From Rubripirellula tenax (GTDB taxonomy: Bacteria; Planctomycetota; Planctomycetia; Pirellulales; Pirellulaceae): DNA of 64,000 nucleotides. A program made the position numbers and the translations under genes. Each line of letters begins with the position of its first letter. The first letter of the stretch is position 1. Below the pieces are notes generated by a model, which ran no database searches, was not told where the DNA came from, and was given only the letters and a program-made list of their open reading frames with translations. The stretch covers positions 1,425,900 to 1,489,899 of the forward strand of contig NZ_SJPW01000001.1 in assembly GCF_007860125.1 (NCBI RefSeq), in the 5' to 3' direction. Of this stretch, positions 1 to 64,000 are shown in pieces.

Positions 1-1
1 C

Positions 2-643
2 GAACGAATCGGTGCCGAGATGCGGCGCGTCTTCACGGCTCCGTCGTTCGTTGACGGACTCAGGCACTTGATCGACTGCCATCTGGATGAAGTCGTGCTA
101 CCCGAGCTAGTGAGCGTGGATCTGGATTCATTGAAAACCACGTCTGATCATTTGGCACGACGCGACTTCCCCATCGTGATGGCCTGCTTTTTAATACATG
201 CCGATGCACCGGAGCATGCTCTTCAATCGATCACCCAGCGATGGAAACTTTCGAACGAGGAAGTTCGCCGAGTCACCGCCGCGATAACGCATCACGAAAC
301 CGTCATCCACGCCGATCGGCTCGCTTGGTCGACGGTCCAGCCCTGTTTGACCGATCGTGATGCCGATGTCATCATCGAAGTTGCGACGGCCATCACGCAC
401 CAACGCGGCCACGATGTCAACGGCTTGTCGATTGCCCGCAAAGCCTTGACGTTGCCAGCGGACGAACTCAACCCGCCACCACTGCTAACCGGCGACGTCT
501 TGCGGTCGCTCGGAATTCCCGCCGGACCGCAATACAAAGCGATCCTGCAAGCGGTCCGCGACGCCCAGCTCGACGGCACGATTCGGACTCGCGACGAGGC
601 GATCGCCATGGCCAGGATCGATAAGCCGGGAAGCACTTCTTGA
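2..643 (+). CDS. CCA tRNA nucleotidyltransferase / poly(A) polymerase family, C-terminal part (5' truncated by window)
   Basis: The reading frame is open from base 2, so only the C-terminal 213 residues are present. The start of the fragment (ERIGAEMRRVF) and the PELVSVD segment match the helical body that follows the nucleotidyltransferase head in class II CCA-adding enzymes, where ERI..E...ll and a following ilPE are typical. The rest is an all-helical region with HD-like spacing but no clear HD metal motif. The enzyme would add or repair the CCA end of tRNAs in the cytoplasm, which fits the tRNA-Pro gene at 44516-44589 lacking an encoded CCA. The catalytic head lies outside the window, so a poly(A) polymerase role cannot be excluded. 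The next gene starts 36 bases downstream on the same strand. Confidence 0.65.
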   Translation, partial: ERIGAEMRRVFTAPSFVDGLRHLIDCHLDEVVLPELVSVDLDSLKTTSDHLARRDFPIVMACFLIHADAPEHALQSITQRWKLSNEEVRRVTAAITHHETVIHADRLAWSTVQPCLTDRDADVIIEVATAITHQRGHDVNGLSIARKALTLPADELNPPPLLTGDVLRSLGIPAGPQYKAILQAVRDAQLDGTIRTRDEAIAMARIDKPGSTS

Positions 644-679
644 ATTCACCCACACCACTTCAACAACGCTGAGACTTCT

Positions 680-1747
680 ATGACTGACGCGTCCGACACA
701 CAGCAATGGTTCGGCACCGACCTGGGCCCTGGACAATCGGTGAATACCGAAATTGAGGTGACCGAAAGTTACAGCGGGCGAAATATCGCGATCCCAATTC
801 AGGTTCGGCGCGGGCTCCGCCCCGGCCCCACCGTGTTCGTCAGCGCCGCGCTTCATGGCGACGAACTCAACGGCACCGGTGCCATTCGCACGTTGATTGG
901 TGATGATTCGTGGACTCTCGATTCCGGCACGCTCTTGATGATTCCGGTGCTGAATTTGTTGGGTTTTGAACGGCACTCGCGTTACCTTCCCGACCGCCGC
1001 GATTTGAACCGTTGCTTTCCCGGGTCGGCCGGTGGCAGTATGGCATCGCGATTGGCCAAAGTCATCTTTGACTCCGTCGTTGCACGATGCGACTACGGAA
1101 TCGACTTACACACAGCCGCCGTCCGTCGCACCAACTTTCCGAACGTACGCGCGAACCTTGACCAAGACGAGTGCTTGCGATTGGCAACAGCATTCGGATG
1201 CGGAATCTTGCTCCACGGCATTGGTCCTAAGGGATCGCTGCGCCGCGAAGCGACCAATCTGGGATGCCCGACAATCGTGGTCGAAGGTGGTGAAGTCTGG
1301 AAGGTCGAGTCGTCGGTCGCCGAGTGCATGACGCGAGGGGTTTTGAATGTGATGAAGGAACTTGGCATGATGCAGGGCGAACCGATCTTGCCCGATTCGC
1401 AGGTCATGATTCGAGAAACGAAGTGGCTGCGAGCCGAACGGGGTGGATTCATGTCGATGCACTGTGCCCCAGGCGATAGCGTCGAGAAAGGTCAAGCGAT
1501 CGCCACCAACAGCAGTTTGTTGGCCGAAGACCAAAACCGACTCGAAGCACCTTTTTCCGGAATCATCATCGGCATGACGACGTTGCCCGCCGTCCAACCG
1601 GGCGAACCCGTCGTGCACGTGGGCCGACTTGCGAATACCAAATCAGTCCGCCGACACGCGAAACAGGTCGCCGGCGACGATGTTCAGCGCACAGCGCACG
1701 AGCATTTGGCGACCAACATCCAAGTCACAACGCCGACGGAAGAATGA
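680..1747 (+). CDS. Succinylglutamate desuccinylase/aspartoacylase family zinc hydrolase (M14-like)
   Basis: A 355-residue protein of the AstE/AspA family, which cleaves N-acyl amino acids with a zinc-bound water. Visible ligands are the HGDE motif near residue 60 (His and Glu) and a later His in GIDLHTA near residue 140. The Glu in VVEGGE near residue 205 may be catalytic. The C-terminal third (residues about 255-330, with APGDSVEKGQ and EAPFSGII) resembles a biotinyl/lipoyl-like beta-sandwich common in this subfamily. No signal peptide is seen, so it is probably cytoplasmic. Members are often found near rimK in other bacteria; here a RimK gene lies 16 kb away. The substrate is not deducible. 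Confidence 0.8.
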   Translation: MTDASDTQQWFGTDLGPGQSVNTEIEVTESYSGRNIAIPIQVRRGLRPGPTVFVSAALHGDELNGTGAIRTLIGDDSWTLDSGTLLMIPVLNLLGFERHSRYLPDRRDLNRCFPGSAGGSMASRLAKVIFDSVVARCDYGIDLHTAAVRRTNFPNVRANLDQDECLRLATAFGCGILLHGIGPKGSLRREATNLGCPTIVVEGGEVWKVESSVAECMTRGVLNVMKELGMMQGEPILPDSQVMIRETKWLRAERGGFMSMHCAPGDSVEKGQAIATNSSLLAEDQNRLEAPFSGIIIGMTTLPAVQPGEPVVHVGRLANTKSVRRHAKQVAGDDVQRTAHEHLATNIQVTTPTEE

Positions 1748-1766
1748 TGCCAGCGGTTCGGCAATC

Positions 1767-1801
1767 AAGTAGCCATCAGGCCCCGTGCGGTGGCTACTTT
1801 A
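1767..1801 (+). terminator. Possible terminator hairpin after the aspartoacylase-like gene
   Basis: AAGTAGCCA (1767-1775) is a perfect inverted repeat of TGGCTACTT (1791-1799), with a 15-base loop. Only a short T run follows, so it is a weak intrinsic terminator. The rest of 1748-1962 holds no convincing gene. A second small hairpin (ACCGGG/CCCGGT, 1837-1857) is also visible. Confidence 0.45.
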
Positions 1802-1962
1802 CGTGACACGTCAGGGGGACACACATTCGGACTTGCACCGGGGGACAATCACCCGGTATGGAACAACTCACAAATGTTCAGAACGCAGTCGGCGGCCAAG
1901 GATGGCCGTGTCGATCAGGTTGCCCGTAAAGCACGCGGGCGACTCAGGCAGGGAGGCCTGGT

Positions 1963-3114
1963 GTGGCAAATACGCGGAGTCGCTCACGAAAAACATCGTG
2001 GTTTCCATCGATGTTCAAGATGCTGTTGCTGGCCGTTTTCGGCAGCGGTGGTGTCGGCTACTTCAAGCCCGACTTTCCGGTCATCGGCCCGATCGTCGCG
2101 AGCATTTTTCAGCGTGGTGAACCGAATCGCGATGGTGCGTCGGCGATCGATCGCATCACCCAAATCGATCCGGGACCCACATCGCCACAAACGACCGCTC
2201 CGCCGCGTTCGAACTCGTCGCCACCCGCCGGCAATCTGAATCCGCGTTCAACGAATCCCGTTCGGACGCGATTGGCATCGTCGCGGCGACCCGATGATCG
2301 AATATTGATCGCAACGTTCAACATCCAAGTTTTCGGCGAAAGCAAACTGGACAAACCCGATGTCGTCGAGACGTTGGCAAGCGTCATTCGTCAATTCGAT
2401 GTCATCGCAATTCAAGAAATTCGCGCGCAAAGCGACGACATCCTGCCGCGTTTCCTGGAAGCCGTCAACGCCGACGGCAGCCGATACGCCTTCCTGATCG
2501 GCGAGCGATTGGGCCGCACCATCAGCACCGAACAGTACGCATTCCTTTACGATACGCGTCGCATCGAGCACGATCCCTATTCGTTCGGCACGATGACCGA
2601 CAAGAACGACTTGCTACACCGCGAACCCTTTGTCGCTCGCTTTCGCGCGCGGACGCCTTCGCCCGAGCGAGCATTCACCTTCTGGTTGGTCAACATTCAT
2701 ACCGACCCCGACGAAGTGCCAGCGGAGATCGCTGCGTTAGCGGAAGTCTTTCCCGTCATGCAGTCGGCGCGCGCGGACGAGGATGATGTCATCTTGCTGG
2801 GTGACCTGAACGCGTCCGAACACGAACTCGGACCGCTCGGACGGTTACCGGGAATGGATTGGGTCGTTCGCGATACGAGTACGAACACACGACAAAGTAA
2901 AGCGTACGACAACATTTTGTTTGACCGACGGTCGACCCGTGAAGCGACCGGCCAATGGGGCGTGATGAACCTCGAAAGCGTTTTCGGCATCACCAGAGAA
3001 CAAGCGATTGAGGTTTCCGATCACCTGCCAGTTTGGGCAGAATTTTCTGTGTGGGAATCCATCACACCCGGCGTCGCCAACAGCAACGATCCGGTGGATT
3101 CGCAACGAAGGTAG
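1963..3114 (+). CDS. Endonuclease/exonuclease/phosphatase (EEP, DNase I-like) family protein
   Basis: A 383-residue protein with a GTG start. Residues about 20-35 form a hydrophobic segment (MLLLAVFGSGGVGYF) that likely anchors it or acts as an export signal. A Pro/Ser-rich linker runs to about residue 105. The EEP fold then follows: ATFNIQVF (metal-binding Asn), IAIQEI (metal Glu), NIHTDPDE (His), LGDLNASE (Asp/Asn pair) and SDHLPVWAEF (catalytic Asp-His at the end). All hallmark catalytic residues are present, so it should be an active metal-dependent phosphodiesterase or nuclease. The substrate (DNA, phospholipid head group or other) cannot be told. A downstream ATG would remove the hydrophobic segment, so the GTG start is preferred. 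Confidence 0.8.
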   Translation: MANTRSRSRKTSWFPSMFKMLLLAVFGSGGVGYFKPDFPVIGPIVASIFQRGEPNRDGASAIDRITQIDPGPTSPQTTAPPRSNSSPPAGNLNPRSTNPVRTRLASSRRPDDRILIATFNIQVFGESKLDKPDVVETLASVIRQFDVIAIQEIRAQSDDILPRFLEAVNADGSRYAFLIGERLGRTISTEQYAFLYDTRRIEHDPYSFGTMTDKNDLLHREPFVARFRARTPSPERAFTFWLVNIHTDPDEVPAEIAALAEVFPVMQSARADEDDVILLGDLNASEHELGPLGRLPGMDWVVRDTSTNTRQSKAYDNILFDRRSTREATGQWGVMNLESVFGITREQAIEVSDHLPVWAEFSVWESITPGVANSNDPVDSQRR

Positions 3115-3281
3115 TGATCGATATCGGCATCAGCCGGGTATGATGCACCCAGCCAGCCGAATTCCACCAATGATCCGCGACTCTTTCGAATGACCTTGAT
3201 CATTGCAAATATCTCGTTCGCGTCCAAAACCGCCGGACCCTGCTGCGTGACGCGTTGCGGCACAGCCATGGCGATCGCATC

Positions 3282-5804
3282 ATGATCTCGCCCGACGAAC
3301 CGCGACTACCGGTCTCGGATTGCTTGGTCGAAATCGGTGACGCGATCGCAAAGCAGCTCCCCGTTGTCTTGAAGGCTCCGCCGGGGGCCGGAAAAACCAC
3401 GGGCGTCCCACCGTACCTGATGGAAACTTCCGTCTGTGGAAGTGGAAAAATTCTCTTGATCCAACCGCGTCGACTGGCTGCCCGTTCGGCTGCCGCACGA
3501 CTCGCATCGATCGTTGGCACGACACTGGGTGACGACGTCGGCTATCAAGTCCGCTTCGACAAGAAGGTCACGCGGAACACTCGGTTGATCGCGATGACAA
3601 CCGGAATCCTGATTCGCCGATTGCAGGATGATCCGTTGCTCGAAGACGTCTCGTGCGTCTTGCTGGACGAATTCCATGAACGAAGCCTCGAAGTCGACCT
3701 GGCACTGGGGATGTTGCATCGCATCCGAACGACGCTTCGTCCCGAACTAAGCTTGGTCGTCATGTCGGCGACCTTGGACCCGCAACCGATCGCCGACTTT
3801 CTTGGCAACGCACGTGCCATTATTAGCGAAGGACGAGCGTTCCCGGTAGACATCAAATACACCAAGACCACGTCGCGTGATCGGATCAGCGAACAGGTCG
3901 TCGGCGTTTTGCCCGATGTCCTGCGATCAACACCGGGTCATGTGCTCGTCTTCCTGCCGGGCGTCGGCGAAATCCGATCGACTCATCGAGCGATCGTCGA
4001 TCGACGCCTTGATCGTGATGCGACCGTCATGGAACTGTATGGAGACCTATCGCCCGGCGACCAGGACGCCGTCCTTGGTCCGTCGGATGTTCGCAAGATC
4101 ATTCTAGCGACCAATGTAGCCGAAACGTCGATCACGATTCCTGGTGTGACGGCCGTCATCGACAGCGGACAAGCTCGCGTGATGCGATTCGACCCCCACG
4201 TCGGCTTGCCCAAGCTGATGCTCGAATCCATATCGCAAGCATCCGCCGATCAACGCGCAGGCCGTGCCGGGCGGACAGCACCGGGCGTCTGCCATCGATT
4301 GTGGCCCGCAGCCGCGAACACAGCACGCCGACAACTCGATACACCGGAGATTGCTCGCGGCGATTTGTCCGACGCGGTCCTTACACTCGCCGCCTGGGGC
4401 GAAAAAGACGTGATGGCATTTCCTTGGTTGACCGCGCCGCCGTTGGACGCCGTCGATCAAGCCACGGAACTGCTGCGGCGCCTCAACGCGATCGACGAAT
4501 CGCGAAATGTCACGGAAACCGGACATCGAATGATTCGCTTGCCGCTGCATCCAAGGATGTCTCGTTTCATGATCGAAGCCGCCCATGATTCGATCGTCCC
4601 CGATGCCGCTATCGTCGCAGCGATTCTGACCGAACGAGATCCGTTTCGTGGCAGAATGCGTCCGGTTGTCACGCATTTAGTTGCTTGTGACATAAGTGAT
4701 CGACTGGAATGCATGAAACGGTTTCGCAACGGCGACTCATCGGCGGTCGAAAACGCACCAGCGGCACGGCAAATCCTTCGCGTTGCCGATCAAATCAAGC
4801 GAATGGTCGATCGCAGCGATGCCCAACCTTCACGCGTAGTCAGCGATCATCCGATCCAAGCGGCACTCTTAGCAGCGTATCCCGATCGAGTCGCCCGGCG
4901 GCGAAAGCCGGGTGATGCCCGCGGTTTGATGGTTGGCGGTCGTGGCGTCAAATTGGACCCTGGCTCGGCGTGTCGTGACGGAGATCTGTTTTTGTGCATC
5001 GACGTTGACGGACGTGGCACCGAAGCAAGCGTTCGCGCCGCAACCACAATCGATGAACGCTGGCTGGACAAGCGTTTGATGCTAGAAATCGACGAGCCGT
5101 TTTTCAATCCAACGCTGGCCGCCGTCGTCGCACGGCGTCGCCGCTACTTCGACGATCTGATGCTTTCCGAATCGCCGATCAAGTGCGAACCCTCAGCAGA
5201 GGTTGCGGCGTTGCTGGCTCGCCACGCGGCCTTGAACTTAGAAAACGTCTTCCCGGCGAAAGACAAAGACATCGCCGCGTTCATTGACCGAGTGAGATTC
5301 TTGACCGAGCATATGCCCGAACTTGAACTCTTACCCATGGACGATGCGGGCGTACGCGACGTCTTAGAACAGCTTTGTCAATCAAGAACGTCAATCAAGG
5401 AACTTAAAACGGCGCCATGGCTAGACCATCTGAAATCGCGATACGATTGGCAAACGCTGCAATCGATTGAGCAGTACGCGCCTGCGAAGATGAAGGTTCC
5501 CAGCGGCAATTCAATCACCGTTCACTATGCCGCCGATCGCAGACCTTGGATGGAAGTTCGCATTCAAGAATTGTTCGGATGGTCAACGACACCGAAGATT
5601 GCGGGCGGTCGAATTCCACTTCAACTTCATCTTCTGGGTCCGAACTATCGACCTCAACAGATCACCGAAGACCTTCAAAATTTCTGGAACGAAACCTACG
5701 CGCACGTGCGAAAAGAACTTCGTCGCCGATATCCGAAACACCATTGGCCCGACGACCCGACGGAGGCTGAAGCCACCACGCGTGGCCTTAAACCGAGACC
5801 GTGA
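3282..5804 (+). CDS. hrpB: ATP-dependent RNA helicase HrpB
   Basis: A DEAH-box superfamily 2 helicase of about 840 residues, the usual HrpB length. Motif I is APPGAGKTT, motif II is DEFH within LLDEFHERS, motif III is SAT (VVMSATLD), and motif VI is QRAGRAGRTAPG. The C-terminal half carries the HA2-like and HrpB-specific regions (NSITVHYAADRRPWMEVRIQ). The frame extends upstream to a TTG at 3255, but the ATG at 3282 gives the canonical N-terminus just ahead of motif I and is preferred. The role is RNA unwinding in mRNA or ribosome processing. It converges on cdd, whose stop lies 10 bases away. Confidence 0.93.
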   Translation: MISPDEPRLPVSDCLVEIGDAIAKQLPVVLKAPPGAGKTTGVPPYLMETSVCGSGKILLIQPRRLAARSAAARLASIVGTTLGDDVGYQVRFDKKVTRNTRLIAMTTGILIRRLQDDPLLEDVSCVLLDEFHERSLEVDLALGMLHRIRTTLRPELSLVVMSATLDPQPIADFLGNARAIISEGRAFPVDIKYTKTTSRDRISEQVVGVLPDVLRSTPGHVLVFLPGVGEIRSTHRAIVDRRLDRDATVMELYGDLSPGDQDAVLGPSDVRKIILATNVAETSITIPGVTAVIDSGQARVMRFDPHVGLPKLMLESISQASADQRAGRAGRTAPGVCHRLWPAAANTARRQLDTPEIARGDLSDAVLTLAAWGEKDVMAFPWLTAPPLDAVDQATELLRRLNAIDESRNVTETGHRMIRLPLHPRMSRFMIEAAHDSIVPDAAIVAAILTERDPFRGRMRPVVTHLVACDISDRLECMKRFRNGDSSAVENAPAARQILRVADQIKRMVDRSDAQPSRVVSDHPIQAALLAAYPDRVARRRKPGDARGLMVGGRGVKLDPGSACRDGDLFLCIDVDGRGTEASVRAATTIDERWLDKRLMLEIDEPFFNPTLAAVVARRRRYFDDLMLSESPIKCEPSAEVAALLARHAALNLENVFPAKDKDIAAFIDRVRFLTEHMPELELLPMDDAGVRDVLEQLCQSRTSIKELKTAPWLDHLKSRYDWQTLQSIEQYAPAKMKVPSGNSITVHYAADRRPWMEVRIQELFGWSTTPKIAGGRIPLQLHLLGPNYRPQQITEDLQNFWNETYAHVRKELRRRYPKHHWPDDPTEAEATTRGLKPRP

Positions 5805-5813
5805 TTCACAACG

Positions 5814-6230
5814 TTAGCGATGACTTGGCAAGTGCGACGAATCGAACGCATCGGGCAACAACTGGTTCAGGTTTCGAGTCCGCCGCGCACCGTCGATCAC
5901 GTCGACCATCACGACGAGTGTGTCGGTGCAAAACTCGGCCAAGAATTGGCGACAGGCGCCGCATGGCGTGACACCGCCAACACTGGCGATCGCGATCGCT
6001 TTCCAACGACGATGGCCCGCCGCAACCGCCGACGATGCGGCGACCCGTTCGGCGCAAAGGCACATCGAATAGCTCGCATTTTCAACGTTGCATCCGCAAA
6101 CGATTGTTCCGTCGTCCATCAACATCGCAGCACCGACATAAAAATGACTGTGCGGGGCGTAGGCTTGGTCACGCGCGCTGATAGCGGAATGAACCAATCG
6201 GTCAATCTCGTGGGGTTTCAACTCAGTCAT
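5814..6230 (-). CDS. cdd: Cytidine deaminase
   Basis: A 138-residue enzyme converting cytidine or deoxycytidine to uridine or deoxyuridine in pyrimidine salvage. The zinc site is complete: CAERVAA supplies Cys and the catalytic Glu, and TPCGACRQFLAEF supplies the PCxxC pair. VGAAMLMDDG and CNVENASYSMCLCAERV are also family-typical. It is the second gene of a minus-strand pair, 69 bases downstream of deoA, giving a coherent (deoxy)nucleoside catabolic operon. The length is that of a homotetrameric cytidine deaminase. Confidence 0.93.
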   Translation of the reverse strand: MTELKPHEIDRLVHSAISARDQAYAPHSHFYVGAAMLMDDGTIVCGCNVENASYSMCLCAERVAASSAVAAGHRRWKAIAIASVGGVTPCGACRQFLAEFCTDTLVVMVDVIDGARRTRNLNQLLPDAFDSSHLPSHR

Positions 6231-6299
6231 ACTGCTAATCGAAATCGAATCATTGCGGTGAAAAAATTGTCGATCGACGCCCTCGGTTTCGTCGCCTCA

Positions 6300-7613
6300 C
6301 TATCGGCCAACACCCAATCGGCCAAGGATCAACGGACTCTTGCAGACGGGGCCATCCACGACTTCAACGGCGTTGGCAAGTAGCTTAGCATAATCGTTTG
6401 CTTGGACCGTGGAACAATGGAGCGTCAAAATCGGCTCGCCACGTTTCACCGGGTCACCAACACTGTGATGTACGCGAACTCCGACAGCGTGATCAATCGG
6501 ATCTCCCTTTTTGCGTCTCCCACCCCCCATGGCTACAACGACCTGCCCTATAGAACTGCAATCGAAACGGGCGACAAAGCCATCGTGATCCGCGGTAATT
6601 TCGGTTTGCGGGGCAAGGCGTCGCGGTTGGCTCAGTCGTCCACCCTGTGCGGCAATCATTCGTTCAAACCTTTCCATCGCACTACCGTCATCGAGCGTGG
6701 ACGCCAAACGGGTTCGAGCCGAATCTAGCGAAGGCGCGACGCCGACTTGAACGAGTAAGTCGGCACAAAGTTCGATTGTCAAATCTCGCACGGCACCCGA
6801 TTGCCCCGCCAAGACGTCGATCGATTCGTTGACTTCGATCGCATTGCCGATGGCGCGGCCGAGCGGTTGGTCCATGTCCGTGATCAACGCGGTCGTCGGC
6901 AATCCGGCCTCGCCGCCCACCGCAACTAACGAATCGGCAAGCCGCAGCGCGTCGGATTCGGTTTTCATGAATGCGGCTGAACCGGCTTTGACATCCATGA
7001 CGAGAGCATCCAAATTGGCGGCCAATTTTTTGCTCAGGATGCTGGCCGTGATCAACGGTATCGATTCCACCGTCCCGGTCACGTCACGCAATGCGTACAG
7101 TCGTCGATCGGCCGGCGCGATCCGCTCGCTGGCACCGATAATGAACGCACCGACTTCTTTCAAAATCCGACTTGATTCCTGGTCGGACAAATCAACGGTG
7201 AATCCTTCGATCGATTCCAACTTGTCCAGCGTCCCGCCAGTCAACCCCAAACCGCGCCCGCTGACCATCGGAACGTCGACGTCACAGGCCGCCAGCAACG
7301 GCGCAAGGATCAAGGACACTTTGTCGCCCAAGCCACCCGTGCTGTGTTTGTCGACACGCGGTCGCCCGCTCGCCAGTCGTCCCTCGGCCAATCTGTCCGG
7401 TCGTGGCAGTCGATCCCCACTTTCCAACATCGCGCGGGTCAGCGTTGCGATCTCGCGTCGGTTCATGCCCCTTATGCAGATCGCCATCGCCAAAGCTGAC
7501 ATTTGGTAGTCGGTGACCGCTCCGGAACAAAATCCTTCGATCAAAAATCGAATTTCATCATCGGAAAGTTCATTGCCGTCGCGTTTTTTAACCAGCAGTG
7601 TGGATGCAAGCAT
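6300..7613 (-). CDS. deoA: Thymidine (pyrimidine-nucleoside) phosphorylase
   Basis: Catalyses phosphorolysis of thymidine to thymine and deoxyribose-1-phosphate. Family signatures include KKRDGNELSDDEI near the start, DKHSTGGLGDKVSLIL (phosphate loop), SGRGLGLTGGTLDKLE (the glycosyl-transferase family signature) and MDVKAGSAAFMK. The C-terminal alpha/beta domain is complete. The frame stays open upstream to 7748, but homologues begin right at the KKRDG segment, so the ATG at 7613 is chosen, giving about 437 residues. It is followed on the same strand by cdd, and its 5' end lies close to the divergent htrA-like gene. Confidence 0.93.
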   Translation of the reverse strand: MLASTLLVKKRDGNELSDDEIRFLIEGFCSGAVTDYQMSALAMAICIRGMNRREIATLTRAMLESGDRLPRPDRLAEGRLASGRPRVDKHSTGGLGDKVSLILAPLLAACDVDVPMVSGRGLGLTGGTLDKLESIEGFTVDLSDQESSRILKEVGAFIIGASERIAPADRRLYALRDVTGTVESIPLITASILSKKLAANLDALVMDVKAGSAAFMKTESDALRLADSLVAVGGEAGLPTTALITDMDQPLGRAIGNAIEVNESIDVLAGQSGAVRDLTIELCADLLVQVGVAPSLDSARTRLASTLDDGSAMERFERMIAAQGGRLSQPRRLAPQTEITADHDGFVARFDCSSIGQVVVAMGGGRRKKGDPIDHAVGVRVHHSVGDPVKRGEPILTLHCSTVQANDYAKLLANAVEVVDGPVCKSPLILGRLGVGR

Positions 7614-7713
7614 GCCTGAGAGTGCTTTCTCGAATGTTCGGTCCGATACAGAAGTTGCATTGACCGTTATATTGTCTGCGGATGACCAACGCGATTCGCC
7701 TCGGAGCTCTCGG

Positions 7714-9048
7714 ATGATCAAAGCCCCCCCATTTATGTCTAAACACATGACTCAGTTCATCGTATTCATGGCAGTTGCCGTCGGCTTGAACATCCCGACT
7801 CATGCGCAAACCTCTGCCACTGCCGAAATTCAAGCCGGCCCCCGAGCTTTGTCCAATGCCTTCCGGGCCGCAGCCAAGCAAGCCACGCCGGCGGTGGTCA
7901 CGATTTTGTCGTACGGACAACCAGTCGCTCGCCCTAACCAATCGGGCACCGCGAACGAAAAGTCCGACGACAACTCGCCGATCGAGGCGGACGAAAAACA
8001 ACTGACCGGCATCGGCAGCGGGGTCATCGTCGACGCCGACGGTATGGTCATCACGAACAACCATGTGATTGCCAATGCAAAACGCGTCGTTGTTCAGATG
8101 TCCGACGAAACGGAACACGAAGTAACGAAAGTCTTTGGCGACCCGGCCAGCGACGTGGCGACGCTAAAGATCATCAGCGACAGTCCACTTCCTCACGCGC
8201 AGGTTGGCGATTCGAACGCGATCGAAATTGGCGACTGGGTACTGGCCATCGGCAGCCCCTTTCGTCTCGAAGCGACCGTCAGCGCCGGCATCATCAGCGC
8301 CAAAAACCGCACCATCCGTCGCATCGACCGCGGCCGATTGATCCAAACCGACGCGGCCATCAACCCCGGCAACTCGGGAGGCCCGTTGATCGATCTGGAT
8401 GGAAAAGTGGTCGCGATCAGCACGGCCATCGCCACACGAAACGGCGGCTATCAAGGCATCGGCTTCGCGATCCCCATCAATCAAGCCAAGTGGATTGCCG
8501 AAGAACTGGCCAAGCACGGCAAAGTACGGCGTGCGGCCATCGGCATTCGCATTGCCGAACTGACACCCAAGATTGCCAAGAAATTCGACTTGCCGGTCGG
8601 GCTGGGGATCCTGGCCTACCAAATCATCGAAGGATCGGCTGCCGAACGAGGCGGAATCCAACCGCTCGATGTGATCGTTGAGATTGACGGTGAATCAATC
8701 AATGATCCCGCCAGCCTGCAATCGGCGGTAGAACGCTTGCCCGTCGGTTCATTCCAAGAATTCAAAGTCTTTCGCGCCGGCAAGGAAGTCACGCTTCAAA
8801 TTGAAATCGCGTCGATGGAGGATCCGACGTTGTCAAAGGATGCAGAATCGACATCGAAAGATCAAACCCCCGAACAAACCAATGCACCGGATCGCACCAC
8901 GGCACCCGATCCGGTCGCCGCCGATGACGACGCAGATCGTGAAAATGGCGAATCGGAAAAAGCGGCCGAAAAGATGGACGAAGCGGAAATCGACCAAGCC
9001 GATGCGTCGGGCGTGCCTTCTGATATCCCGGTATTGCCGAAACCCTAA
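7714..9048 (+). CDS. HtrA/DegP-like periplasmic serine protease (S1C) with one PDZ domain
   Basis: A trypsin-like protease for envelope protein quality control. The N-terminus holds a signal peptide ending around THA-QT. The ATG at 7714 has a GGAG 7 bases upstream; ATG 7735 is an alternative. The catalytic triad is visible: His in ITNNHVIA (about 117), Asp in PASDVATLKI (about 147) and Ser in NPGNSGGPL (about 221). One PDZ domain follows (about 275-365, with ERGGIQPLDVIVEIDG). A low-complexity acidic tail of about 70 residues, rich in Asp, Glu, Ala and Pro, ends the protein. A second PDZ, as in DegP, is absent, so it is closer to DegS/HhoA-type enzymes. It is divergent from deoA. Confidence 0.9.
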   Translation: MIKAPPFMSKHMTQFIVFMAVAVGLNIPTHAQTSATAEIQAGPRALSNAFRAAAKQATPAVVTILSYGQPVARPNQSGTANEKSDDNSPIEADEKQLTGIGSGVIVDADGMVITNNHVIANAKRVVVQMSDETEHEVTKVFGDPASDVATLKIISDSPLPHAQVGDSNAIEIGDWVLAIGSPFRLEATVSAGIISAKNRTIRRIDRGRLIQTDAAINPGNSGGPLIDLDGKVVAISTAIATRNGGYQGIGFAIPINQAKWIAEELAKHGKVRRAAIGIRIAELTPKIAKKFDLPVGLGILAYQIIEGSAAERGGIQPLDVIVEIDGESINDPASLQSAVERLPVGSFQEFKVFRAGKEVTLQIEIASMEDPTLSKDAESTSKDQTPEQTNAPDRTTAPDPVAADDDADRENGESEKAAEKMDEAEIDQADASGVPSDIPVLPKP

Positions 9049-9105
9049 ACGGGCAATCTGCCAACGTGATTCATTCGCCGGCATTTGGGTCGCGAACGGT
9101 TCCGA

Positions 9106-10167
9106 TCAAACGTCGATCAATTCACGGATGAACTTGGGACGCGGGTTACCTTTGCCCTTCCGATCGCACTTGAAGTACTCGCTGACGTAGCGAAGTTGCG
9201 TTGAGCTCTCGGGAACTTTGAAACGATCACCCTTTTGCAGCACGGGACGATACTCGTCCATCCGGCCGAATTGTCGCGTCCCCGCCGCCTGACAGGGAAA
9301 CCAGATTCCCGTCGAAGGCTGGCCATCACTCGGCGGCGTTTCCAAATAGAATTCTGGGTAACAGTGATCCGGAATCCAAACCATGCGAGCGGGGATGCCG
9401 CTGTTTCGACACATCGCGACGAACAGGCTGGTCATGTCTTCGCAGTCGCCTTTCCCATCTTTCAACGCATCGGACGCGTTTCGAATCGGTCCCTCGACAT
9501 ACTCGACATTTTCGCGGACGAAGTCATAAATTTTCTCGACGCGTTCCCAGTCATTTTCAACTTCGACCTTCTCCAGATCTCTGGCCGCCATCTTGATCCG
9601 CGCGTTGCTGGTGTCGATGTTAGGACTGTTCCCCATCGAATTCCTCAGCTCTCGCGAGGGCCGAGACGGAATCAAAAGATCGTCCGTTTTGTCGGGCGGC
9701 AAAATGCGTGACCGCGAGACGGCCAACTCAAAAGTAATCTCAACCGTCGATCCGGCCGTGACACGAGCCATCTGCAGGACGACCTGTCGGGCACCGCCGG
9801 GAAGGTCACGCGTTTTCCAACCGGTCACATTTCGGTCGATGTTTTGGTTCAACAGCGTAACGGTTTGTTCGGGCCAATCCATCGGAACGACAAACGTCGC
9901 CAACACGTTGCTGCATGTGACGGGCGTTTCCAAGACGAGACCGATTTTCCAGTTTTGGATTTGCGGCGCGTCATAGACCAATCGCGTGTCGCTTGCCGCA
10001 TCCGACAAAGTTTCCGCCAAAGATTCCGATGCCGCCGTCGCGACGCCTTCTTCACCGATATCTTGTCCGCTTGCTCGGGCAACCAAAACCGATCCAAACG
10101 TCAACGCGGTCGCTTGCCGAATCCACGCACGTCGGTCGGAATCGAAAAATCGATTGAATGTATTCAC
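9106..10167 (-). CDS. Transglutaminase-like domain protein, exported
   Basis: A 353-residue protein with a GTG start. The N-terminus (DRRAWIRQATALTFGSVLVA) looks like a twin-arginine signal followed by a hydrophobic stretch. The middle resembles the beta-rich domain often preceding bacterial transglutaminase folds. The catalytic region is KDGKGDCEDMTSLFVAMCRN with GIPAR, which supplies the Cys, then VWIPDHCYPEFYL, which supplies the His. The family includes cysteine peptidases and amide-bond enzymes. Substrate and direction of reaction are unknown. It lies 216 bases downstream of the Cys-rich lipoprotein gene but is separated from it by a strong hairpin. Confidence 0.8.
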   Translation of the reverse strand: MNTFNRFFDSDRRAWIRQATALTFGSVLVARASGQDIGEEGVATAASESLAETLSDAASDTRLVYDAPQIQNWKIGLVLETPVTCSNVLATFVVPMDWPEQTVTLLNQNIDRNVTGWKTRDLPGGARQVVLQMARVTAGSTVEITFELAVSRSRILPPDKTDDLLIPSRPSRELRNSMGNSPNIDTSNARIKMAARDLEKVEVENDWERVEKIYDFVRENVEYVEGPIRNASDALKDGKGDCEDMTSLFVAMCRNSGIPARMVWIPDHCYPEFYLETPPSDGQPSTGIWFPCQAAGTRQFGRMDEYRPVLQKGDRFKVPESSTQLRYVSEYFKCDRKGKGNPRPKFIRELIDV

Positions 10168-10199
10168 TTCGTTGCAAACCCATTAGGAGAAAACCGAAA

Positions 10200-10244
10200 C
10201 GGTCGGGACAAAGACTGCTCGCAAGAGCATCTCTGTCCCGACCG
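10200..10244 (-). terminator. Long hairpin with GCAA tetraloop, probable terminator of the lipoprotein gene
   Basis: CGGTCGGGACA (10200-10210) pairs perfectly with TGTCCCGACCG (10234-10244). An inner stem TGCTC/GAGCA closes a GCAA (GNRA) tetraloop at 10216-10229. Read on the minus strand it is followed by a T-rich stretch (GTTTCGGTTTTC), so it fits an intrinsic terminator for the gene ending at 10384. The remainder of 10245-10383 shows nothing else. Confidence 0.65.
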
Positions 10245-10383
10245 TCGCTCTGTTCATCGAATACGCATTCAGGATCGTTTGGAACTTTGCTTGGATAGGT
10301 GTTCAGCCCGACATGTCGAAACGGGCCACCGAAATGTCTATCCCACTATAGCTGCAATCGTTTTTCGCCAACAACCAAAGTCT

Positions 10384-10986
10384 CTATAACGCTTTGGCGC
10401 CGGATGGCAGCGGTTCTTCCCACAGAATTTTATTTCCGTCGGTGTCGATCTTTCGCGCCTGCCAACCTTCCGATGTGACCGGTGCGGAAGGATACGCGCC
10501 GCTCGGATAGGACTCCATCGGAATCGACGACGGAGGATACGCCGGCTCGCCAATGACTTGACCTTCGTACGGAATCGAACCACCGTCGTAGACTGAACCT
10601 GACGATAGGTAGGGATCCGATACCGCTGGCGCGTAGCTGTCATAGGCGTTGCCGCAACCGCAGGTGCCGCTGGAGTAGGCGTCCGACGGATAGCTCGTAC
10701 CGGCATAGCTTTGGCAACCGCACGACGGTGCCGTCGCAACACCTTGTGGAGCTTGGAATGCGGGTGCGTACGCAGGCGCAGCAACCGGCGCGGACCCGCA
10801 CAGACCCGATGCACATGGGGCGGGCATCATGTTTCCAAATTGTGGTTTTGGCAGACAGCTGCCGAGCTTCGTGCACAGGCCGCACTGGGCGCCGCGACCA
10901 AACAAAAAGTTTCGTGTCGCGCCACAGCCTGTGCTGATGACGATCAGCGTTACCGCCGTCATCATCGTTGCAATCCGACTATTCAT
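10384..10986 (-). CDS. Cys-rich, low-complexity putative lipoprotein
   Basis: A 200-residue protein with a type II signal peptide: MNSRIATMMTAVTLIVIS followed by lipobox STGC. After the acylated Cys comes GATRNFLFGRG, then a segment unusually rich in Cys (AQCGLC, GSCLP, APCASGLCG, PSCGCQ, GTCGCG) mixed with Ala, Pro, Ser, Tyr and Gly. The C-terminal 40 residues (EGWQARKIDTDGNKILWEEP) look folded. I do not recognise a functional domain; similar lipoproteins with an RNFLFGRG-like motif occur in planctomycetes. The frame extends upstream to 11031, but the ATG at 10986 begins a proper signal peptide. The gene is divergent from the hydrolase at 11107. Confidence 0.7.
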   Translation of the reverse strand: MNSRIATMMTAVTLIVISTGCGATRNFLFGRGAQCGLCTKLGSCLPKPQFGNMMPAPCASGLCGSAPVAAPAYAPAFQAPQGVATAPSCGCQSYAGTSYPSDAYSSGTCGCGNAYDSYAPAVSDPYLSSGSVYDGGSIPYEGQVIGEPAYPPSSIPMESYPSGAYPSAPVTSEGWQARKIDTDGNKILWEEPLPSGAKAL

Positions 10987-11106
10987 TGTAGTTTCCTTGA
11001 CATGCATAGAGAGCGTATTCGGTGATCTCAAGTGGGAGACCTGTCAAAAGTACGACGCTCTGAGTGTTGTGCAAACGCAACATCGTTATTTTTAAGCAAC
11101 AATCTG

Positions 11107-12183
11107 ATGACAACACGCAACACACCCCCTTTGCCAAGCTGCGACCACATGACGCGCCCGCTCCCCCGAATCAACCGACCATTCCCTCGTCTTGGGTTCG
11201 TGAAGTGCATCGCCGTTGCGACGATGTGCTTGCCGCTGATGCCCGTGACGAAGGTGTCCGCCGATGAAGGTTTGGTCTTTGACAGTAACTCTGTCATTCC
11301 ATCGGACGCCGGCGATCGACTGTGGGTATTGAGTACCCGTCGATTGACCAGCGACGTTTGCCGTGCCGATCTGGATTCACCTTCCTTCGATATCGACGGA
11401 CTCGACGCCTGTGGGAACCGATGGGGATCGAGTCTGGACGAATACCTAGCGAAGCGCGCAGACGGACGGCGAACCGTCATTTATGTCCACGGCAATCGTA
11501 TGGAGCCTTGCGATGCGATCGAACGAGGGTTGACCGTCTACCAACGCGTTTCCCAGTTTCGACAGAACGACCCCGTAGACTGGCTGATCTTTAGCTGGCC
11601 CAGCGAACAAGTCGGCATTTTGGCTCGCGACGTAAGAATCAAAGCAGACCGCGCCGATGCGGAAGGCCTTTACCTGGCTTGGCTACTGCGCAAACACGCC
11701 GAATATGGCACGCCCACATCGTTGATCGGCTACAGTTTCGGAGGCCGCGTCGTAACGGGTTCGCTGCATGCCCTGGCTGGTGGCTCTCTTGGCGGACGTT
11801 CACTTCCCGGACCGCCCGTGACCGGTTTGTCCTTTGACGCAGGGTTGGTCGCACCGGCGATCGCGAGCAACTGGATGAACCGAAACGGCTACCATTCTCT
11901 TGCAACGCAGAACTTGGAAAAGCTGCTCCTTTACTACAATCAACGTGATGCCGTGCTGAAGCGATATTGGTTGATCGATCGTGTACGAGGCCAAGCCGCA
12001 CTGGGCTACTCGGGCCCAACGTCCTTCGCACCTCGGGCGGATGGCACGAAGCTGCCGGTCAAATCGCGTGACTGTTCGCCCATCGTGGGCCTTCAGCATT
12101 CCGAAGTCGACTACTATCAAGCTCCCTGCCGCGCGGGCCGCGGCATGGCTTTGATGATCGACGGCGATTGGACCGGGTTCTAG
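11107..12183 (+). CDS. Exported alpha/beta-hydrolase fold protein
   Basis: A 358-residue protein. The likely signal segment is LGFVKCIAVATMCLPLMPVTKVSA, cleaved near VSA-DE. YVHGNRM supplies the oxyanion-type HG motif, DWLIFSWPS follows, and GYSFGGRVV is the nucleophile elbow with Ser in GxSxG. The late His may be in QHSEVDYY. The family is lipase/esterase-like, and the substrate is unknown. The starts at 11107 and 11149 are both possible; 11032 is unlikely because it would bury the signal peptide. Four bases separate its stop from the next gene, suggesting co-transcription. Confidence 0.75.
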   Translation: MTTRNTPPLPSCDHMTRPLPRINRPFPRLGFVKCIAVATMCLPLMPVTKVSADEGLVFDSNSVIPSDAGDRLWVLSTRRLTSDVCRADLDSPSFDIDGLDACGNRWGSSLDEYLAKRADGRRTVIYVHGNRMEPCDAIERGLTVYQRVSQFRQNDPVDWLIFSWPSEQVGILARDVRIKADRADAEGLYLAWLLRKHAEYGTPTSLIGYSFGGRVVTGSLHALAGGSLGGRSLPGPPVTGLSFDAGLVAPAIASNWMNRNGYHSLATQNLEKLLLYYNQRDAVLKRYWLIDRVRGQAALGYSGPTSFAPRADGTKLPVKSRDCSPIVGLQHSEVDYYQAPCRAGRGMALMIDGDWTGF

Positions 12184-12189
12184 TTTTTG

Positions 12190-13065
12190 ATGGCAACGTC
12201 TCCTTTATCACGAATCAGTTTTTTCAGCGGAAACTGGATCGAACACGATCGCATGGTCGTGTCGATCGATGACATAGGGTTTCGGCAATCCGTCACAGTT
12301 GTCGAACGACTGCGCACCTATAACCAACGTCCCTTCCAGTTCGAAGCTCATTGGAAACGCTGGCAGTCCTCGCTCGATGCGTTAGCGATCGACGACACAC
12401 CCACGCGCGAAGCCATGACTTCGATCACCGATGAACTGCTTCATCGAAATCGCGATTGGGTTAACTCGAATGGCGACGTGGGCATCACTTGGTTTGCGAC
12501 ACCCGGGTTAATGGGGACATCGCCCCATGAACGCGTACCAACGATCGGAATTCATCTGAATCCGATCGACCATGATCGAAATGTCGCCAAACAAACCATC
12601 GGGCAACCGCTGGTGATTACAAGCGTTCGTCAGCAACCCGACGACGCTTGGCCAAGAGCGATCAAGGTGCGATGCCGTTTACACTATTTTCGAGCCGACC
12701 AAATGGCACAGGCTGTCGATCCACATGCCGTCGGAGTTCTGATCGATGACGACGGGTCGGTTACCGACACCAGCATCGCCAACCTTGCCATTGTGGAAGG
12801 CGGCTCGATCGTCTCACCCGAAGCCGATCAAGTCCTGGCCAGCGTGTCGCAAGCGGTCGTCGAACAAATCGCCCATGAATTCAACATCGCCTGGCGAAAA
12901 GAACGCGTGCGCCCGGACCGCATCACCCAGGCGGACGAAGTGCTGTTGATGGGCACCGATTGTGGGGTCTGGTTCGCCAATCGCGTCGGCACGGCAGACA
13001 TCCATGGACGTCGACCGGGCCCTGTTTTCCAGCGAATTTCGAACCATTCGATTTGGAACGGATAG
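12190..13065 (+). CDS. Class IV PLP aminotransferase (BCAT / D-amino acid transaminase / aminodeoxychorismate lyase family)
   Basis: A 291-residue fold-type IV PLP enzyme. The N-terminal signature is SIDDIGFRQSVTVVERLRTY, where most family members have D.g...GdgvFEtlr. The candidate PLP lysine is in AIKVRCRLHYFRA. The cofactor-binding segment GSVTDTSIANLAIVEGG has Asp where Glu is usual (G.v.Et..Nlf), a mild deviation. LLMGTDCGVWFANRVG matches the C-terminal GTa.gv.pv segment. The choice between transaminase and lyase cannot be made by eye. ATG 12190 is preferred to the adjoining TTG 12187. Confidence 0.75.
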   Translation: MATSPLSRISFFSGNWIEHDRMVVSIDDIGFRQSVTVVERLRTYNQRPFQFEAHWKRWQSSLDALAIDDTPTREAMTSITDELLHRNRDWVNSNGDVGITWFATPGLMGTSPHERVPTIGIHLNPIDHDRNVAKQTIGQPLVITSVRQQPDDAWPRAIKVRCRLHYFRADQMAQAVDPHAVGVLIDDDGSVTDTSIANLAIVEGGSIVSPEADQVLASVSQAVVEQIAHEFNIAWRKERVRPDRITQADEVLLMGTDCGVWFANRVGTADIHGRRPGPVFQRISNHSIWNG

Positions 13066-13131
13066 AACTCGCTCTGTTTGATTATCCTTTGAACTAACCC
13101 AGGATCCATCAACGCGATTTCGAGTTCATGC

Positions 13132-16100
13132 ATGACGCCGCTGCGCCAACTTCTCATTTGCCTCGGATTTGCGTGGCTCGCATCGATCTCGGTCGCCCAA
13201 TCGCCGACGTCGACGCGGCCTGTCGAAGGCTTGCGTACTGCCCAGCCGACCTGTGTCCTCCTTCAAGGCGGCGAGGTCGTTTCGCATCCGGGTGCCCCAC
13301 CTGTTCGCAATGACGTCCTGATCCGTGGCACCATGATCGCCGATGTAGGAATGGAGTTGGACGTTCCGACGGGAACGCAACCGATCGATGTTAGTGGCAA
13401 GACGCTGTATGCCGGTTTGATCGATGCGATGCACGATGTGCAGGTCCCTCTCGACGCGGCCCAATCGACGGACTATTGGAATTCGAACATCACTCCTCAA
13501 CTTCGCGCCGCGACATCGATCAACAGTTCGGACGCCGATGCGAAAAAGTTGCGAGAGCAGGGAATCGTCGCTCAGTTGATGGCACCGAAGGATGGCATCG
13601 TGAAGGGAACCAGTTGCTTGGTGCTGATGGTCGATGCAGAAGACCCGCAGCGATTGTTCCGAAGCGACGTGTTTCAACATGCGACCCTGACCGTACCTCG
13701 CGGCAAGTCGCGTGATCGGTACCCGAGTTCACCGATGGGCGCAACGGCGCTGCTTCGCCAATCACTGTACGATGCGATTTGGTATCGCGAAGCCAACCGA
13801 GTCTCGACTGCGAACCCAGGCCTGTCGAGGCCCCAACGCAACGTCGCACTGGATGCACTGCAACAGACCTTTCAATCGCAAACGCTTGTGATCGATGCGG
13901 CGAACGAACGCATGATCCTTCGCGCGCTCGACGTCGCCGACGAATTTTCGTTGCCGGTGCTTCTGCGTGGCAGCGGACGCGAGTACCGCGAGATCGATGC
14001 CATTGCCCGCCCCGGGCTGATGGTGCTGCTGCCCGTTGATTTCCCCGAACCGCCGTCGGCGGCGACAGAGTCGTCCGTTCGCAGCACAGAGCTGGTGGAT
14101 TGGATGCACTGGCACTTCGCACCCGAAAACCCGTCGCGGCTAAACACCGCAGGCGTTGACTTTTGCTTGACCACCGACGGCTTAGATGACCCGGGCAAGT
14201 TCCTTGAAAAGATTCGCGTTGCGATCGAGCGTGGTCTCGATCCGATCGTTGCACACGCGTCCGTCACCACAACGCCAGCCCAGTGGATGAAAGTCGACGA
14301 CAAACTGGGGCGCATCGAATCCGGCATGTGGGCAAACCTTGTCGTGACTGATGGCGACTTGTTTGGCGAGAAAACGAAGGTGCTCGAAACCTGGGTCGCC
14401 GGACAGCGTTTCGTCATTGAAGAAAATGGGAAAGACGATCGGCTGCTGGGTAGGTGGGCGGTAGCTCTGAAGTCTGCGAACGCTTCAGTTCCAGCGACTC
14501 TGGCAATCGAAAAGAATGACAAGGGTTGGGCTGCGAAGATCGAACGAGAAAAATCCGCGTATGAAGATTCGCCCGAATCGAAGGAAGACACTGCTGGCAA
14601 AGAAACAAAGTCGATCGAGGTCAAACTGAAAGACGTGATCCGCGATCGCGTGCGACTGCACGCAACCTTGAATCTGGCCTCGCTTGGTAAAGAGTTTGAC
14701 GAAGGTGTCTGGCGATTGGAAATTTTGACGGTCAATCACATAGGCGACACCGAACCTACATCCGATTCCTTCGCAACGTTGACATCACCGTCGGGGACGC
14801 AACAACAGCTGAAACTGAAACGACTTGAAAACGAGGTCGACGACAAAGGCGAAGACGACGATGCGTCGAAATCGACAACCGTTCAAGGCGAAGAATCGCT
14901 AGCGGACGACACTGACATCGACACCATCGAATTGAATCATCCGCTGGGTGCCCAAGGTTTCGTCAATCCGCCAACCGTTCACTCGGCGATTCTGTTTCGC
15001 GGCGCGACCTTGTGGACGTGCGGACCATCCGGAAAACTCGATCGTGCGGACATCATCGTACGCGACGGAAAAATCACCGAGATCGGCGTCGACCTGGCCG
15101 TACCGAAACCGTGCCATGTTGTCGACGCGAGTGGAAAGCACATCACACCGGGATTGATCGATTGCCACTCTCACATCGCGACCGACGGCGGCATCAATGA
15201 AACGGGACAAGCGGTAACGGCCGAAGTTCGCATTGGCGATTTCATCGACAACTCGGACATCGCCATCTATCGACAACTCGCCGGCGGTGTCACCACGGCC
15301 AACATCATGCACGGATCGGCCAACCCGATCGGCGGACAAAGCCAAACGATCAAGTTTCGCTGGGGCGCATCGATGAACGACATGAAGTTCGCCGGCGCTG
15401 CACCGGGCATTAAGTTTGCGCTCGGTGAGAACGTCAAACGATCGAGCGACCGCTATCCGACGACACGAATGGGTGTCGAGCAATTGCTGCGCGACCAATT
15501 CTTGGCGGCCAGACAATACGAAGCTGACCGAAAAGCGTGGCAAGCCGGCCAGCGGTCGTCGTTGCCGCCGCGTCGTGATTTGCAAATGGACGCCCTAGCC
15601 GAAGTCCAGCACGGCGATCGATGGATCCATTGCCATAGCTATCGGCAGGATGAAATCGTCGCGACGCTGGACGTCTTGGAAGAGTTCAACATTCGCATCG
15701 GAACTTTGCAACACATTCTGGAAGGCTACAAAGTCGCTGATCGAATCGCCGCACACGGCGCGATGGCATCGTCCTTCGCAGATTGGTGGGCTTACAAGTT
15801 CGAAGTCTTCGACGCCATTCCGTACAACGGCGTTCTGATGCACGATGCCGGCGTCGTTGTTTCCTACAACAGCGACGACCCGGAACTCGGTCGCCATTTG
15901 AATACCGAAGCCGCCAAAGCAACGAAGTACGGTGGCGTACCGGAGGAAGAAGCCTTGAAGTTCGTGACTCTCAACCCGGCAAAGCAACTGCGGATCGACG
16001 ACCGAGTCGGATCGATCGAAGTTGGCAAAGATGCTGACCTTGTGATCTGGAGCGGTCGCCCGTTGTCGACGACGACGCGATGCGAACAGACGTGGATCGA

Positions 16101-16341
16101 CGGGCGAATTTACTTTTCGATCGCTGACGACGCGAAACGGCGTCAACGCGATCAAAAAATCCGAAACCAGCTCATACAACTTGCAATCGGAAAGAAGAAA
16201 GACACACAGCCCGACACCAAGGCAAAGCCGCTGCCTGATGACGCGGCGAACGAAACGCCAGAGGAGGTGGCAGAAGAAGATCGCTGGTTGCGATTCGATG
16301 AATTCTGCAACACGAATCAACGCACCGGAGCTTCGCAATGA
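13132..16341 (+). CDS. Tandem amidohydrolase: degenerate N-terminal plus intact C-terminal domain, exported
   Basis: A 1069-residue protein with a signal peptide (cleavage near SVA-QS). Residues about 35-450 have an amidohydrolase layout (beta-sandwich edge, GKTLYAGLIDAMHD, then DDKLGRIESGMWANLVVTDGD) but lack the HxH metal motif. A linker of about 150 residues rich in charged residues follows. Residues about 620-1010 form a second, intact amidohydrolase of the imidazolonepropionase-like group: GLIDCHSHIA (HxH), WIHCHSYRQDEI, LQHILEGYKVAD and YNSDDPELG. It ends in an acidic Lys/Asp tail. The intact domain should hydrolyse a C-N bond in the periplasm. It is translationally coupled to the next gene. 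Confidence 0.85.
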   Translation: MTPLRQLLICLGFAWLASISVAQSPTSTRPVEGLRTAQPTCVLLQGGEVVSHPGAPPVRNDVLIRGTMIADVGMELDVPTGTQPIDVSGKTLYAGLIDAMHDVQVPLDAAQSTDYWNSNITPQLRAATSINSSDADAKKLREQGIVAQLMAPKDGIVKGTSCLVLMVDAEDPQRLFRSDVFQHATLTVPRGKSRDRYPSSPMGATALLRQSLYDAIWYREANRVSTANPGLSRPQRNVALDALQQTFQSQTLVIDAANERMILRALDVADEFSLPVLLRGSGREYREIDAIARPGLMVLLPVDFPEPPSAATESSVRSTELVDWMHWHFAPENPSRLNTAGVDFCLTTDGLDDPGKFLEKIRVAIERGLDPIVAHASVTTTPAQWMKVDDKLGRIESGMWANLVVTDGDLFGEKTKVLETWVAGQRFVIEENGKDDRLLGRWAVALKSANASVPATLAIEKNDKGWAAKIEREKSAYEDSPESKEDTAGKETKSIEVKLKDVIRDRVRLHATLNLASLGKEFDEGVWRLEILTVNHIGDTEPTSDSFATLTSPSGTQQQLKLKRLENEVDDKGEDDDASKSTTVQGEESLADDTDIDTIELNHPLGAQGFVNPPTVHSAILFRGATLWTCGPSGKLDRADIIVRDGKITEIGVDLAVPKPCHVVDASGKHITPGLIDCHSHIATDGGINETGQAVTAEVRIGDFIDNSDIAIYRQLAGGVTTANIMHGSANPIGGQSQTIKFRWGASMNDMKFAGAAPGIKFALGENVKRSSDRYPTTRMGVEQLLRDQFLAARQYEADRKAWQAGQRSSLPPRRDLQMDALAEVQHGDRWIHCHSYRQDEIVATLDVLEEFNIRIGTLQHILEGYKVADRIAAHGAMASSFADWWAYKFEVFDAIPYNGVLMHDAGVVVSYNSDDPELGRHLNTEAAKATKYGGVPEEEALKFVTLNPAKQLRIDDRVGSIEVGKDADLVIWSGRPLSTTTRCEQTWIDGRIYFSIADDAKRRQRDQKIRNQLIQLAIGKKKDTQPDTKAKPLPDDAANETPEEVAEEDRWLRFDEFCNTNQRTGASQ

Positions 16342-17654
16342 TGACTGTATCACGATGGCATTGTTTGTTGGCATGCTTGGCGATCGCGATCGCCGCGACG
16401 CTAGAAGCAAATGATCAGGTTCCCGGAGAACCGCAATCGAACCCGATCCTGATTCGCGGTGCCACGATCCATCGCGTCGACGAGGCTACGATCCCCGTCG
16501 GTTCGGTGCTGTTCGACGCGGGCAAAATTGTTGCTGTGGACGTACGCATCGATCCGCCGGCCGGATGCGTTGTCGTGGATGGCACGGGCAAGCACGTGTA
16601 CCCCGGCTTGATCGAATCGATGACGGACCTGGGGCTTCGAGAGATTCTGTCGGTCGGCGAAACCAGTGACAGCAACGAGCGAGGCGAAAGAAATCCGAAC
16701 GTGCGTTCCTGGGTCGCGGTCAATCCCGACAGCGAATTGATCCCCGTCGCACGAGCGGGCGGCATCATGATCGCACACGTGTCACCGGGCGGGCCGTTCC
16801 TTCGCGGCCAAACGGCGGTGATGCAGATGGACGGTTGGACGGTCAGCGACATGAACTTGTTGGCGCCGGCGGGATTGGGCGTCAACTGGGAATCGCTGCA
16901 GCCTCGCGACAAGGACGCCAAAGAAGAAGCGAAAAAACGCGACGACAAACTGCAGTCACTGGACGATTGGCTGGATGAAGCAAAGCGTTATGGCGAAGCT
17001 CGCACCGACGGCACGATCGAGATCGTTTCCGATGTCAAATTGGAATCGTTGTTGCCAGTTTTACGACGCGAGCGACCGTTGTTCGTCGAAGCCAATCATC
17101 AATCGACGATCGAATCGGCCGTCGCCTATGCGGTCGGACGTGACTTGTCGCTCGTGATCTATGGTGGCTATGACGCAGTTGAGTGCGCCGACCTGCTGAA
17201 GCGATACGAAGTTCCTGTGATCGTTGCGGGTACCTATCGATTACCGCTGCACCGTCATGATGCTTTCGACGCCGCTTACACATTGCCCGCGAGGCTTCGA
17301 AAGGCGGGTATTCGGTTCGCCATTGCCGGTGAGGGCCTCGGTTACCCCGGTGGATCGTCGAATGCCAGAAATCTGCCCTACCATGCCGCCAATGCGGTTG
17401 CATACGGACTGTCCCGCGACGATGCGGTTGCCGCCATGACCATGTCGGCGGCCGACATTTTGGGAATCGGCGATCGAGTAGGTTCGGTCACGGCCGGAAA
17501 GGATGCAACGTTAATCGTTTGCGACGGAGACATTTTGGAAACGGAAACGAACGTGATCGATGCGTTCATTCAAGGCCGCCGGGTCGACCTGACCAGTCGA
17601 CACACGATGCTGTTCGAGAAATACAAAAAGAAGTACTCGCGGCAATCGCGTTGA
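16338..17654 (+). CDS. Amidohydrolase-like protein lacking the metal HxH motif, exported
   Basis: A 438-residue protein starting at an ATGA overlap with the previous stop, so it is made together with the tandem amidohydrolase. It has a signal peptide (LACLAIAIAATLEA). The family layout is clear at both ends: GKIVAVDVRI, GKHVYPGLIESMTDLG, then GIGDRVGSVTAGKDATLIVCDGD. GLIESMTD stands where active enzymes have GLiD.H.H, and the inner ligand segments (LFVEANHQ, LVIYGGYD) retain a single His at most. It is probably a catalytically dead or repurposed partner of the upstream protein; this is inference. Confidence 0.8.
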   Translation: MMTVSRWHCLLACLAIAIAATLEANDQVPGEPQSNPILIRGATIHRVDEATIPVGSVLFDAGKIVAVDVRIDPPAGCVVVDGTGKHVYPGLIESMTDLGLREILSVGETSDSNERGERNPNVRSWVAVNPDSELIPVARAGGIMIAHVSPGGPFLRGQTAVMQMDGWTVSDMNLLAPAGLGVNWESLQPRDKDAKEEAKKRDDKLQSLDDWLDEAKRYGEARTDGTIEIVSDVKLESLLPVLRRERPLFVEANHQSTIESAVAYAVGRDLSLVIYGGYDAVECADLLKRYEVPVIVAGTYRLPLHRHDAFDAAYTLPARLRKAGIRFAIAGEGLGYPGGSSNARNLPYHAANAVAYGLSRDDAVAAMTMSAADILGIGDRVGSVTAGKDATLIVCDGDILETETNVIDAFIQGRRVDLTSRHTMLFEKYKKKYSRQSR

Positions 17655-17684
17655 CGTCCACAGTCGGCCGGCGGACGTCAACGC
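17648..17684. terminator. Hairpin between convergent genes
   Basis: GCGTTGACGTCC (17648-17659) and GGACGTCAACGC (17673-17684) form a perfect 12-bp stem around a 13-base loop, overlapping the stop codon of the upstream gene. There is no poly-T, but the position between two convergent genes suits a bidirectional terminator. Confidence 0.55.
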
Positions 17685-17701
17685 CGTAATCCGAACGCGG
17701 C

Positions 17702-18907
17702 TTAGGCGGACGCTTCGTCGATCATCGATGTGTCCAAAGTCTTGACCTTGGGTGCTCGTTGCTTTTGTGTCTTTTTGGGGACCATCTCTTTCATCGATTC
17801 TTGTTTGCCGAAACATAGCAATCGGTCACCCGGTTCAAGCAGTCGTGAACGCTTCGGGTTAGGGATCACGGTCTTGCCCCGATAGAGAGTCAACACGTTG
17901 ATGTCTTTCTCGGTGAACGCAGCATCGGCGATCGTCATGCCGACGAAATGCGAGCCTTCGGGAACGAACAGTTCGCAGACCCCATAGCCGCGGCTGACGG
18001 TCAACCGTTGGCGGATGTCCATTTCGGGGAAGTCGACGTGAGCGGCACAGTAGTCCACGATCGCTCCGGCGATGTCCGTTTGCGTCGCCCGTTCGATGCC
18101 TTCTAACCCGGGTGAGCTGTTGACTTCCATGACTTGCGGCCCGTCCTTTCCTTCCAGCATGTCGACACCGGCGACGCGTAGCCCCATGATCTGTGCGGCC
18201 CGCAGGGCGGTCTCGCGATACTGGTCATCCAATTCGATCGCTTCCACCTGGCCACCGCGGTGAACGTTGCTGCGAAACTCGTCACCTTGGGCCACCCGTC
18301 GCATCGCACCGATGACGCGGTCCCCGATCACGAACGCACGGACATCACGTCCCTTGCTCTCGGCGACGAAACCTTGCACCAAAACGTTTTGCTTTGCCGT
18401 TTGCAGCGTTTCAATGATCGCTTCGGCGATTTTGATCGAGTCCGCTAGAATCACGCCGACACCCTGGGTGCCTTCAAGCAGCTTGATGATGACCGGCGCT
18501 CCGCCGATCCGCTCGATCGATGGAATCACATCGCCGCGATCACGGACAAAGGTGGTCCGTGGCATGCCGATGTGGTGGCGGCTGAGGATTTGCATGCTGC
18601 GAAGTTTGTCGCGGCTGTTCGAAATTCCTGCGGAACTGTTGGTGACAAAGACGTTCATCTGTTCCAGCTGACGAACGACGGCTGTACCAAAGTAGGTGAT
18701 GCTGGCACCGATCCGAGGCACCATCGCGTCAAATTCCGCCAACGGCTTGCCGCGGTAATACAAGTCTGGCTTGCCGGACTGTAAATCGATCGAGCACTTA
18801 AGCGTATTGACAACCGAGACTTTGTGCCCGCGATCTTTCGCGGCCGCGACGAGTCGCCGGGTGCTGTAGCAACGCGGAGCGGTTGAAAGGATTCCTAGCT
18901 TGATCAT
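17702..18907 (-). CDS. rimK: RimK-type ATP-grasp alpha-L-glutamate ligase fused to a C-terminal TrkA_C (RCK_C) domain
   Basis: A 401-residue protein. Residues 1-290 are RimK: an N-terminal PRIGAS motif, then ATP-grasp segments PVIIKLLEGTQGVGV, LVQGFVAESKGRDVRAFVIG, RVAQGDEFRSNVHRGG and VMEVNSSPGLEGIE (metal ligands). RimK ligates glutamate to ribosomal protein S6 or makes poly-glutamate. Residues about 300-375 are an added TrkA_C-like domain: CELFVPEGSHFVGMTIAD, INVLTLYRGKTVIPNP and LLEPGDRLLCFGKQE. This domain in K+ transport regulators senses ligands such as c-di-AMP; in this enzyme such sensing is inference. The tail is basic. It converges on the amidohydrolase gene and is divergent from the GNAT-nitrilase. 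Confidence 0.88.
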   Translation of the reverse strand: MIKLGILSTAPRCYSTRRLVAAAKDRGHKVSVVNTLKCSIDLQSGKPDLYYRGKPLAEFDAMVPRIGASITYFGTAVVRQLEQMNVFVTNSSAGISNSRDKLRSMQILSRHHIGMPRTTFVRDRGDVIPSIERIGGAPVIIKLLEGTQGVGVILADSIKIAEAIIETLQTAKQNVLVQGFVAESKGRDVRAFVIGDRVIGAMRRVAQGDEFRSNVHRGGQVEAIELDDQYRETALRAAQIMGLRVAGVDMLEGKDGPQVMEVNSSPGLEGIERATQTDIAGAIVDYCAAHVDFPEMDIRQRLTVSRGYGVCELFVPEGSHFVGMTIADAAFTEKDINVLTLYRGKTVIPNPKRSRLLEPGDRLLCFGKQESMKEMVPKKTQKQRAPKVKTLDTSMIDEASA

Positions 18908-19147
18908 AGCGTCACTTTCGCGAATTGAATTTGAAAGGACCGCCCGATCAACATGCCGAACAATCCTGGGCGAATCCTAACACTGAAACCATGTTTTGGG
19001 GAAATCACGTTCGCCCCGACATTCGACGAAGAGGGTGCCGGGATTGCCATGAAAGCAGCCTTGGAAACCAAATCCGCGAGAGTGGCTTGCTGATCGGCCT
19101 GGGTTGGCACTATCGTTATTCCGAATCGTCCCCTTGAAATCGATAGC

Positions 19148-20722
19148 GTGCTAACCGTGGAACCATTGAATCTTTCGGAATTTGAATGGAAAATCGTCGT
19201 CCGACCTCTGACGATGGACGATTTCGATGCGCTGTCGGCAATGGCTGAGCGGTGCTTTCCCGGTTTAGAAACGTGGAATCGCGACCAGATCGAGAGCCAA
19301 CTGAAGGTCTTTCCCGAAGGCCAAATTTGCATCGAAATTGACGGTAAGTTGGCCGCTTCGTCGTCCAGCCTGATCATGGAATATGACGCAGGATTGGAGT
19401 GGCACAATTGGAAAGCAATTTCCGATTCTGGATATATCCGCAATCACAAACCCAAGGGCGACACGCTTTACGGGATCGAAATGATGGTCGATCCAGAATT
19501 TCGTGGGATGAAACTTTCACGTCGAATGTATGACGCCCGCAAAGACCTTTGCCGGCGAAAGAATCTTTCCCAGATCATCATCGGCGGACGGATCCCCGGA
19601 TACCACAAGCACGCCGATAAGATGTCGGCGCGTGAGTACATCGATAGCGTTTTGGAAAAACACAATTACGACCCCGTGCTGACCGCGCAGCTTTCCAACG
19701 GGTTTATCGTCCGTGGTCTAACGCCCAACTACTTGCCGGCCGACGGCGAATCGTGTGGTTACGCGACCTACTCGGCATGGACAAATTTGGAATACGTCGC
19801 CGGTGCGAAACGTCGCTTCCATCACGTCATCGAACCGATCCGCATTTGCGTGGTTCAGTACCAATTGCGAACCATTCGAAAGTTCGAAGAATTTCATCAA
19901 CAGTGCGAATTCTTCATGGACACGGCGTCGGACTATAAGTGCGACTTTGTGTTGTTCCCGGAATTGTTCACGACCCAACTGTTGTCGTTGCCCAGCGTCG
20001 ATGCTTCGCGACCGGGACAGGCTGCGCGTCAACTTGCTGCGTTCACCCCACAGTACCTGGACATCTTCACCGAGATGGCGGTCAAGTACAACATCAACGT
20101 GATCGGTGGGTCCCAGTTCGTTGTCGAGAACGACACGCTGTACAACGTCGCCTATTTGTTCCGACGCGACGGATCGATCGGCAAGCAGTACAAAATCCAC
20201 ATCACTCCGAGCGAGCGTAAGTGGTGGGGTGTTAGCCCCGGTAAGAAAGTCGAAGTGTTTGACACCGATTGCGGTCCGATCGCGATCCAAATTTGCTACG
20301 ACATCGAGTTCCCCGAACTGACACGAATCGCGACTCAAAAAGGCGCCCAAATCGTCTTCGTTCCGTTCAACACGGACACTCGCCACGGTTACCTTCGCGT
20401 TCGTTACTGCGCCCAGGCACGTTGTATCGAGAACCACCTGTACGTCGCCATATCTGGATGCACGGGGAACCTGCCGTTCGTCGAAAACTCGGATATTCAC
20501 TACGCTCAGTCGGGCATTTTCACTCCGGCCGATGCCGAATTTGCTCGCGACGCGATCGCGGACGAATGCAACCCGAACGTCGAAACGTTGATCATCCACG
20601 ACTTGGATTTCGAACAATTGCGACGGCACCGCGATCAAGGATCCGTGCAAAACTGGAACGACCGTAAAACCGATATGTATCGGGTGGTCTATCAAGAGGA
20701 CGAAAAGACCTTCGAGGTGTAA
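19148..20722 (+). CDS. GNAT acetyltransferase-nitrilase (carbon-nitrogen hydrolase) fusion
   Basis: A 524-residue two-domain protein with a GTG start. Residues about 15-215 are a GNAT-type N-acetyltransferase ([20 protein letters not shown] is the acetyl-CoA loop). Residues about 235-500 are a nitrilase/amidase with the Glu-Lys-Cys triad: Glu in LFPELF, Lys in KQYKIHITP and Cys in [11 protein letters not shown]. The domain pair is a known bacterial architecture (Bacillus YhcX-like), thought to act on amino-acid-derived amides; no substrate is established here. The 240 bases upstream, shared with divergent rimK, hold no clear gene. Confidence 0.9.
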
Positions 20723-20732
20723 GCGATTCGCT

Positions 20733-21965
20733 TCACTCGGGCGAGGGCGGCAACTTCAACGCGATGACAATGGCTGCCGTCGCCGAAATAGCGCAAAGGC
20801 ACAACATCGCCGCGGGGTAACCCCAGGCGATTTGCAGTCGGCCGATCAATGTTGTCGACCACGCTTCACAAACGTTTGATGCAGCCATAAACGCAGTAAA
20901 CTGAGTCGCCGCCATCAGCGGGTCTGTCAGATTCATCAACCAATTGTACATCGCAACGGTAAAGCAACCGATCGTGATGGAAACGACCGTCAACGCAACC
21001 AACAGGGCGATGCCACCGGATCGATCGCTCGATAGATCCGCGATCGCGACGGCGGCAATTGCCAACAGATTCGCGATCACCGCACCCGTCAAAAGTCGAC
21101 GGTCCGCCCAACGGTGCGAAAATCGGCCCGCCAAGACGGAGCCGACAATCATGCCGCCGATAATCGCCGTCGATGTGAAACGCCCAACATCAAACTCGGA
21201 ATACCCACGGTCGACCAAGAACGGTCCTAGAATCGCTTCGGCCGATTTGAATGCGGCTGGGACCGTCAACGCGAACGCAAAGCCAAACCAAATGATCGGC
21301 TTTCTCGCGCCACGACGAAGTTGCCTCATCAATTGAAGCATCCGTTGGCCAATCGATTCCGCAACGCCGGCGGTCGCTGCGAGCTGTTTTTCCTTCGCGA
21401 ACGCCAACACGATCAATGAAAAGCTGACCAAACCGATCAGGACGGCGACTACTCCGTTGAATCCGATCCACCGCTCTAGCATCAACGAACCGCCGCCCAT
21501 GATGGCCCGACCGGTCAAGACGCCGCATTGCATCGCACCGTTAAGTGAACCACGTTCAGCCAGCATAGATTGCTGGATACAAAGCGAGTCGATCGCCACG
21601 TCCTGTGTCGCAGCGGCGAACGCGTGCGCCAACAACCACATCGAAACGATCGCAAAATCGATTCGCAAATCCAACCAAAACAACGGCAAGAGCGTCGCCC
21701 CCATCACGACTTGCGAAGCGATGATCGAATGCTTCAATCCCCATTTTGGCCCGCGAAACAAATCGACCAACGGTGCCCAAAGAAACTTCAGCGTCCAAGG
21801 CAAAATCAACATTGCCATCAGCCACGTGATCCGGTCCAGCGGCACTTCCATCGCCCGCAAGCGGGTTGGCAGCCCCAGCCAAATGAACCCGATCGGCGCG
21901 CCCTCGCTCAAGTAAAGCAAACCGAAAAGAACTTTGCGGCGACCGGTCGTGGCGAGGAAATCCAT
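20733..21965 (-). CDS. MFS transporter, AmpG/PAT-like
   Basis: A 410-residue protein with about 12 hydrophobic segments. LYLSEGAPIGFIWLGLPTRL near the start and LPWTLKFLWAPLVDLF in the second and third helices are typical of the AmpG muropeptide permease / acetyl-CoA transporter group. A charged central loop (residues about 190-220) separates two six-helix halves. The frame extends upstream to 22145, but the ATG at 21965 places the first helix normally. It is the last gene of the minus-strand ectB-NRPS-hydrolase run, 88 bases after the hydrolase, so it may export or import that pathway's compound. Muropeptide uptake is the alternative. Confidence 0.8.
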   Translation of the reverse strand: MDFLATTGRRKVLFGLLYLSEGAPIGFIWLGLPTRLRAMEVPLDRITWLMAMLILPWTLKFLWAPLVDLFRGPKWGLKHSIIASQVVMGATLLPLFWLDLRIDFAIVSMWLLAHAFAAATQDVAIDSLCIQQSMLAERGSLNGAMQCGVLTGRAIMGGGSLMLERWIGFNGVVAVLIGLVSFSLIVLAFAKEKQLAATAGVAESIGQRMLQLMRQLRRGARKPIIWFGFAFALTVPAAFKSAEAILGPFLVDRGYSEFDVGRFTSTAIIGGMIVGSVLAGRFSHRWADRRLLTGAVIANLLAIAAVAIADLSSDRSGGIALLVALTVVSITIGCFTVAMYNWLMNLTDPLMAATQFTAFMAASNVCEAWSTTLIGRLQIAWGYPAAMLCLCAISATAAIVIALKLPPSPE

Positions 21966-22053
21966 CCCATCAGTGGAACATATTTCCCGCGGCGTTGCAG
22001 CGTCGCCGCCGGCACCCGCGTTGCCTTTCCGAATCGAACCGAAATGCGATCGA

Positions 22054-22947
22054 CTAGGGAACCACTGTCGCGTCCTGGTCCGTCGAACGCGCCGGATTAC
22101 CGTTGGCTTGCGAAACGGCCATCCAACGCATCCGATTGGCGACATGCGTGACCAATTGCCGGCGGTCTTCGACCATCAACGCCACATGATCCATCGACTC
22201 GAAAAAGTGGCTGCTGATCCGGGGGTCGTCTTTCAGTGTTGGAAACATCGCCGCAAATTGCCCTGCATGATTGAAGTAATCGCCAACACCACCGGTGTAG
22301 ACGAAGTGCATCAGCGCACCGCGTGACGAAAGCGTTTTCAACTCCTCGATCGCCTGCGTTTGCGTCGGAAATTCGCGGACGTCCTTTCCGGGTTGCAGCG
22401 AAGTGACGACGGAACCGTCGTCGGTACGGCGGCGTTTCCAAAGCGTTCGCCACTTGTCCAGTCGCAACACTCGCGGCAAAAAATGACGCGTGAAGCGATA
22501 CCAGTGGTAAAGGAGTGTCGGATAGCCACACCCGTCCATGGCGACCACGCCCACAACGCGCTGGTCTCGCAGCGCCGCGTGGATCGAATCATCCGCTCCA
22601 CTGCATAGCCCGAACAGAACGAATTGGGTGATCCCGGCGTGCTCTTCGATCCAATTGATCGCTTGACGAATCTCGTCCGCCGCGCGATCGATCGATCGCC
22701 CACCAACACCGACGCCCAAACTTTCGCCGATACCCGACAAGTCGAATCGCAACGACGCGATGCCCAGACTTGAAAGCGACTCGGCCAAATCGACGTGCAA
22801 CCGATTCGGCCCCACGTGATGCAACATTCCCGGCGTGACCATGATTGCTGCGACGGACGAAAGCGTCGGTTCCGCCGCCACTCGCCAAACACCTAGCAAA
22901 TGCTCGTACTCACCGAACACAACGGCTTGGTTTGTTTCTCGTTTCAC
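22054..22947 (-). CDS. Alpha/beta hydrolase, similar to exosortase-associated hydrolase 1
   Basis: A 297-residue hydrolase with a GTG start overlapping the NRPS stop by 4 bases (GTGA). VTPGMLHHVGPNRLHVDLA, SLRFDLSGIGES and FGLCSGADDSI (GxCxG-Ser elbow, i.e. G-L-C-S-G) define the fold; the catalytic Ser is in CSGAD and a late His is in ESMDHVALM. The pattern recalls hydrolase 1 of exosortase-A-associated gene sets, where GPQ.RvGsHrqf stands at the same place. It may unload or edit the carrier-bound product of the neighbouring NRPS-like protein; this is inference from coupling. Confidence 0.75.
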   Translation of the reverse strand: MKRETNQAVVFGEYEHLLGVWRVAAEPTLSSVAAIMVTPGMLHHVGPNRLHVDLAESLSSLGIASLRFDLSGIGESLGVGVGGRSIDRAADEIRQAINWIEEHAGITQFVLFGLCSGADDSIHAALRDQRVVGVVAMDGCGYPTLLYHWYRFTRHFLPRVLRLDKWRTLWKRRRTDDGSVVTSLQPGKDVREFPTQTQAIEELKTLSSRGALMHFVYTGGVGDYFNHAGQFAAMFPTLKDDPRISSHFFESMDHVALMVEDRRQLVTHVANRMRWMAVSQANGNPARSTDQDATVVP

Positions 22948-25592
22948 TGGCGTGACTCCGCATCGCTAAAGTGCTTTGTGATCGCTTGAAAGCTTTCCGG
23001 CGACGAGAACGCGCTCTCGGTGTACCGCGAATCGTTCCACGCCGCGACATCGCGAGTTTCGATCACATGCGTTTGATTCGATTTCCAAGTCGCGGCAGAC
23101 GGTGACTCGTCCCACCGGTCGGTCAGTACGATCGTGAACGAGTCGCCGAGCGTTCGGGTGGGATCCAAGTGAATCGCACCCAAGCTATTCCGTTTGCGCG
23201 TCGTCATCACTTGGCCGAAGCTCTGATCGATCGCACCGCGGGATCGGACTTGGTTGAATCGAGTCAAGGACGTCAGTGCGGCATGGTGAAAGCCATCCGT
23301 CGTGGAAAGGAATTGCTCGCCGCAAAGGACGGGATCCCACATCACCACGCTGTCAAAGGTCTCGCGTGGCATCGTGGCTGCGATCGTCGCACCGAAACGC
23401 AAACCGACCGCCGAAATGCATTCCACACCCGAACGCGTCGCGAGAAAAGTTTTTGCGTCGGCCAGATTTTGGCGCATTCGATCGATAGTCAACTTGGCGC
23501 AGTCGCCTTCGGAATTTCCCGTCGAAGCGTAATCAAACCGCAACACTTCATGACCGGCTTTGCAGAGTTGGATCGCCAATTGTTGGAGATTTCGATACCC
23601 GCGTGCATACTCGTGTCCGATCGAATGACACAACACGATCGCTCGCTGGGATGATCGGTTTCTTGGTGAGTAGCGAACCGCGTAAAGGCGATCACCGTCA
23701 CTGGTGAAGTAGTCCGCGTCGATCATCGGCAAATGATGCCGATGCACTAAAATGTCGTCGTCGTCACCGTTGGTCACTTGACCGTCGGTTTGTTCAAGGT
23801 GACGAGCCGCACTCGCGACCGTCGGATTGGCAAAGAAATCGCGTACGGGCAACTCAATATTTTTCTCGGTTGTCAATCGAGCCACAATTTGTGTGACCAA
23901 CAGCGAGCTGCCACCGAGCAAAAAGAAGTCGTCGTGGATACCGATCTCAGGAAGATGGAGCACGTCTTGCCAAAGTTCGACCAAGTATCGCTGCATCGGC
24001 GTTTGTGGCGCGACGTACGAGTCGTCACGTGGAACCACACTCTCAGCCGGCGGGGGCAATCGTCGCCGGTCGATTTTCCCGTTGATGGTCTTGGGAAACG
24101 AATCCAAGAACACATAGCGAGCAGGCACCATGTAGGCCGGCAGCTTCTGGCGCAAAAACGAAGCGACCTCGTTTGCCGAAACCTGTGCCGGCCCCACGGC
24201 AAGGTAAGCGATCAAAAACTTCTTGCCGTCGACTCCGTCGTAACTGACCAACGACTCCAAAACTGACTCACATTCGTTGACAACAGCTTCGATCTCGGCT
24301 GGTTCGATCCGGTACGACCCCAACTTGATTTGGTGATCGAGTCGTCCGCCGAAATCGATGTTCCCATCGGGCAAGAACCGGGCGACGTCACCGGTCCGAT
24401 AGAGTCGCCGCATTTCGCCATTGATCTCAGTCCGGATGAATGCGGCGTCCGTCAAGTCGGGCCGATTGTGATATCCCTTCGCAAGCGCCGGGCCGCCCAA
24501 AAAAAGTTGCCCCGTTTCACCGACATCCAGCACCCGTCGTTGATCGTCCAGCACAAACGCTTCGTAGCGTTTCATCGGCTTTCCGATCGGCATGTTGGCG
24601 GCATCGAATTGATCATCGGGAATGAAGACCGTCGCGCTGACCGTTGCTTCGGTCGGACCATATGCGTTGCACCAAAGTACGTCGCGGTCGCAAAGCTGTT
24701 GCCAACGACGGTAGTGTGCCACCGACACTTTTTCGCCGGTAACGATCATCAAGCCGATCGACGGCGGGATCCGCTCGCCCGTGGCAACCATCAAATCGAC
24801 CCATTGGTGCCAGTATGCCGTGGCAAGATGGATCGCAGTCACGCCGAACCGATTGACCAAAGTCGACAACTCGTTGCGTTCATTCGCCCGCCCGCGAGGA
24901 CGAACGACCACCGCCCCGCCCGTCAGCAAAGGCGGGAAAATCTCCTCGATCGCAATGTCAAAATTCAGTGTCGAAAACTGCAACGTGCGATCGTCTTGAT
25001 TGATCTTGTAACAATCGATATCGGCGTAGCAGTACGTCGCCAGCGCGGCGTGTTGGATCTCGACGCCTTTTGGTTTTCCAGTCGAACCCGACGTGTACAT
25101 GATGTACGCCAAGTCATCGGGTGCGATCGATGGAAACGAAACCGATTCAATGTTAGCGTCCAACCAAAGAGACGGTTCACAATCGATCCACTCGCACGGC
25201 GCCGCTTCACCACCCACCAAGTTCTTGCCTATCGACGCTTGGTAGTGCGGATGTCCCAAGATGGTCCGGATCGCGGCGTCGCCGACCATGTAGGCAAGTC
25301 GGTCGACAGGATATTCGGGATCTAGCGGAACGAACACGGCGCCCAACTTCATGATCCCGATCATCGCCGCGATGGCTTCGGGCGAACGATCGACGCACAT
25401 ACCGACACAATCGCCGGCCGTGATACCTGATGCTTTTAATCGAGCAGCGATCGCGACCGCCATCGCATCCAGCTCCGCGTACGAGAGCGTCCCGTCTTCG
25501 GCGATGACCGCGGTGCGATCCGGCGTCTGCGCCAATTGACGCGACCACAGTGTCGGAAAGGCGACCAGAGCTTCGTGTTCCGTTGTCGTCAT
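22944..25592 (-). CDS. Single-module NRPS-like protein: adenylation - PCP - Ser-less alpha/beta hydrolase
   Basis: An 882-residue protein. Residues about 10-510 are an adenylation domain with cores YIMYTSGSTGKPKGV (A3), FDIAIEEIF (A4), NAYGPTEAT (A5), LYRTGDVARFLPDGNIDFGG (A7/A8) and KTINGKIDRRRL (A10 Lys). Residues about 530-605 are a carrier domain with DDFFLLGGSSLL, the Ser taking phosphopantetheine. Residues about 630-870 are an alpha/beta hydrolase-like domain (LCHSIGHEY, LRFDYASTGNSEG) whose elbow reads GLRFGA, with Arg where the nucleophilic Ser should be, as in exosortase-associated hydrolase 2. There is no condensation domain. It overlaps ectB by 4 bases upstream and the hydrolase downstream. 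The hand-aligned A-domain pocket starts D-I-E. Confidence 0.85.
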   Translation of the reverse strand: MTTTEHEALVAFPTLWSRQLAQTPDRTAVIAEDGTLSYAELDAMAVAIAARLKASGITAGDCVGMCVDRSPEAIAAMIGIMKLGAVFVPLDPEYPVDRLAYMVGDAAIRTILGHPHYQASIGKNLVGGEAAPCEWIDCEPSLWLDANIESVSFPSIAPDDLAYIMYTSGSTGKPKGVEIQHAALATYCYADIDCYKINQDDRTLQFSTLNFDIAIEEIFPPLLTGGAVVVRPRGRANERNELSTLVNRFGVTAIHLATAYWHQWVDLMVATGERIPPSIGLMIVTGEKVSVAHYRRWQQLCDRDVLWCNAYGPTEATVSATVFIPDDQFDAANMPIGKPMKRYEAFVLDDQRRVLDVGETGQLFLGGPALAKGYHNRPDLTDAAFIRTEINGEMRRLYRTGDVARFLPDGNIDFGGRLDHQIKLGSYRIEPAEIEAVVNECESVLESLVSYDGVDGKKFLIAYLAVGPAQVSANEVASFLRQKLPAYMVPARYVFLDSFPKTINGKIDRRRLPPPAESVVPRDDSYVAPQTPMQRYLVELWQDVLHLPEIGIHDDFFLLGGSSLLVTQIVARLTTEKNIELPVRDFFANPTVASAARHLEQTDGQVTNGDDDDILVHRHHLPMIDADYFTSDGDRLYAVRYSPRNRSSQRAIVLCHSIGHEYARGYRNLQQLAIQLCKAGHEVLRFDYASTGNSEGDCAKLTIDRMRQNLADAKTFLATRSGVECISAVGLRFGATIAATMPRETFDSVVMWDPVLCGEQFLSTTDGFHHAALTSLTRFNQVRSRGAIDQSFGQVMTTRKRNSLGAIHLDPTRTLGDSFTIVLTDRWDESPSAATWKSNQTHVIETRDVAAWNDSRYTESAFSSPESFQAITKHFSDAESRQ

Positions 25593-26938
25593 TGTCCCAA
25601 GGTACCCATCGACGCGGATCCACCGACCGACGAAATCGATCCCAAGTCAAGTTGCGGCATCACTTGTAACGCTTGATCGGATGGGGAAGTCTCTTCGCCG
25701 ACAACTCGGCACAGTACGGCATCCACGACACGCAGTCCTTCAAACAACAACGGCCGCTCGATTGTCAGTGCGGGCATGAACTTCAGCACTTGGTCGTCGG
25801 CGCCGGATGCTTCGATCAACAATCCGTCTTGGAAGCATTGGCGAATCACCTTCGCGGCCAGGTCGCCACGCTTGACGTCCAGGCCCCAAATCAATCCGCG
25901 ACCGCGATAACAAAAGTTCTGTGCCGCGAATCGTTCGCAGACTTGTTTCAACCACGACTGAATCACTTCGCCTCGACTGGCGATTTGGGATTCGAAGTCT
26001 GCATCGGCCCAGTGTTTCAAGACGGCGTTGGCGGCGACGAATGCCAAGTTGTTGCCGCGGAACGTGCCGGTGTGTTCGCCCGGTTTCCAAGCATCCAACG
26101 GGCGGCGGATCAGCACCAACGACATTGGCAAACCGCCACCGATCGACTTCGACAAACAAACCACATCCGGTTCAAGCCCCGCGTCTTCGAAGCTGAAGAA
26201 CTTTCCGGTGCGTCCGTTGCCGACCTGGATGTCGTCGATGATCAGCAAGATTTCGTGTTGTCGACATATCTCAGCCACGCGTCGTAGCCATTGCCGACTT
26301 GCGACATTGATGCCGCCTTCGCCTTGTACCGTTTCCAAAATCACTGCCGCTGGAACGGGAAGCCCGCTGCTGTTGTCCGCCAACATTTTGGCCAACAGAT
26401 CGGCCGTGTCGACGTCGCCCAGGTAACCATCGAAAGGTAAATGAGTCACGTTGTTTCGCGACCCATAGAATTCGCTGTGATAGTACTTGTTGCCCGTCAA
26501 GGCGAGTGATCCGAGCGAGTGCCCGTGATAGGCATTTGTGAACGCAACGATGTGGCTACGGTTGGTTTGTTTGCGAGCCAGCTTGATGGCTGCTTCCACC
26601 GCGTTGGTTCCGGTTGGGCCGGTGAATTGAACCACGAAGTCCATTCCGCGAGGCTTCAAGATCAATCGCTCGAACGTGTCAAGAAAGTCGACCTTCGCCT
26701 TCGTTGCGATGTCCAGCGAATGCTGGATTCCGTTTCGCGAAACGTAGTCCAACAATGCGGCCTTCGCGACCGGGTGATTGTGGCCGTAATTCAACGAACC
26801 GGCGCCGCAGAAAAAGTCGATGAATGTCTTGCCCGACGCGTCGGTCAGCGTCGAGCCGACGGCTGTGTCGAATACCGCCGGAAACAATCGACAGTATCCA
26901 CGTACGTTTGATTCGATATTGCCGGTGGCTTCAGACAT
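25589..26938 (-). CDS. ectB: Diaminobutyrate--2-oxoglutarate aminotransferase (class III, EctB/Dat-like)
   Basis: A 449-residue class III PLP aminotransferase that should make L-2,4-diaminobutyrate from aspartate semialdehyde with glutamate. The match to EctB is close: FIDFFCGAGSLNYGHNHP, FTGPTGTNAVEAAIKLAR, TNAYHGHSLGSLALTGN, ETVQGEGG, DDIQVGNGRTG and LSKSIGGGLPMS (PLP Lys), FRGNN. The Lys loop is one residue shorter than the usual SKSISGYGLPM. No ectA or ectC is present nearby. Instead the gene overlaps an adenylation/carrier protein by 4 bases, so the diamine probably feeds that protein. It is the first gene of the run. Confidence 0.87.
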   Translation of the reverse strand: MSEATGNIESNVRGYCRLFPAVFDTAVGSTLTDASGKTFIDFFCGAGSLNYGHNHPVAKAALLDYVSRNGIQHSLDIATKAKVDFLDTFERLILKPRGMDFVVQFTGPTGTNAVEAAIKLARKQTNRSHIVAFTNAYHGHSLGSLALTGNKYYHSEFYGSRNNVTHLPFDGYLGDVDTADLLAKMLADNSSGLPVPAAVILETVQGEGGINVASRQWLRRVAEICRQHEILLIIDDIQVGNGRTGKFFSFEDAGLEPDVVCLSKSIGGGLPMSLVLIRRPLDAWKPGEHTGTFRGNNLAFVAANAVLKHWADADFESQIASRGEVIQSWLKQVCERFAAQNFCYRGRGLIWGLDVKRGDLAAKVIRQCFQDGLLIEASGADDQVLKFMPALTIERPLLFEGLRVVDAVLCRVVGEETSPSDQALQVMPQLDLGSISSVGGSASMGTLGQ

Positions 26939-27126
26939 GGGCTTACCTTGGGGCTTGGTCCCCGATCGAGAAAAGCGGATCCCTGTGTAGATCCTCTCTC
27001 GAAAGCTAGATCCGAAAGCTGGCGAATCAAAGTCAATGATGTTGGACCGGCCAATCCATTCGACCGTCGTTCAACCTTTAACGACTGCAACGATTCCACA
27101 ACTGTTTAGGGACCTATCCGTATCCA

Positions 27127-27450
27127 TCAGGCTTCGAAATCAATGTGACCTTCCGACGCAGGTTCCTCTTGCGAAACCTGGGATTCGTTCGGAGTCGGTG
27201 CGTCGGGTTCGTCATCTTTTTCTTGATGACCTTCGAAGGAGTCATACAGTTGGCGACCGTCGCCGCCGCGATCACCCGTTTTCGTGCTAGCGTCGAGCGC
27301 CCCCACTTCTAGATTCTTGCCCGTGGATGAATCAGCGGCGGACTGCTTGTTGGTAGCGTCCGAAGCGATCTTGTCGGCATCGCCACCTTTCGCGGCCGCC
27401 TGTGAAGTTCCCGCGATGCTCGCTGCTGCGGAAGTCGGTTGAATATTCAT
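27127..27450 (-). CDS. Small acidic hypothetical protein
   Basis: A 107-residue hydrophilic protein with no signal peptide or membrane segment. The N-terminal half is Ala/Ser/Thr-rich (SAAASIAGTSQAAAKGGDAD). The middle has GDRGGDGRQLYDSF, and the C-terminal third is Glu/Asp/Pro-rich. No domain is recognised; likely intrinsically disordered. It lies between the ectB promoter region and the AsmA-like gene on the same strand. The 188 bases upstream, to ectB, show nothing else. Confidence 0.6.
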   Translation of the reverse strand: MNIQPTSAAASIAGTSQAAAKGGDADKIASDATNKQSAADSSTGKNLEVGALDASTKTGDRGGDGRQLYDSFEGHQEKDDEPDAPTPNESQVSQEEPASEGHIDFEA

Positions 27451-27544
27451 GTCCGATCGTCCTGTCTGGTGTCTGCCGAGACCCGTCTCGGCGGGTCAGG
27501 TTATCCGGTGTGGATGCTGGTCTGTGTGAAAGGTGTCATGGCGA

Positions 27545-30500
27545 TCATTTGAACCAACCTCGGCTTTGGCTAGCCGAGCGAGGTGAATCGCTTTGTTCCT
27601 CGGCTTCGTGGTTCCCGCCCATGCCCGGAAACATGCGTTCGAGTGTTTGTCCGACGCCATCGAGCGCGCGGCGTTCGATCCGCACATCGTTCACGGGGCC
27701 GCGAACGTCGATCGTCATCAAGGTGTAACGTTGACTGCGCAGAGGACGAACGATCTTGGTGAACGTGTTCTGAGGACTGACACGCGTGTTGAATGTCAGA
27801 TCCAATTCTTGACGTCGATCCAAGGTCCCCCCGCCTTCGAGCGAGACCAAATCGCCCCACAGGTGCACTTTATTGAACGTCGCTGTGTCGCCGAACAAGC
27901 TGAACTCGATCTCGCCGTCGGTGAAGGCGACATCTTCGGTCGGCGTGACGCTGATCAGATTCATCACCTTGACGATCATTGGCAACTGATAAAGGTTTGC
28001 ACCGGAGACTCGCGCCGTCCCAGATCCCTTCAACAGATCGCTGGTTCCCAAGTTGCCTCGCAAATTGGTTTGACCGCTAAACGTTCCAGTGAGGCCGTTA
28101 TCGCCGTGACCAAAGTCCGCCAACAAAGTCGGCACCCGACCCGCCTGAACCGCCATGACGACGTCAAAATCGCCGCTAGACAAGATCACCTCGCCATCAA
28201 GATCAATGGTTCCGCCAAACAGTTTGCCGCGGATCGGTGCCGACGCCGACGTCTCGCCACCGACACCAGCCGCGCGTCGATCGAATGCTCGCTGCCCCAG
28301 GTCCAACCGATCGTTGTTGATCGAAAATGGACCTTGAATGTTGGTGAGCTGCAGATCGTCCACGTGCATCGAATCGATACGGACGGCGCCCGTCGCAAGG
28401 AGTACGGATTCGTTTCGAGTTCCCTGGACCGACACTTCACCCCGCAGCGAATGCACCGGTCCGACATCGGCGATGCGGTTTCCTTCGAGCTGAAGATCCA
28501 AGTCCCAATTGATGACGGGTTCGGGCCGAGCTTCATCGGGGATCGTCAATACGGTGGTGCCCCGGATGCTGACGGGGCCTCGCAACTGCAGCCTTCGCAT
28601 CGCTTCCCGCATTTGCACGGGTAGGGCCGCGATCAGTTCGGCATCGGGGCGCAATCGGCTGCCGCTGTGCAGATTCGTCGACAACACCCAACGCCCGTCT
28701 TCGCCGGGATCGCAGCGACCGTCCGCAGAAATCTTCGACCCGTCGTGACTGGCCTTCAACGATTCGATCTTTACGTTCGATCCGTCGAAGCGCACAACGC
28801 CACCGGTGATGTCCAACCGATAGGGCAGCGCCGGCGGACGAATGCTTAGAATCCGATTGGTCACTTGTCCGTGTTCCAACTGCCTCGCACTGATGTCCAT
28901 TCCGATCGGTGAATCGTTTCCGATTTTGACCAACTGCACATTCAATTCATCCAACACCCCGTTGGGCGAGATTGCGTCCCACACCTGTTGGGTCGAATAG
29001 GGCAAAGAGGAACGCAGCGACTCGTCCATCGGAACGTTCTGGGCCTGGAAGTTCAACATCAGCCGCGATTCGCTGCGATCGACAACGCCGTGATCGGTGA
29101 TGCGATATCCTGATGGCATCGCGCCGGCAACTTCCATTTGATAAGTGCCATCGCAAAGAATCACACCGGCATTCGCGTTGGTGGCGCGGAAGCCGGACAT
29201 CTTCACCAAATGATTCTCGACACGAATCTTCCCCGAAACGTTATACAACGGGTAGGCGAACTTTTCGTAACGCATATGTCCATCGATCACGTCCAAATCG
29301 ATGGTCCGCGTTTGCCGTCCGGCCGCATCGGTCGCGAAGACGGCCATTGCCAACCGAACCGAACCGCGGGGACGTAGCGAACGAACGAACGATTCCAGTC
29401 CGCTCTGTTCGGCCAACCGCGGCGTTAACGATTGCAACAACGTGTTGTCGATCGGGATGGGGCCATCGGTTTGAACGACGAAAGACTTTTCGTTCGTGAT
29501 GCCCGGCTTGGTCGGCAATCGAAACGCACAAAGCATGCGATTGCTGGATACACGACCACTAAGTCCGTCACTCGAAACGATGCCGGATCGCAGTTCGATT
29601 CGGCCGACGACTTGCTCGATCGGGTAAGGAAACTTTTCGTAGCGAACATCAACACCGTGACACGTCAGATCCGCGTTGGTGTCCCATCCGCCGACTCCAT
29701 GGACAAGGCTTGCATCGATGTCGACACGGCCGAGCGGCTGAATCTTGTGCCACTGTTCCTGCAGCGATGGTGGAAGCGACGCGGCCAACCGCTCGTCCAA
29801 TAACAAACCTCGTGTCTTGACCGTCAACGTTGCCGGCGACGGCCATTGGTGGCCGTCCAACCGACCGTTGACGATGCGAACGATGGCGTCACCCAAGTTG
29901 GCTTGCCCGCCGTCGACCGTGATCCCCGACGGATCGCAAACAACCACTCCCCTTAGCTGCGACAACGGCAACGGCAATGCGAGATGCTCGAACCGACCGT
30001 CGTGGACATTCGTCTGCACGCGATAGTCGACTTTTCCCGTCGCAGCTTTGTGATACGAAATCGACGTGTCGCAAGCACACGTCAAGTCTTTTGCGTTTCG
30101 TAAAAAATCGCTCCACGCCGATGGAAGGCTGTCGTACAGTCGACGATTGAAGTGAACGCCGGTTGCAGCGCACAAAACATCGACCGAACCGCCGACGTTG
30201 GTGATCTTCAGCTTGATGTCTTTGGCAAAGTCGGCGACGCCGGTCACAGTAATCTCGTGATCCGTCGATCCGTCGGCTCGGGTCCGATTGACCACCAACG
30301 CACGCTCCAGTTCGGCGTCAATCCATCGGCTGGACGCGTCATCGCCAAACAACCGCAAGTGAATTTGACTCAAATCGATTCGCGGCGCCGCCGGGCCGAG
30401 CTGCGGCAGCGGCAGTAAAACCGCCAAAGAAGAATCGCCGTTTTCACGCAGCCAAACGTTTGCGGTGACTCCTTCGACGACCACACGCCGCGTTACCAAC

Positions 30501-30940
30501 GGGTTCTGCTGGTCGAGTAGCTTTTCGATTTGAAAGTCACCCATCACGGTGATCCGTTCGATCCGGACCATCTCGCGACTGCGAAGCGAAAGCATGGACG
30601 TCGGCTCGCTGATCCGCAGGTCTTCCAAAACCAAACCGATGTTGGGATCAAAGTGTCCCCGACGTACCGAGATGTTGTGATTGGGGTAGTGCGTTTGAAG
30701 TTGGCAAATGAATTTCCGCCGAACCGTTTCGCCGATCGTCTGTGGTGCTAGCGAACGGATCGCGAAACAGGCCGCGGCAATGATCAGCGCAGCGAACAGC
30801 CACCGTGACATACGTCCCGATTGACGAGGCTTCGCAGCTTCCGTGTTGCCGGCCAAATCTTCCGTGCCTTCCAATGGCTCTGCGCAGCCGTTTGCCCGGT
30901 GATTCTTCACCTTGGTGGGGCAAAAATAGCCCGACTGCAT
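27545..30940 (-). CDS. AsmA/TamB-like large envelope protein
   Basis: An 1131-residue protein with one N-terminal transmembrane helix (SRWLFAALIIAAACFAIRSL, residues about 45-65) preceded by a cytoplasmic segment; ATG at codon 44 is an alternative start. The remainder is long, beta-rich and repetitive, with recurrent blocks such as MRYEKFAYPLYNVSGKIRVE and VRYEKFPYPIEQVVGRIELR. A C-terminal AsmA-like part (GTFSGQTNLRGNLGTSDLLKGSGTARVSG, split across positions about 990-1030) has LTFNTRVSPQNTFTKI near the end. Such proteins bridge the periplasm and are linked to lipid transport or outer-membrane assembly. It has a 24-base gap to the upstream membrane gene, suggesting one operon with the GT2. 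Confidence 0.75.
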   Translation of the reverse strand: MQSGYFCPTKVKNHRANGCAEPLEGTEDLAGNTEAAKPRQSGRMSRWLFAALIIAAACFAIRSLAPQTIGETVRRKFICQLQTHYPNHNISVRRGHFDPNIGLVLEDLRISEPTSMLSLRSREMVRIERITVMGDFQIEKLLDQQNPLVTRRVVVEGVTANVWLRENGDSSLAVLLPLPQLGPAAPRIDLSQIHLRLFGDDASSRWIDAELERALVVNRTRADGSTDHEITVTGVADFAKDIKLKITNVGGSVDVLCAATGVHFNRRLYDSLPSAWSDFLRNAKDLTCACDTSISYHKAATGKVDYRVQTNVHDGRFEHLALPLPLSQLRGVVVCDPSGITVDGGQANLGDAIVRIVNGRLDGHQWPSPATLTVKTRGLLLDERLAASLPPSLQEQWHKIQPLGRVDIDASLVHGVGGWDTNADLTCHGVDVRYEKFPYPIEQVVGRIELRSGIVSSDGLSGRVSSNRMLCAFRLPTKPGITNEKSFVVQTDGPIPIDNTLLQSLTPRLAEQSGLESFVRSLRPRGSVRLAMAVFATDAAGRQTRTIDLDVIDGHMRYEKFAYPLYNVSGKIRVENHLVKMSGFRATNANAGVILCDGTYQMEVAGAMPSGYRITDHGVVDRSESRLMLNFQAQNVPMDESLRSSLPYSTQQVWDAISPNGVLDELNVQLVKIGNDSPIGMDISARQLEHGQVTNRILSIRPPALPYRLDITGGVVRFDGSNVKIESLKASHDGSKISADGRCDPGEDGRWVLSTNLHSGSRLRPDAELIAALPVQMREAMRRLQLRGPVSIRGTTVLTIPDEARPEPVINWDLDLQLEGNRIADVGPVHSLRGEVSVQGTRNESVLLATGAVRIDSMHVDDLQLTNIQGPFSINNDRLDLGQRAFDRRAAGVGGETSASAPIRGKLFGGTIDLDGEVILSSGDFDVVMAVQAGRVPTLLADFGHGDNGLTGTFSGQTNLRGNLGTSDLLKGSGTARVSGANLYQLPMIVKVMNLISVTPTEDVAFTDGEIEFSLFGDTATFNKVHLWGDLVSLEGGGTLDRRQELDLTFNTRVSPQNTFTKIVRPLRSQRYTLMTIDVRGPVNDVRIERRALDGVGQTLERMFPGMGGNHEAEEQSDSPRSASQSRGWFK

Positions 30941-30963
30941 CCGACCGGATGGTACGCCCGTGG

Positions 30964-32583
30964 CTAAGCGTCAATCCACCCCAAAAACTGCCAAAAACGG
31001 TACAGCCACGGTGATTGCCAAGGCGACGAGAGCGCCGTCGACATCGAAAAGATACTCATTGCTAGCAATGCCCACACCGACCGCCGGCCGAGCGTCGAAC
31101 GAACACACGCGTCGATGGCGACCGCAACCATTGCTAGCCAAAGCGGCGCAAACCACAACAACCAGCGTAAACACGTGCTAACCCCACCGTAATTGCGATC
31201 AATCATCGGTCGGAACAGATAGAAAGCAAAACAGACCAAGGTTGCTAGCAAGATCGCGGCAACCATCCGCCGGTATTCGGGCGGCCCCGTCCGCAGCGAC
31301 ATCGCAAAACCAAAAGGCAGCAGACACCAGATCGGCGTCAACGAAAAAAGACCGTAATGACCGAAGGTCATATGGAAAAAGTAGATCCATCGCGACGGTT
31401 CGCCGCGGTCGACACCGCGGCGACGCCCGTCTTGCCAGTAGCTTCCCGGGTACTCGTACCAGTCATCCCAGCGCGAAAGCTGCCATCCGGTTTCGTCACG
31501 AACCAGGGCGAACGATCGGTCGTCGGCAAACACGCGGTAACGCTTCGATTCGTCCGAGGGCTTGATTGCGAACGTCGCTTCCGCCGGTACCAACCCGCGA
31601 TCGACGATCACCCGCTGAACGTCTGTGGCGAGTTGTTGGTCGGGGGATTCGGTGGAAGCTTCAAAGTGGGCGACCACAGCGCCGACGCCGCGATGGGCAT
31701 AGGGCGGACGGAGACTTTCGTGCGCAATCCACGTCGTGGCGAAGAACGCGACCGCGACGACCGCTACACCGCCCGCCATCGGAATCACGGATCGACGATC
31801 CAACCAAACGGCAAGCACGCCCCAGAAAACGGCCATCGAAAGTGCTGGCAACTCGTTGGCCGCCGCGAATGCCGCCAACATCCCCATCGCGCACCAGGAG
31901 CACGCGCTGACTCGCAGCGAGTCGCCACGTTGGGCGCCCGCGATCCGGTCCCCCGCCGACAAATAGATCGCCATGGCCGCCGCCATCGACGCGGCGGCGG
32001 GCAAGTGGTTGTTCAACGAGACCGTGAACGGCAACATCATCGTCCCGAAACAAGTCGCCGCGACGGACATCACCTGCCCTTCGACCGACTCGCAAACGCG
32101 ACGGATCACCGCGGTGGTCGCAACCAGAAACACCGCCAACATGGGCAGGTTCACCAGCGCTAAGATCAACCGGGGCACATAGATCGGCTGGGCCGTCATC
32201 GTCATGCCGGTACTCAGGTGCACCAACTTGTAAACGCCAGCGACCATTGTCGGAAACAGCGGCGGCTTGCTGCTGTAGTAGTGCAACTTGCCATCCGCCC
32301 CCGTATGCCGGACCTTGTCGATCGTCCCCCATGGACGACGGTTGCGGTGGATCGGATTGGCAATTTCGATTTGACGGTCGATCGCATAGGTCCCGTCTTC
32401 GACCAGGCTGGCGATCGTACACCAGCGACTGCGATCATTCGCCGACAGAAACGCGGTGTCGCCTTCGGCGCTGGTCACCGTCGCGATTCGACCAGCCGCG
32501 ATCGCCACCGAGACCAGGATCATGGTGCCCAGAATCGTTCGAATCATTCGGTGATGGTCCGTGTCGTTGCGCATGTTAGTCAT
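30964..32583 (-). CDS. Polytopic membrane protein, probable GT-C type glycosyltransferase
   Basis: A 539-residue protein with about 10 hydrophobic segments. The first extracytoplasmic loop has SANDRSRWCTIASLVEDGTY and then HYYSSKPPLFPTMVAGVYKL; the SKPPLFP block resembles the HPPL segment of PMT/ArnT-like GT-C enzymes, which use polyprenyl-phosphate sugars. A soluble loop occurs near residues 300-390. The ATG overlaps the stop of the upstream GT2 by 4 bases. That pairing suggests that the GT2 makes the lipid-linked sugar and this protein transfers it; this is inference. No catalytic proof is visible. Confidence 0.6.
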   Translation of the reverse strand: MTNMRNDTDHHRMIRTILGTMILVSVAIAAGRIATVTSAEGDTAFLSANDRSRWCTIASLVEDGTYAIDRQIEIANPIHRNRRPWGTIDKVRHTGADGKLHYYSSKPPLFPTMVAGVYKLVHLSTGMTMTAQPIYVPRLILALVNLPMLAVFLVATTAVIRRVCESVEGQVMSVAATCFGTMMLPFTVSLNNHLPAAASMAAAMAIYLSAGDRIAGAQRGDSLRVSACSWCAMGMLAAFAAANELPALSMAVFWGVLAVWLDRRSVIPMAGGVAVVAVAFFATTWIAHESLRPPYAHRGVGAVVAHFEASTESPDQQLATDVQRVIVDRGLVPAEATFAIKPSDESKRYRVFADDRSFALVRDETGWQLSRWDDWYEYPGSYWQDGRRRGVDRGEPSRWIYFFHMTFGHYGLFSLTPIWCLLPFGFAMSLRTGPPEYRRMVAAILLATLVCFAFYLFRPMIDRNYGGVSTCLRWLLWFAPLWLAMVAVAIDACVRSTLGRRSVWALLAMSIFSMSTALSSPWQSPWLYRFWQFLGWIDA

Positions 32584-33620
32584 TCGACGGTGTTGATTCG
32601 CCCGTGCTCATCCGACTGGGGCAATCGCTTTGCGACACTGTAAACGCTGGTCCGATTATCCGTTCGCGACACGATCAGTTCCGCCAGCAATCCTGCCAAC
32701 ATGAATTGGGCGCCCAGCAAGACCGAAAAGATGCAGTAGTAAAAAATCGCGGTCTCGTGCAGATGCAGATCCGCCATCGAGTCCGATAATCGCGAAATCA
32801 CCCAACGTGCCGTCAAGTAAATCATGCCGACACCACCGGCCGCAAAGAAGAACATTCCGAAACCGCCGATCAAGTGCAACGGTCGCCCCGGAAAGCTGGT
32901 CAATAAATAGATCGTGATCAGATCCAGAAAGCCTTTGATCAGTCGCGACACGCCGTACTTTGACCGCCCAAATTTCCGGGCGTGATGCAGCACTTCGATT
33001 TCGCCGACGCGCCAACCGCGGGCGGCGGCCAAGACGGGAACGAACCGATGTCGTTCGCCGTACAGCCGCACTTCCTCGAAGATCTCGCGGCGATACGCCT
33101 TGTACCCGCAATTGTGATCGTGCAACTTCACCCCCGTCATCCGGCTGACCAAGGCGTTGAAGACGCGGCTGGGAAAGACCTTGTGCCAAGGATCGTGCCG
33201 AACCCGTTTCCATCCGCTGACGACGTCGTAACCTTCGTCCATCTTGGCCAAGAAACGTGGAATCTCGTCAGGATCGTCCTGCAAATCCGCATCCATCGTG
33301 ATTGCAATCTCGCCCGTCGCGGCGGCGAACCCGGCTTCCAGCGCGGCCGCTTTTCCAAAGTTACGTCGGAACCCGATCGCCCGGGTTTGATCGTCGACGG
33401 CTATCAACGACTGGATCACTTGCCACGAATCGTCGGTCGATCCGTCATCGACAAAGACAATTTCCCGATCGATACCACTGGCATCGCAAACTTGAACAAT
33501 CCTGGCATGCAACTTCGCAAGCGATTCCGATTCGTCCAACGTCGGAATCACGAACGACACACGTCGATTCCGATCGCTATCCTCATCGAGTTTGGTTGCG
33601 GGTGATGACAGGTCGCTCAA
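32580..33620 (-). CDS. Family 2 glycosyltransferase, GtrB/DPMS-like, with C-terminal membrane helices
   Basis: A 346-residue enzyme. FVIPTLDESESLAKL begins the GT-A fold, FVDDGSTDDSW and TMDADLQDDPDEIP (DxD) bind the nucleotide sugar, and GRSKYGVSRLIKGF is the family segment before two C-terminal transmembrane helices. It should transfer a sugar from a nucleotide donor to polyprenyl phosphate at the inner membrane. The first usable start is TTG at 33620; GTG codons slightly downstream are alternatives. It is coupled to the GT-C-like gene. The 186 bases upstream (33621-33806) contain nothing I can assign. Confidence 0.87.
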   Translation of the reverse strand: MSDLSSPATKLDEDSDRNRRVSFVIPTLDESESLAKLHARIVQVCDASGIDREIVFVDDGSTDDSWQVIQSLIAVDDQTRAIGFRRNFGKAAALEAGFAAATGEIAITMDADLQDDPDEIPRFLAKMDEGYDVVSGWKRVRHDPWHKVFPSRVFNALVSRMTGVKLHDHNCGYKAYRREIFEEVRLYGERHRFVPVLAAARGWRVGEIEVLHHARKFGRSKYGVSRLIKGFLDLITIYLLTSFPGRPLHLIGGFGMFFFAAGGVGMIYLTARWVISRLSDSMADLHLHETAIFYYCIFSVLLGAQFMLAGLLAELIVSRTDNRTSVYSVAKRLPQSDEHGRINTVE

Positions 33621-33806
33621 GGAAGCCCAATCAGAAAACGAGTCTCAGAAAACTTGGCACAGGGTGGGGATGCGAGATGTCACCCAGTATGATCGCCCGC
33701 GGTTGACGAACCAACCCGTCGCGATCGCCGCTGAGCGTGATTGGCAGGCAAGACCAAAGACAAGCTGACCTGTGTTTTTCGGCCATTTGCGTTTTCCGAC
33801 CAATCG

Positions 33807-36800
33807 TTAGCGGCCCCACGCGATGTCGTCACCTTCGATCAATAGGTAGCGACCGTCGACGGCTAAATCTGAATACGACTGTTCTCTGCCATCGGGCCAG
33901 CGGACCGAAACGGTGACATCGTCACCAGCGGCCCCTAGACCGAAATGCACGACTTGTTCGTTGCGACCTTCGTAACCATCGCCGGTAGCAACCAAGGTTG
34001 TTCGTTGCAACGAACCTGTGTGAATCGTCACGGATGCTCCGATGGCGTCGCGTTCCGACGCTGTCCCTGCTAGTTCGAATTGGATCCAGTGGTTCATTGT
34101 CTGCGTTCGGTTTTCCAATAGTTGCATGGGTGCCATCAAATCAGCGACCACAGCGTCCATTTTCCCGTCCCGGTTGTGGTCCAACCGGATCACACATCGG
34201 CCCAACTGCGGCTTAGTCCAGAACGAGTCATCGGCATGGTCGGCCGGTTCGAAGTGGTTACCGCGATTGATCAACAACTGCGGCAACATTTTAAACGGCA
34301 CGTCGATGTGCGAAAGATCGTCGATGTGCCCGTTCGCGATCATGACATCCAAAAACGAATCATTGTCCACATCGATGGCTTGTGCGCCGAAACCTAGAAC
34401 TCCTTCGCTGACTCGATCCAATTGGTACTGGGGCGCGGCATCACGGTAACTGCCTAGCGACGACTGCAAATACAAATTCCACCACTCGTCGATCCAATTC
34501 GTTACCATGAAATCGGACAATCCGTTGTTGTCAAAGTCACCCGACGCGACACCCATGCACGCGCTGGCTTCGCCACGGGAACTGAATGCGCATCCCATCG
34601 CGACGGCCTTGTCGTCGAATTCGATAGCGGCCGATGGGACACCGGCGTTGGAAGCATCGCTTTGGCTTCGCGACCAAACTTGGTTCGGACGCGTATCGTT
34701 GGCGACAAACATTTCCAAGCCCGGCTGACCGTCAAGATCGGTAACCACCAAACCCAACCCCGGATGGTTGCTGCCCCCGTCCAACGCGACCTCGTCAAGA
34801 TCGCCCGCCGCTGATTGGACCCAAACGCGATCCATCGCAGAACGAAACATCAAAGGCCCGGGGTAGACCAATAAGAATCCTTCGGGCGTGACATCGACGG
34901 GTTCAAAAATCTTCGGATCGTCAACGTGATTGACTTCGATGATATCAGGGATCGCGTCACCGCTCACATCGGCGATTGCGACCGCCATTGTAAAGTCAGA
35001 CGGATTCTGATTGGCCCGATCGGTTGCTTGCCGAAAGGTTCCATCACCCTGGTTGATCATCCATTGGTTGACGCCCAAATTGCCGACCACGAGATCGGGG
35101 AAACCGTCCTGATTCAGATCACCAGCCGTCACGCACATACAGTATCCGTCGTCGCCTGCGTTGCTGGGCTCGGTCACCGCGACGAATCGCTCGGGTAGCC
35201 GACGAAACAATTGATTGGACAACTTTGCCTGGGCACCCGGCGGGTCACCATCGCCCTGTCCGCAATAGAGATCCGCCCATCCGTCACAGTCAAAATCGAA
35301 TGCCGCAACACCAGCGCCGAACGCTTGATAGATTTGAAAGTTCTTGGTTCGCGGAACCGCAGCATTGACGTATGTGAAATCCAATCCCAACTCGGCGGCG
35401 ACGGCCACCAAACTTGGTCGAACTGCATGGGCGGTCCGAACACCTGGGTTAGGCGCGGGCGACGTCGGACCATCCGTTGCCAATCGATGCAAACGCAACT
35501 CCGACGGCAACGCGAATTCCGACGGTTCAAGGCCCGCCAAACGCCTTCGCATTTGATCGGATGCTGGTTCGTCACGCAGCCGCGTTAATCGCGATGGGAC
35601 CCCAACGGCGATTTCCGAATCGGGATGACGCGACGCGACGATCCTCAACCATGCTGCGGCTTGTTGGTTTAGACCCAGCCATTCCAAGTCGTCGACCAGG
35701 TCGCTGCCGGCTCGCAAATCATCGGGATTCCCCTGACCGATCGCACCACCCGCTTGCGACGCGGCGATCAAACGCCCCAGTCGTTCGTCAACCGACTCGG
35801 CAGCTTTGACGTCACCGATCTGAATCAATGACGCAGACAAACGCTCGTGAAGGATGTGGTGCGTCGTGTCTCGCTTGAGTGCTTCCAAGTAGCATCGCAC
35901 GGCACTCCGGTGCGTTCCCTTGCTCGTTTCATAGTCACCTTTTGCCATCCAATACTGGGGCACGCTTTCGACATCGGCGTTCGTTCGTGAAAACAATGCT
36001 TTTAGATCCTCGAACTGCTGCAACTCGGCCAGCGATGCGGCCAGAAACGCGTAGGCAACCGGATCGACGGAACGGGGGTTCGACGCAGTCCACTGCGTCA
36101 CCAAATCGGCCGCTTCACGGGGACGCTTTTCACCGAGCAACCCAAGCACTCGGGCCAGCGGTCCCTCCTGGATCGATTCGGCCAAGGAAAGGTCCGTCGG
36201 AGTTTGCGTCATCGACCACGGCACCGATACCTGCAGCAATGATCGCAATTCGCTTTCGGTCACTTCGCCCGAATCCAGTAGCGGCGTAAGGACTTCCGCG
36301 GCCTCGTACCGCCAACCCACACGATTCAAAAAATTGGCTAGCTTGTGCCGAATCATCGCCACATCGGGCAGGCGACTCATGACGGCGTAGTACTTTTCTT
36401 TGGCCGGATCCACTTGTCCGATCGCCGCCAACCAATCCGCCGACTGCCCCGCCGCAGCGATGCCATAGTTGGGGTCGTCGATCGGGATCCCGTCCAACAT
36501 CGCCGCCGCCGAAGCGAGCGAGCCGTGGCGACTTTCGATCTGGGCGGACAAAAAGATCGCGGCGGAGTGCCCGGGTTGGCGAATCAAAATTTGCCTCAGC
36601 GCGTTTTGCGCTGCGTCGGGCTTGCCCACTTCCATCGCTTGCTGGGCGAGCATCAGCAGTTCGTCAATCGAAGCTCCGACGTCTTCGGTATCCTCGGGGA
36701 CCGTGGCCGTGACTTCCGTGGGCGCTGGCGGCAAACGCTGCTCGACCGAAGTGTCTCGCGGTGGAGTGGCGGTTTTGTTGCTTTTTTTCTGGCATCCACC

Positions 36801-36899
36801 CGCCACCAAAGCCCCCAGTGAGGCAATCGTAATCACCGTTAAAAGCTGCCGGACCGACGTTGCGACACGCAGTCGCGGGGACGAAGTGTGTGGGCACAT
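33807..36899 (-). CDS. TPR - FG-GAP - UnbV/ASPIC (CRTAC family) lipoprotein, copy A
   Basis: About 1030 residues. ATG 36899 gives a type II signal peptide with lipobox LVAGGC; the longer frame to 36971 does not. Residues about 60-420 are TPR-like helical repeats. Residues about 520-920 are an FG-GAP/VCBS beta-propeller with many Asp-rich calcium-type loops (DFDCDGWADLY, DLNQDGFPDLVVGNLG, DVSGDAIPDI, DNDSFLDVMIANGH, DHNRDGKMDAVV). The C-terminus is an UnbV/ASPIC domain (GASVTIHTG, VVHFGLGAAGDDVTVSVRWPDG). Found on the cell surface in planctomycetes; function unestablished. A paralogue lies at 41192-44269. Confidence 0.85.
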   Translation of the reverse strand: MCPHTSSPRLRVATSVRQLLTVITIASLGALVAGGCQKKSNKTATPPRDTSVEQRLPPAPTEVTATVPEDTEDVGASIDELLMLAQQAMEVGKPDAAQNALRQILIRQPGHSAAIFLSAQIESRHGSLASAAAMLDGIPIDDPNYGIAAAGQSADWLAAIGQVDPAKEKYYAVMSRLPDVAMIRHKLANFLNRVGWRYEAAEVLTPLLDSGEVTESELRSLLQVSVPWSMTQTPTDLSLAESIQEGPLARVLGLLGEKRPREAADLVTQWTASNPRSVDPVAYAFLAASLAELQQFEDLKALFSRTNADVESVPQYWMAKGDYETSKGTHRSAVRCYLEALKRDTTHHILHERLSASLIQIGDVKAAESVDERLGRLIAASQAGGAIGQGNPDDLRAGSDLVDDLEWLGLNQQAAAWLRIVASRHPDSEIAVGVPSRLTRLRDEPASDQMRRRLAGLEPSEFALPSELRLHRLATDGPTSPAPNPGVRTAHAVRPSLVAVAAELGLDFTYVNAAVPRTKNFQIYQAFGAGVAAFDFDCDGWADLYCGQGDGDPPGAQAKLSNQLFRRLPERFVAVTEPSNAGDDGYCMCVTAGDLNQDGFPDLVVGNLGVNQWMINQGDGTFRQATDRANQNPSDFTMAVAIADVSGDAIPDIIEVNHVDDPKIFEPVDVTPEGFLLVYPGPLMFRSAMDRVWVQSAAGDLDEVALDGGSNHPGLGLVVTDLDGQPGLEMFVANDTRPNQVWSRSQSDASNAGVPSAAIEFDDKAVAMGCAFSSRGEASACMGVASGDFDNNGLSDFMVTNWIDEWWNLYLQSSLGSYRDAAPQYQLDRVSEGVLGFGAQAIDVDNDSFLDVMIANGHIDDLSHIDVPFKMLPQLLINRGNHFEPADHADDSFWTKPQLGRCVIRLDHNRDGKMDAVVADLMAPMQLLENRTQTMNHWIQFELAGTASERDAIGASVTIHTGSLQRTTLVATGDGYEGRNEQVVHFGLGAAGDDVTVSVRWPDGREQSYSDLAVDGRYLLIEGDDIAWGR

Positions 36900-37457
36900 A
36901 GTGGGATATTTCGAACGAACCGTGAAAGAAGCTTGCGGAAACCGTTGTATCCGATCGAAGCCCGTCATCAATTTGCCAATTTAATTTGCGTTCTACCGAC
37001 AAACCGGCGCCCGACAAACCGGCGAACAACGAAAAGACCCCGAACCGATGGAGACGCCCACGCACCCCACGCAAATCGTTGCCCAACTTAGACCACTCGG
37101 TGGCGAACCAGAGGAGCCGCAATTCCAAAAAAGCCAATGAATTGCGACATTGCGCTAAGGAATTGCGACTCAACCTGAGTGATTTCGCCCGGTCTCTGAA
37201 AGCGGTACCAAAAGGACTTCGTCGACATGCCGGCCCGACCGCTGGCGAAAAACACCCCCTCCACAGGACCAAGCAATACAGCCCCTCCCAGCTCCCTTAT
37301 CTTCGCGATTGCGCCGCAATCCGTTCCCTAAAGCATGGACATTCGTTTTAAGATTCACTACTATGTACCAATATGTACGGGCATTCAGTTTCACGGTTTT
37401 CACGTTTGACTTGAAATCGCCTTCAATTCTTGGTGTTTTCTTTCTCAGGAGTTTTTG
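36900..37457. other. Gene-free divergent region between CRTAC copy A and the DUF1559 gene
   Basis: This 558-base stretch separates two divergent genes and must hold both promoters. I see no convincing coding frame. It contains a 14-bp direct repeat (separately listed), an AT-rich 3' part near 37320-37440, and a clear AGGAG just before the ATG at 37458. No confident -35/-10 pair could be assigned by eye. Confidence 0.5.
36996..37024. repeat. 14-bp direct repeat in divergent promoter region
   Basis: CCGACAAACCGGCG occurs at 36996-37009 and again at 37011-37024, with one base between copies (15-base period). The location between two divergent genes would allow a regulator-binding role, but replication slippage is as likely. 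Confidence 0.6.
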
Positions 37458-38777
37458 ATGAAGAATCTTCGAAATGTTCGGCAGGGCTTTACGCTCGTCG
37501 AACTGTTGGTGGTCATTGCGATCATCGGTGTTCTTGTTGGCCTGCTTTTGCCGGCCGTACAAGCTGCACGGGAAGCCGCTCGTCGCATGAGCTGCAGTAA
37601 CAACTTCAAGCAAATCGGGCTTGGGTTGCACAACTATCACTCGGCCTACAAAAAGCTACCTCAGCAGATGAACGGGCCATCGCACATGAGTGGCGCCAAC
37701 CCAGCTTGGATCCACAACCAGGATCAACAGTCGGTCATGGGGCAGCAAAGCTTCTTGGTCGCCATCACGCCGTTCATCGAACAGCAAGCGGTTTGGGAAC
37801 AGTTCGCTAACCCATTCCCCATCGGCAATCCGCCCACGACGATCCTGCCACCGTTCGGCCCCGGTTCGGATAACGATGCCTGGAGCAACAACGGTCTGTA
37901 CACCCCATACATCACTGAACTGCCCACCCTTCGTTGCCCCAGCGATCCGGGAACTGGCGTTCCTGCACAGGGAAGAACGAACTACGCCGCTTGTATGGGT
38001 GACTCTCCCCACCGGGCAAACAGCGGACCTCGCGGTTGCGCTTGGAACGGGTCGATCTGCTTGTGGCTGGAAGGCCAGGACAGCGGTCGTTCGGAGATGT
38101 CGCGTGCTTCGCAACGTGGTGTTTTTGTATCGCGTCAGCAAACCGGATTCCGCGACATTCTGGACGGATTGTCCAACACCATCGCCTGTGGCGAAATCGT
38201 GACCGACTTGGGCGACCGCGATGCTCGTACCAGCGTGGGGCATGCTCCCGGCAACGGTGCGAACAACGAGGATGAAGATGGCGCAACCGCGTCGGCAACA
38301 TCCGGTGCTGTTCTTCCCAATGCTTGCGACATCAACCTTGATCCGCTGCGTCCCCAGTTCTGGGCGGTCGGTATCAACTCGGGTGCGGCGCGTGCGGGTG
38401 CAACTTGGACAGCTCGTTATGGCCGCGGCTATCGCTGGGCAAACGGCTATCCGTTGTTCTCGGGATGCAACACCATTCGCCCCCCGAACAAGGCGGCGTG
38501 TAACGACCGCGACGACAACTGGGCTCCTTACATTGGTGAAGGCACATGGCCCATGGGCAGCCGTCACCAAGGTGGTGCACACGTCTTGATGGCGGACGGT
38601 GCCATCAAGTTTGTGACCGATTCGATTGAAGCGGGCGACCAGACCCAACGTCCGGTTCGCTTACGCAATCCGGTCGGCACCCCGCAACCAGGTGCTCAAA
38701 GCCCGTATGGCGTTTGGGGTGCCCTGGGCACTCGCGCCAACAAGGAAACGATCAGTGCCGAACAAATGATCGAATAG
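37458..38777 (+). CDS. DUF1559 protein with type IV pilin-like N-terminus
   Basis: A 439-residue protein. The N-terminus [20 protein letters not shown] is a prepilin cleavage/methylation motif with a long hydrophobic helix, followed by [20 protein letters not shown] typical of DUF1559. The C-terminal half has the family's MADGAIKFV segment preceding the last strands. These are highly expanded in planctomycetes, probably as pseudopilin-like surface proteins; the exact role is unknown. ATG 37458 has an ideal AGGAG and is preferred to the TTG one codon earlier. A hairpin follows the gene, then a small lipoprotein gene typical of its neighbourhood. Confidence 0.93.
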
Positions 38778-38820
38778 GCTTTTCGCGAAGAACCTATTGC
38801 TGAATCAGCGAAACCGAAGG

Positions 38821-38841
38821 GCCCCGCACAATGTGCGGGGC
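38821..38841 (+). terminator. Hairpin after the DUF1559 gene
   Basis: GCCCCGC(ACAATGT)GCGGGGC forms a 7-bp GC stem with a 7-base loop. No T run follows, and a small lipoprotein gene lies 64 bases downstream, so it may be a partial attenuator or an mRNA stabiliser rather than a full stop. Confidence 0.5.
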
Positions 38842-38904
38842 TCTTCACGTTTCGCGAGTCCCGACAATCAACCTTCCCCCTCCGATTACCCAAGGATCAA
38901 GACC

Positions 38905-39078
38905 ATGCGATCGCTCGCAATTGCTGCCCTATTCGCTTCGTTGTTCACCATTGCCGGTTGCGGCGACGCTAAGCCGGGTGTTGTCGCCGAACCCGGTGAC
39001 TACGATGCGTATCTGACGCCCCCCGGAGCCATGGAAGAATCCATGGATGCCGCGCAATCGCAGATCAAGAAGAAGTAA
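38905..39078 (+). CDS. Small (57-residue) lipoprotein paired with DUF1559
   Basis: MRSLAIAALFASLFTIAGC is a compact type II signal peptide with lipobox IAGC. The mature part is under 40 residues (GDAKPGVVAEPGDYDAYL, then PPGAMEESMDAAQSQIKKK). A DUF1559 gene followed by a tiny lipoprotein with an acidic -Y-AYL-like motif recurs in planctomycetes, so I take it as a real partner. Function is unknown. ATG 38905 is chosen because an upstream extension would precede the signal peptide. A strong terminator follows at 39108. Confidence 0.75.
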   Translation: MRSLAIAALFASLFTIAGCGDAKPGVVAEPGDYDAYLTPPGAMEESMDAAQSQIKKK

Positions 39079-39107
39079 TCCCTTTCGCACGCTTTAGCGA
39101 AACCCAC

Positions 39108-39140
39108 GCGCCCCTTCGGTTTCCGAAGGGGCGCTTTTCG
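39108..39140 (+). terminator. Strong intrinsic terminator
   Basis: GCGCCCCTTCGG (39108-39119) and CCGAAGGGGCGC (39123-39134) form a perfect 12-bp stem around TTT, followed by TTTTCGTT. It ends the DUF1559/lipoprotein unit and, read in reverse, also lies just beyond the cytochrome gene. Confidence 0.85.
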
Positions 39141-39187
39141 TTGTCCGCCGGTTTGATTTCGTCGCTTGATGGATCCTCGTACCGCGT

Positions 39188-41167
39188 TCAACGACGTTCA
39201 AGACGACGGAGCTGTTCAAGAACATCAAGGTGCAGTCGAGCGCGATCGGGATCCTGTTCATTGAAAATCGCCACCATCACTTCATGTGCTGACGCGAATT
39301 CGGGCTGAATCCGTAGCGCTCGTTCGATCGCTTCGATGGCGTCGTCCATCCGCCCGGCATTGCGAAGGCAAAGACCGAGGAAGTAGAAGTCTTTGGCCGA
39401 GTGCCCGCTTTGACACAGTTGTTGATAGTGGCTCAAAGCCGCCGCATTGTCGCCCGAGCGGAAGGCCACTTCCGCCAACACGCTTGTCGCGGAACTGGCG
39501 ATTTCTGTGTTGGAATCCGCGATCGCAATCGCCGCGTTGGCATACTGCGCCGCGGCAGCAAAGTTCTCGCCGGACAAGGCAAACATCGCCAGGATTGCAT
39601 ACGTTTCCGCATCGACACTGTGATCAGCGACACTGTGATCAGCGACCCGCGCCAACATCGCTTGACTGGCCCGCTGGACCTGCGAGGCTGGAATGGCCAG
39701 CGATGGCTTTGTTAGCAGCAATCGCCCCACTGCCAAACTCTCCCGACGTTGCCGTTCGTCGTCCGACAACGAATCGTCGGCAATGATTGAGGCAATTTCG
39801 CCGCTGTGTGGGGTAACTTCGCCGCCGGGCGGGGCATCACTTGTCAAAGTATCCGGGTGGATACCGATGCGGTGATGGTGCAGCGCGGCATGTGCAACAT
39901 TCGTTTCTTGCTTTGGCATGTGACAGGCAACACAAGCATTCTTGTTCGTACGCAAACGCTGATCCGAATCGATGCCGCAATCCTGATCCTGATGGCACTG
40001 CAAGCAATGGTCGCGATAGTGGGCGACGGGATCTTCGATGACGCCGGATGGATGCGGGTTGTGACAAGTGATGCACGTCAACGTTTCGGACTGTTGATAA
40101 CATCGACTCGCGTGTATCTGTTCGACATGGCCCACAATTTTAGACTCCGCCGGTCCCGTGCTTTGAAAATCCGTGCGAAGATCGATCATCCGGTCGCCGG
40201 GCCGAAAATCCCATACCGACGCCCCAGAAGCAGTGATCATGGTCGCGCCTTGCAAGTGACACTGCTGGCAGATCGCTTCGCTTCGTTGTCGATCCAACTT
40301 AGCGGGGTGCACGATCCGGTCGCCCATTGAATCTTTCTTCGCCTCACTGCTCGAATCACTTTCGGATCGCGACGACATTGTCCCATCGAGACTTCGATAA
40401 CGATCGATGTGTTCTTTGCCCGGACCGTGGCAACGCTCGCAACCGATGGTTGCTTCGACGACTTCGAATCGATTCTCATTTTCCGAGGAAATGCTGATCC
40501 GTCCTGCGTGACAAAACAGGCACGCATTGGGCACCACGCGATGAAACGAGGCGTGATCGACAGCGTCGTAGCCCGGCGACAACTGCCATGTCTTGGGTTC
40601 GGAGTACCAAGTGATTGGCGATTCCAACCAAAACCCGTCGACTTGAAAAAGATAAGTGTGAGCATGGGCTCCCGAACCCATCGTGAAGTCGATCGGTTGG
40701 TCTGTCACCGCAATGGACGCACCGTCCGGCGCCTTGAGAGTTTCGCGATGAACCATCGAATCGCCGCGATAGACCACATCGTACTGACAAGACGATTTGG
40801 CGTGAAAGAAACTGCCCGGAGGAGGATCGAGCGCCCGATCTGTCTCGCGGAACGAACGACTGTGCGTGGTCCGTGAGTAGCTCTCGAACTGATCAGCGTG
40901 GCACTCACGGCACGCATCTCGCCCCACATACCCGTCGTCATCCGCCAAAGCGTGCGACGACGATTTCGCGGTAACCGAGGACACGTCTGAACCGGACCAC
41001 TGCGACGCCGGTGACACCTTCGCTTGCCAAGCCGGAATCCCGTCGAACAACGCGTCATCGTCGGTCCACTGGAACCAGAGCCCCACTGCGACGGCAAGCA
41101 CTGCGACGGCGAGCAACCACTTCGACAGTGGGGTAAAAAAACCAGTAGAGAACGTTCTCGACATCAA
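39188..41167 (-). CDS. Heptahaem c-type cytochrome with C-terminal TPRs
   Basis: A 659-residue membrane-anchored protein. One N-terminal helix (WLLAVAVLAVAVGLWF) exports it. Seven CxxCH haem sites are visible: CRECH, CLFCH, CERCH, CQQCH, CITCH, CLQCH and CVACH, between residues about 85 and 405. Residues about 500-655 are TPR-like (AKDFYFLGLCLRNAGRMDDA). The layout resembles cytochrome c554/NrfA-like multihaem proteins seen with TPR tails in planctomycetes; the electron partner is unknown. It starts 24 bases after the CRTAC copy B stop on the same strand, so the two are probably co-expressed. A 15-bp tandem duplication lies in the TPR region. Confidence 0.88.
   Translation of the reverse strand: MMSRTFSTGFFTPLSKWLLAVAVLAVAVGLWFQWTDDDALFDGIPAWQAKVSPASQWSGSDVSSVTAKSSSHALADDDGYVGRDACRECHADQFESYSRTTHSRSFRETDRALDPPPGSFFHAKSSCQYDVVYRGDSMVHRETLKAPDGASIAVTDQPIDFTMGSGAHAHTYLFQVDGFWLESPITWYSEPKTWQLSPGYDAVDHASFHRVVPNACLFCHAGRISISSENENRFEVVEATIGCERCHGPGKEHIDRYRSLDGTMSSRSESDSSSEAKKDSMGDRIVHPAKLDRQRSEAICQQCHLQGATMITASGASVWDFRPGDRMIDLRTDFQSTGPAESKIVGHVEQIHASRCYQQSETLTCITCHNPHPSGVIEDPVAHYRDHCLQCHQDQDCGIDSDQRLRTNKNACVACHMPKQETNVAHAALHHHRIGIHPDTLTSDAPPGGEVTPHSGEIASIIADDSLSDDERQRRESLAVGRLLLTKPSLAIPASQVQRASQAMLARVADHSVADHSVDAETYAILAMFALSGENFAAAAQYANAAIAIADSNTEIASSATSVLAEVAFRSGDNAAALSHYQQLCQSGHSAKDFYFLGLCLRNAGRMDDAIEAIERALRIQPEFASAHEVMVAIFNEQDPDRARLHLDVLEQLRRLERR
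39613..39642. repeat. 15-bp tandem duplication inside the cytochrome gene
   Basis: CGACACTGTGATCAG occurs twice back to back (39613-39627 and 39628-39642), duplicating the residues VADHS in frame within the protein. It looks like recent slippage. Confidence 0.9.
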
Positions 41168-41191
41168 AAAGATTTCGCAGAAGTGATGCGG

Positions 41192-44100
41192 TTATTGCAC
41201 AAACCAAGATTCATCGCCTTGCACGATGACGATTCGTCGGTCGATGGGCAAATCATGGAATTGTGATTCGGTACCGTCGGGCCACTGGATGGTCAGCAGA
41301 TCGACTTGGGATTGCGCCCCCAATCCGAAGTGAACGACGGGTTCGTTTCGGCACAAGTAACCATTGCCACCAACCAACCATTGCCTGCTCTTCCTGCCGC
41401 CTGCTTCGATCGTCGCGACGGCTCCGATCGGCAGTCGTTCACAATCCACACCGACCAATTCCAAGTCCAGGTAATGCCCCGTTTCGCTTGATTGATTGAC
41501 CAGCACCGCGGACGGTTGGCCCATGTGCGTGATCACAAGATCTTGTCGACCATCGCGATCCAAATCGACCGTCGCCATCGCTCTTCCGATGTGCGGCGTC
41601 GTTGCATAGCTGCCAGACTTACCTGCGACGATCGGTTCAAACGTCTCGCCGACATTCGCAAAAAGTTGAAAGGGTTGATTCAGCGGCGCGGTATCGCCGG
41701 CAACCGCATCGACGTGACCATTGGTGACGACAATGTCGACCGCGCCGTCGTTGTTGTAATCGATCGGTTGAGATCCAAAACCGACGTGGGGCCGACTCGG
41801 GTCCGTCAAACCGTACGCCAGGCTACGATCACGAAAACCGCCGTTTTGGCCCAAGTACAAACTGACAGACTCCTTCGCGAAATTGGCAATGTGCAAATCC
41901 AATTGCTGGTTGAAGTCATAGTCGGCTGCGGCGATTCCCATCGACGCCGTTGGGCTGCCGTCACGATTGAACGCGCAACCGCGTAACATCGCAACTTCTT
42001 CCCAAACGGGCGAACCCGCCACTGAATCCGGTTCCTTCGATCGTGTCCAAAGCTGGTTCCGCTGGACATCGTTGCCAACAAAAACATCGTTGCCGGGTCC
42101 ACCTACCAAATCGGCAACGACGATGCCCAACCCGGTCGCTCTCGCTTCGTCGTCGGATGAAAACAACGACGGACGTCCACGGCCTCCGGGCGTATTGACG
42201 TAGACGCGATCCGAGACGGCACGATACAGCAGCGGCCCAAACGTTTTTTCGACTTCGCCTTGTTCATTGGGAACGGGACGCTCGAAATCGCTGGGATCAT
42301 CCACATAGCGAACCGTTATCAAATCAGGTAGCCCGTCACCCGTCACGTCGGCGATCGCGGCCGAAGAATCGATGCCGTGAATGGAGTCCGATGCCAATCG
42401 CCAATCGCTTTTTCGAAACGTTCCGTCACCGTTGTTGATCAGCAACAAGTCGGGTCCCAGGTTGGCAACATAAAGATCGTCGAAGCCATCTTGATTCCAA
42501 TCACCGGCGGTCACGCCCGTCGAAAAGGAAGTCTCCGTCGCACCGCACAATTCAGTGATATCCGAAAGTAATGAGTCCAGATTGCGAACCATGACATTGG
42601 ACGCTCGTGTTTCAAATTCAGGCGGATCACTTGCACCTTGAGCAAAATAGAGATCGGGATTCCCGTCGCGATCGAAATCGGCGACCGCCACTCCGCCACC
42701 GATCTGTTGGTAGATCGCAAACCCCGAACGAATGTCTTTTGCCCCAGGCTGAAACGTATGATCACAGCCCCACGCCGCGGCAACGTCAACGAAATTCGCA
42801 TCCGTCGCCTCGAACGTTCGCCCGCTGTCCTCTGGCACTTCGATTCGCAGCGAAGCAAGTTTTTCGTCGGAAGCGGGAAACTGATCGATGTCGATTTCGC
42901 CGGCAAGTTCGGCAGGGGTCGGAAACGACATCTGTTGTTGGATTAACTGCAATCGAATCGCGTTCAAGTCGGCAAGACTCTCGCCGGCCTGATCGTCGTA
43001 CAGCATCGCGATCGAACGCCACATCACCGACTCGATTCGGCGATGGAGCCGTTCCAACCGACCGGAAATTTCTCGAAACAGTTCCGCATCTGGCGGCGAA
43101 GCACCGGCGATCTTTTGCGTGTCACGTCGAAGCAGTGTGTTGGCTTGAAAACGGAGCCCCCAAAACTCGGCGGAATCGTTTTCGTTGATCGATAAAAAGC
43201 ACTGGCGCAACCGACGAATCGTTCGGTTGTCCGATGGTTCTTCGGCGACCGCCCGCAAGAAAGCGCCGATGGCTTCGCGAAACTTACCGTCGTTGACTTG
43301 CAGAGTTCCGATCGCGACCCAGTACTCGGGGTGCGGTCGCACATCGGATGTTACGTTTTCGAGCCACCAATTCGTCGCCGCCTCGTCTTGCATCTCGGTC
43401 ACGACGCGACCGTAAAACGCCCACACCCAGTTCGGCGCATCGCCACGATCGAGTTCTGCTCGCAACAGTCTCGCAGTCGTTGCAAGATCGTCTTCGGTGT
43501 ACGCCTGCCTTGCTCGCCCCGTGTTTCCGATGGGCAGGTACGGCCGGTCGCCCGCCGCCAGTGACGCGACCGTTTCGGCGCGATGGTAAATCGCGTCGGG
43601 CACCGAAATCAGACTCTGCAGTTCGTCTTCGCGGACGTCGCCGGCCTGACACAAACTGCGGATCAATCGGGCGGCTTCATATCGACGCCCTTGGCGGTTG
43701 TAGATGTATGCGAGCGGTCGCCTGGCCACGTTGGCATCGGGATACCACGACAAAATTTGACGATACCGTTTGGCGGCGCCGCCCCAGTCCTCGATCTCCA
43801 TGCACCAATCGGCCGCCTGACCAAAAGCAGCAACGCCGGCCTGCGGATCGTCACTTGGAATTTCGCCGAGCAGATCGATTGCGCCTCGGACGTCACCCAG
43901 GTCTTTCAAAACTTGCGCCAACCGAAACAGGATGGATGCATCGCCCGGGTCGCGAACCAGCATCCGCTTCAGCATCGCCGCCGCATCCGACAATCGCCCG
44001 GAACCGATCGCCGCATCCACGGCCTGGTTCTTGTCGGCGGTTTCGACTGGGGGTTCGGTTCGCGTGGGCTCCGTCCTTGTGGGTTCTGGTGAAGTCATTG

Positions 44101-44269
44101 GCTTCCCCGTCGCGGAATCGCCTTTTTCCTCGGAAGAAGAAGTCCGCTGGGAATCCGAAACCGTTTCGATGGGGTCCGATCGACTGCATCCAAAGACGGC
44201 AAGCAATACCGTCATCGCGACATGCGCTCGAAAAAACGCAACAGATCGGCCCAGTTTAGGAGTTAGCAT
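41192..44269 (-). CDS. TPR - FG-GAP - UnbV/ASPIC (CRTAC family) lipoprotein, copy B
   Basis: A 1025-residue paralogue of copy A. The N-terminus MTVLLAVFGCSRSD (residues about 19-32) is an atypical lipobox with Phe before Gly-Cys. A Thr/Pro/Glu-rich stretch containing repeated TRTEP follows, then TPRs (residues about 85-400). The propeller of FG-GAP loops comes next (DFDRDGNPDLYFAQGAS, DWNQDGFDDLYVANLG, DVTGDGLPDL, DYNNDGAVDIVVTNGH, DLDRDGRQDLVITH). The UnbV/ASPIC end is IGAVATIEAGG and VVHFGLGAQSQVDLLTIQWPDG. It is the first gene of a two-gene unit with the heptahaem cytochrome. Confidence 0.87.
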   Translation of the reverse strand: MLTPKLGRSVAFFRAHVAMTVLLAVFGCSRSDPIETVSDSQRTSSSEEKGDSATGKPMTSPEPTRTEPTRTEPPVETADKNQAVDAAIGSGRLSDAAAMLKRMLVRDPGDASILFRLAQVLKDLGDVRGAIDLLGEIPSDDPQAGVAAFGQAADWCMEIEDWGGAAKRYRQILSWYPDANVARRPLAYIYNRQGRRYEAARLIRSLCQAGDVREDELQSLISVPDAIYHRAETVASLAAGDRPYLPIGNTGRARQAYTEDDLATTARLLRAELDRGDAPNWVWAFYGRVVTEMQDEAATNWWLENVTSDVRPHPEYWVAIGTLQVNDGKFREAIGAFLRAVAEEPSDNRTIRRLRQCFLSINENDSAEFWGLRFQANTLLRRDTQKIAGASPPDAELFREISGRLERLHRRIESVMWRSIAMLYDDQAGESLADLNAIRLQLIQQQMSFPTPAELAGEIDIDQFPASDEKLASLRIEVPEDSGRTFEATDANFVDVAAAWGCDHTFQPGAKDIRSGFAIYQQIGGGVAVADFDRDGNPDLYFAQGASDPPEFETRASNVMVRNLDSLLSDITELCGATETSFSTGVTAGDWNQDGFDDLYVANLGPDLLLINNGDGTFRKSDWRLASDSIHGIDSSAAIADVTGDGLPDLITVRYVDDPSDFERPVPNEQGEVEKTFGPLLYRAVSDRVYVNTPGGRGRPSLFSSDDEARATGLGIVVADLVGGPGNDVFVGNDVQRNQLWTRSKEPDSVAGSPVWEEVAMLRGCAFNRDGSPTASMGIAAADYDFNQQLDLHIANFAKESVSLYLGQNGGFRDRSLAYGLTDPSRPHVGFGSQPIDYNNDGAVDIVVTNGHVDAVAGDTAPLNQPFQLFANVGETFEPIVAGKSGSYATTPHIGRAMATVDLDRDGRQDLVITHMGQPSAVLVNQSSETGHYLDLELVGVDCERLPIGAVATIEAGGRKSRQWLVGGNGYLCRNEPVVHFGLGAQSQVDLLTIQWPDGTESQFHDLPIDRRIVIVQGDESWFVQ

Positions 44270-44515
44270 CGTTTGCCGAACTTAGTGAAGACCGTCGCTT
44301 CGAGACGGCGACGAGGAGGCATCATTCTAGTGTTTTGGGACGACTCCATTTTAGAGCAACGAAACACGTTGGAAGTTCTGGTTGGTGTTGCGTTTTGGGC
44401 GAAAGCCTTGACGGCCCCACCAGCGGCCGACACGGGAACGTTTAACTTTCCCGGTCAATCGCTCGAGCCAGAGTTGACTCGGAAGAAATGGCTGAGCCCG
44501 TGGACTCAACCGCAA

Positions 44516-44589
44516 TCGGGGCGACAGGATTCGAACCTGCGACCTACTGGTCCCAAACCAGTCGCGCTACCAGCCTGCGCCACGCCCCG
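44516..44589 (-). tRNA. tRNA-Pro (UGG anticodon)
   Basis: Read on the minus strand the acceptor stem is CGGGGCG/CGCCCCG. The anticodon stem-loop ACTGG-TTTGGGA-CCAGT gives anticodon TGG, and the T arm contains GGTTCGAATCC. The discriminator base is A and no CCA is encoded. The 74-base length is standard. The 246 bases between it and the CRTAC gene (44270-44515) hold no other feature I can support. Confidence 0.96.
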
Positions 44590-44721
44590 TTCAGTTGCGT
44601 TTGCACAGAGTAGCTGACCGGCGGCTTTTGCGAAAGGTTCACTTGCATCATGCTTTTTGGAGCCGTCCGACCGGTCGGCGGCAACGGGCTTGGCTTCATC
44701 TGGATGCGGGAAAAACGGCAA

Positions 44722-45726
44722 ATGCGAGTCTTAGTGACCGGATGCGGTGGCTTTTTGGGGGGCGAAATCGTTCGTCAATTGCTGGAACGTGGCGACGAAG
44801 TTGTCGGAATTTCTAGAAAGGAATACCCCGATTTGGTCGCAATCGGGATGAAGCCGGTCCGCGGCGACTTGTCGGATCCTGATTTTTTTCGTCGCAGTGG
44901 ATCCGAAATCGAGTTCGGAACCCTCGATGCCGTCGTTCATACCGCTGCAGTGGCCGGTGTTTGGGGGCCTTGGCAGCACTATTTTCGCAACAATGTGACG
45001 GCGACGGAAAACGTGATCGCGGCCTGCCAGTCCCGCGGCATCGGGCGACTCGTTTTCACCAGCAGCCCCAGCGTAACGTTCGCCGGCACCGACCAACGGG
45101 GCGTCGACGAATCCGAACCCTATCCGACCCGCTGGCTGTGCCACTATTCGCACACCAAAGCGATCGCCGAACAAGCCGTGATCGCGGCCGATACCGTGGG
45201 AGACTTGAGAACGGTTTCGCTGCGGCCTCACTTGATTTGGGGTGAAAACGACCCTCATTTGCTGCCGCGAATGATCGAAAGAGCCCGTCAAGGACGGCTC
45301 CGAATCGTTGGCGACGGGAACAACCGGGTGGATACGGTCCACGTGATTAACGCAGCAGCCGCCCATCTGGATTCGCTCGACTCACTGGCCGGCGATGCCG
45401 AACGAGCTGCCGGACGGGCCTACTTCATCACGCAAGACGAACCGGTCGATTGCTGGGATTGGATCGGCGAAGTGTGCCGGATCGCCGGCGTCCGTCCGCC
45501 CGACAAACGGATCTCGGCCGGTACTGCATATCGGCTGGGGGGGGCGTTGGAAGCGATCTATCGAATTCTGAGAAAATCAGACGAGCCGCCCATGACGCGA
45601 TTCGTGGCGGCTCAATTGTCGACCGATCACTACTTCGATACGTCCGCGGCCAAGCAACGGCTGGGTTATCGGGTGCGAATCAGCATGGAAGAGGGGCTGG
45701 ATCGGTTGCGACGGGCTTGGGCATAA
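44722..45726 (+). CDS. NAD-dependent epimerase/dehydratase, 3beta-HSD-like
   Basis: A 334-residue short-chain dehydrogenase of the extended type. The Rossmann motif MRVLVTGCGGFLGGEIV (GxxGxxG) opens the protein, VVHTAAVAGVWG binds the cofactor, and HYSHTKAIAEQAV supplies the YxxxK catalytic pair (with Ser in FTSSPSV). The pattern recalls 3beta-hydroxysteroid dehydrogenase/isomerase-like proteins such as OleD. The longer frame to 44650 would precede the Rossmann start and is rejected. It sits before a ketosynthase and ACP, 162 bases away, so it may reduce a beta-keto product; this is inference. Confidence 0.83.
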   Translation: MRVLVTGCGGFLGGEIVRQLLERGDEVVGISRKEYPDLVAIGMKPVRGDLSDPDFFRRSGSEIEFGTLDAVVHTAAVAGVWGPWQHYFRNNVTATENVIAACQSRGIGRLVFTSSPSVTFAGTDQRGVDESEPYPTRWLCHYSHTKAIAEQAVIAADTVGDLRTVSLRPHLIWGENDPHLLPRMIERARQGRLRIVGDGNNRVDTVHVINAAAAHLDSLDSLAGDAERAAGRAYFITQDEPVDCWDWIGEVCRIAGVRPPDKRISAGTAYRLGGALEAIYRILRKSDEPPMTRFVAAQLSTDHYFDTSAAKQRLGYRVRISMEEGLDRLRRAWA

Positions 45727-45781
45727 ATGCGATGCGAGGCTTGATGAAACCGAAGTGTCGGAGACTTCCATTCGCAAAAGA

Positions 45782-45811
45782 CCAGCCCGTTGCCTTAAAA
45801 CGGCTGGATTG
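45782..45811 (+). terminator. Possible terminator after the epimerase
   Basis: CCAGCCCGTT (45782-45791) pairs with AACGGCTGG (45798-45806) with one bulged base. It is followed by only ATTGTT, so it is a weak terminator. The rest of 45727-45888 shows no gene. Confidence 0.4.
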
Positions 45812-45888
45812 TTAGCCTTTCCGGTTACCTCCCGCGGGTAAGATTCGGTAAGCCGAGTCCCCACCAACGTCACTCAATACGCAATCCA

Positions 45889-47148
45889 GTGATCGCACCC
45901 AGCCGCGCCTCCGAACTGCCCGATCACCAACGCATTGTCATCACGGGGATCGGCCTGACCGCCCCCAATGGCAACGATTGGCAATCCTATCGCGCGGCCC
46001 TTTTGGAAGGCCGAAGCGGGGTTCAGCCCTACGAAATTCGGTACTTCGGCAAAACGCTGGCGGGCATCTGCGACTTCGACACGCTGCGGTACCAAACCAA
46101 GAAAGATCTTCGACGGGGCACCCGCGCCGGCAGCGTCGGCATCTATGCGGCCAACGAAGCAGTCGAGCATTCGGGGCTAGACTGGGAAAACATCGACAAG
46201 TCGCGAGTCGGCATTTACGTCGGCGTCACCGAACACGGCAACGTCGAAACCGAGAACGAGATTTTCCTGATCAAGGGATTTGATTACGACACCAGTTGCT
46301 GGTCGCACCATCACAACCCGCGAACCGTCGCCAACAATCCGGCGGGTGAGATCGCGTTGAACATGGGCATCACCGGGCCCCACTACACCATCGGCGCCGC
46401 GTGTGCCGCCGGTAACGCGGGGCTGATCCAAGGCGCACAAATGCTGCGATTGGACGAATGCGATGTTGCGATCGCCGGCGGAACCAGCGAAAGCATTCAT
46501 ACGTTCGGTATCTTCGCCAGCTTCAATAGCCAGAACGCGCTCGCAACCAACGACGATCCGACCAAGGCGTCACGTCCGTTCGATGTCAACCGCAACGGGA
46601 TCGTGGTCGCCGAAGGCGGATGCCTATACACACTGGAACGGCTCAGCGATGCGAAGGCCCGTGGTGCCGAAATCATCGGCGAATTGGTCGGTTACGCGAT
46701 GAACACGGACGCGACCGACTTTGTGCTTCCCAATCCCGAGCGGCAAGCCCAGTGCGTGGAATTGGCGCTGAAGCGGGCCGGCTTAGAACCCGATCAAATC
46801 GACATTGTCAGCACTCACGCGACCGGCACCAGCAGCGGTGATACCCAGGAATGTTTGGCGCTGCGAAACGTATTTGGAAACTGCACCAACACGCGAATCA
46901 ACAACACCAAAAGCTACATCGGCCACGCGATGGGTGCGGCCGGGTCACTGGAACTTGCCGGCAACCTGTCTTCGTTCCAAGACCGTGTCGTTCACCCAAC
47001 GATCAACGTCGACGAATTGGACCCCGGGTGTGCACTGCCTGGCTTGGTATTGAATGAATCGCAACAGGTCGCCAAAGTCGATTACATCCTCAATAATTCT
47101 TTCGGGATGCTCGGCATTAACTCGGTCGTGATCATCGGCCGCGTCTAA
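45889..47148 (+). CDS. Beta-ketoacyl-ACP synthase (FabF-like)
   Basis: A 419-residue thiolase-fold condensing enzyme with a GTG start. The catalytic triad is Cys in IGAACAAGNAG, His in VSTHATGTSSGD and His in KSYIGHAMGAAG, with the Lys of NNTKSYIGH. RIVITGIGLTAPNG opens the protein. Active-site Cys context (AACAAGNAG) differs slightly from housekeeping FabF (TACASG). It condenses acyl-ACP with malonyl-ACP. The adjacent ACP, 74 bases downstream on the same strand, is its probable partner. It may serve a dedicated acyl product rather than bulk fatty acid synthesis; this is inference from the small cluster. Confidence 0.88.
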   Translation: MIAPSRASELPDHQRIVITGIGLTAPNGNDWQSYRAALLEGRSGVQPYEIRYFGKTLAGICDFDTLRYQTKKDLRRGTRAGSVGIYAANEAVEHSGLDWENIDKSRVGIYVGVTEHGNVETENEIFLIKGFDYDTSCWSHHHNPRTVANNPAGEIALNMGITGPHYTIGAACAAGNAGLIQGAQMLRLDECDVAIAGGTSESIHTFGIFASFNSQNALATNDDPTKASRPFDVNRNGIVVAEGGCLYTLERLSDAKARGAEIIGELVGYAMNTDATDFVLPNPERQAQCVELALKRAGLEPDQIDIVSTHATGTSSGDTQECLALRNVFGNCTNTRINNTKSYIGHAMGAAGSLELAGNLSSFQDRVVHPTINVDELDPGCALPGLVLNESQQVAKVDYILNNSFGMLGINSVVIIGRV

Positions 47149-47222
47149 AACTTAACCTATCTACCACATTTTCTTAGATCACAACCATCGTCGGAACCGA
47201 CGTTTGGGGAGCAAAATAAGCG

Positions 47223-47483
47223 ATGACGCCTGCTGAAATTCGAGACGAGATTTTGGACATCCTCGAGGACATCTCGCCAGACGACGACCTCGATGGCTTG
47301 GACGACCAAAAAGCGTTTCGCGAACAACTCGAACTCGACAGCATGGACTTCTTGGACATCGTCATGGAACTGCGAAAACGCCACCGTGTCCAGATTCCTG
47401 AAGAAGACTACGGCCACTTGGCCAGCATGCATTCGACGGTGACCTATTTGGAACCGAAGATGCGAGACATCGTTAAGTCGTAA
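47223..47483 (+). CDS. Acyl carrier protein
   Basis: An 86-residue acidic four-helix protein. The phosphopantetheine site is LELDSMDFLDIVMEL, with Ser in the DSM motif. It differs from the common housekeeping DSLD, suggesting a specialised carrier. It follows the ketosynthase by 74 bases on the same strand and is likely co-transcribed. The start ATG is chosen by length match to ACPs. Confidence 0.88.
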   Translation: MTPAEIRDEILDILEDISPDDDLDGLDDQKAFREQLELDSMDFLDIVMELRKRHRVQIPEEDYGHLASMHSTVTYLEPKMRDIVKS

Positions 47484-47512
47484 CTTCTCTAGACCTCCAA
47501 CGGTTCATTGCG

Positions 47513-47944
47513 GTGAATGGGTTTCGATCCGGCCTGTTGACGATCGCTATCGCTGCCACCGTTGGCGTTGGGATGGCCGATCCCCCAGCCGACAATGCCG
47601 TTCGCAGCCGCAAGGAGATTCTGCGAGACGCCAGCGACGCGGGCGTCGGCCTTAGCATCGGTCGGCACCGGGGTTATCAACCCGCCGCCGATCTGGCCCA
47701 GCGGCGGAGTCAATTCTTTGGCCCCGATGTCGGGGCGACCGATGAATTGGCCAATCGGTTGCTCAACCAACAATTGCTGTATCGCAACTTCTATCGACAA
47801 GGGGGCCCGATCGGTTGTCCCGCCGATTTCAGGTCACCGATTTACCAATGGCAACCGCCCGTCGTCCAGCAGGACGGTCGCCAGTGGTTGATCCAGCCTG
47901 GGTATTTTTGGTTCCGACCGACGTCACCGCTCTGGACCCCGTGA
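47513..47944 (+). CDS. Small secreted hypothetical protein
   Basis: A 143-residue protein with a GTG start. MNGFRSGLLTIAIAATVGVGMA looks like a signal peptide. The mature part has RRSQFFGPDVGATDELANRL and an aromatic C-terminus (PGYFWFRPTSPLWTP). No domain is recognised. It is 29 bases downstream of the ACP stop, so it may belong to that transcript. The choice of this frame over overlapping alternatives rests on the signal peptide and is moderate. Confidence 0.55.
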   Translation: MNGFRSGLLTIAIAATVGVGMADPPADNAVRSRKEILRDASDAGVGLSIGRHRGYQPAADLAQRRSQFFGPDVGATDELANRLLNQQLLYRNFYRQGGPIGCPADFRSPIYQWQPPVVQQDGRQWLIQPGYFWFRPTSPLWTP

Positions 47945-48113
47945 ATCCAAATTGCGACAACCCGCGTGTCATTCCGACGACACAGCAGGGTATTCTGGGT
48001 CCATTTTCAGCCACGGCAAGACTCAAAAAAACATCCTAAAAAACCCATAACCAACTTACCACAAACGACTTACGACGAAAACAGGAACTCAACAACGGTG
48101 ACAGAAGACAAGT

Positions 48114-48130
48114 TTGGCGCGGTTGATGCA
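48114..48130 (+). promoter_or_regulatory. Possible sigma-54 promoter upstream of the Tyr/Gly-rich protein
   Basis: TTGGCGCGGTTGATGCA has GG and GC exactly 10 bases apart, matching the -24/-12 layout of sigma-54 promoters (YTGGCACGRNNNTTGCW), with two mismatches. A start near 48141 would give about a 90-base leader to the ATG at 48231. Otherwise, nothing is seen in the 286 bases between genes (47945-48230). Chance matches in a window this size are plausible. Confidence 0.35.
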
Positions 48131-48230
48131 GTATTATTGCAATCGCGGTCCAGGCACTTCGCCTGACCCAGCAACCTCCGCCGCGCCGGCAACTCGCCGC
48201 ACGTGGCAACCGCAGAAAGGCCCCCCAAAG

Positions 48231-48617
48231 ATGTTAACGCTCACCAAGTGGATGGTGGCACCCGTTCTTGCCGCCGGTTTATTGTTCGCTACCGACACAC
48301 CAACGGCCAACGCTGGTGGGTTTTCCATTTCGATCGGAAATGGGGGATTCGGCAATGGTGGTTACCGATCGTATCGCCCCAGTTACGGTGGCGGTTACTA
48401 CAACTCCTACCGACCGTCCTACGGCACGAACTACGGCGTCCGCTACGGACACGTGCCCAGTTACCAAGTGCCTCGCTACTCGGTCCCTCTCTATCGCAGC
48501 AACTACGGCGGTCACTACGACTACCATCCAACCGAAGTCGTACCGCACGGCAATCACTACGACGTGTACCCCGGTCACTACGACTACCACCGTGGCAGCC
48601 ATTACGGCCACCACTAA
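48231..48617 (+). CDS. Tyr/Gly/His-rich secreted protein
   Basis: A 128-residue protein. The signal peptide is MLTLTKWMVAPVLAAGLLFA, with cleavage probably at ANA-GG. The mature chain is low-complexity: GNGGFGNGGYRSYRPSYGGG, then repeated SYRPSYG and HYDYH units and a C-terminus HYDYHRGSHYGHH. It has no recognisable enzyme domain; Tyr/His-rich composition could suit metal binding or surface adhesion, which is speculation. Starts further upstream would place extra polar residues before the signal peptide. A strong terminator follows. Confidence 0.75.
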   Translation: MLTLTKWMVAPVLAAGLLFATDTPTANAGGFSISIGNGGFGNGGYRSYRPSYGGGYYNSYRPSYGTNYGVRYGHVPSYQVPRYSVPLYRSNYGGHYDYHPTEVVPHGNHYDVYPGHYDYHRGSHYGHH

Positions 48618-48694
48618 CCCAAGTCGGGCCAGCCACCTCTAGCCAAGCACCGAAAACGGGGTCGGCCAAACGTTGCGGTTTCCGTTAAACATTC

Positions 48695-48730
48695 ACCGCC
48701 GTTCTGTGAAAGCAGAGCGGCGGTTTTTTT
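48695..48730 (+). terminator. Intrinsic terminator
   Basis: ACCGCCG (48695-48701) and CGGCGGT (48718-48724) form the stem, extended by inner CTG/CAG pairing, and are followed by TTTTTTT to 48730. It ends the Tyr/Gly-rich gene. Confidence 0.85.
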
Positions 48731-48800
48731 ATGCCTGGTCGATCAGTGTTGCGATCAAAATCGTTACGGTTAACAAACGGGCCGACGGTTTCTAAACTCG

Positions 48801-49433
48801 ATGCTTCCTTTCGAATCGTCCTCTGCGTTCGACCACACCAATCCCCCATCGCATTCCATGCTTCCCAACGATCGACGGTACCAATTCGGCGGTCTTTTAT
48901 TTCTCGTGTCGTTGACCGTATTTTTTGTGTCGAGCATTTTGCTCTATGCGATCTACGCCTATTCCCGACGCGGCGACGTGCAGAGCACCGCAGCACTGCC
49001 GCAGAGCTTTCTTATCAGCACGGTTTGCTTGATCGTGATCAGCGGCCTGGTTCACATGGCGACACGATCGGTGCGTCGCGATCGTCGGGTTGCCACGACG
49101 ACACTGCTTACCATCAGCGCCATGTCGGGAACGATCTTCATGGGAGTCCAGTTTTTGGCCATGAGCGAGATGCTGGCGGGCCCAGCCCTTCGAGGCGGCA
49201 CCGGCAAAGGCGTCGCCGGAATGGTGGCCGTGTTAGCCCTATTGCATGCCTTGCACGTCGCCGGTGGCGTGATCGCATTGGGCATCGTGGCGATGCGTTC
49301 GTGGAAAGGCTGTTACGACCACGAACGACATTGGCCGGTCGATTTCTCGGCCCAGTACTGGCACTTTCTCGACGGCGTTTGGTTGTTCATGCTGGCGGCC
49401 TTTTGGTTCACCACAGGCGGATTCGATTTTTGA
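48801..49433 (+). CDS. Orphan cytochrome c oxidase subunit III-like protein
   Basis: A 210-residue membrane protein with five hydrophobic segments. The C-terminal signature, LHALHVAGGVIALGIV and then RHWPVDFSAQYWHFLDGVWLFML, is typical of haem-copper oxidase subunit III/NorE proteins. No subunit I or II genes are nearby, so it may support an oxidase encoded elsewhere. ATG 48801 gives a short polar N-terminus; ATG 48858 is the alternative. It converges on the KDPG aldolase gene, 7 bases apart. Confidence 0.8.
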   Translation: MLPFESSSAFDHTNPPSHSMLPNDRRYQFGGLLFLVSLTVFFVSSILLYAIYAYSRRGDVQSTAALPQSFLISTVCLIVISGLVHMATRSVRRDRRVATTTLLTISAMSGTIFMGVQFLAMSEMLAGPALRGGTGKGVAGMVAVLALLHALHVAGGVIALGIVAMRSWKGCYDHERHWPVDFSAQYWHFLDGVWLFMLAAFWFTTGGFDF

Positions 49434-49440
49434 AGTCTCG

Positions 49441-50109
49441 TCACTTCACTTTCATTTCCTTGACGATCGCGGCAGCTTCGATCGCGTTGTCAATCACCGC
49501 CGACCAATTCTGATGACGAATGAAATTCTGGGGCGCGATCCAAGCGCCGCCGACGGCGATGATGTCGTTGTGATACAGATACGCGGTCATGTTTTCGGGA
49601 TTGATGCCACCGGACACGAAATATCGGATCCCCAAATGCTCGTACGGCATCGCCATGGTTCGCAAGTACTTGATTCCCCCGATCGGTTCGATCGGGAACA
49701 CTTTCAATTGCCGGCACCCCAATTCGATCGCCGATTCCATTTCGGACGGTGTGATCACGCCCGGTGCAAACGGAAAACCATTTTGCCGAGCCTCGCGAAC
49801 GACTGCTGGCGACAACCCGGGTGCGACTCCGAACGCAGCGCCCGCTGCTATCGCTTCGTGGACTTGATCCGCCATCAATATGGTCCCCGCACCGACTAAC
49901 ATGCCGGGAACCTCATCGCGGATGCGTTTCATCGCCTCGGCCGCCGCGCGGGTGCGAAAGGTGACTTCCATCACATCGATGTGACACGCAAGCAATGCCT
50001 TGGCCAGCGGCACGGCATCGTCCGAATTGTCGATCATGACGACGGCCATTGCACCGCACCCACCGATGCGTGCGAGAAGTTCGGGCGAAAAATCAGCGTC
50101 GCTGGTCAT
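49441..50109 (-). CDS. eda: 2-dehydro-3-deoxy-phosphogluconate (KDPG) / 4-hydroxy-2-oxoglutarate aldolase
   Basis: A 222-residue class I aldolase. MEVTFRT carries the Glu, and LKVFPIEPIGG holds the Schiff-base Lys. GAGTILMADQV, APGLSPAVV and FVSGGINPENM match the family. It cleaves KDPG to pyruvate and glyceraldehyde-3-phosphate, or hydroxyoxoglutarate, in sugar acid catabolism. The frame extends upstream to 50241, but that would overlap the preceding gene, and ATG 50109 begins just before the barrel. It is 28 bases after the gluzincin-LRR stop on the same strand, an odd pairing by function. Confidence 0.9.
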   Translation of the reverse strand: MTSDADFSPELLARIGGCGAMAVVMIDNSDDAVPLAKALLACHIDVMEVTFRTRAAAEAMKRIRDEVPGMLVGAGTILMADQVHEAIAAGAAFGVAPGLSPAVVREARQNGFPFAPGVITPSEMESAIELGCRQLKVFPIEPIGGIKYLRTMAMPYEHLGIRYFVSGGINPENMTAYLYHNDIIAVGGAWIAPQNFIRHQNWSAVIDNAIEAAAIVKEMKVK

Positions 50110-50137
50110 CGTTCTTTTCCATGGAAGCGTCAGGTGG

Positions 50138-51850
50138 TCAGGGTGCAGAACGCAACTGCAACGGATTGAAATCGGCCGACGTTGATTGACGCAGCCGGTC
50201 CGTCCCCGCGTTCGTGATCTCGGTCCGTTGAACGTCGACACTGCTTAGCTTACCCATCCCAAGGATCGCGGGGATCGATTGATCGGTAATCTTGGTGCCC
50301 GTCATCCAAAGCACTTCGATACCTGCGGCCGACTTGACCGCGTCGATCACACGATCATCGACCTTTGTCCAACTGAGATCCAATTCACGCAGTTTGTTCG
50401 CACCGGCCAACCAGGTCGCCAAACCAGCATCAATGCGGGTCGCTTCCAGCGTCAATTGCTCGATCCTTTGGGACGACGGAACCAGGCCGGTCACCGCGTC
50501 GTTTCCGATCGGCAATCGAGCCAAATCCAACCAGGTCAAGTTCGCCTGAACCCCCATCGAAGCCAGCCCAACGGACGTCACCTCGCATCCGGCCAAGCAC
50601 AGCGATTCGAGTGAGCGCGTCGGCCGATTCGCAATCAGGACCGCGTCGTCGACGGCCAGAAACGGACGCGTCGATGCATCATCCGGCATCGAAACCGGAT
50701 CATCACCGAAATCCACGTCGATCTGGTACAGCTTCGCCAATTCGCGATAGACCCACATACGATCCTTGGCATCGTTGCCATCGATCAAACGATGCATTTG
50801 CGTAATCGCATGAGCATACCACCGCGCGATGTCATCGCGTTTCTGGGCCGCCAATCGCCCGTCACGCTGCAGTTCGTCGATTGACATCTCATCACCGCCG
50901 ACGAGCGTTCGATAGCGACCGAATTGCAACCGCGGCGAATCCCAACCGCCGACCGTCGCGAAGGTGTCACCGACAAACAGTGACTCAAAGTATCCGGCGA
51001 TCCCTTCGACCAACCAGAAACCCGATCGTTCGCCCGGCATCGACCGAGCGAGTCGGCTGCGCGTCGCTTCGCGAAAAAGTTGATGCACCAATTCATGACG
51101 CCGCGTCGCCGCATCGTCAACGTCGGAAGCGTACAAGCACATCGCTTTCCGAGCGTCGCTATAAAACCCCGTCGACCGTTCGATTCCGGGAACGTCTCGG
51201 CTGAGCGCGAGCGCGTATTCCACGGCGTCACGAAACAACACCACCTTCAATTTGCTTCGGACCGTGATCCGTCCGCGATTGTCGGCCAAGTGATTCGACA
51301 CCGGTGACGTCGCGTCCCAACCGTCGAACACGCCGGACACTTGATCACGGGCTTCCCAAAGTGGAAAGAACATCTGGGTCCACACCCAATAACAACGCTC
51401 TAAGTCCGTGGCCACCGCCGACGACGCCGCCTCGTCCGCTTGGCTGTAGATCACGAAATGCGGCGTATCGATTTCGGCGTAGGTTCCTGGCTTCCATCGC
51501 AACCAAGTCGGCGCAGTGCGACTGCGTTTCGCCGACCAGTTTGGCGCATCGCCAATCGGCAAGCCCAAAAATCGACGAAGCACACCGTCGGTCGGATCGC
51601 GGCGATGTGCTTTCCACACCTGCAAATAAGCACTCCAACCGCCGCTACGATTTCCAACATTGGCTTGGTCCATCGCATCGTCGGGGAACCGCGAAGTGGG
51701 CGACAACTCGTCACATTGGACATTCGCATCCAGGGGAATGAACATCGTCGTACGATCGATCCACGAGTCCACTGGATCGCCGGCTCGTGAATTCAATGCA
51801 GCTGCGAACAACCAAACCATCACGGCCAAGGCGGCTACCTTTTTCGCCAT
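50138..51850 (-). CDS. Gluzincin-type metalloprotease-like domain fused to leucine-rich repeats, exported
   Basis: A 570-residue protein. Signal peptide: MAKKVAALAVMVWLFAAALN. Residues about 100-380 have a zincin layout with RRHELVHQLF (HExxH; Zn ligands His/His and catalytic Glu) and WLVEGIAGYFES, supplying the third ligand Glu typical of clan MA(E). Residues about 410-560 are leucine-rich repeats of the bacterial type (LTWLDLARLPIGNDAV, LRELDLSWTKVDDRVI, LSSVDVQRTEITNAG). The combination suggests a periplasmic protease with a protein-binding repeat tail. AAGGAG precedes ATG 51850. It is divergent from the sulfatase. Confidence 0.75.
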   Translation of the reverse strand: MAKKVAALAVMVWLFAAALNSRAGDPVDSWIDRTTMFIPLDANVQCDELSPTSRFPDDAMDQANVGNRSGGWSAYLQVWKAHRRDPTDGVLRRFLGLPIGDAPNWSAKRSRTAPTWLRWKPGTYAEIDTPHFVIYSQADEAASSAVATDLERCYWVWTQMFFPLWEARDQVSGVFDGWDATSPVSNHLADNRGRITVRSKLKVVLFRDAVEYALALSRDVPGIERSTGFYSDARKAMCLYASDVDDAATRRHELVHQLFREATRSRLARSMPGERSGFWLVEGIAGYFESLFVGDTFATVGGWDSPRLQFGRYRTLVGGDEMSIDELQRDGRLAAQKRDDIARWYAHAITQMHRLIDGNDAKDRMWVYRELAKLYQIDVDFGDDPVSMPDDASTRPFLAVDDAVLIANRPTRSLESLCLAGCEVTSVGLASMGVQANLTWLDLARLPIGNDAVTGLVPSSQRIEQLTLEATRIDAGLATWLAGANKLRELDLSWTKVDDRVIDAVKSAAGIEVLWMTGTKITDQSIPAILGMGKLSSVDVQRTEITNAGTDRLRQSTSADFNPLQLRSAP

Positions 51851-51944
51851 CACGACGTCTCCTTGCGTTAAACTAACGACCTCGCGTCACATGCCAAATC
51901 GTATGCCGCCCCCTCCGCATCGCAACCCCCACCAAGTTGTCACC

Positions 51945-53471
51945 ATGCCGCTGCCGATAAGAACTTTCATCTGCCTGTTCGTTGCCCTGACTTACTTCCC
52001 CACATCCTGGGCAGCGGAACGAAACGTCTTGTTCATCATCACCGATGACGAAAGTCCCACGCTTGGATGTTACGGCGATACCGCCGCAAAGACACCCGCA
52101 ATCGACGCGATTGCCGCCGATGGCTTGATCTTTCGCAACGCGTTTGCAACGACGGCATCCTGCAGCGCCAGCCGCAGCGTTGTCATGAGCGGGCTACACA
52201 ACCATCGCAACGGTCAATTCGGACACCAGCATCACTACCACAAGTTCTCATCGTTCCACGACGTCGTTCGTCTGGCGCTACCGCAGGTACTCGACCGCGC
52301 CGGCTATCGCACTGGGCACATTGGGAAGTATCACGTTGCGCCGGAATCTGTTTACCACTACGAAACCTACCTACAAGGCAACGAACGCAATACCGTCGCG
52401 ATGGCCGACGCCAGCCGTGAATTCATCACCGACACATCCGACGACCGTCCGTTCATGCTTTATTTCGCGACATCCGACCCACACCGTGGCGGCGGTGTCG
52501 ACAAAACATCGGCGTCGAAGCACAAGCCGGATCTGTTCGGGAACAAACCCAACGACGGGTCTTATCCGGGCATCAACGAAGTGATCTACGACCCGGCCGA
52601 TGTCGTGGTGCCGCCGTTTCTGCCCGACACACCCGAGACACGAGAAGAGTTGGCACAGTACTATCAATCGGTCGCGCGAATCGACCAGGGCGTTGCCCGC
52701 TTGGTCCAGATCTTGAAGGAAGCCGACCTGTACGACAAAACGCTGATCCTTTTCACCAGCGACCACGGCATGGCGTTCGCCGGTGGAAAAACGACGGTGT
52801 ACGAAGGCGGACTGCGAGTCCCAATGGTCGTCCGCGATCCCTATCAAAGCAAACGCGGTGTCGAAAGCGAGGCGATGATCAGCCACATCGACATCACGCC
52901 AACGCTGCTGGACTTCGCCGGCGGATTGGACGCCAAAACCAACGGACCGATCAAACCCGTCAACGCAAAACAGTACTGGAAAGAACGCGACGAAGCGGTC
53001 ATGGACAATCGCGACGGCGGTAAAAAATTCGACGCCTATCACGGTAAGTCTTGGCTGCACTGTTTGGCGACCCCATCGGAATCGCATCATGACACGATCT
53101 TTGCCTCGCATACGTTCCACGAGATTCAGATGTACTATCCGATGCGTGTGATCCGCGACGACAAGTACAAACTGATTTGGAACATCGCCCACCCGCTTCC
53201 TTATCCGTTCGCGTCAGATCTTTGGAAGGCAAGCAGCTGGCAAGCTCAATGGGAAAAGGGAAAAGACGCACCCTACGGAAACACCACCGTCGGACGATAC
53301 GTGCAACGGCCCGCATTTGAGCTATTCGATATCGCGGCTGACCCGAACGAAACGACGAACTTGGCAACCAGCCAAGGTCATCAAGACGTTCTCGAAACTT
53401 ACAAAGCAAAGCTAAAAGCGATGCAAAAAGAAATGGACGATCCGTGGGTCATGAAATGGGACTACGAATGA
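51945..53471 (+). CDS. Sulfatase (N-sulfoglucosamine sulfohydrolase-like)
   Basis: A 508-residue exported sulfatase; the signal peptide ends near SWA-AE. The formylglycine motif is C73-SASR in TTASCSASRSVVMSG (CxAxR; Cys-type, needing a formylglycine-generating enzyme). Metal ligands are in ITDDESPTLGCYGD and FTSDHGMAFAGG. GHIGKYHV stands where GKWHLG is common. The layout resembles heparan-N-sulfatase (family S1_8-like). Planctomycetes carry many sulfatases for marine sulfated glycans. ATG 51945 places the signal peptide at the N-terminus; earlier ATGs (51891, 51903) add a Pro/His-rich prefix. Confidence 0.88.
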   Translation: MPLPIRTFICLFVALTYFPTSWAAERNVLFIITDDESPTLGCYGDTAAKTPAIDAIAADGLIFRNAFATTASCSASRSVVMSGLHNHRNGQFGHQHHYHKFSSFHDVVRLALPQVLDRAGYRTGHIGKYHVAPESVYHYETYLQGNERNTVAMADASREFITDTSDDRPFMLYFATSDPHRGGGVDKTSASKHKPDLFGNKPNDGSYPGINEVIYDPADVVVPPFLPDTPETREELAQYYQSVARIDQGVARLVQILKEADLYDKTLILFTSDHGMAFAGGKTTVYEGGLRVPMVVRDPYQSKRGVESEAMISHIDITPTLLDFAGGLDAKTNGPIKPVNAKQYWKERDEAVMDNRDGGKKFDAYHGKSWLHCLATPSESHHDTIFASHTFHEIQMYYPMRVIRDDKYKLIWNIAHPLPYPFASDLWKASSWQAQWEKGKDAPYGNTTVGRYVQRPAFELFDIAADPNETTNLATSQGHQDVLETYKAKLKAMQKEMDDPWVMKWDYE

Positions 53472-53517
53472 CCGACGTGCGGTCAGCGCGGACTTTCGCG
53501 GATCAAGAGTTAACGGA

Positions 53518-54855
53518 TCAATAGTCGATGACGTTCAGGTCGTCTCGCAATTCGATCAACTTGTCCAACACCCCATAGCCGATGGACGTGTTGGCGACTC
53601 GAAGCGTCTTCAATTTGGTGAGCTTGCCGAGTTCGCCGAACGTCTTGTCGGTCAAACGAGTTCCGCTGACGTTCAGTTGTTCCAAGTTGGTCAACATCAA
53701 GATCGTTGGCAGCGATGCGTCGGTGATCTTGGTCGAACGTACATCCAGGTTGTTTAGTTTGGTGAGTTTTCCAAATTCGGCGAAGGCGTCGTCGTCAAGG
53801 TTCTTGGTTTCCCACAAACTCAACAACTTCAAGTTCGTCATCTTGCCGATCAACTTGAATCCCTCGGAAGTGACCAGACGACACTCGCTGATGTCAAGGA
53901 AATCAACGTTTGGCAGCGAAGCGATGATGGCCATTCCCGCATCGTCCAGCGACGAGTCTCGCAATTCCAATTGCTGCATTTTCGTCAGCCCTTGGATGTG
54001 CTTGAGCCCTTCGCCCGTGACGTCCGTGCCTCGGATTCGCAGGCGTCGCATGTTTTTAAAATTCGCGACTGCCGCCATGCCTTCGTCGTTGATCTTGGTG
54101 TAATCCATTTGCAAAAGCGCCAGCGCCGGGTTCTTGCCCAACGCTTGCAACGTGTCGTTGGTCAGCGTGGTGCAATAATTCAAATTCAACGACGTCAGCG
54201 GCAGCGACGCCAACCGCATCGCCCCCTCGTCATTGATCTTCGCCTTTTCTAACTGGATGTCTTTCAACGTCTTGATCTTGGCAAGTGATACTGTGCCCGG
54301 ATCTGCAATGTTCGTATTTCGCAAATCGATTGCCCGCAACTTTGGCAAACCGGAAATATTTTTGAGTCCTTCGTCGGTAACGGCGGTGCGACGCAGGAAG
54401 AGCACCTCCAACGACTGAATTTCTTTGATCGCCGCCAGCGCACCGTCCCCGGCGGCCGAGTCGGACAGGTCCAAACGCTTCAGCCCATTCAGCTTCGCCA
54501 ACACACCGAGCGCATCGTCGGTCAGCCCCGGCCCCGACAACGTCAATTCCGAAAGGGCGGGCAAACCCTCCAAATCGGCCAATGCCGAGACAATCTCTGG
54601 CGAAACAACGCCTGACACCTTCACCACGTTTCCGTTCGAATTTTCGCCCAACGTAAAACCAGCTTCCGTCAGCGTCTTGACCGCGTCGACGTCATCTTTC
54701 GCGGGCGGGGCAGCCGGCTTCGGCTCCGCTTTCGAAACGGCTGTCTTGTCGCTCGGTTTCGATGCCGTGTCCGTGGAATTTCGACAACCCAATGAAAACG
54801 CCAAAATCACAACAGCGTTGAAGACGACGGCGAATTTGGCGAGGCGAAACATCAT
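53518..54855 (-). CDS. Leucine-rich-repeat lipoprotein
   Basis: A 445-residue protein. The N-terminal MFRLAKFAVVFNAVVILAFS ends at lipobox SLGC. A Lys/Ala/Pro-rich linker runs to about residue 60. It then has about 13 LRRs of 22-25 residues with repeated L..L.L..T.I.D.G (KTLKDIQLEKAKINDEGAMR, LEQLNVSGTRLTDKTF). LRRs mediate protein or ligand binding. No catalytic domain is seen. The gene converges on the sulfatase and is divergent from the oxidoreductase. Confidence 0.85.
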   Translation of the reverse strand: MMFRLAKFAVVFNAVVILAFSLGCRNSTDTASKPSDKTAVSKAEPKPAAPPAKDDVDAVKTLTEAGFTLGENSNGNVVKVSGVVSPEIVSALADLEGLPALSELTLSGPGLTDDALGVLAKLNGLKRLDLSDSAAGDGALAAIKEIQSLEVLFLRRTAVTDEGLKNISGLPKLRAIDLRNTNIADPGTVSLAKIKTLKDIQLEKAKINDEGAMRLASLPLTSLNLNYCTTLTNDTLQALGKNPALALLQMDYTKINDEGMAAVANFKNMRRLRIRGTDVTGEGLKHIQGLTKMQQLELRDSSLDDAGMAIIASLPNVDFLDISECRLVTSEGFKLIGKMTNLKLLSLWETKNLDDDAFAEFGKLTKLNNLDVRSTKITDASLPTILMLTNLEQLNVSGTRLTDKTFGELGKLTKLKTLRVANTSIGYGVLDKLIELRDDLNVIDY

Positions 54856-55108
54856 GAAACGGTACTTCCGAGGCGGGTGAGAAACGGGCGTGGGCGGGTG
54901 GGCACCCGGGTAGGAGTCGGCGCAAATCGTTGCCCCGCAATCTCGCCCTTGGTATGGTAAGAGCGGCGTCGTATTCTACCAAGTTGCGTAGAAACCGGAA
55001 CGCACAGAAACCGGAACGCATTGAAACCGGAACGCTCGGGCGTTGATTGAATTTGCGTCCGCCTCAACCGAACAGAACAGAACTCTCCACCGCTTTGAAA
55101 GAACATTC

Positions 55109-56548
55109 ATGAGTAAAAAGTCCACGCGTCGTTCGTTCCTGGGCCAATCGGCGGCTTTGTCCGCAGGTGTCGGCTACTTCGCCAGCACAACGCCGCGATT
55201 GTTCGCCGAAGACACCCCAATGCAAAAACTGGCAGCAGGTTGCATTGGCGTAGGCGGCAAGGGCGGAAGCGACACCAGCCACATCGCCGACAATGGCGTT
55301 CAAATTGCTGGCTTGTGCGACGTCGACGGAGACATCCTGACCAAGAAGGGACGTGAATTTTCCGATGCGAAACAGTTTGATGATTTTCGCGAAATGTTGG
55401 ACCAACTCGGCGACAAGATTGACATCGTCACCGTCAGCACGCCCGACCATACGCACGCCGTCGCCGCGGTCAAAGCGATGCGAATGAAGAAGCACGTGTA
55501 TTGCCAAAAGCCGTTGACGTGGTCGATCGCCGAAGCGCGTTTGATGCGAGAAACCGCCGAAGAAACCGGCGTCGTCACTCAAATGGGCAACCAAGGCACC
55601 AGCCAAGATGGACTGCGCGAAGGCGTCGAAGTGATCCGAAGCGGCGCGATCGGCGATGTATCGGAAGTCCACATCTGGTCGAACCGTCCCGTATGGCCAC
55701 AAGGTCAAGGCCGGCCCGAAGGCGAAGACCCGATCCCCGCCAACCTGAACTGGGACTCTTGGATCGGTCCGGCACCAATGCGACCTTACAAGGCCGGCGC
55801 CTATCACTCGTTCAACTGGCGCGGCTGGGTCGATTTTGGTACCGGTGCTCTCGGTGACATGGCGTGCCACACGACCAATTTGTCCGTGATGGCGCTTAAG
55901 TTGTGGGATCCGATCGCCATGACCGCGCTGATCAATCCCGGCATCGTCGAAGGCGAGACGTTCCCCGGAAGTTCATCGCTGAAGTTTGAATTCCCTGAAC
56001 GTGAAGGCTTTCCCGCCTGTGACTTCTTCTGGTACGACGGTGGCAATCTGCCGCCCGATCACATCATCAGCCAGTTGCCAAAATCATTCCAAAGGAAGAT
56101 CGAATCGCTGCGAAAAGACCCGACGCAGCGCAAGACAAGCGGCGCCGTCGTCGTCGGTAGCAAAGGCATGTTGTTCTCGCCGGACGATTACGGCGGGCAA
56201 TACGTGCTGTTGCCCAGCGATCAATACGCCGACTTCAAGCCACCGGCACAAACGCTGCCCCGCATCCCATTCGACAGCGGCGTCGACGAACGTCAAAAGT
56301 GGGAATTCGTCAGCACCATCAAGGGCGAATACGAACCCGGCACGATGTCCAACTTCGGCTACGCCGGTCGCTTGACCGAAACGATCCTGGCCGGCAACTT
56401 GGCGATGCGAGCCGGTGAAGGTCAACGCATCGAATGGGACGCCAAGACGATGACCAGCCCGAACGTGCCCGCGGTCAACGACTTCGTCAGCCGCGAGTAT
56501 CGCGAAGGCTGGGAACTCGAAGGCCTGATGCAACCGGCACACGCGTAA
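55109..56548 (+). CDS. Gfo/Idh/MocA oxidoreductase, Tat-exported
   Basis: A 479-residue dehydrogenase of the planctomycete-expanded group. STRRSFLGQSAALSAGVGYF is a twin-arginine signal. The Rossmann core begins LAAGCIGVGGKGGSD, and EKP-like KKHVYCQKPLTW is the usual cofactor loop. The C-terminal substrate domain has WVDFGTGALGDMACHT. It likely acts on sugar derivatives in the periplasm. ATG 55109 is selected because it leads directly into the Tat signal. A strong terminator follows. Confidence 0.9.
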   Translation: MSKKSTRRSFLGQSAALSAGVGYFASTTPRLFAEDTPMQKLAAGCIGVGGKGGSDTSHIADNGVQIAGLCDVDGDILTKKGREFSDAKQFDDFREMLDQLGDKIDIVTVSTPDHTHAVAAVKAMRMKKHVYCQKPLTWSIAEARLMRETAEETGVVTQMGNQGTSQDGLREGVEVIRSGAIGDVSEVHIWSNRPVWPQGQGRPEGEDPIPANLNWDSWIGPAPMRPYKAGAYHSFNWRGWVDFGTGALGDMACHTTNLSVMALKLWDPIAMTALINPGIVEGETFPGSSSLKFEFPEREGFPACDFFWYDGGNLPPDHIISQLPKSFQRKIESLRKDPTQRKTSGAVVVGSKGMLFSPDDYGGQYVLLPSDQYADFKPPAQTLPRIPFDSGVDERQKWEFVSTIKGEYEPGTMSNFGYAGRLTETILAGNLAMRAGEGQRIEWDAKTMTSPNVPAVNDFVSREYREGWELEGLMQPAHA

Positions 56549-56573
56549 GCCGTTGCCATCGCTTCCATCTGCT

Positions 56574-56606
56574 AACCCAACGTGTCCAAGGCACGTTGGG
56601 TTTTTT
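56574..56606 (+). terminator. Intrinsic terminator after the oxidoreductase
   Basis: AACCCAACGTG (56574-56584) pairs with CACGTTGGGTT (56592-56602) and is followed by TTTT, insulating the downstream kinase gene. Confidence 0.88.
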
Positions 56607-56765
56607 ATTGGCCATGCCAATGGGTTCGCCTACAGACTCGCTCCCCATCGAACCTGACCGACTCTGTCTCGCGAAGCGACATACCGTCGCTTGATGACGA
56701 TAGAATTGTCGCGATCGATGCTTCTTATCGTCGATTGGTCGCGGGTGAAATCATGGGGCAATCGC

Positions 56766-58880
56766 ATGTTTGAGTTCTTTCAAAAGTTGTTTGACACGTC
56801 GGACTATCCACCGCGATGGTTCTGTGGAAATTGGTCGCCCGGCGCTGGTTGGTTGCATGTATTGTCCGACGTCGCCACGTTTGCGGCCTACGTCGCCATC
56901 CCGATGGCGTTGCTTTGGATGGTGCGTCGGCGGGGTGCAGACTTCCGATTCCCGAAGGTAGCATGGCTGTTTGCAGCTTTCATTTTCGCCTGCGGTAGCG
57001 TGCACCTTGTCGAAGCAATCATCTTCTGGCACCCCATCTATCGCTTGTCCGGACTGCTGAAGTTGATCACAGCGGTCGTTTCCTGGGCATCGGTCATCGC
57101 AGTGATCCGCGTCGCTCCATTGGCCCTCAACGTCCCGGGTGTGTTGGCAATCAACGAAGAACTGCGTCTTGAGGTGGAACGACGCGCGCGTACGGAAGAA
57201 CGGCTGACTGCGATCCTGACCAGCATGAGTGACGGAGTGATCGTTTCCGACGCCGAGGGGAACATCGAACTGGTCAACCCCGCCGCGGTATCGATCTTCA
57301 AATTCGACCCAAGCGACCGAAGTTACTCCGAACGGCTTAGCAAGTATTCACTGTTGTGCGACGAGGGAAAAACGGAACTTAGAGCAGAGCAACTTCCGCT
57401 GCGACGCGCAGCAGGCGGCGAAGAAATCGATGACCTAGAGATCAACGTCCTTTGTGAGTCGAAGAGTGTCGACAAAACGATCCTGCTTCAAGGTCGCCCC
57501 ATCCAACAGGGAAGCGGCAAGCGGAACGGTGGGGTCGTGATTTTTCGCGACATCACCCAACTGAACGAAACGCTCAAGGACCGCGATCTACAAATGCAGC
57601 GACTCGAACGCATGACCGCCTCGGCTGCTCAAGTCACACACGCACTTCAAAGCGCCAACAAGGGTGACGAAACATTCCTGCGTGTCATTGCCGACGTGTT
57701 CGATTGTTCGACGGTGATGCTATCGATGTGCGAACCTGAAAACACGTCAAGTTGGCAAGATAACGCGACGGTGGAGATCTACCGACTCGAGACTCAGTAT
57801 CGAGGGATCACCAAAGAATCCCACGAGCTGCCCAAGAATCGTTTTTCGGAAATTCCATGTGACCGGCTGACGACCGAAGCGATCGGCTTGGACGTGTTTT
57901 CGTTGATCGGTAACGACGTCCACCACGTCGGGATCGGCGGTCTAGTGACCGACGAACGGGTCCGAGGCGTATTGATCGTGGGAGATCGACCAGAACCGTT
58001 CAACAACGAAGAATTGGACTTGCTCAAACGTCTGTCGCGACTGATATCTGCCGCCGTTTTCACTCGTCACCAAATCGAGTTTGAAACGAACGCTCGCATC
58101 GCGGCAGAAAAAGAATTGACGGCCAGCCGGAAACAATTGGAGCGATTAAGCCGGATCAACAGCGTCGGCGAAATGACGGCAGGCATCGCGCACGAACTGA
58201 ACCAACCGCTAACCGCGCTGATCAACTTCACCGACGCGGCCCATCAAGCCCTTGATTCCAGCCTCAACAACAAATCGATCGACGAAAACATCGTTGCCGA
58301 GGCGAGAACATTCGCTCGCCGCGCGAACGAGCAAGCCCTGCGAGCCGCAGGCGTTTTGAAGAGCATTCGATCGATGGTGCAATTGGATTCGATTTCGTTT
58401 TCCAACGTACGTATCGGGCCCCTGATCGACGAAACGTGCCGGCTGATGTGCGACGAAATTGGCGATCATCAAGCCGACATCGATGTCTCGCATGTCAACC
58501 GAAGCATCGAATTTCAAGCGGATCGAATTCAAGTGGAACAACTGCTGACCAACCTGATTCGCAATGCCCTGCAAGCGATGGCCGGAACATCGCAAAAGTG
58601 CATCAAGCTGTCGGCAACGTCGGATGCGACGAACGTGACCATTTCCGTCCAGGATACCGGAGGCGGAATCGCCAAGAACGAGTCCGAAAAAATCTTCGAC
58701 GCATTTTTCACGAACCGCAGCACGGGCCTGGGCCTTGGCTTGAAGATCTGTCGATCGATCGTCGAATTGCACGGCGGACACATCCAAGCGTCAAACGCAC
58801 CATCCGGCGGCGCGGTATTCACGGTTACACTACCGACGAAACAATCCGTTACCGTCGTTTCTCAAGATCGAGCGTTCTGA
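56766..58880 (+). CDS. Ethylene-receptor-like (ETR1-type) sensor histidine kinase with PAS and GAF domains
   Basis: A 704-residue kinase. Residues about 28-120 form three membrane helices (WLHVLSDVATFAAYVAIP, AWLFAAFIFACGSVHLVEA, LITAVVSWASVIAVIRVA). They retain D35, Y42, I45, P46, C76 and H80, in the same register as D25, Y32, I35, P36, C65 and H69 of plant ETR1, where C and H bind Cu(I). A PAS domain (about 145-265), a GAF-like domain (about 295-440), HisKA (H476 in GIAHELNQPLTAL) and HATPase (NLIRNALQAM, DTGGGI, GLGLGLKICRSIV) follow. The kinase part resembles FixL/DctB. ATG 56766 is preferred over 56691 because homologous receptors begin near this point. Its stop overlaps the next start (TGATG). 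Ligand identity is inference. Confidence 0.88.
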   Translation: MFEFFQKLFDTSDYPPRWFCGNWSPGAGWLHVLSDVATFAAYVAIPMALLWMVRRRGADFRFPKVAWLFAAFIFACGSVHLVEAIIFWHPIYRLSGLLKLITAVVSWASVIAVIRVAPLALNVPGVLAINEELRLEVERRARTEERLTAILTSMSDGVIVSDAEGNIELVNPAAVSIFKFDPSDRSYSERLSKYSLLCDEGKTELRAEQLPLRRAAGGEEIDDLEINVLCESKSVDKTILLQGRPIQQGSGKRNGGVVIFRDITQLNETLKDRDLQMQRLERMTASAAQVTHALQSANKGDETFLRVIADVFDCSTVMLSMCEPENTSSWQDNATVEIYRLETQYRGITKESHELPKNRFSEIPCDRLTTEAIGLDVFSLIGNDVHHVGIGGLVTDERVRGVLIVGDRPEPFNNEELDLLKRLSRLISAAVFTRHQIEFETNARIAAEKELTASRKQLERLSRINSVGEMTAGIAHELNQPLTALINFTDAAHQALDSSLNNKSIDENIVAEARTFARRANEQALRAAGVLKSIRSMVQLDSISFSNVRIGPLIDETCRLMCDEIGDHQADIDVSHVNRSIEFQADRIQVEQLLTNLIRNALQAMAGTSQKCIKLSATSDATNVTISVQDTGGGIAKNESEKIFDAFFTNRSTGLGLGLKICRSIVELHGGHIQASNAPSGGAVFTVTLPTKQSVTVVSQDRAF

Positions 58881-59527
58881 TGACCGTATCGAATTCCTCG
58901 GTCGCCCATACGGACTCCACACCCACCATTTTCGTCGTTGACGATGACCAGGCCGTCCTCGATTCGGTCTTTGCCGCACTTCGGCCACTCGGTTTGCCCG
59001 TTCGTACATTTTCTTCGGCGGAATCATTCCTGGAATCCCTTGCGGATCCTCGACCGGGTTGTGTGCTGTTGGATGTTCGAATGCCCGGAATGAGTGGCAT
59101 CGAACTGCAACGAATCCTGGCAATGGACCACGCGTACCTGACCGTGATCATGGTGACCGGGCACGCGACCGTATCGATGTCTGTATCGACTTTGAAGAAC
59201 GGTGCGACTGATTTTTTGGAAAAGCCATATCTACCGGACCTGCTTCGGGCCGTCGTTCAGGACGCTGTGACCACGTCGATCCAAAATTTGGACAAGAAAA
59301 ACCAACGGGACACCTATCAAGCATTGGCCGCAGATCTTTCGCCTCGCGAGAACGAAGTCTACGAACTGCTGCTGCAGGGTTTTGAAAACAAACGAGTCGC
59401 ACATTCGCTGGGAATTAGCCCCAGCACGGTCGAAAAACATCGCCTCGCTGTCGTCCGTAAAATGGGCGTGGACAACGTGACTCAACTGCTAAAACAAAAG
59501 ATCGATGCAACTCAATCGCTGTTGTAA
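58880..59527 (+). CDS. FixJ/NarL-type response regulator
   Basis: A 215-residue regulator. The receiver has VVDDDQAV (acidic pocket), D65 in LLDVRMPGMSG (phosphorylation site), T in MVTGHATV and K in LEKPY. The output domain is a LuxR/FixJ HTH (LSPRENEVYELLLQGFENKR, then ISPSTVEKHRLAVV). It starts within the kinase stop codon, so the kinase and regulator are made together. Targets are unknown; no inverted repeat was found to mark an operator. Confidence 0.92.
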   Translation: MTVSNSSVAHTDSTPTIFVVDDDQAVLDSVFAALRPLGLPVRTFSSAESFLESLADPRPGCVLLDVRMPGMSGIELQRILAMDHAYLTVIMVTGHATVSMSVSTLKNGATDFLEKPYLPDLLRAVVQDAVTTSIQNLDKKNQRDTYQALAADLSPRENEVYELLLQGFENKRVAHSLGISPSTVEKHRLAVVRKMGVDNVTQLLKQKIDATQSLL

Positions 59528-59823
59528 AATCAGCACATCCGGCACACGCGTCAGCCTCAATGCGACATGGACATTTTCGCCATTGGCGAACACGGCGGAA
59601 TGGGCGATATCATTCGTGGCCAAGCAAGTGTCCCCCGCGGACTCTTGAGGACGATCGATCGAGTGCCCCACGGTTGCGTCCTGCTAAACCCCTCTTTCGT
59701 AAACCAATCGTGCCCGGGAAACCGATACGAGTGTTTCAAGATTTGCCCCATCTTGATCGTTTCCGAAAGAGGTTTTTTCGTTTTCACTCGGCCGCATATA
59801 AACCGACGAAGAACAGCGAATCC
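59528..59823. other. Intergenic region between convergent regulator and symporter genes
   Basis: No supported gene; open frames here merely run on antisense to the symporter. Inverted repeats suggest a structured transcript end (see the terminator entry), including AGGACG (59648-59653)/CGTCCT (59677-59682). Confidence 0.5.
59691..59778 (+). ncRNA. Candidate structured RNA / multi-helix terminator
   Basis: CCTCTTTCG (59691-59699) pairs with CGAAAGAGG (59764-59772), directly followed by TTTTTT. The 64 enclosed bases can fold into two further stems: one from AAAC..TCGT with ACGA..GTTT, and CAAGAT with ATCTTG. This gives a three-way-junction shape ending like an intrinsic terminator. It could be the 3' end of the kinase-regulator mRNA or an independent small RNA. 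No known class was recognised. Confidence 0.4.
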
Positions 59824-61737
59824 CTATTCACGTTCGCTTTCACGTGTCATCAAGGACACAACGATCAGTGTTGCGAACGCCAACGGGATCGTCACGATAC
59901 CGGGTTGGCTGAACGGTGCGATCGCATCGGCCGGGTCCAGCCCGTATACCTTCGCGTAGGTGTCCGACGACAACAGGATCCACCCGAGCGACGAGATGGC
60001 GCCCACGACGACGCTGGCGATGATGCCTTCTTTGGTGGTGCGTTTCCAAAACAACAACATCACGAGTGCTGGCAAGTTCGCACTCGCGGCAATGCTGAAT
60101 GCCCATCCGACCAGATAGCTGACGTTCATCTCTTTGAACAAAATGCCCAAAACCATCGCAATCGCGCCGACGGCGACGGCTGCGATTTTGGCAATACGGA
60201 CTTGTTGATGGCCCTCCAGTTCGATGCCCATCACGCCTCCGATCAAGTCGTGGGCGACGGCACCACTGCTAGCCAAAATCAAACCGCTGACCGTTCCCAA
60301 TACGGTCGTAAAAGCGATCGCCGAAATGACAGCGAACAACCATGGGCTGATGCTGCGTGCTAACAACGGCGCGGCCATGTTGCTGTCCGTCAAATCGAGC
60401 GCACCGCTTGTCATCGCACCCAAACCCAAATACAGGGTCAACACGTAAAAGAAACCGATCGTTGCGATGCCCACGATCGTACTCTTTCGCGCCGCCGCAC
60501 CGTCCTTGACCGTGTAGTAACGAATCAGAATATGGGGCAACGATGCCGTGCCGCAAAACAGCGCTAACATCAACGAAACAAAGTTCATCTTGTCTTTGAA
60601 ATCGTCACCACGGATCCCCGCAAACGTCGGGTGCTTTCCAGGTCGAAGAATCTCGGTTCCCGAAGTCGGCTTTTGAAAATAGACCTTCGTCGTCGAACCG
60701 TCACCGTGCGTGATCGTCTCGTTCCCCCACAGCACCACTTCGCTGTCGCGAAGCGTCGTGAAAAATTCGAGCGGGCCGAGCGGTCCCGTTTTCGTTTTCC
60801 CGTCCGGCAACTTGGACAGTCGGCCGACCGAACGAAGTTGCTTTTCACGCGGTCCCGTCCCCAACATCGCACCATCAACGACCATTTGCCCGTCCTTGGT
60901 CGTAACCGATTGGGCTTGTCGCAACATCACTTGGTCCGAACCTTCGATCGCTTCGATGCGAAAAACGTCAAAGCCGGCGTCATCGATGCTGGACAATCTT
61001 AGAAACGGATGATCCTGCCAACCATCGTCGGTCGGGACCACTCCGCGACCTTCGATCGATTCGGCCGTTAACGTCTCTTTCGATATCGGACCAATGCTCT
61101 CGAACGATTCGTCATCGGTGGTGAAACCCTGGTTCAACAACATGACAACCAAGACGGCACTGAAGATCACCAACAACGATCCCTTCAAGAACTGGACCCA
61201 TGTCGTCGAAACCATGCCGGCGGTCACCACAATCAGGATCACGACGATACCGACCATCACAACGCCGACCCAGTGTGGGTAGCCCAACAACGGTTGGATC
61301 AAAACGCCCGCACCGACCATTTGCGGAATCAGATAGAAGACGCTGACCACTAGCGTGCTGATGCCGGCGGCGGCCTTGATGCCACGCGAATTGAACTTCG
61401 CATCCAGCGCGTCGGCGAACGTGAACCGTCCCAATCGCTTCATAGGTTCGGCGATCACGAACAGGGCCACGATCCAACCGGCCAAGAAACCAATCGAGTA
61501 CAGAAACCCGTCGTAGCCGTACGTGGAAATCATTCCGCAGATGCCCAGGAACGACGCCGCCGATAGATAGTCGCCCGCAAACGCGACTCCGTTGACGGCC
61601 CAGGGAATTTGCCCGTGCGCCGCAAAGTAGCCTTCGGACGACTTCGTTTTTCGCCCCAGGAAGAAACTCAATCCCACCGTTACGAAAACGAACGCCAGGA
61701 ACACCACCACTGCCATGACCGAAGGTTCGTAAATCAC
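59824..61737 (-). CDS. Sodium:solute symporter, cation/acetate symporter (ActP)-like with large extra loop
   Basis: A 637-residue SSS-family transporter with about 13 helices. GYFAAHGQIPWAVNGVAFAG and GDYLSAASFLGICGMI are the family's Na+-site segments in the first helices. A soluble insertion of about 190 residues (residues about 180-370; DDESFESIGPIS to DDFKDKMNF) sits before the next helix. This GTG start at 61737 overlaps the DUF485 stop as GTGA, matching the classical yjcH-actP pairing; the frame extends to 61797 but would overlap more. The substrate is likely a short monocarboxylate. It converges on the kinase-regulator operon. Confidence 0.87.
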   Translation of the reverse strand: MIYEPSVMAVVVFLAFVFVTVGLSFFLGRKTKSSEGYFAAHGQIPWAVNGVAFAGDYLSAASFLGICGMISTYGYDGFLYSIGFLAGWIVALFVIAEPMKRLGRFTFADALDAKFNSRGIKAAAGISTLVVSVFYLIPQMVGAGVLIQPLLGYPHWVGVVMVGIVVILIVVTAGMVSTTWVQFLKGSLLVIFSAVLVVMLLNQGFTTDDESFESIGPISKETLTAESIEGRGVVPTDDGWQDHPFLRLSSIDDAGFDVFRIEAIEGSDQVMLRQAQSVTTKDGQMVVDGAMLGTGPREKQLRSVGRLSKLPDGKTKTGPLGPLEFFTTLRDSEVVLWGNETITHGDGSTTKVYFQKPTSGTEILRPGKHPTFAGIRGDDFKDKMNFVSLMLALFCGTASLPHILIRYYTVKDGAAARKSTIVGIATIGFFYVLTLYLGLGAMTSGALDLTDSNMAAPLLARSISPWLFAVISAIAFTTVLGTVSGLILASSGAVAHDLIGGVMGIELEGHQQVRIAKIAAVAVGAIAMVLGILFKEMNVSYLVGWAFSIAASANLPALVMLLFWKRTTKEGIIASVVVGAISSLGWILLSSDTYAKVYGLDPADAIAPFSQPGIVTIPLAFATLIVVSLMTRESERE

Positions 61738-62024
61738 TTGGCGGCTCCTTCGTTTGCGGAATCGCCATTTTCGGTGCTGCTTCCCTCGCTGCGGCACATC
61801 GCACCGTAAATCAGTGCCATCACCAACGCCGCAATGATCAAGCTGAATCCATAAACGATTGCCAGATTCAATCCGGCCAACACGATGGTATCCATCACAT
61901 CGGGCGCGAACGCGTTGATCAGCACAAAGCCGACGTACAACGCGGTATAGATCGCAAAAAGATAAAGGCCGAGACGGATGTTGTAGCGTCGATTTCGCAT
62001 CGACGCCGAATCAGAGTTTTCCAT
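61734..62024 (-). CDS. DUF485 membrane protein (YjcH-like)
   Basis: A 96-residue protein with two transmembrane helices (IRLGLYLFAIYTALYVGFVL and IVYGFSLIIAALVMALIYGA). DUF485 proteins are encoded just before SSS acetate symporters and are assumed to assist them. ATG 62024 is preferred over a TTG six codons upstream. It has a 4-base overlap with the symporter gene. The 105 bases between it and the vWA gene show nothing notable. Confidence 0.85.
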   Translation of the reverse strand: MENSDSASMRNRRYNIRLGLYLFAIYTALYVGFVLINAFAPDVMDTIVLAGLNLAIVYGFSLIIAALVMALIYGAMCRSEGSSTENGDSANEGAAK

Positions 62025-62147
62025 ACCGACAGTGATACTCAAGTCAGGGCAACGTGGAACAAAAGCAATCCACCGTTATACCCGCTGTCGACGCGATCGT
62101 GGTCCGTCGACATCCCGCGCCGGACAAAAAGTGCGCGGCGACCAACT

Positions 62148-64000
62148 TTACAACTTGGGAACCGGGCGTTTGGGTGCCTTCTTGATCATCTTCGCTTTGT
62201 CGTCTTTAGGCACGTTATTGTTATTATTGTTGTTGCCGGGCCCCCTCTCCTTCTTCGGTGCCAAGTCAGTGAACTCTTCTTTCCAAGTCCAACCGATCGG
62301 AACTTCCAGTTCTTCTTTAGCTAACAAAGCCCACGGGGTCCCCGGGTGATCCTTCACAACGTCCGTTAAAAGCTGTCTTGCGGAATCGGATTCGTTCTTC
62401 CATTTGCTGCCCACCGATATTTCTTCGCTGGGCTGCAGAATCCACGTGTTGTTCTTAGCTTCTTTGAACGCCATTCCTAACTTGGCTCGCGCCAGCATCG
62501 CGTTGTACGTTTCGGTGCGCACCTTTTGGGCTAGCACCCGCCCCATCGCCAAATCAAAACCGGCGCGCCATCGGGGGCTGTCCTCTTTTTCTCGGTACTT
62601 CATTCCCGGCTCTAACGTTTGCGCCATCCGCGCCAACGGATTTTCAAGCACGGCGGCGGCTTGTTGGGCATCGCTAAGATCACCGGCCAATTGAGCTTCG
62701 TTGATGCGAACGAACTTGGTTCGCGGGCGACTTAGACCCGTCGCGGGCTTCAACTGGGCGGCTTGAACCAGGGATTGGCGTAGCGGGCTGGCCTTCACCT
62801 TTGAAACGTAATCCGATTGTGAAAGGTAGTCGGGACGGTAACGCGACATCGCCAACGGATCAAAGAAGTACTTCAAGTCCGACGCGAACGCATCGACTTC
62901 GCCGCGACGGACTTCGCGGTTTACGTTTCGGTTCGGGTGAACGGTAAAATAGATACCGCCGGTCTCGTAGCAAAGCCGCGTCAACGCGTAGGGACCGAAT
63001 CCGCTGTCAATGACGGGCTCTTGTTCAAAGTTGCCGGTAAAGCCGACTTGAACTCGTTCGGGCAAGTACGTTTCGGGGCCCTGGTCGACTTCTGCCCATT
63101 GAGGTGACTGGTCGTACTTGGGATCAGGGTCGACATACTTTACCAATGTGTGTTGGCGGCCGAACGGCGCGGGAACACCAATCACATAAACCGGAATGCC
63201 CCATTTGCGACACGCATCGATCGACGGTTCAAGCAAGTTGTCATCGTCGCCCTTCTCGTCGGTGACGACGATGAAGAGGACGTTCCGCTGAGGCCCGGCG
63301 GCACCGACGCTGCGACGCAGCGAACGGTATTCATTGGCCGCCGATGTGATCGCCGAGAACACCTTTTCTTCACCGGACGAATCGATCGAAATGTTGTCGA
63401 TGATGTCCTTGATCTTGTCCAAATCGTCCGTCGGCTCTTCGGTGTACAGTTTCACTTCCTTACCGAATCCGATGACCGACGTCAAAAGCGGGATGTCTTT
63501 GTCGTTGCGTCGGAACGCCTTGGATTCGCTCTTTTCGGCGATTCCCAATTCGGTATAGATGCGATCGAAGCGGTCACGGATCTCGCGGCGTTGGCGATGC
63601 AGAGAACCGCTTTGATCGAACAGCCAAACGATCAACGTCGGGCGTTCTTCCATCGATTGCAACAACTCGAACGTGATTCGATCGACTGCACCGACGGCGC
63701 CCTCGGCACCTTGTCCGACTTTACCTTTTTGGTTTTCTAACTTGTCCAACGGCGCGACGGCTTGGGTGAACATTTCGTTGAGCAAAAATTCACCGCGATC
63801 CGACTGCTCCAATTCGACGGGACTGGGGATCTCTGAAATCTCTGCAAAGATCTCGGCGGATGCTTCGGCCATATCGGCTTCCGCCAAACTGTTCGCACCG
63901 ACGCGGAGCTGGGGCATGTCGCTGTAGGTGACTTCGTCGATCATGTCGACTTTCTCAAGCGTCACGGCCGGCGGCTTCGACACGATCACAACAGCTTCTT
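62148..64000 (-). CDS. vWA-domain protein (5' end outside window)
   Basis: The frame remains open to the window edge, so the N-terminus is missing; at least 617 residues are present. The von Willebrand A domain (residues about 110-330 of the visible part) has the MIDAS motif in WLFDQSGSLHRQR, a Thr/Asp in FIVVTDEKGDDD, and GIPVYVIGVP. A later region is helical with no recognised domain. The tail has a run of seven Asn and then Lys/Pro-rich residues. These proteins are common in planctomycetes; the likely place is the periplasm or surface, but that depends on the missing N-terminus. It is on the same strand as the DUF485/symporter pair. Confidence 0.8.
   Translation of the reverse strand, partial: EAVVIVSKPPAVTLEKVDMIDEVTYSDMPQLRVGANSLAEADMAEASAEIFAEISEIPSPVELEQSDRGEFLLNEMFTQAVAPLDKLENQKGKVGQGAEGAVGAVDRITFELLQSMEERPTLIVWLFDQSGSLHRQRREIRDRFDRIYTELGIAEKSESKAFRRNDKDIPLLTSVIGFGKEVKLYTEEPTDDLDKIKDIIDNISIDSSGEEKVFSAITSAANEYRSLRRSVGAAGPQRNVLFIVVTDEKGDDDNLLEPSIDACRKWGIPVYVIGVPAPFGRQHTLVKYVDPDPKYDQSPQWAEVDQGPETYLPERVQVGFTGNFEQEPVIDSGFGPYALTRLCYETGGIYFTVHPNRNVNREVRRGEVDAFASDLKYFFDPLAMSRYRPDYLSQSDYVSKVKASPLRQSLVQAAQLKPATGLSRPRTKFVRINEAQLAGDLSDAQQAAAVLENPLARMAQTLEPGMKYREKEDSPRWRAGFDLAMGRVLAQKVRTETYNAMLARAKLGMAFKEAKNNTWILQPSEEISVGSKWKNESDSARQLLTDVVKDHPGTPWALLAKEELEVPIGWTWKEEFTDLAPKKERGPGNNNNNNNVPKDDKAKMIKKAPKRPVPKL
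62214..62234. repeat. Trinucleotide repeat encoding seven Asn in the vWA protein
   Basis: Seven consecutive Asn codons (a mix of AAC and AAT on the minus strand) in the linker GPG-N7-VPKDD. Mixed codons make it less slippage-prone than a pure repeat. Confidence 0.9.

Follow-up and report, generated by a model that had tools for sequence, protein, structure and literature searches.

Among the described systems closest to the locus considered here is the exosortase-A-associated gene set (TIGR03098-TIGR03101), which comprises an AMP-forming ligase, a PLP enzyme in the form of a LysA-like decarboxylase (TIGR03099), a carrier and two hydrolases, referred to below as Hyd2 and Hyd1. A further group of loci is centred on a seryl-tRNA-synthetase-like amino acid--[acyl-carrier-protein] ligase (aa:CP ligase), and in these loci an amino acid is loaded onto a carrier. 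To our knowledge, neither the exosortase-A-associated ligase and hydrolases nor the aa:CP ligase loci have a settled function. Among the papers searched for the family names, one mentions TIGR03100; its gene, Bcam1334, belongs to a cluster for exopolysaccharide, and that cluster is reported to be essential for flow-chamber biofilm (PMC3584217). In the Dlt system, a ligase and a carrier bring an amino acid, D-Ala, to a surface polymer, thereby adding positive charge. Finally, CmaE, SyrC and CouN7 combine an α/β-hydrolase fold with a Cys nucleophile, and we know of no Arg-elbow partner for any of them. CouN7 and CmaE are described in PMC8748450 as transferring acyl groups off T domains, CmaE shuttling between T domains; the likeness of these enzymes, SyrC included, to the system below lies in the removal of an acyl group from a T domain (PMC8748450).

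Layout and spread of the gene cassette

In the window (the whole 64,000-nucleotide stretch of Rubripirellula tenax DNA that was analysed), four adjoining genes, all on the minus strand, span positions 20733-26938 (Table 1). The first-pass annotation had noted 4-base overlaps between the first three, and these are confirmed by the coordinates (25589-25592 for EctB and A-PCP-Hyd2; 22944-22947 for A-PCP-Hyd2 and Hyd1), as is the 88-base gap that separates the MFS gene from the Hyd1 gene when the former starts at the ATG at 21965; an alternative, longer MFS frame from the ATG at 22145 would overlap the Hyd1 gene.

Table 1. Genes and encoded domains of the locus, in window coordinates
Feature	Position	Strand	Basis
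EctB-type L-2,4-diaminobutyrate:2-oxoglutarate transaminase, 449 aa; cassette gene 1	25589..26938	-	TIGR02407, above cut-off
A-PCP-Hyd2 protein, 882 aa	22944-25592	-	Domain profiles
Adenylation domain, residues 1-515 of A-PCP-Hyd2	24048..25592	-	PF00501 and PF13193, above cut-off
Peptidyl carrier protein (PCP) domain, residues 526-605; GGSS with phosphopantetheine serine	23778..24017	-	PF00550
Hyd2, C-terminal α/β-hydrolase-like domain, residues 606-882; Arg732 codon 23397-23399	22944..23777	-	TIGR03101, 62.3 bits, sub-cut-off
Hyd1, stand-alone α/β hydrolase, 297 aa; GTG start; Cys115 codon 22603-22605	22054..22947	-	TIGR03100, 62.6 bits, sub-cut-off
MFS transporter, AmpG/RhtX-like; neighbour outside the conserved cassette	20733..21965	-	PF07690 (MFS_1)

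Of the 29 related loci, 27 have EctB, the A domain, PCP, Hyd2 and Hyd1 in this order and on the same strand, as counted by tblastn; simple ORF picking overlooked some of the Hyd1 and EctB genes. The two exceptions are L094, which is without EctB because its contig begins within the A domain, and L056, which has no Hyd1 in the operon; additionally, the contigs of L056 and L095 start partway through EctB. The EctB, A-PCP-Hyd2 and Hyd1 genes thus form a real cassette, and the neighbours that the earlier reading required to be conserved together are so conserved. By contrast, even the commonest flanking families are present in no more than 5 of 30 loci, and their positions vary (in G343 the cassette lies on a short contig, apart from the AsmA-like gene, and its position is not comparable).

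The cassette is found in both Pirellulaceae and gammaproteobacteria. Its earlier description as a planctomycete pathway was therefore too narrow, given the non-planctomycete cassettes in L037, L038, L056, L174, L216, L217 and L219, and a planctomycete-only system is rejected on account of the gammaproteobacterial examples. In an EctB tree of 50 rows, from which the L056 row was left out as too short, the cassette EctBs (32 rows) make up one side of a branch with support 100/99. The EctBs of L037, L038 and L219 fall among those of planctomycetes, and this placement suggests transfer between phyla.

As far as the available flanks extend, and a few of these are short, tblastn detected no counterpart of the MFS gene in any of the 29 related loci. 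In G342, a close relative, the place of this gene is taken by one for a PP2C phosphatase. The possibility of export by this protein, raised in the first-pass annotation, is not supported by these observations, and we have rejected it as the exporter of the cassette.

Predicted diaminobutyrate supply and carrier loading

The EctB protein, a class-III aminotransferase, scores 618.8 bits against the curated NCBIfam model TIGR02407 (ectB; cut-off 552.2) and by profile is of the diaminobutyrate-transaminase type, L-2,4-diaminobutyrate (Dab) being its predicted product. The earlier proposal that a diamine amino acid is made here is supported to that extent, and at the level of the profile there is no sign of a preference for another substrate. 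The enzyme is shared with the ectoine pathway (EctABC), which differs in that its Dab is not, as appears to be the case here, carrier-bound. The absence of ectA noted at the outset extends to the whole genome, where no protein scores above the TIGR02406 cut-off (best 22.2 bits vs 120.6); PF06339 likewise found no EctC in the genome, but this absence is weak because the 14 control genomes were all silent as well. A siderophore pathway, or one resembling that for ectoine, in which the MFS protein is the transporter would account for the ectoine-type EctB and for the match of the MFS protein to RhtX/FptX (TIGR02718, 91.7 bits). Both that score and the one against TIGR00901 (108.6 bits) are sub-cut-off, however, the gene is not conserved, EctA and EctC fare as described, and no siderophore gene was recognised among the recurring neighbours, which are partly profile-annotated; this explanation, disfavoured already, is highly improbable and has been rejected.

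The A-PCP-Hyd2 protein matches AMP-binding (PF00501), AMP-binding_C (PF13193) and PP-binding (PF00550), all above cut-off. The last of these covers residues 536-599 (57.6 bits), and the motif G560 G561 S562 S563 is invariant in 7 of 7 sequences. Of the parts of an NRPS module, the A and PCP domains were thus found in the window protein; the condensation domain was not, the profile search for PF00668 (a domain that does occur in L175) having given no match, in agreement with the first-pass annotation. Genes for phosphopantetheinyl transferases (PPTases) adjoin the cassette in L037, L038, L056, L087, L099, L100 and L219, the identity being confirmed by profile for L037 and L099.

The adenylation code of the window protein is DIEHITAVSK, and the pattern D-[IV]-E-H-[IVL]-T-A-V-[ST]-K holds for the window and the 29 related loci (L094 without the first two positions); the same code is present in L174, L216, L217, L219 and the first A domain of L175. 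The window code is identical at 7 of 10 positions to DLEHNTTVSK, which we take to be a code for Dab; text searches of the literature found no printed version of a Dab code. The substrate of the A domain is accordingly predicted to be Dab, and the loading of an amino acid onto the carrier, as first proposed, gains support from the A and PCP domains and their single conserved binding code. The code columns follow PheA numbering and were checked by the appearance of a glycine code at the same columns in other A domains. In the literature, DILQLGMIWK is listed as a glycine sequence in PMC12283262, which also refers to a Table 13 for Dab.

The Hyd1/Hyd2 pair

Hyd1 has an α/β-hydrolase fold, as matched by Foldseek, and sub-threshold matches to Hydrolase_4 and Abhydrolase_1. 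Its elbow reads G-L-C-S-G, so that Cys115 stands where the nucleophilic Ser would be expected. In the C-terminal ~277 residues of the A-PCP-Hyd2 protein, Arg732 takes the place of the nucleophilic Ser and is invariant in 7 of 7 sequences; Hyd2 is likely a pseudo-hydrolase. An Arg at this position is seen in 34/34 related loci with cassette parts and in 68 of 70 loci drawn from several contexts, both counts being taken from the best-scoring domain with a non-Cys elbow, a choice that favours the Arg outcome; the Hyd1 Cys is present in every related locus that holds Hyd1 (33/34) and in 69 of the 70. Moreover, Hyd2 and Hyd1 are fused with A-PCP in one frame at four distinct loci (L036, L079, L080 and L095). 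The structure models reach middling confidence (pLDDT 65.0 and 67.6), which does not permit a claim about an interface between Hyd1 and Hyd2; the model of the naturally fused Hyd2-Hyd1 protein of L036 (pLDDT 65.0, pTM 0.60) was too weak for an interface and has been set aside as evidence of one.

The Cys/Arg pair is shared with exosortase-A loci, glycine-code NRPS loci and aa:CP ligase loci, in all of which the substrate is also carrier-bound, and the parallel with the exosortase-A set drawn in the first-pass annotation holds for this reason. The window and 6 of 6 exosortase-A loci have the Cys elbow in Hyd1 and the Arg elbow in Hyd2, and the order of carrier, Hyd2 and Hyd1 is alike; these elbows and this order are features found here and lie outside the curated exosortase-A definition. 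Alignment failed for the Hyd1 histidine column in each of these 6 loci. In L187 and L190, exosortase-A hydrolases of both types exceed the curated cut-offs, whereas the window proteins fall well short of them (Hyd1, 62.6 against 168.45 bits; Hyd2, 62.3 against 202.75 bits). Further differences are that the PLP enzyme is an EctB transaminase in place of the LysA-like decarboxylase, and that an amino-acid A domain, joined to the carrier in one protein, stands in for the ligase (TIGR03098, 210.1 vs 592.35 bits). The aa:CP ligase loci L172, L182 and L183 have a fused Hyd2-Hyd1 protein in the gene run; their loading enzyme, however, is aaRS-like, and the acyl-CoA dehydrogenase, DUF1839 and GH2 genes that are their own were not seen with the cassette.

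The Cys elbow of Hyd1 also invites comparison with CmaE and SyrC, and Hyd1 might be an inter-carrier shuttle that brings Dab to an NRPS encoded elsewhere. CmaE itself moves between T domains (PMC8748450), L175 has a module with the cassette code joined straight to a glycine module, and L178 has the genes for the pair upstream of those for the NRPS. Nevertheless, the neighbours of the cassette include no recurrent NRPS gene that could be its partner, and the pair comes after the final encoded module, the site of chain release, in L175, L176, L177, L179 and those planctomycete loci of NRPS type that show the synthase together with both hydrolases; we regard a shuttle as quite unlikely. Type II thioesterases are common beside NRPS genes, and the hydrolase-like sequence and fold next to a carrier would suit a pair of enzymes that merely clear the mis-loaded carrier, the true acceptor enzyme being encoded elsewhere. 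Such an optional role is very unlikely, because of the A-PCP fusions, the constant Cys/Arg pairing and the want of any other widely recurring neighbour.

Putative transfer to surface sugars

We propose that the cassette makes Dab, loads it onto the carrier and transfers it by means of Hyd1 and Hyd2, most likely onto a surface sugar, and would give this reading, with its inferred acceptor, a probability of a little under one half (about 0.45). Of the first-pass interpretation it retains diamine synthesis, carrier loading and the exosortase-A parallel, and drops MFS export. EctB would convert aspartate semialdehyde to Dab, which the A domain would adenylate and which would then form a thioester on the adjoining PCP. 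A Cys-His centre in Hyd1 could take the aminoacyl group onto the cysteine and pass it to an acceptor rather than to water. Hyd2, with Arg for the nucleophile, may be an inactive partner, serving to dock the carrier or to give the acceptor site its shape. An amine or hydroxyl of a sugar destined for the cell surface would most likely be the acceptor, and the sugar would gain positive charge as in D-alanylation; ligase and carrier are common to the Dlt system, which handles D-Ala where Dab is predicted here. The conserved gene set, the EctB family, the carrier, the single code of the A domain and the Cys and Arg of the two elbows are read from the sequences directly; from them we infer that Dab is the substrate, that acyl transfer takes place in preference to hydrolysis, that Hyd2 acts as a partner and that a sugar is the acceptor.

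The choice of a sugar draws on the surroundings of the cassette in three gammaproteobacterial genomes, all of one order, where it lies beside polysaccharide genes: a polysaccharide deacetylase gene follows immediately in L174, L216 and L217, Wzx-type flippase genes precede it in L174 and L217, and L217 also has a DegT-type aminotransferase gene. In the Pirellulaceae, including the window, clustering of the neighbours (most of them not profile-annotated) revealed no recurring polysaccharide family; the nearest polysaccharide-type gene in the window, a GT2, lies ~5.6 kb upstream. Ligation of an amino acid to surface sugar was proposed by Iyer et al. (2010) for the aa:CP ligase loci (PMC2922099).

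The planctomycete loci, with no recognised polysaccharide neighbour in common and a single module without a condensation domain, could be taken to indicate a small diffusible product. Diamino acyl thioesters can cyclise, and Hyd1/Hyd2 might release the Dab of Dab-S-PCP in lactam form (3-amino-2-pyrrolidinone) or conjugated to a small amine, to serve as a solute, a signal or part of a metallophore. Against this, cyclisation has no need of two conserved hydrolases, the transporter of the window is not conserved, the pair also works with the carriers of glycine-code NRPS and exosortase-A systems, for which this lactam is impossible, and there remain the polysaccharide genes of the three gammaproteobacteria; a small product is, in our estimation, unlikely.

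The proposed transfer by way of the Hyd1 cysteine, if it holds, would show a way for planctomycetes to attach a cationic amino acid to an acceptor while dispensing with the ribosome, tRNA and a condensation domain. With its three genes and predicted substrate, the cassette is the simplest member of the group formed with the exosortase-A and aa:CP ligase loci. More broadly, and more doubtfully, the Cys-elbow/Arg-elbow pair may be a general, undescribed device for aminoacyl and peptidyl transfer, adopted independently by several unrelated loading systems for attaching amino acids to surface polysaccharides. Its cationic branch would then be the EctB cassette, by which glycans of the cell surface receive diaminobutyrate.

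The loading systems that such a general device would bring together are A-PCP with EctB, the exosortase-A ligase with ACP, NRPS/PKS assemblies ending in glycine, and the aaRS-like ligase with ACP.

Gene layout and predicted substrate

The EctB, A-PCP-Hyd2 and Hyd1 genes together form what we read as a conserved aminoacyl cassette, predicted to load 2,4-diaminobutyrate (Dab), and apparently new among systems that pair a carrier with two hydrolase-like proteins; the core of the first-pass annotation, a system that makes a diamine amino acid and loads it on a carrier, stands. Its layout of four genes is also correct: the overlaps (25589-25592 and 22944-22947) are exactly 4 bases each, and exactly 88 bases separate the Hyd1 gene from the MFS start at 21965. 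In the family scan, EctB scores 618.8 bits against TIGR02407 (cut-off 552.2), making it an EctB-type transaminase, and the A-PCP-Hyd2 protein contains an adenylation (A) domain and a carrier and, as previously noted, no condensation domain. The C-terminal, alpha/beta-hydrolase-like Hyd2 and the separate hydrolase Hyd1 match TIGR03101 (62.3 bits) and TIGR03100 (62.6 bits), respectively, both under cut-off; the MFS protein gives sub-threshold matches to AmpG and RhtX. A whole-genome search found nothing over cut-off for EctA, in agreement with its reported absence; the corresponding search for EctC was also without a match, although the control genomes were silent too, and, hence, this absence is weak.

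Features of the window and of two related loci
Feature	Location	Strand
RimK-type ATP-grasp ligase fused to TrkA_C, adjoining a GNAT and carbon-nitrogen hydrolase fusion	17702-20722	
MFS transporter	20733-21965	-
Hyd1	22054-22947	-
A-PCP-Hyd2 protein	22944-25592	-
EctB	25589-26938	-
GT2 glycosyltransferase gene overlapping gene of 539 aa protein without Pfam match	30967-33620	
Large TPR + FG-GAP + UnbV/ASPIC protein	33810-36971	same for both
Large TPR + FG-GAP + UnbV/ASPIC protein	41195-44269	same for both
Dimodular NRPS (A-PCP-C-A-PCP-Hyd2), then Hyd1	L175:8903-15396	
PCP-Hyd2 protein without A domain, Hyd1 adjoining	L220:1153-6847	

In a tree of 50 rows, the 32 cassette EctBs are set apart by one branch (support 100/99), and the window EctB is, by its profile, a Dab-type transaminase. 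Taking PheA numbering as the guide to the code columns, the ten positions of the window A domain read DIEHITAVSK, identical at 7/10 to DLEHNTTVSK, which we take to be a Dab code; text searches of the literature found no printed source for the latter, and the match is, therefore, no independent proof of Dab. The pattern D[IV]EH[IVL]TAV[ST]K holds in 29/29 related loci (L094 lacks the first two positions), and also in four gammaproteobacterial loci, L174, L216, L217 and L219. Together, the EctB gene and the predicted code point to one amino acid, Dab. Elsewhere among the fetched loci, A domains read DILQLGM[VI]WK in the same columns; as DILQLGMIWK is given as glycine in PMC12283262, the choice of columns is sound.

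Distribution and neighbours of the cassette

The EctB scan of genome contigs found 22 loci, with an adjoining A-PCP-Hyd2 gene in four: L036 (Rhodopirellula maiorica), L037, L038 (Leucothrix) and L056. With the Hyd1 profile, 51/241 family genomes match at E <= 1e-20, 33 of them at E < 1e-90; 27 of these high-scoring genomes were read (the window plus 26 fetched loci, L078 being the contig of L036) and six left out (G206, G208, G212, G324, G325 and G328). Across the phylum, 14/294 sampled genomes match at E <= 1e-15, with only the window's own genome in the high-scoring range. The synteny check proposed in the first-pass annotation finds the complete cassette (EctB, A, PCP, Hyd2 and Hyd1) in 27/29 related loci (26 planctomycete, 3 gammaproteobacterial): A, PCP and Hyd2 are each present in all 29, EctB in 28 (the contig of L094 starts inside the A domain) and Hyd1 in 28 (missing from L056). 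In four distinct loci (L036, L079, L080 and L095), A-PCP-Hyd2 and Hyd1 share a single open frame.

The cassette mostly travels alone, as no common neighbour emerged when the flanking proteins of 30 loci were clustered: each of the most widespread families occurs in five loci, its positions scattered and its strand variable, and other families are shared by close relatives. The window MFS gene is found in 0/29 related loci within the flanks covered, and its suggested role in export is not borne out. PPTase genes come next after the cassette, one in L037, L038 and L056, another in L087, L099 and L100.

By the Hyd1 profile, 4/22 genomes of the window's genus have the cassette; the AsmA-like gene beside it (so labelled from a reading of its sequence, its product having no Pfam match) is present in 22/22. 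The cassette follows this gene in G342 and G344, lies on a separate short contig in G343, and was not found after it in six cassette-free genomes read (L227-L232). The RimK-TrkA_C and GNAT/carbon-nitrogen hydrolase fusions flank the cassette in G342 too, the GT2 gene and the gene that it overlaps lie upstream of the AsmA-like gene, which precedes the window cassette, and the two TPR proteins are encoded ~4 kb apart.

The hydrolase pair and the exosortase-A set

In place of the hydrolase G-x-S-x-G, the Hyd1 elbow is G-L-C-S-G; that of Hyd2 is [GA]-x-R-x-G. Surveyed over 70 loci of every context, the Hyd1 Cys is present in 69 (L056 has no Hyd1, the match there being its Hyd2) and the Hyd2 Arg in 68 (Gly in L173; none found in L113, where the contig ends). 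A C-terminal Hyd1 histidine is at the expected place in 59/59 rows with a filled column; 11 rows, including 6/6 exosortase-A loci, are unfilled. Since Arg is unable to act as a nucleophile, Hyd2 is probably not a hydrolase; the Cys of Hyd1 is compatible with acyl transfer. A Hyd1 model (pLDDT 67.6) matches PDB alpha/beta hydrolases (best E 4.8e-11, TM 0.59).

The nearest named system is the exosortase-A set (TIGR03098-TIGR03101), which likewise has a carrier and hydrolase pair, in the same order, carrier, Hyd2, Hyd1; this order is not universal, as the NRPS genes of L178 lie downstream of the pair. Among exosortase-A loci, Hyd1, Hyd2 and the decarboxylase exceed their cut-offs in L187 and L190, as do the L190 ligase and L186 Hyd1; L185 Hyd2 reaches 167.0 bits against 202.75, the small L187 carrier has sub-threshold matches to acyl-carrier families, and L188 and L189 were placed by resemblance. 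The cassette fails the curated membership tests and should not be filed under this set; it probably works like it.

Candidate acceptor and other homes of the pair

One gammaproteobacterial order (four genomes searched) includes three genomes in which a polysaccharide deacetylase gene directly follows the cassette (L174, L216 and L217). L174 and L217 have Wzx-type flippase genes before the cassette, and L217 a DegT-type aminotransferase gene as well; in L216, the contig ends inside EctB. Judged by eye, L037, L038 and L219, also gammaproteobacterial, have no such neighbours. A Variovorax plasmid carries the hydrolase pair in polysaccharide gene company. Bcam1334, a protein named TIGR03100, is encoded within an exopolysaccharide cluster that PMC3584217 reports to be essential for biofilm in flow chambers, and Iyer et al. 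proposed that aa:CP-ligase loci ligate an amino acid to a surface sugar (PMC2922099). We only infer a surface-sugar acceptor, because flanking-protein clustering over 30 loci recognised no recurring polysaccharide neighbour of planctomycete cassettes.

Cassette parts are present in 34 of the 70 loci (L220 included); the others comprise a second kind of planctomycete locus (14 loci), seven gammaproteobacterial NRPS, six exosortase-A, four plasmid, three other gammaproteobacterial (among them L182 and L183, aa:CP-ligase loci like L172) and two other planctomycete loci. Eleven of the 14 second-kind loci (L101-L107, L109-L111 and L116; Pirellulaceae) encode a synthase with an aminotransferase domain, then a C-A-PCP protein, then Hyd2 and Hyd1; in L116, read in detail, the synthase is a PKS, and the C-A-PCP proteins have the glycine code in 11/11 scored A domains. 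With the cassette code in its first A domain and a glycine code in its second, the gammaproteobacterial NRPS of L175 may make Dab-Gly. In L172, L182 and L183, a fused Hyd2-Hyd1 protein is encoded in a row with ACP, acyl-CoA dehydrogenase, ligase, DUF1839 and GH2; L171 has DUF1839, GH2 and fused hydrolases. Near the PCP-Hyd2 gene of L220, a separate protein has an A domain of different code, DIWEVTADDK, and contig C426 of G694 carries a Hyd2/Hyd1 stretch resembling L220.
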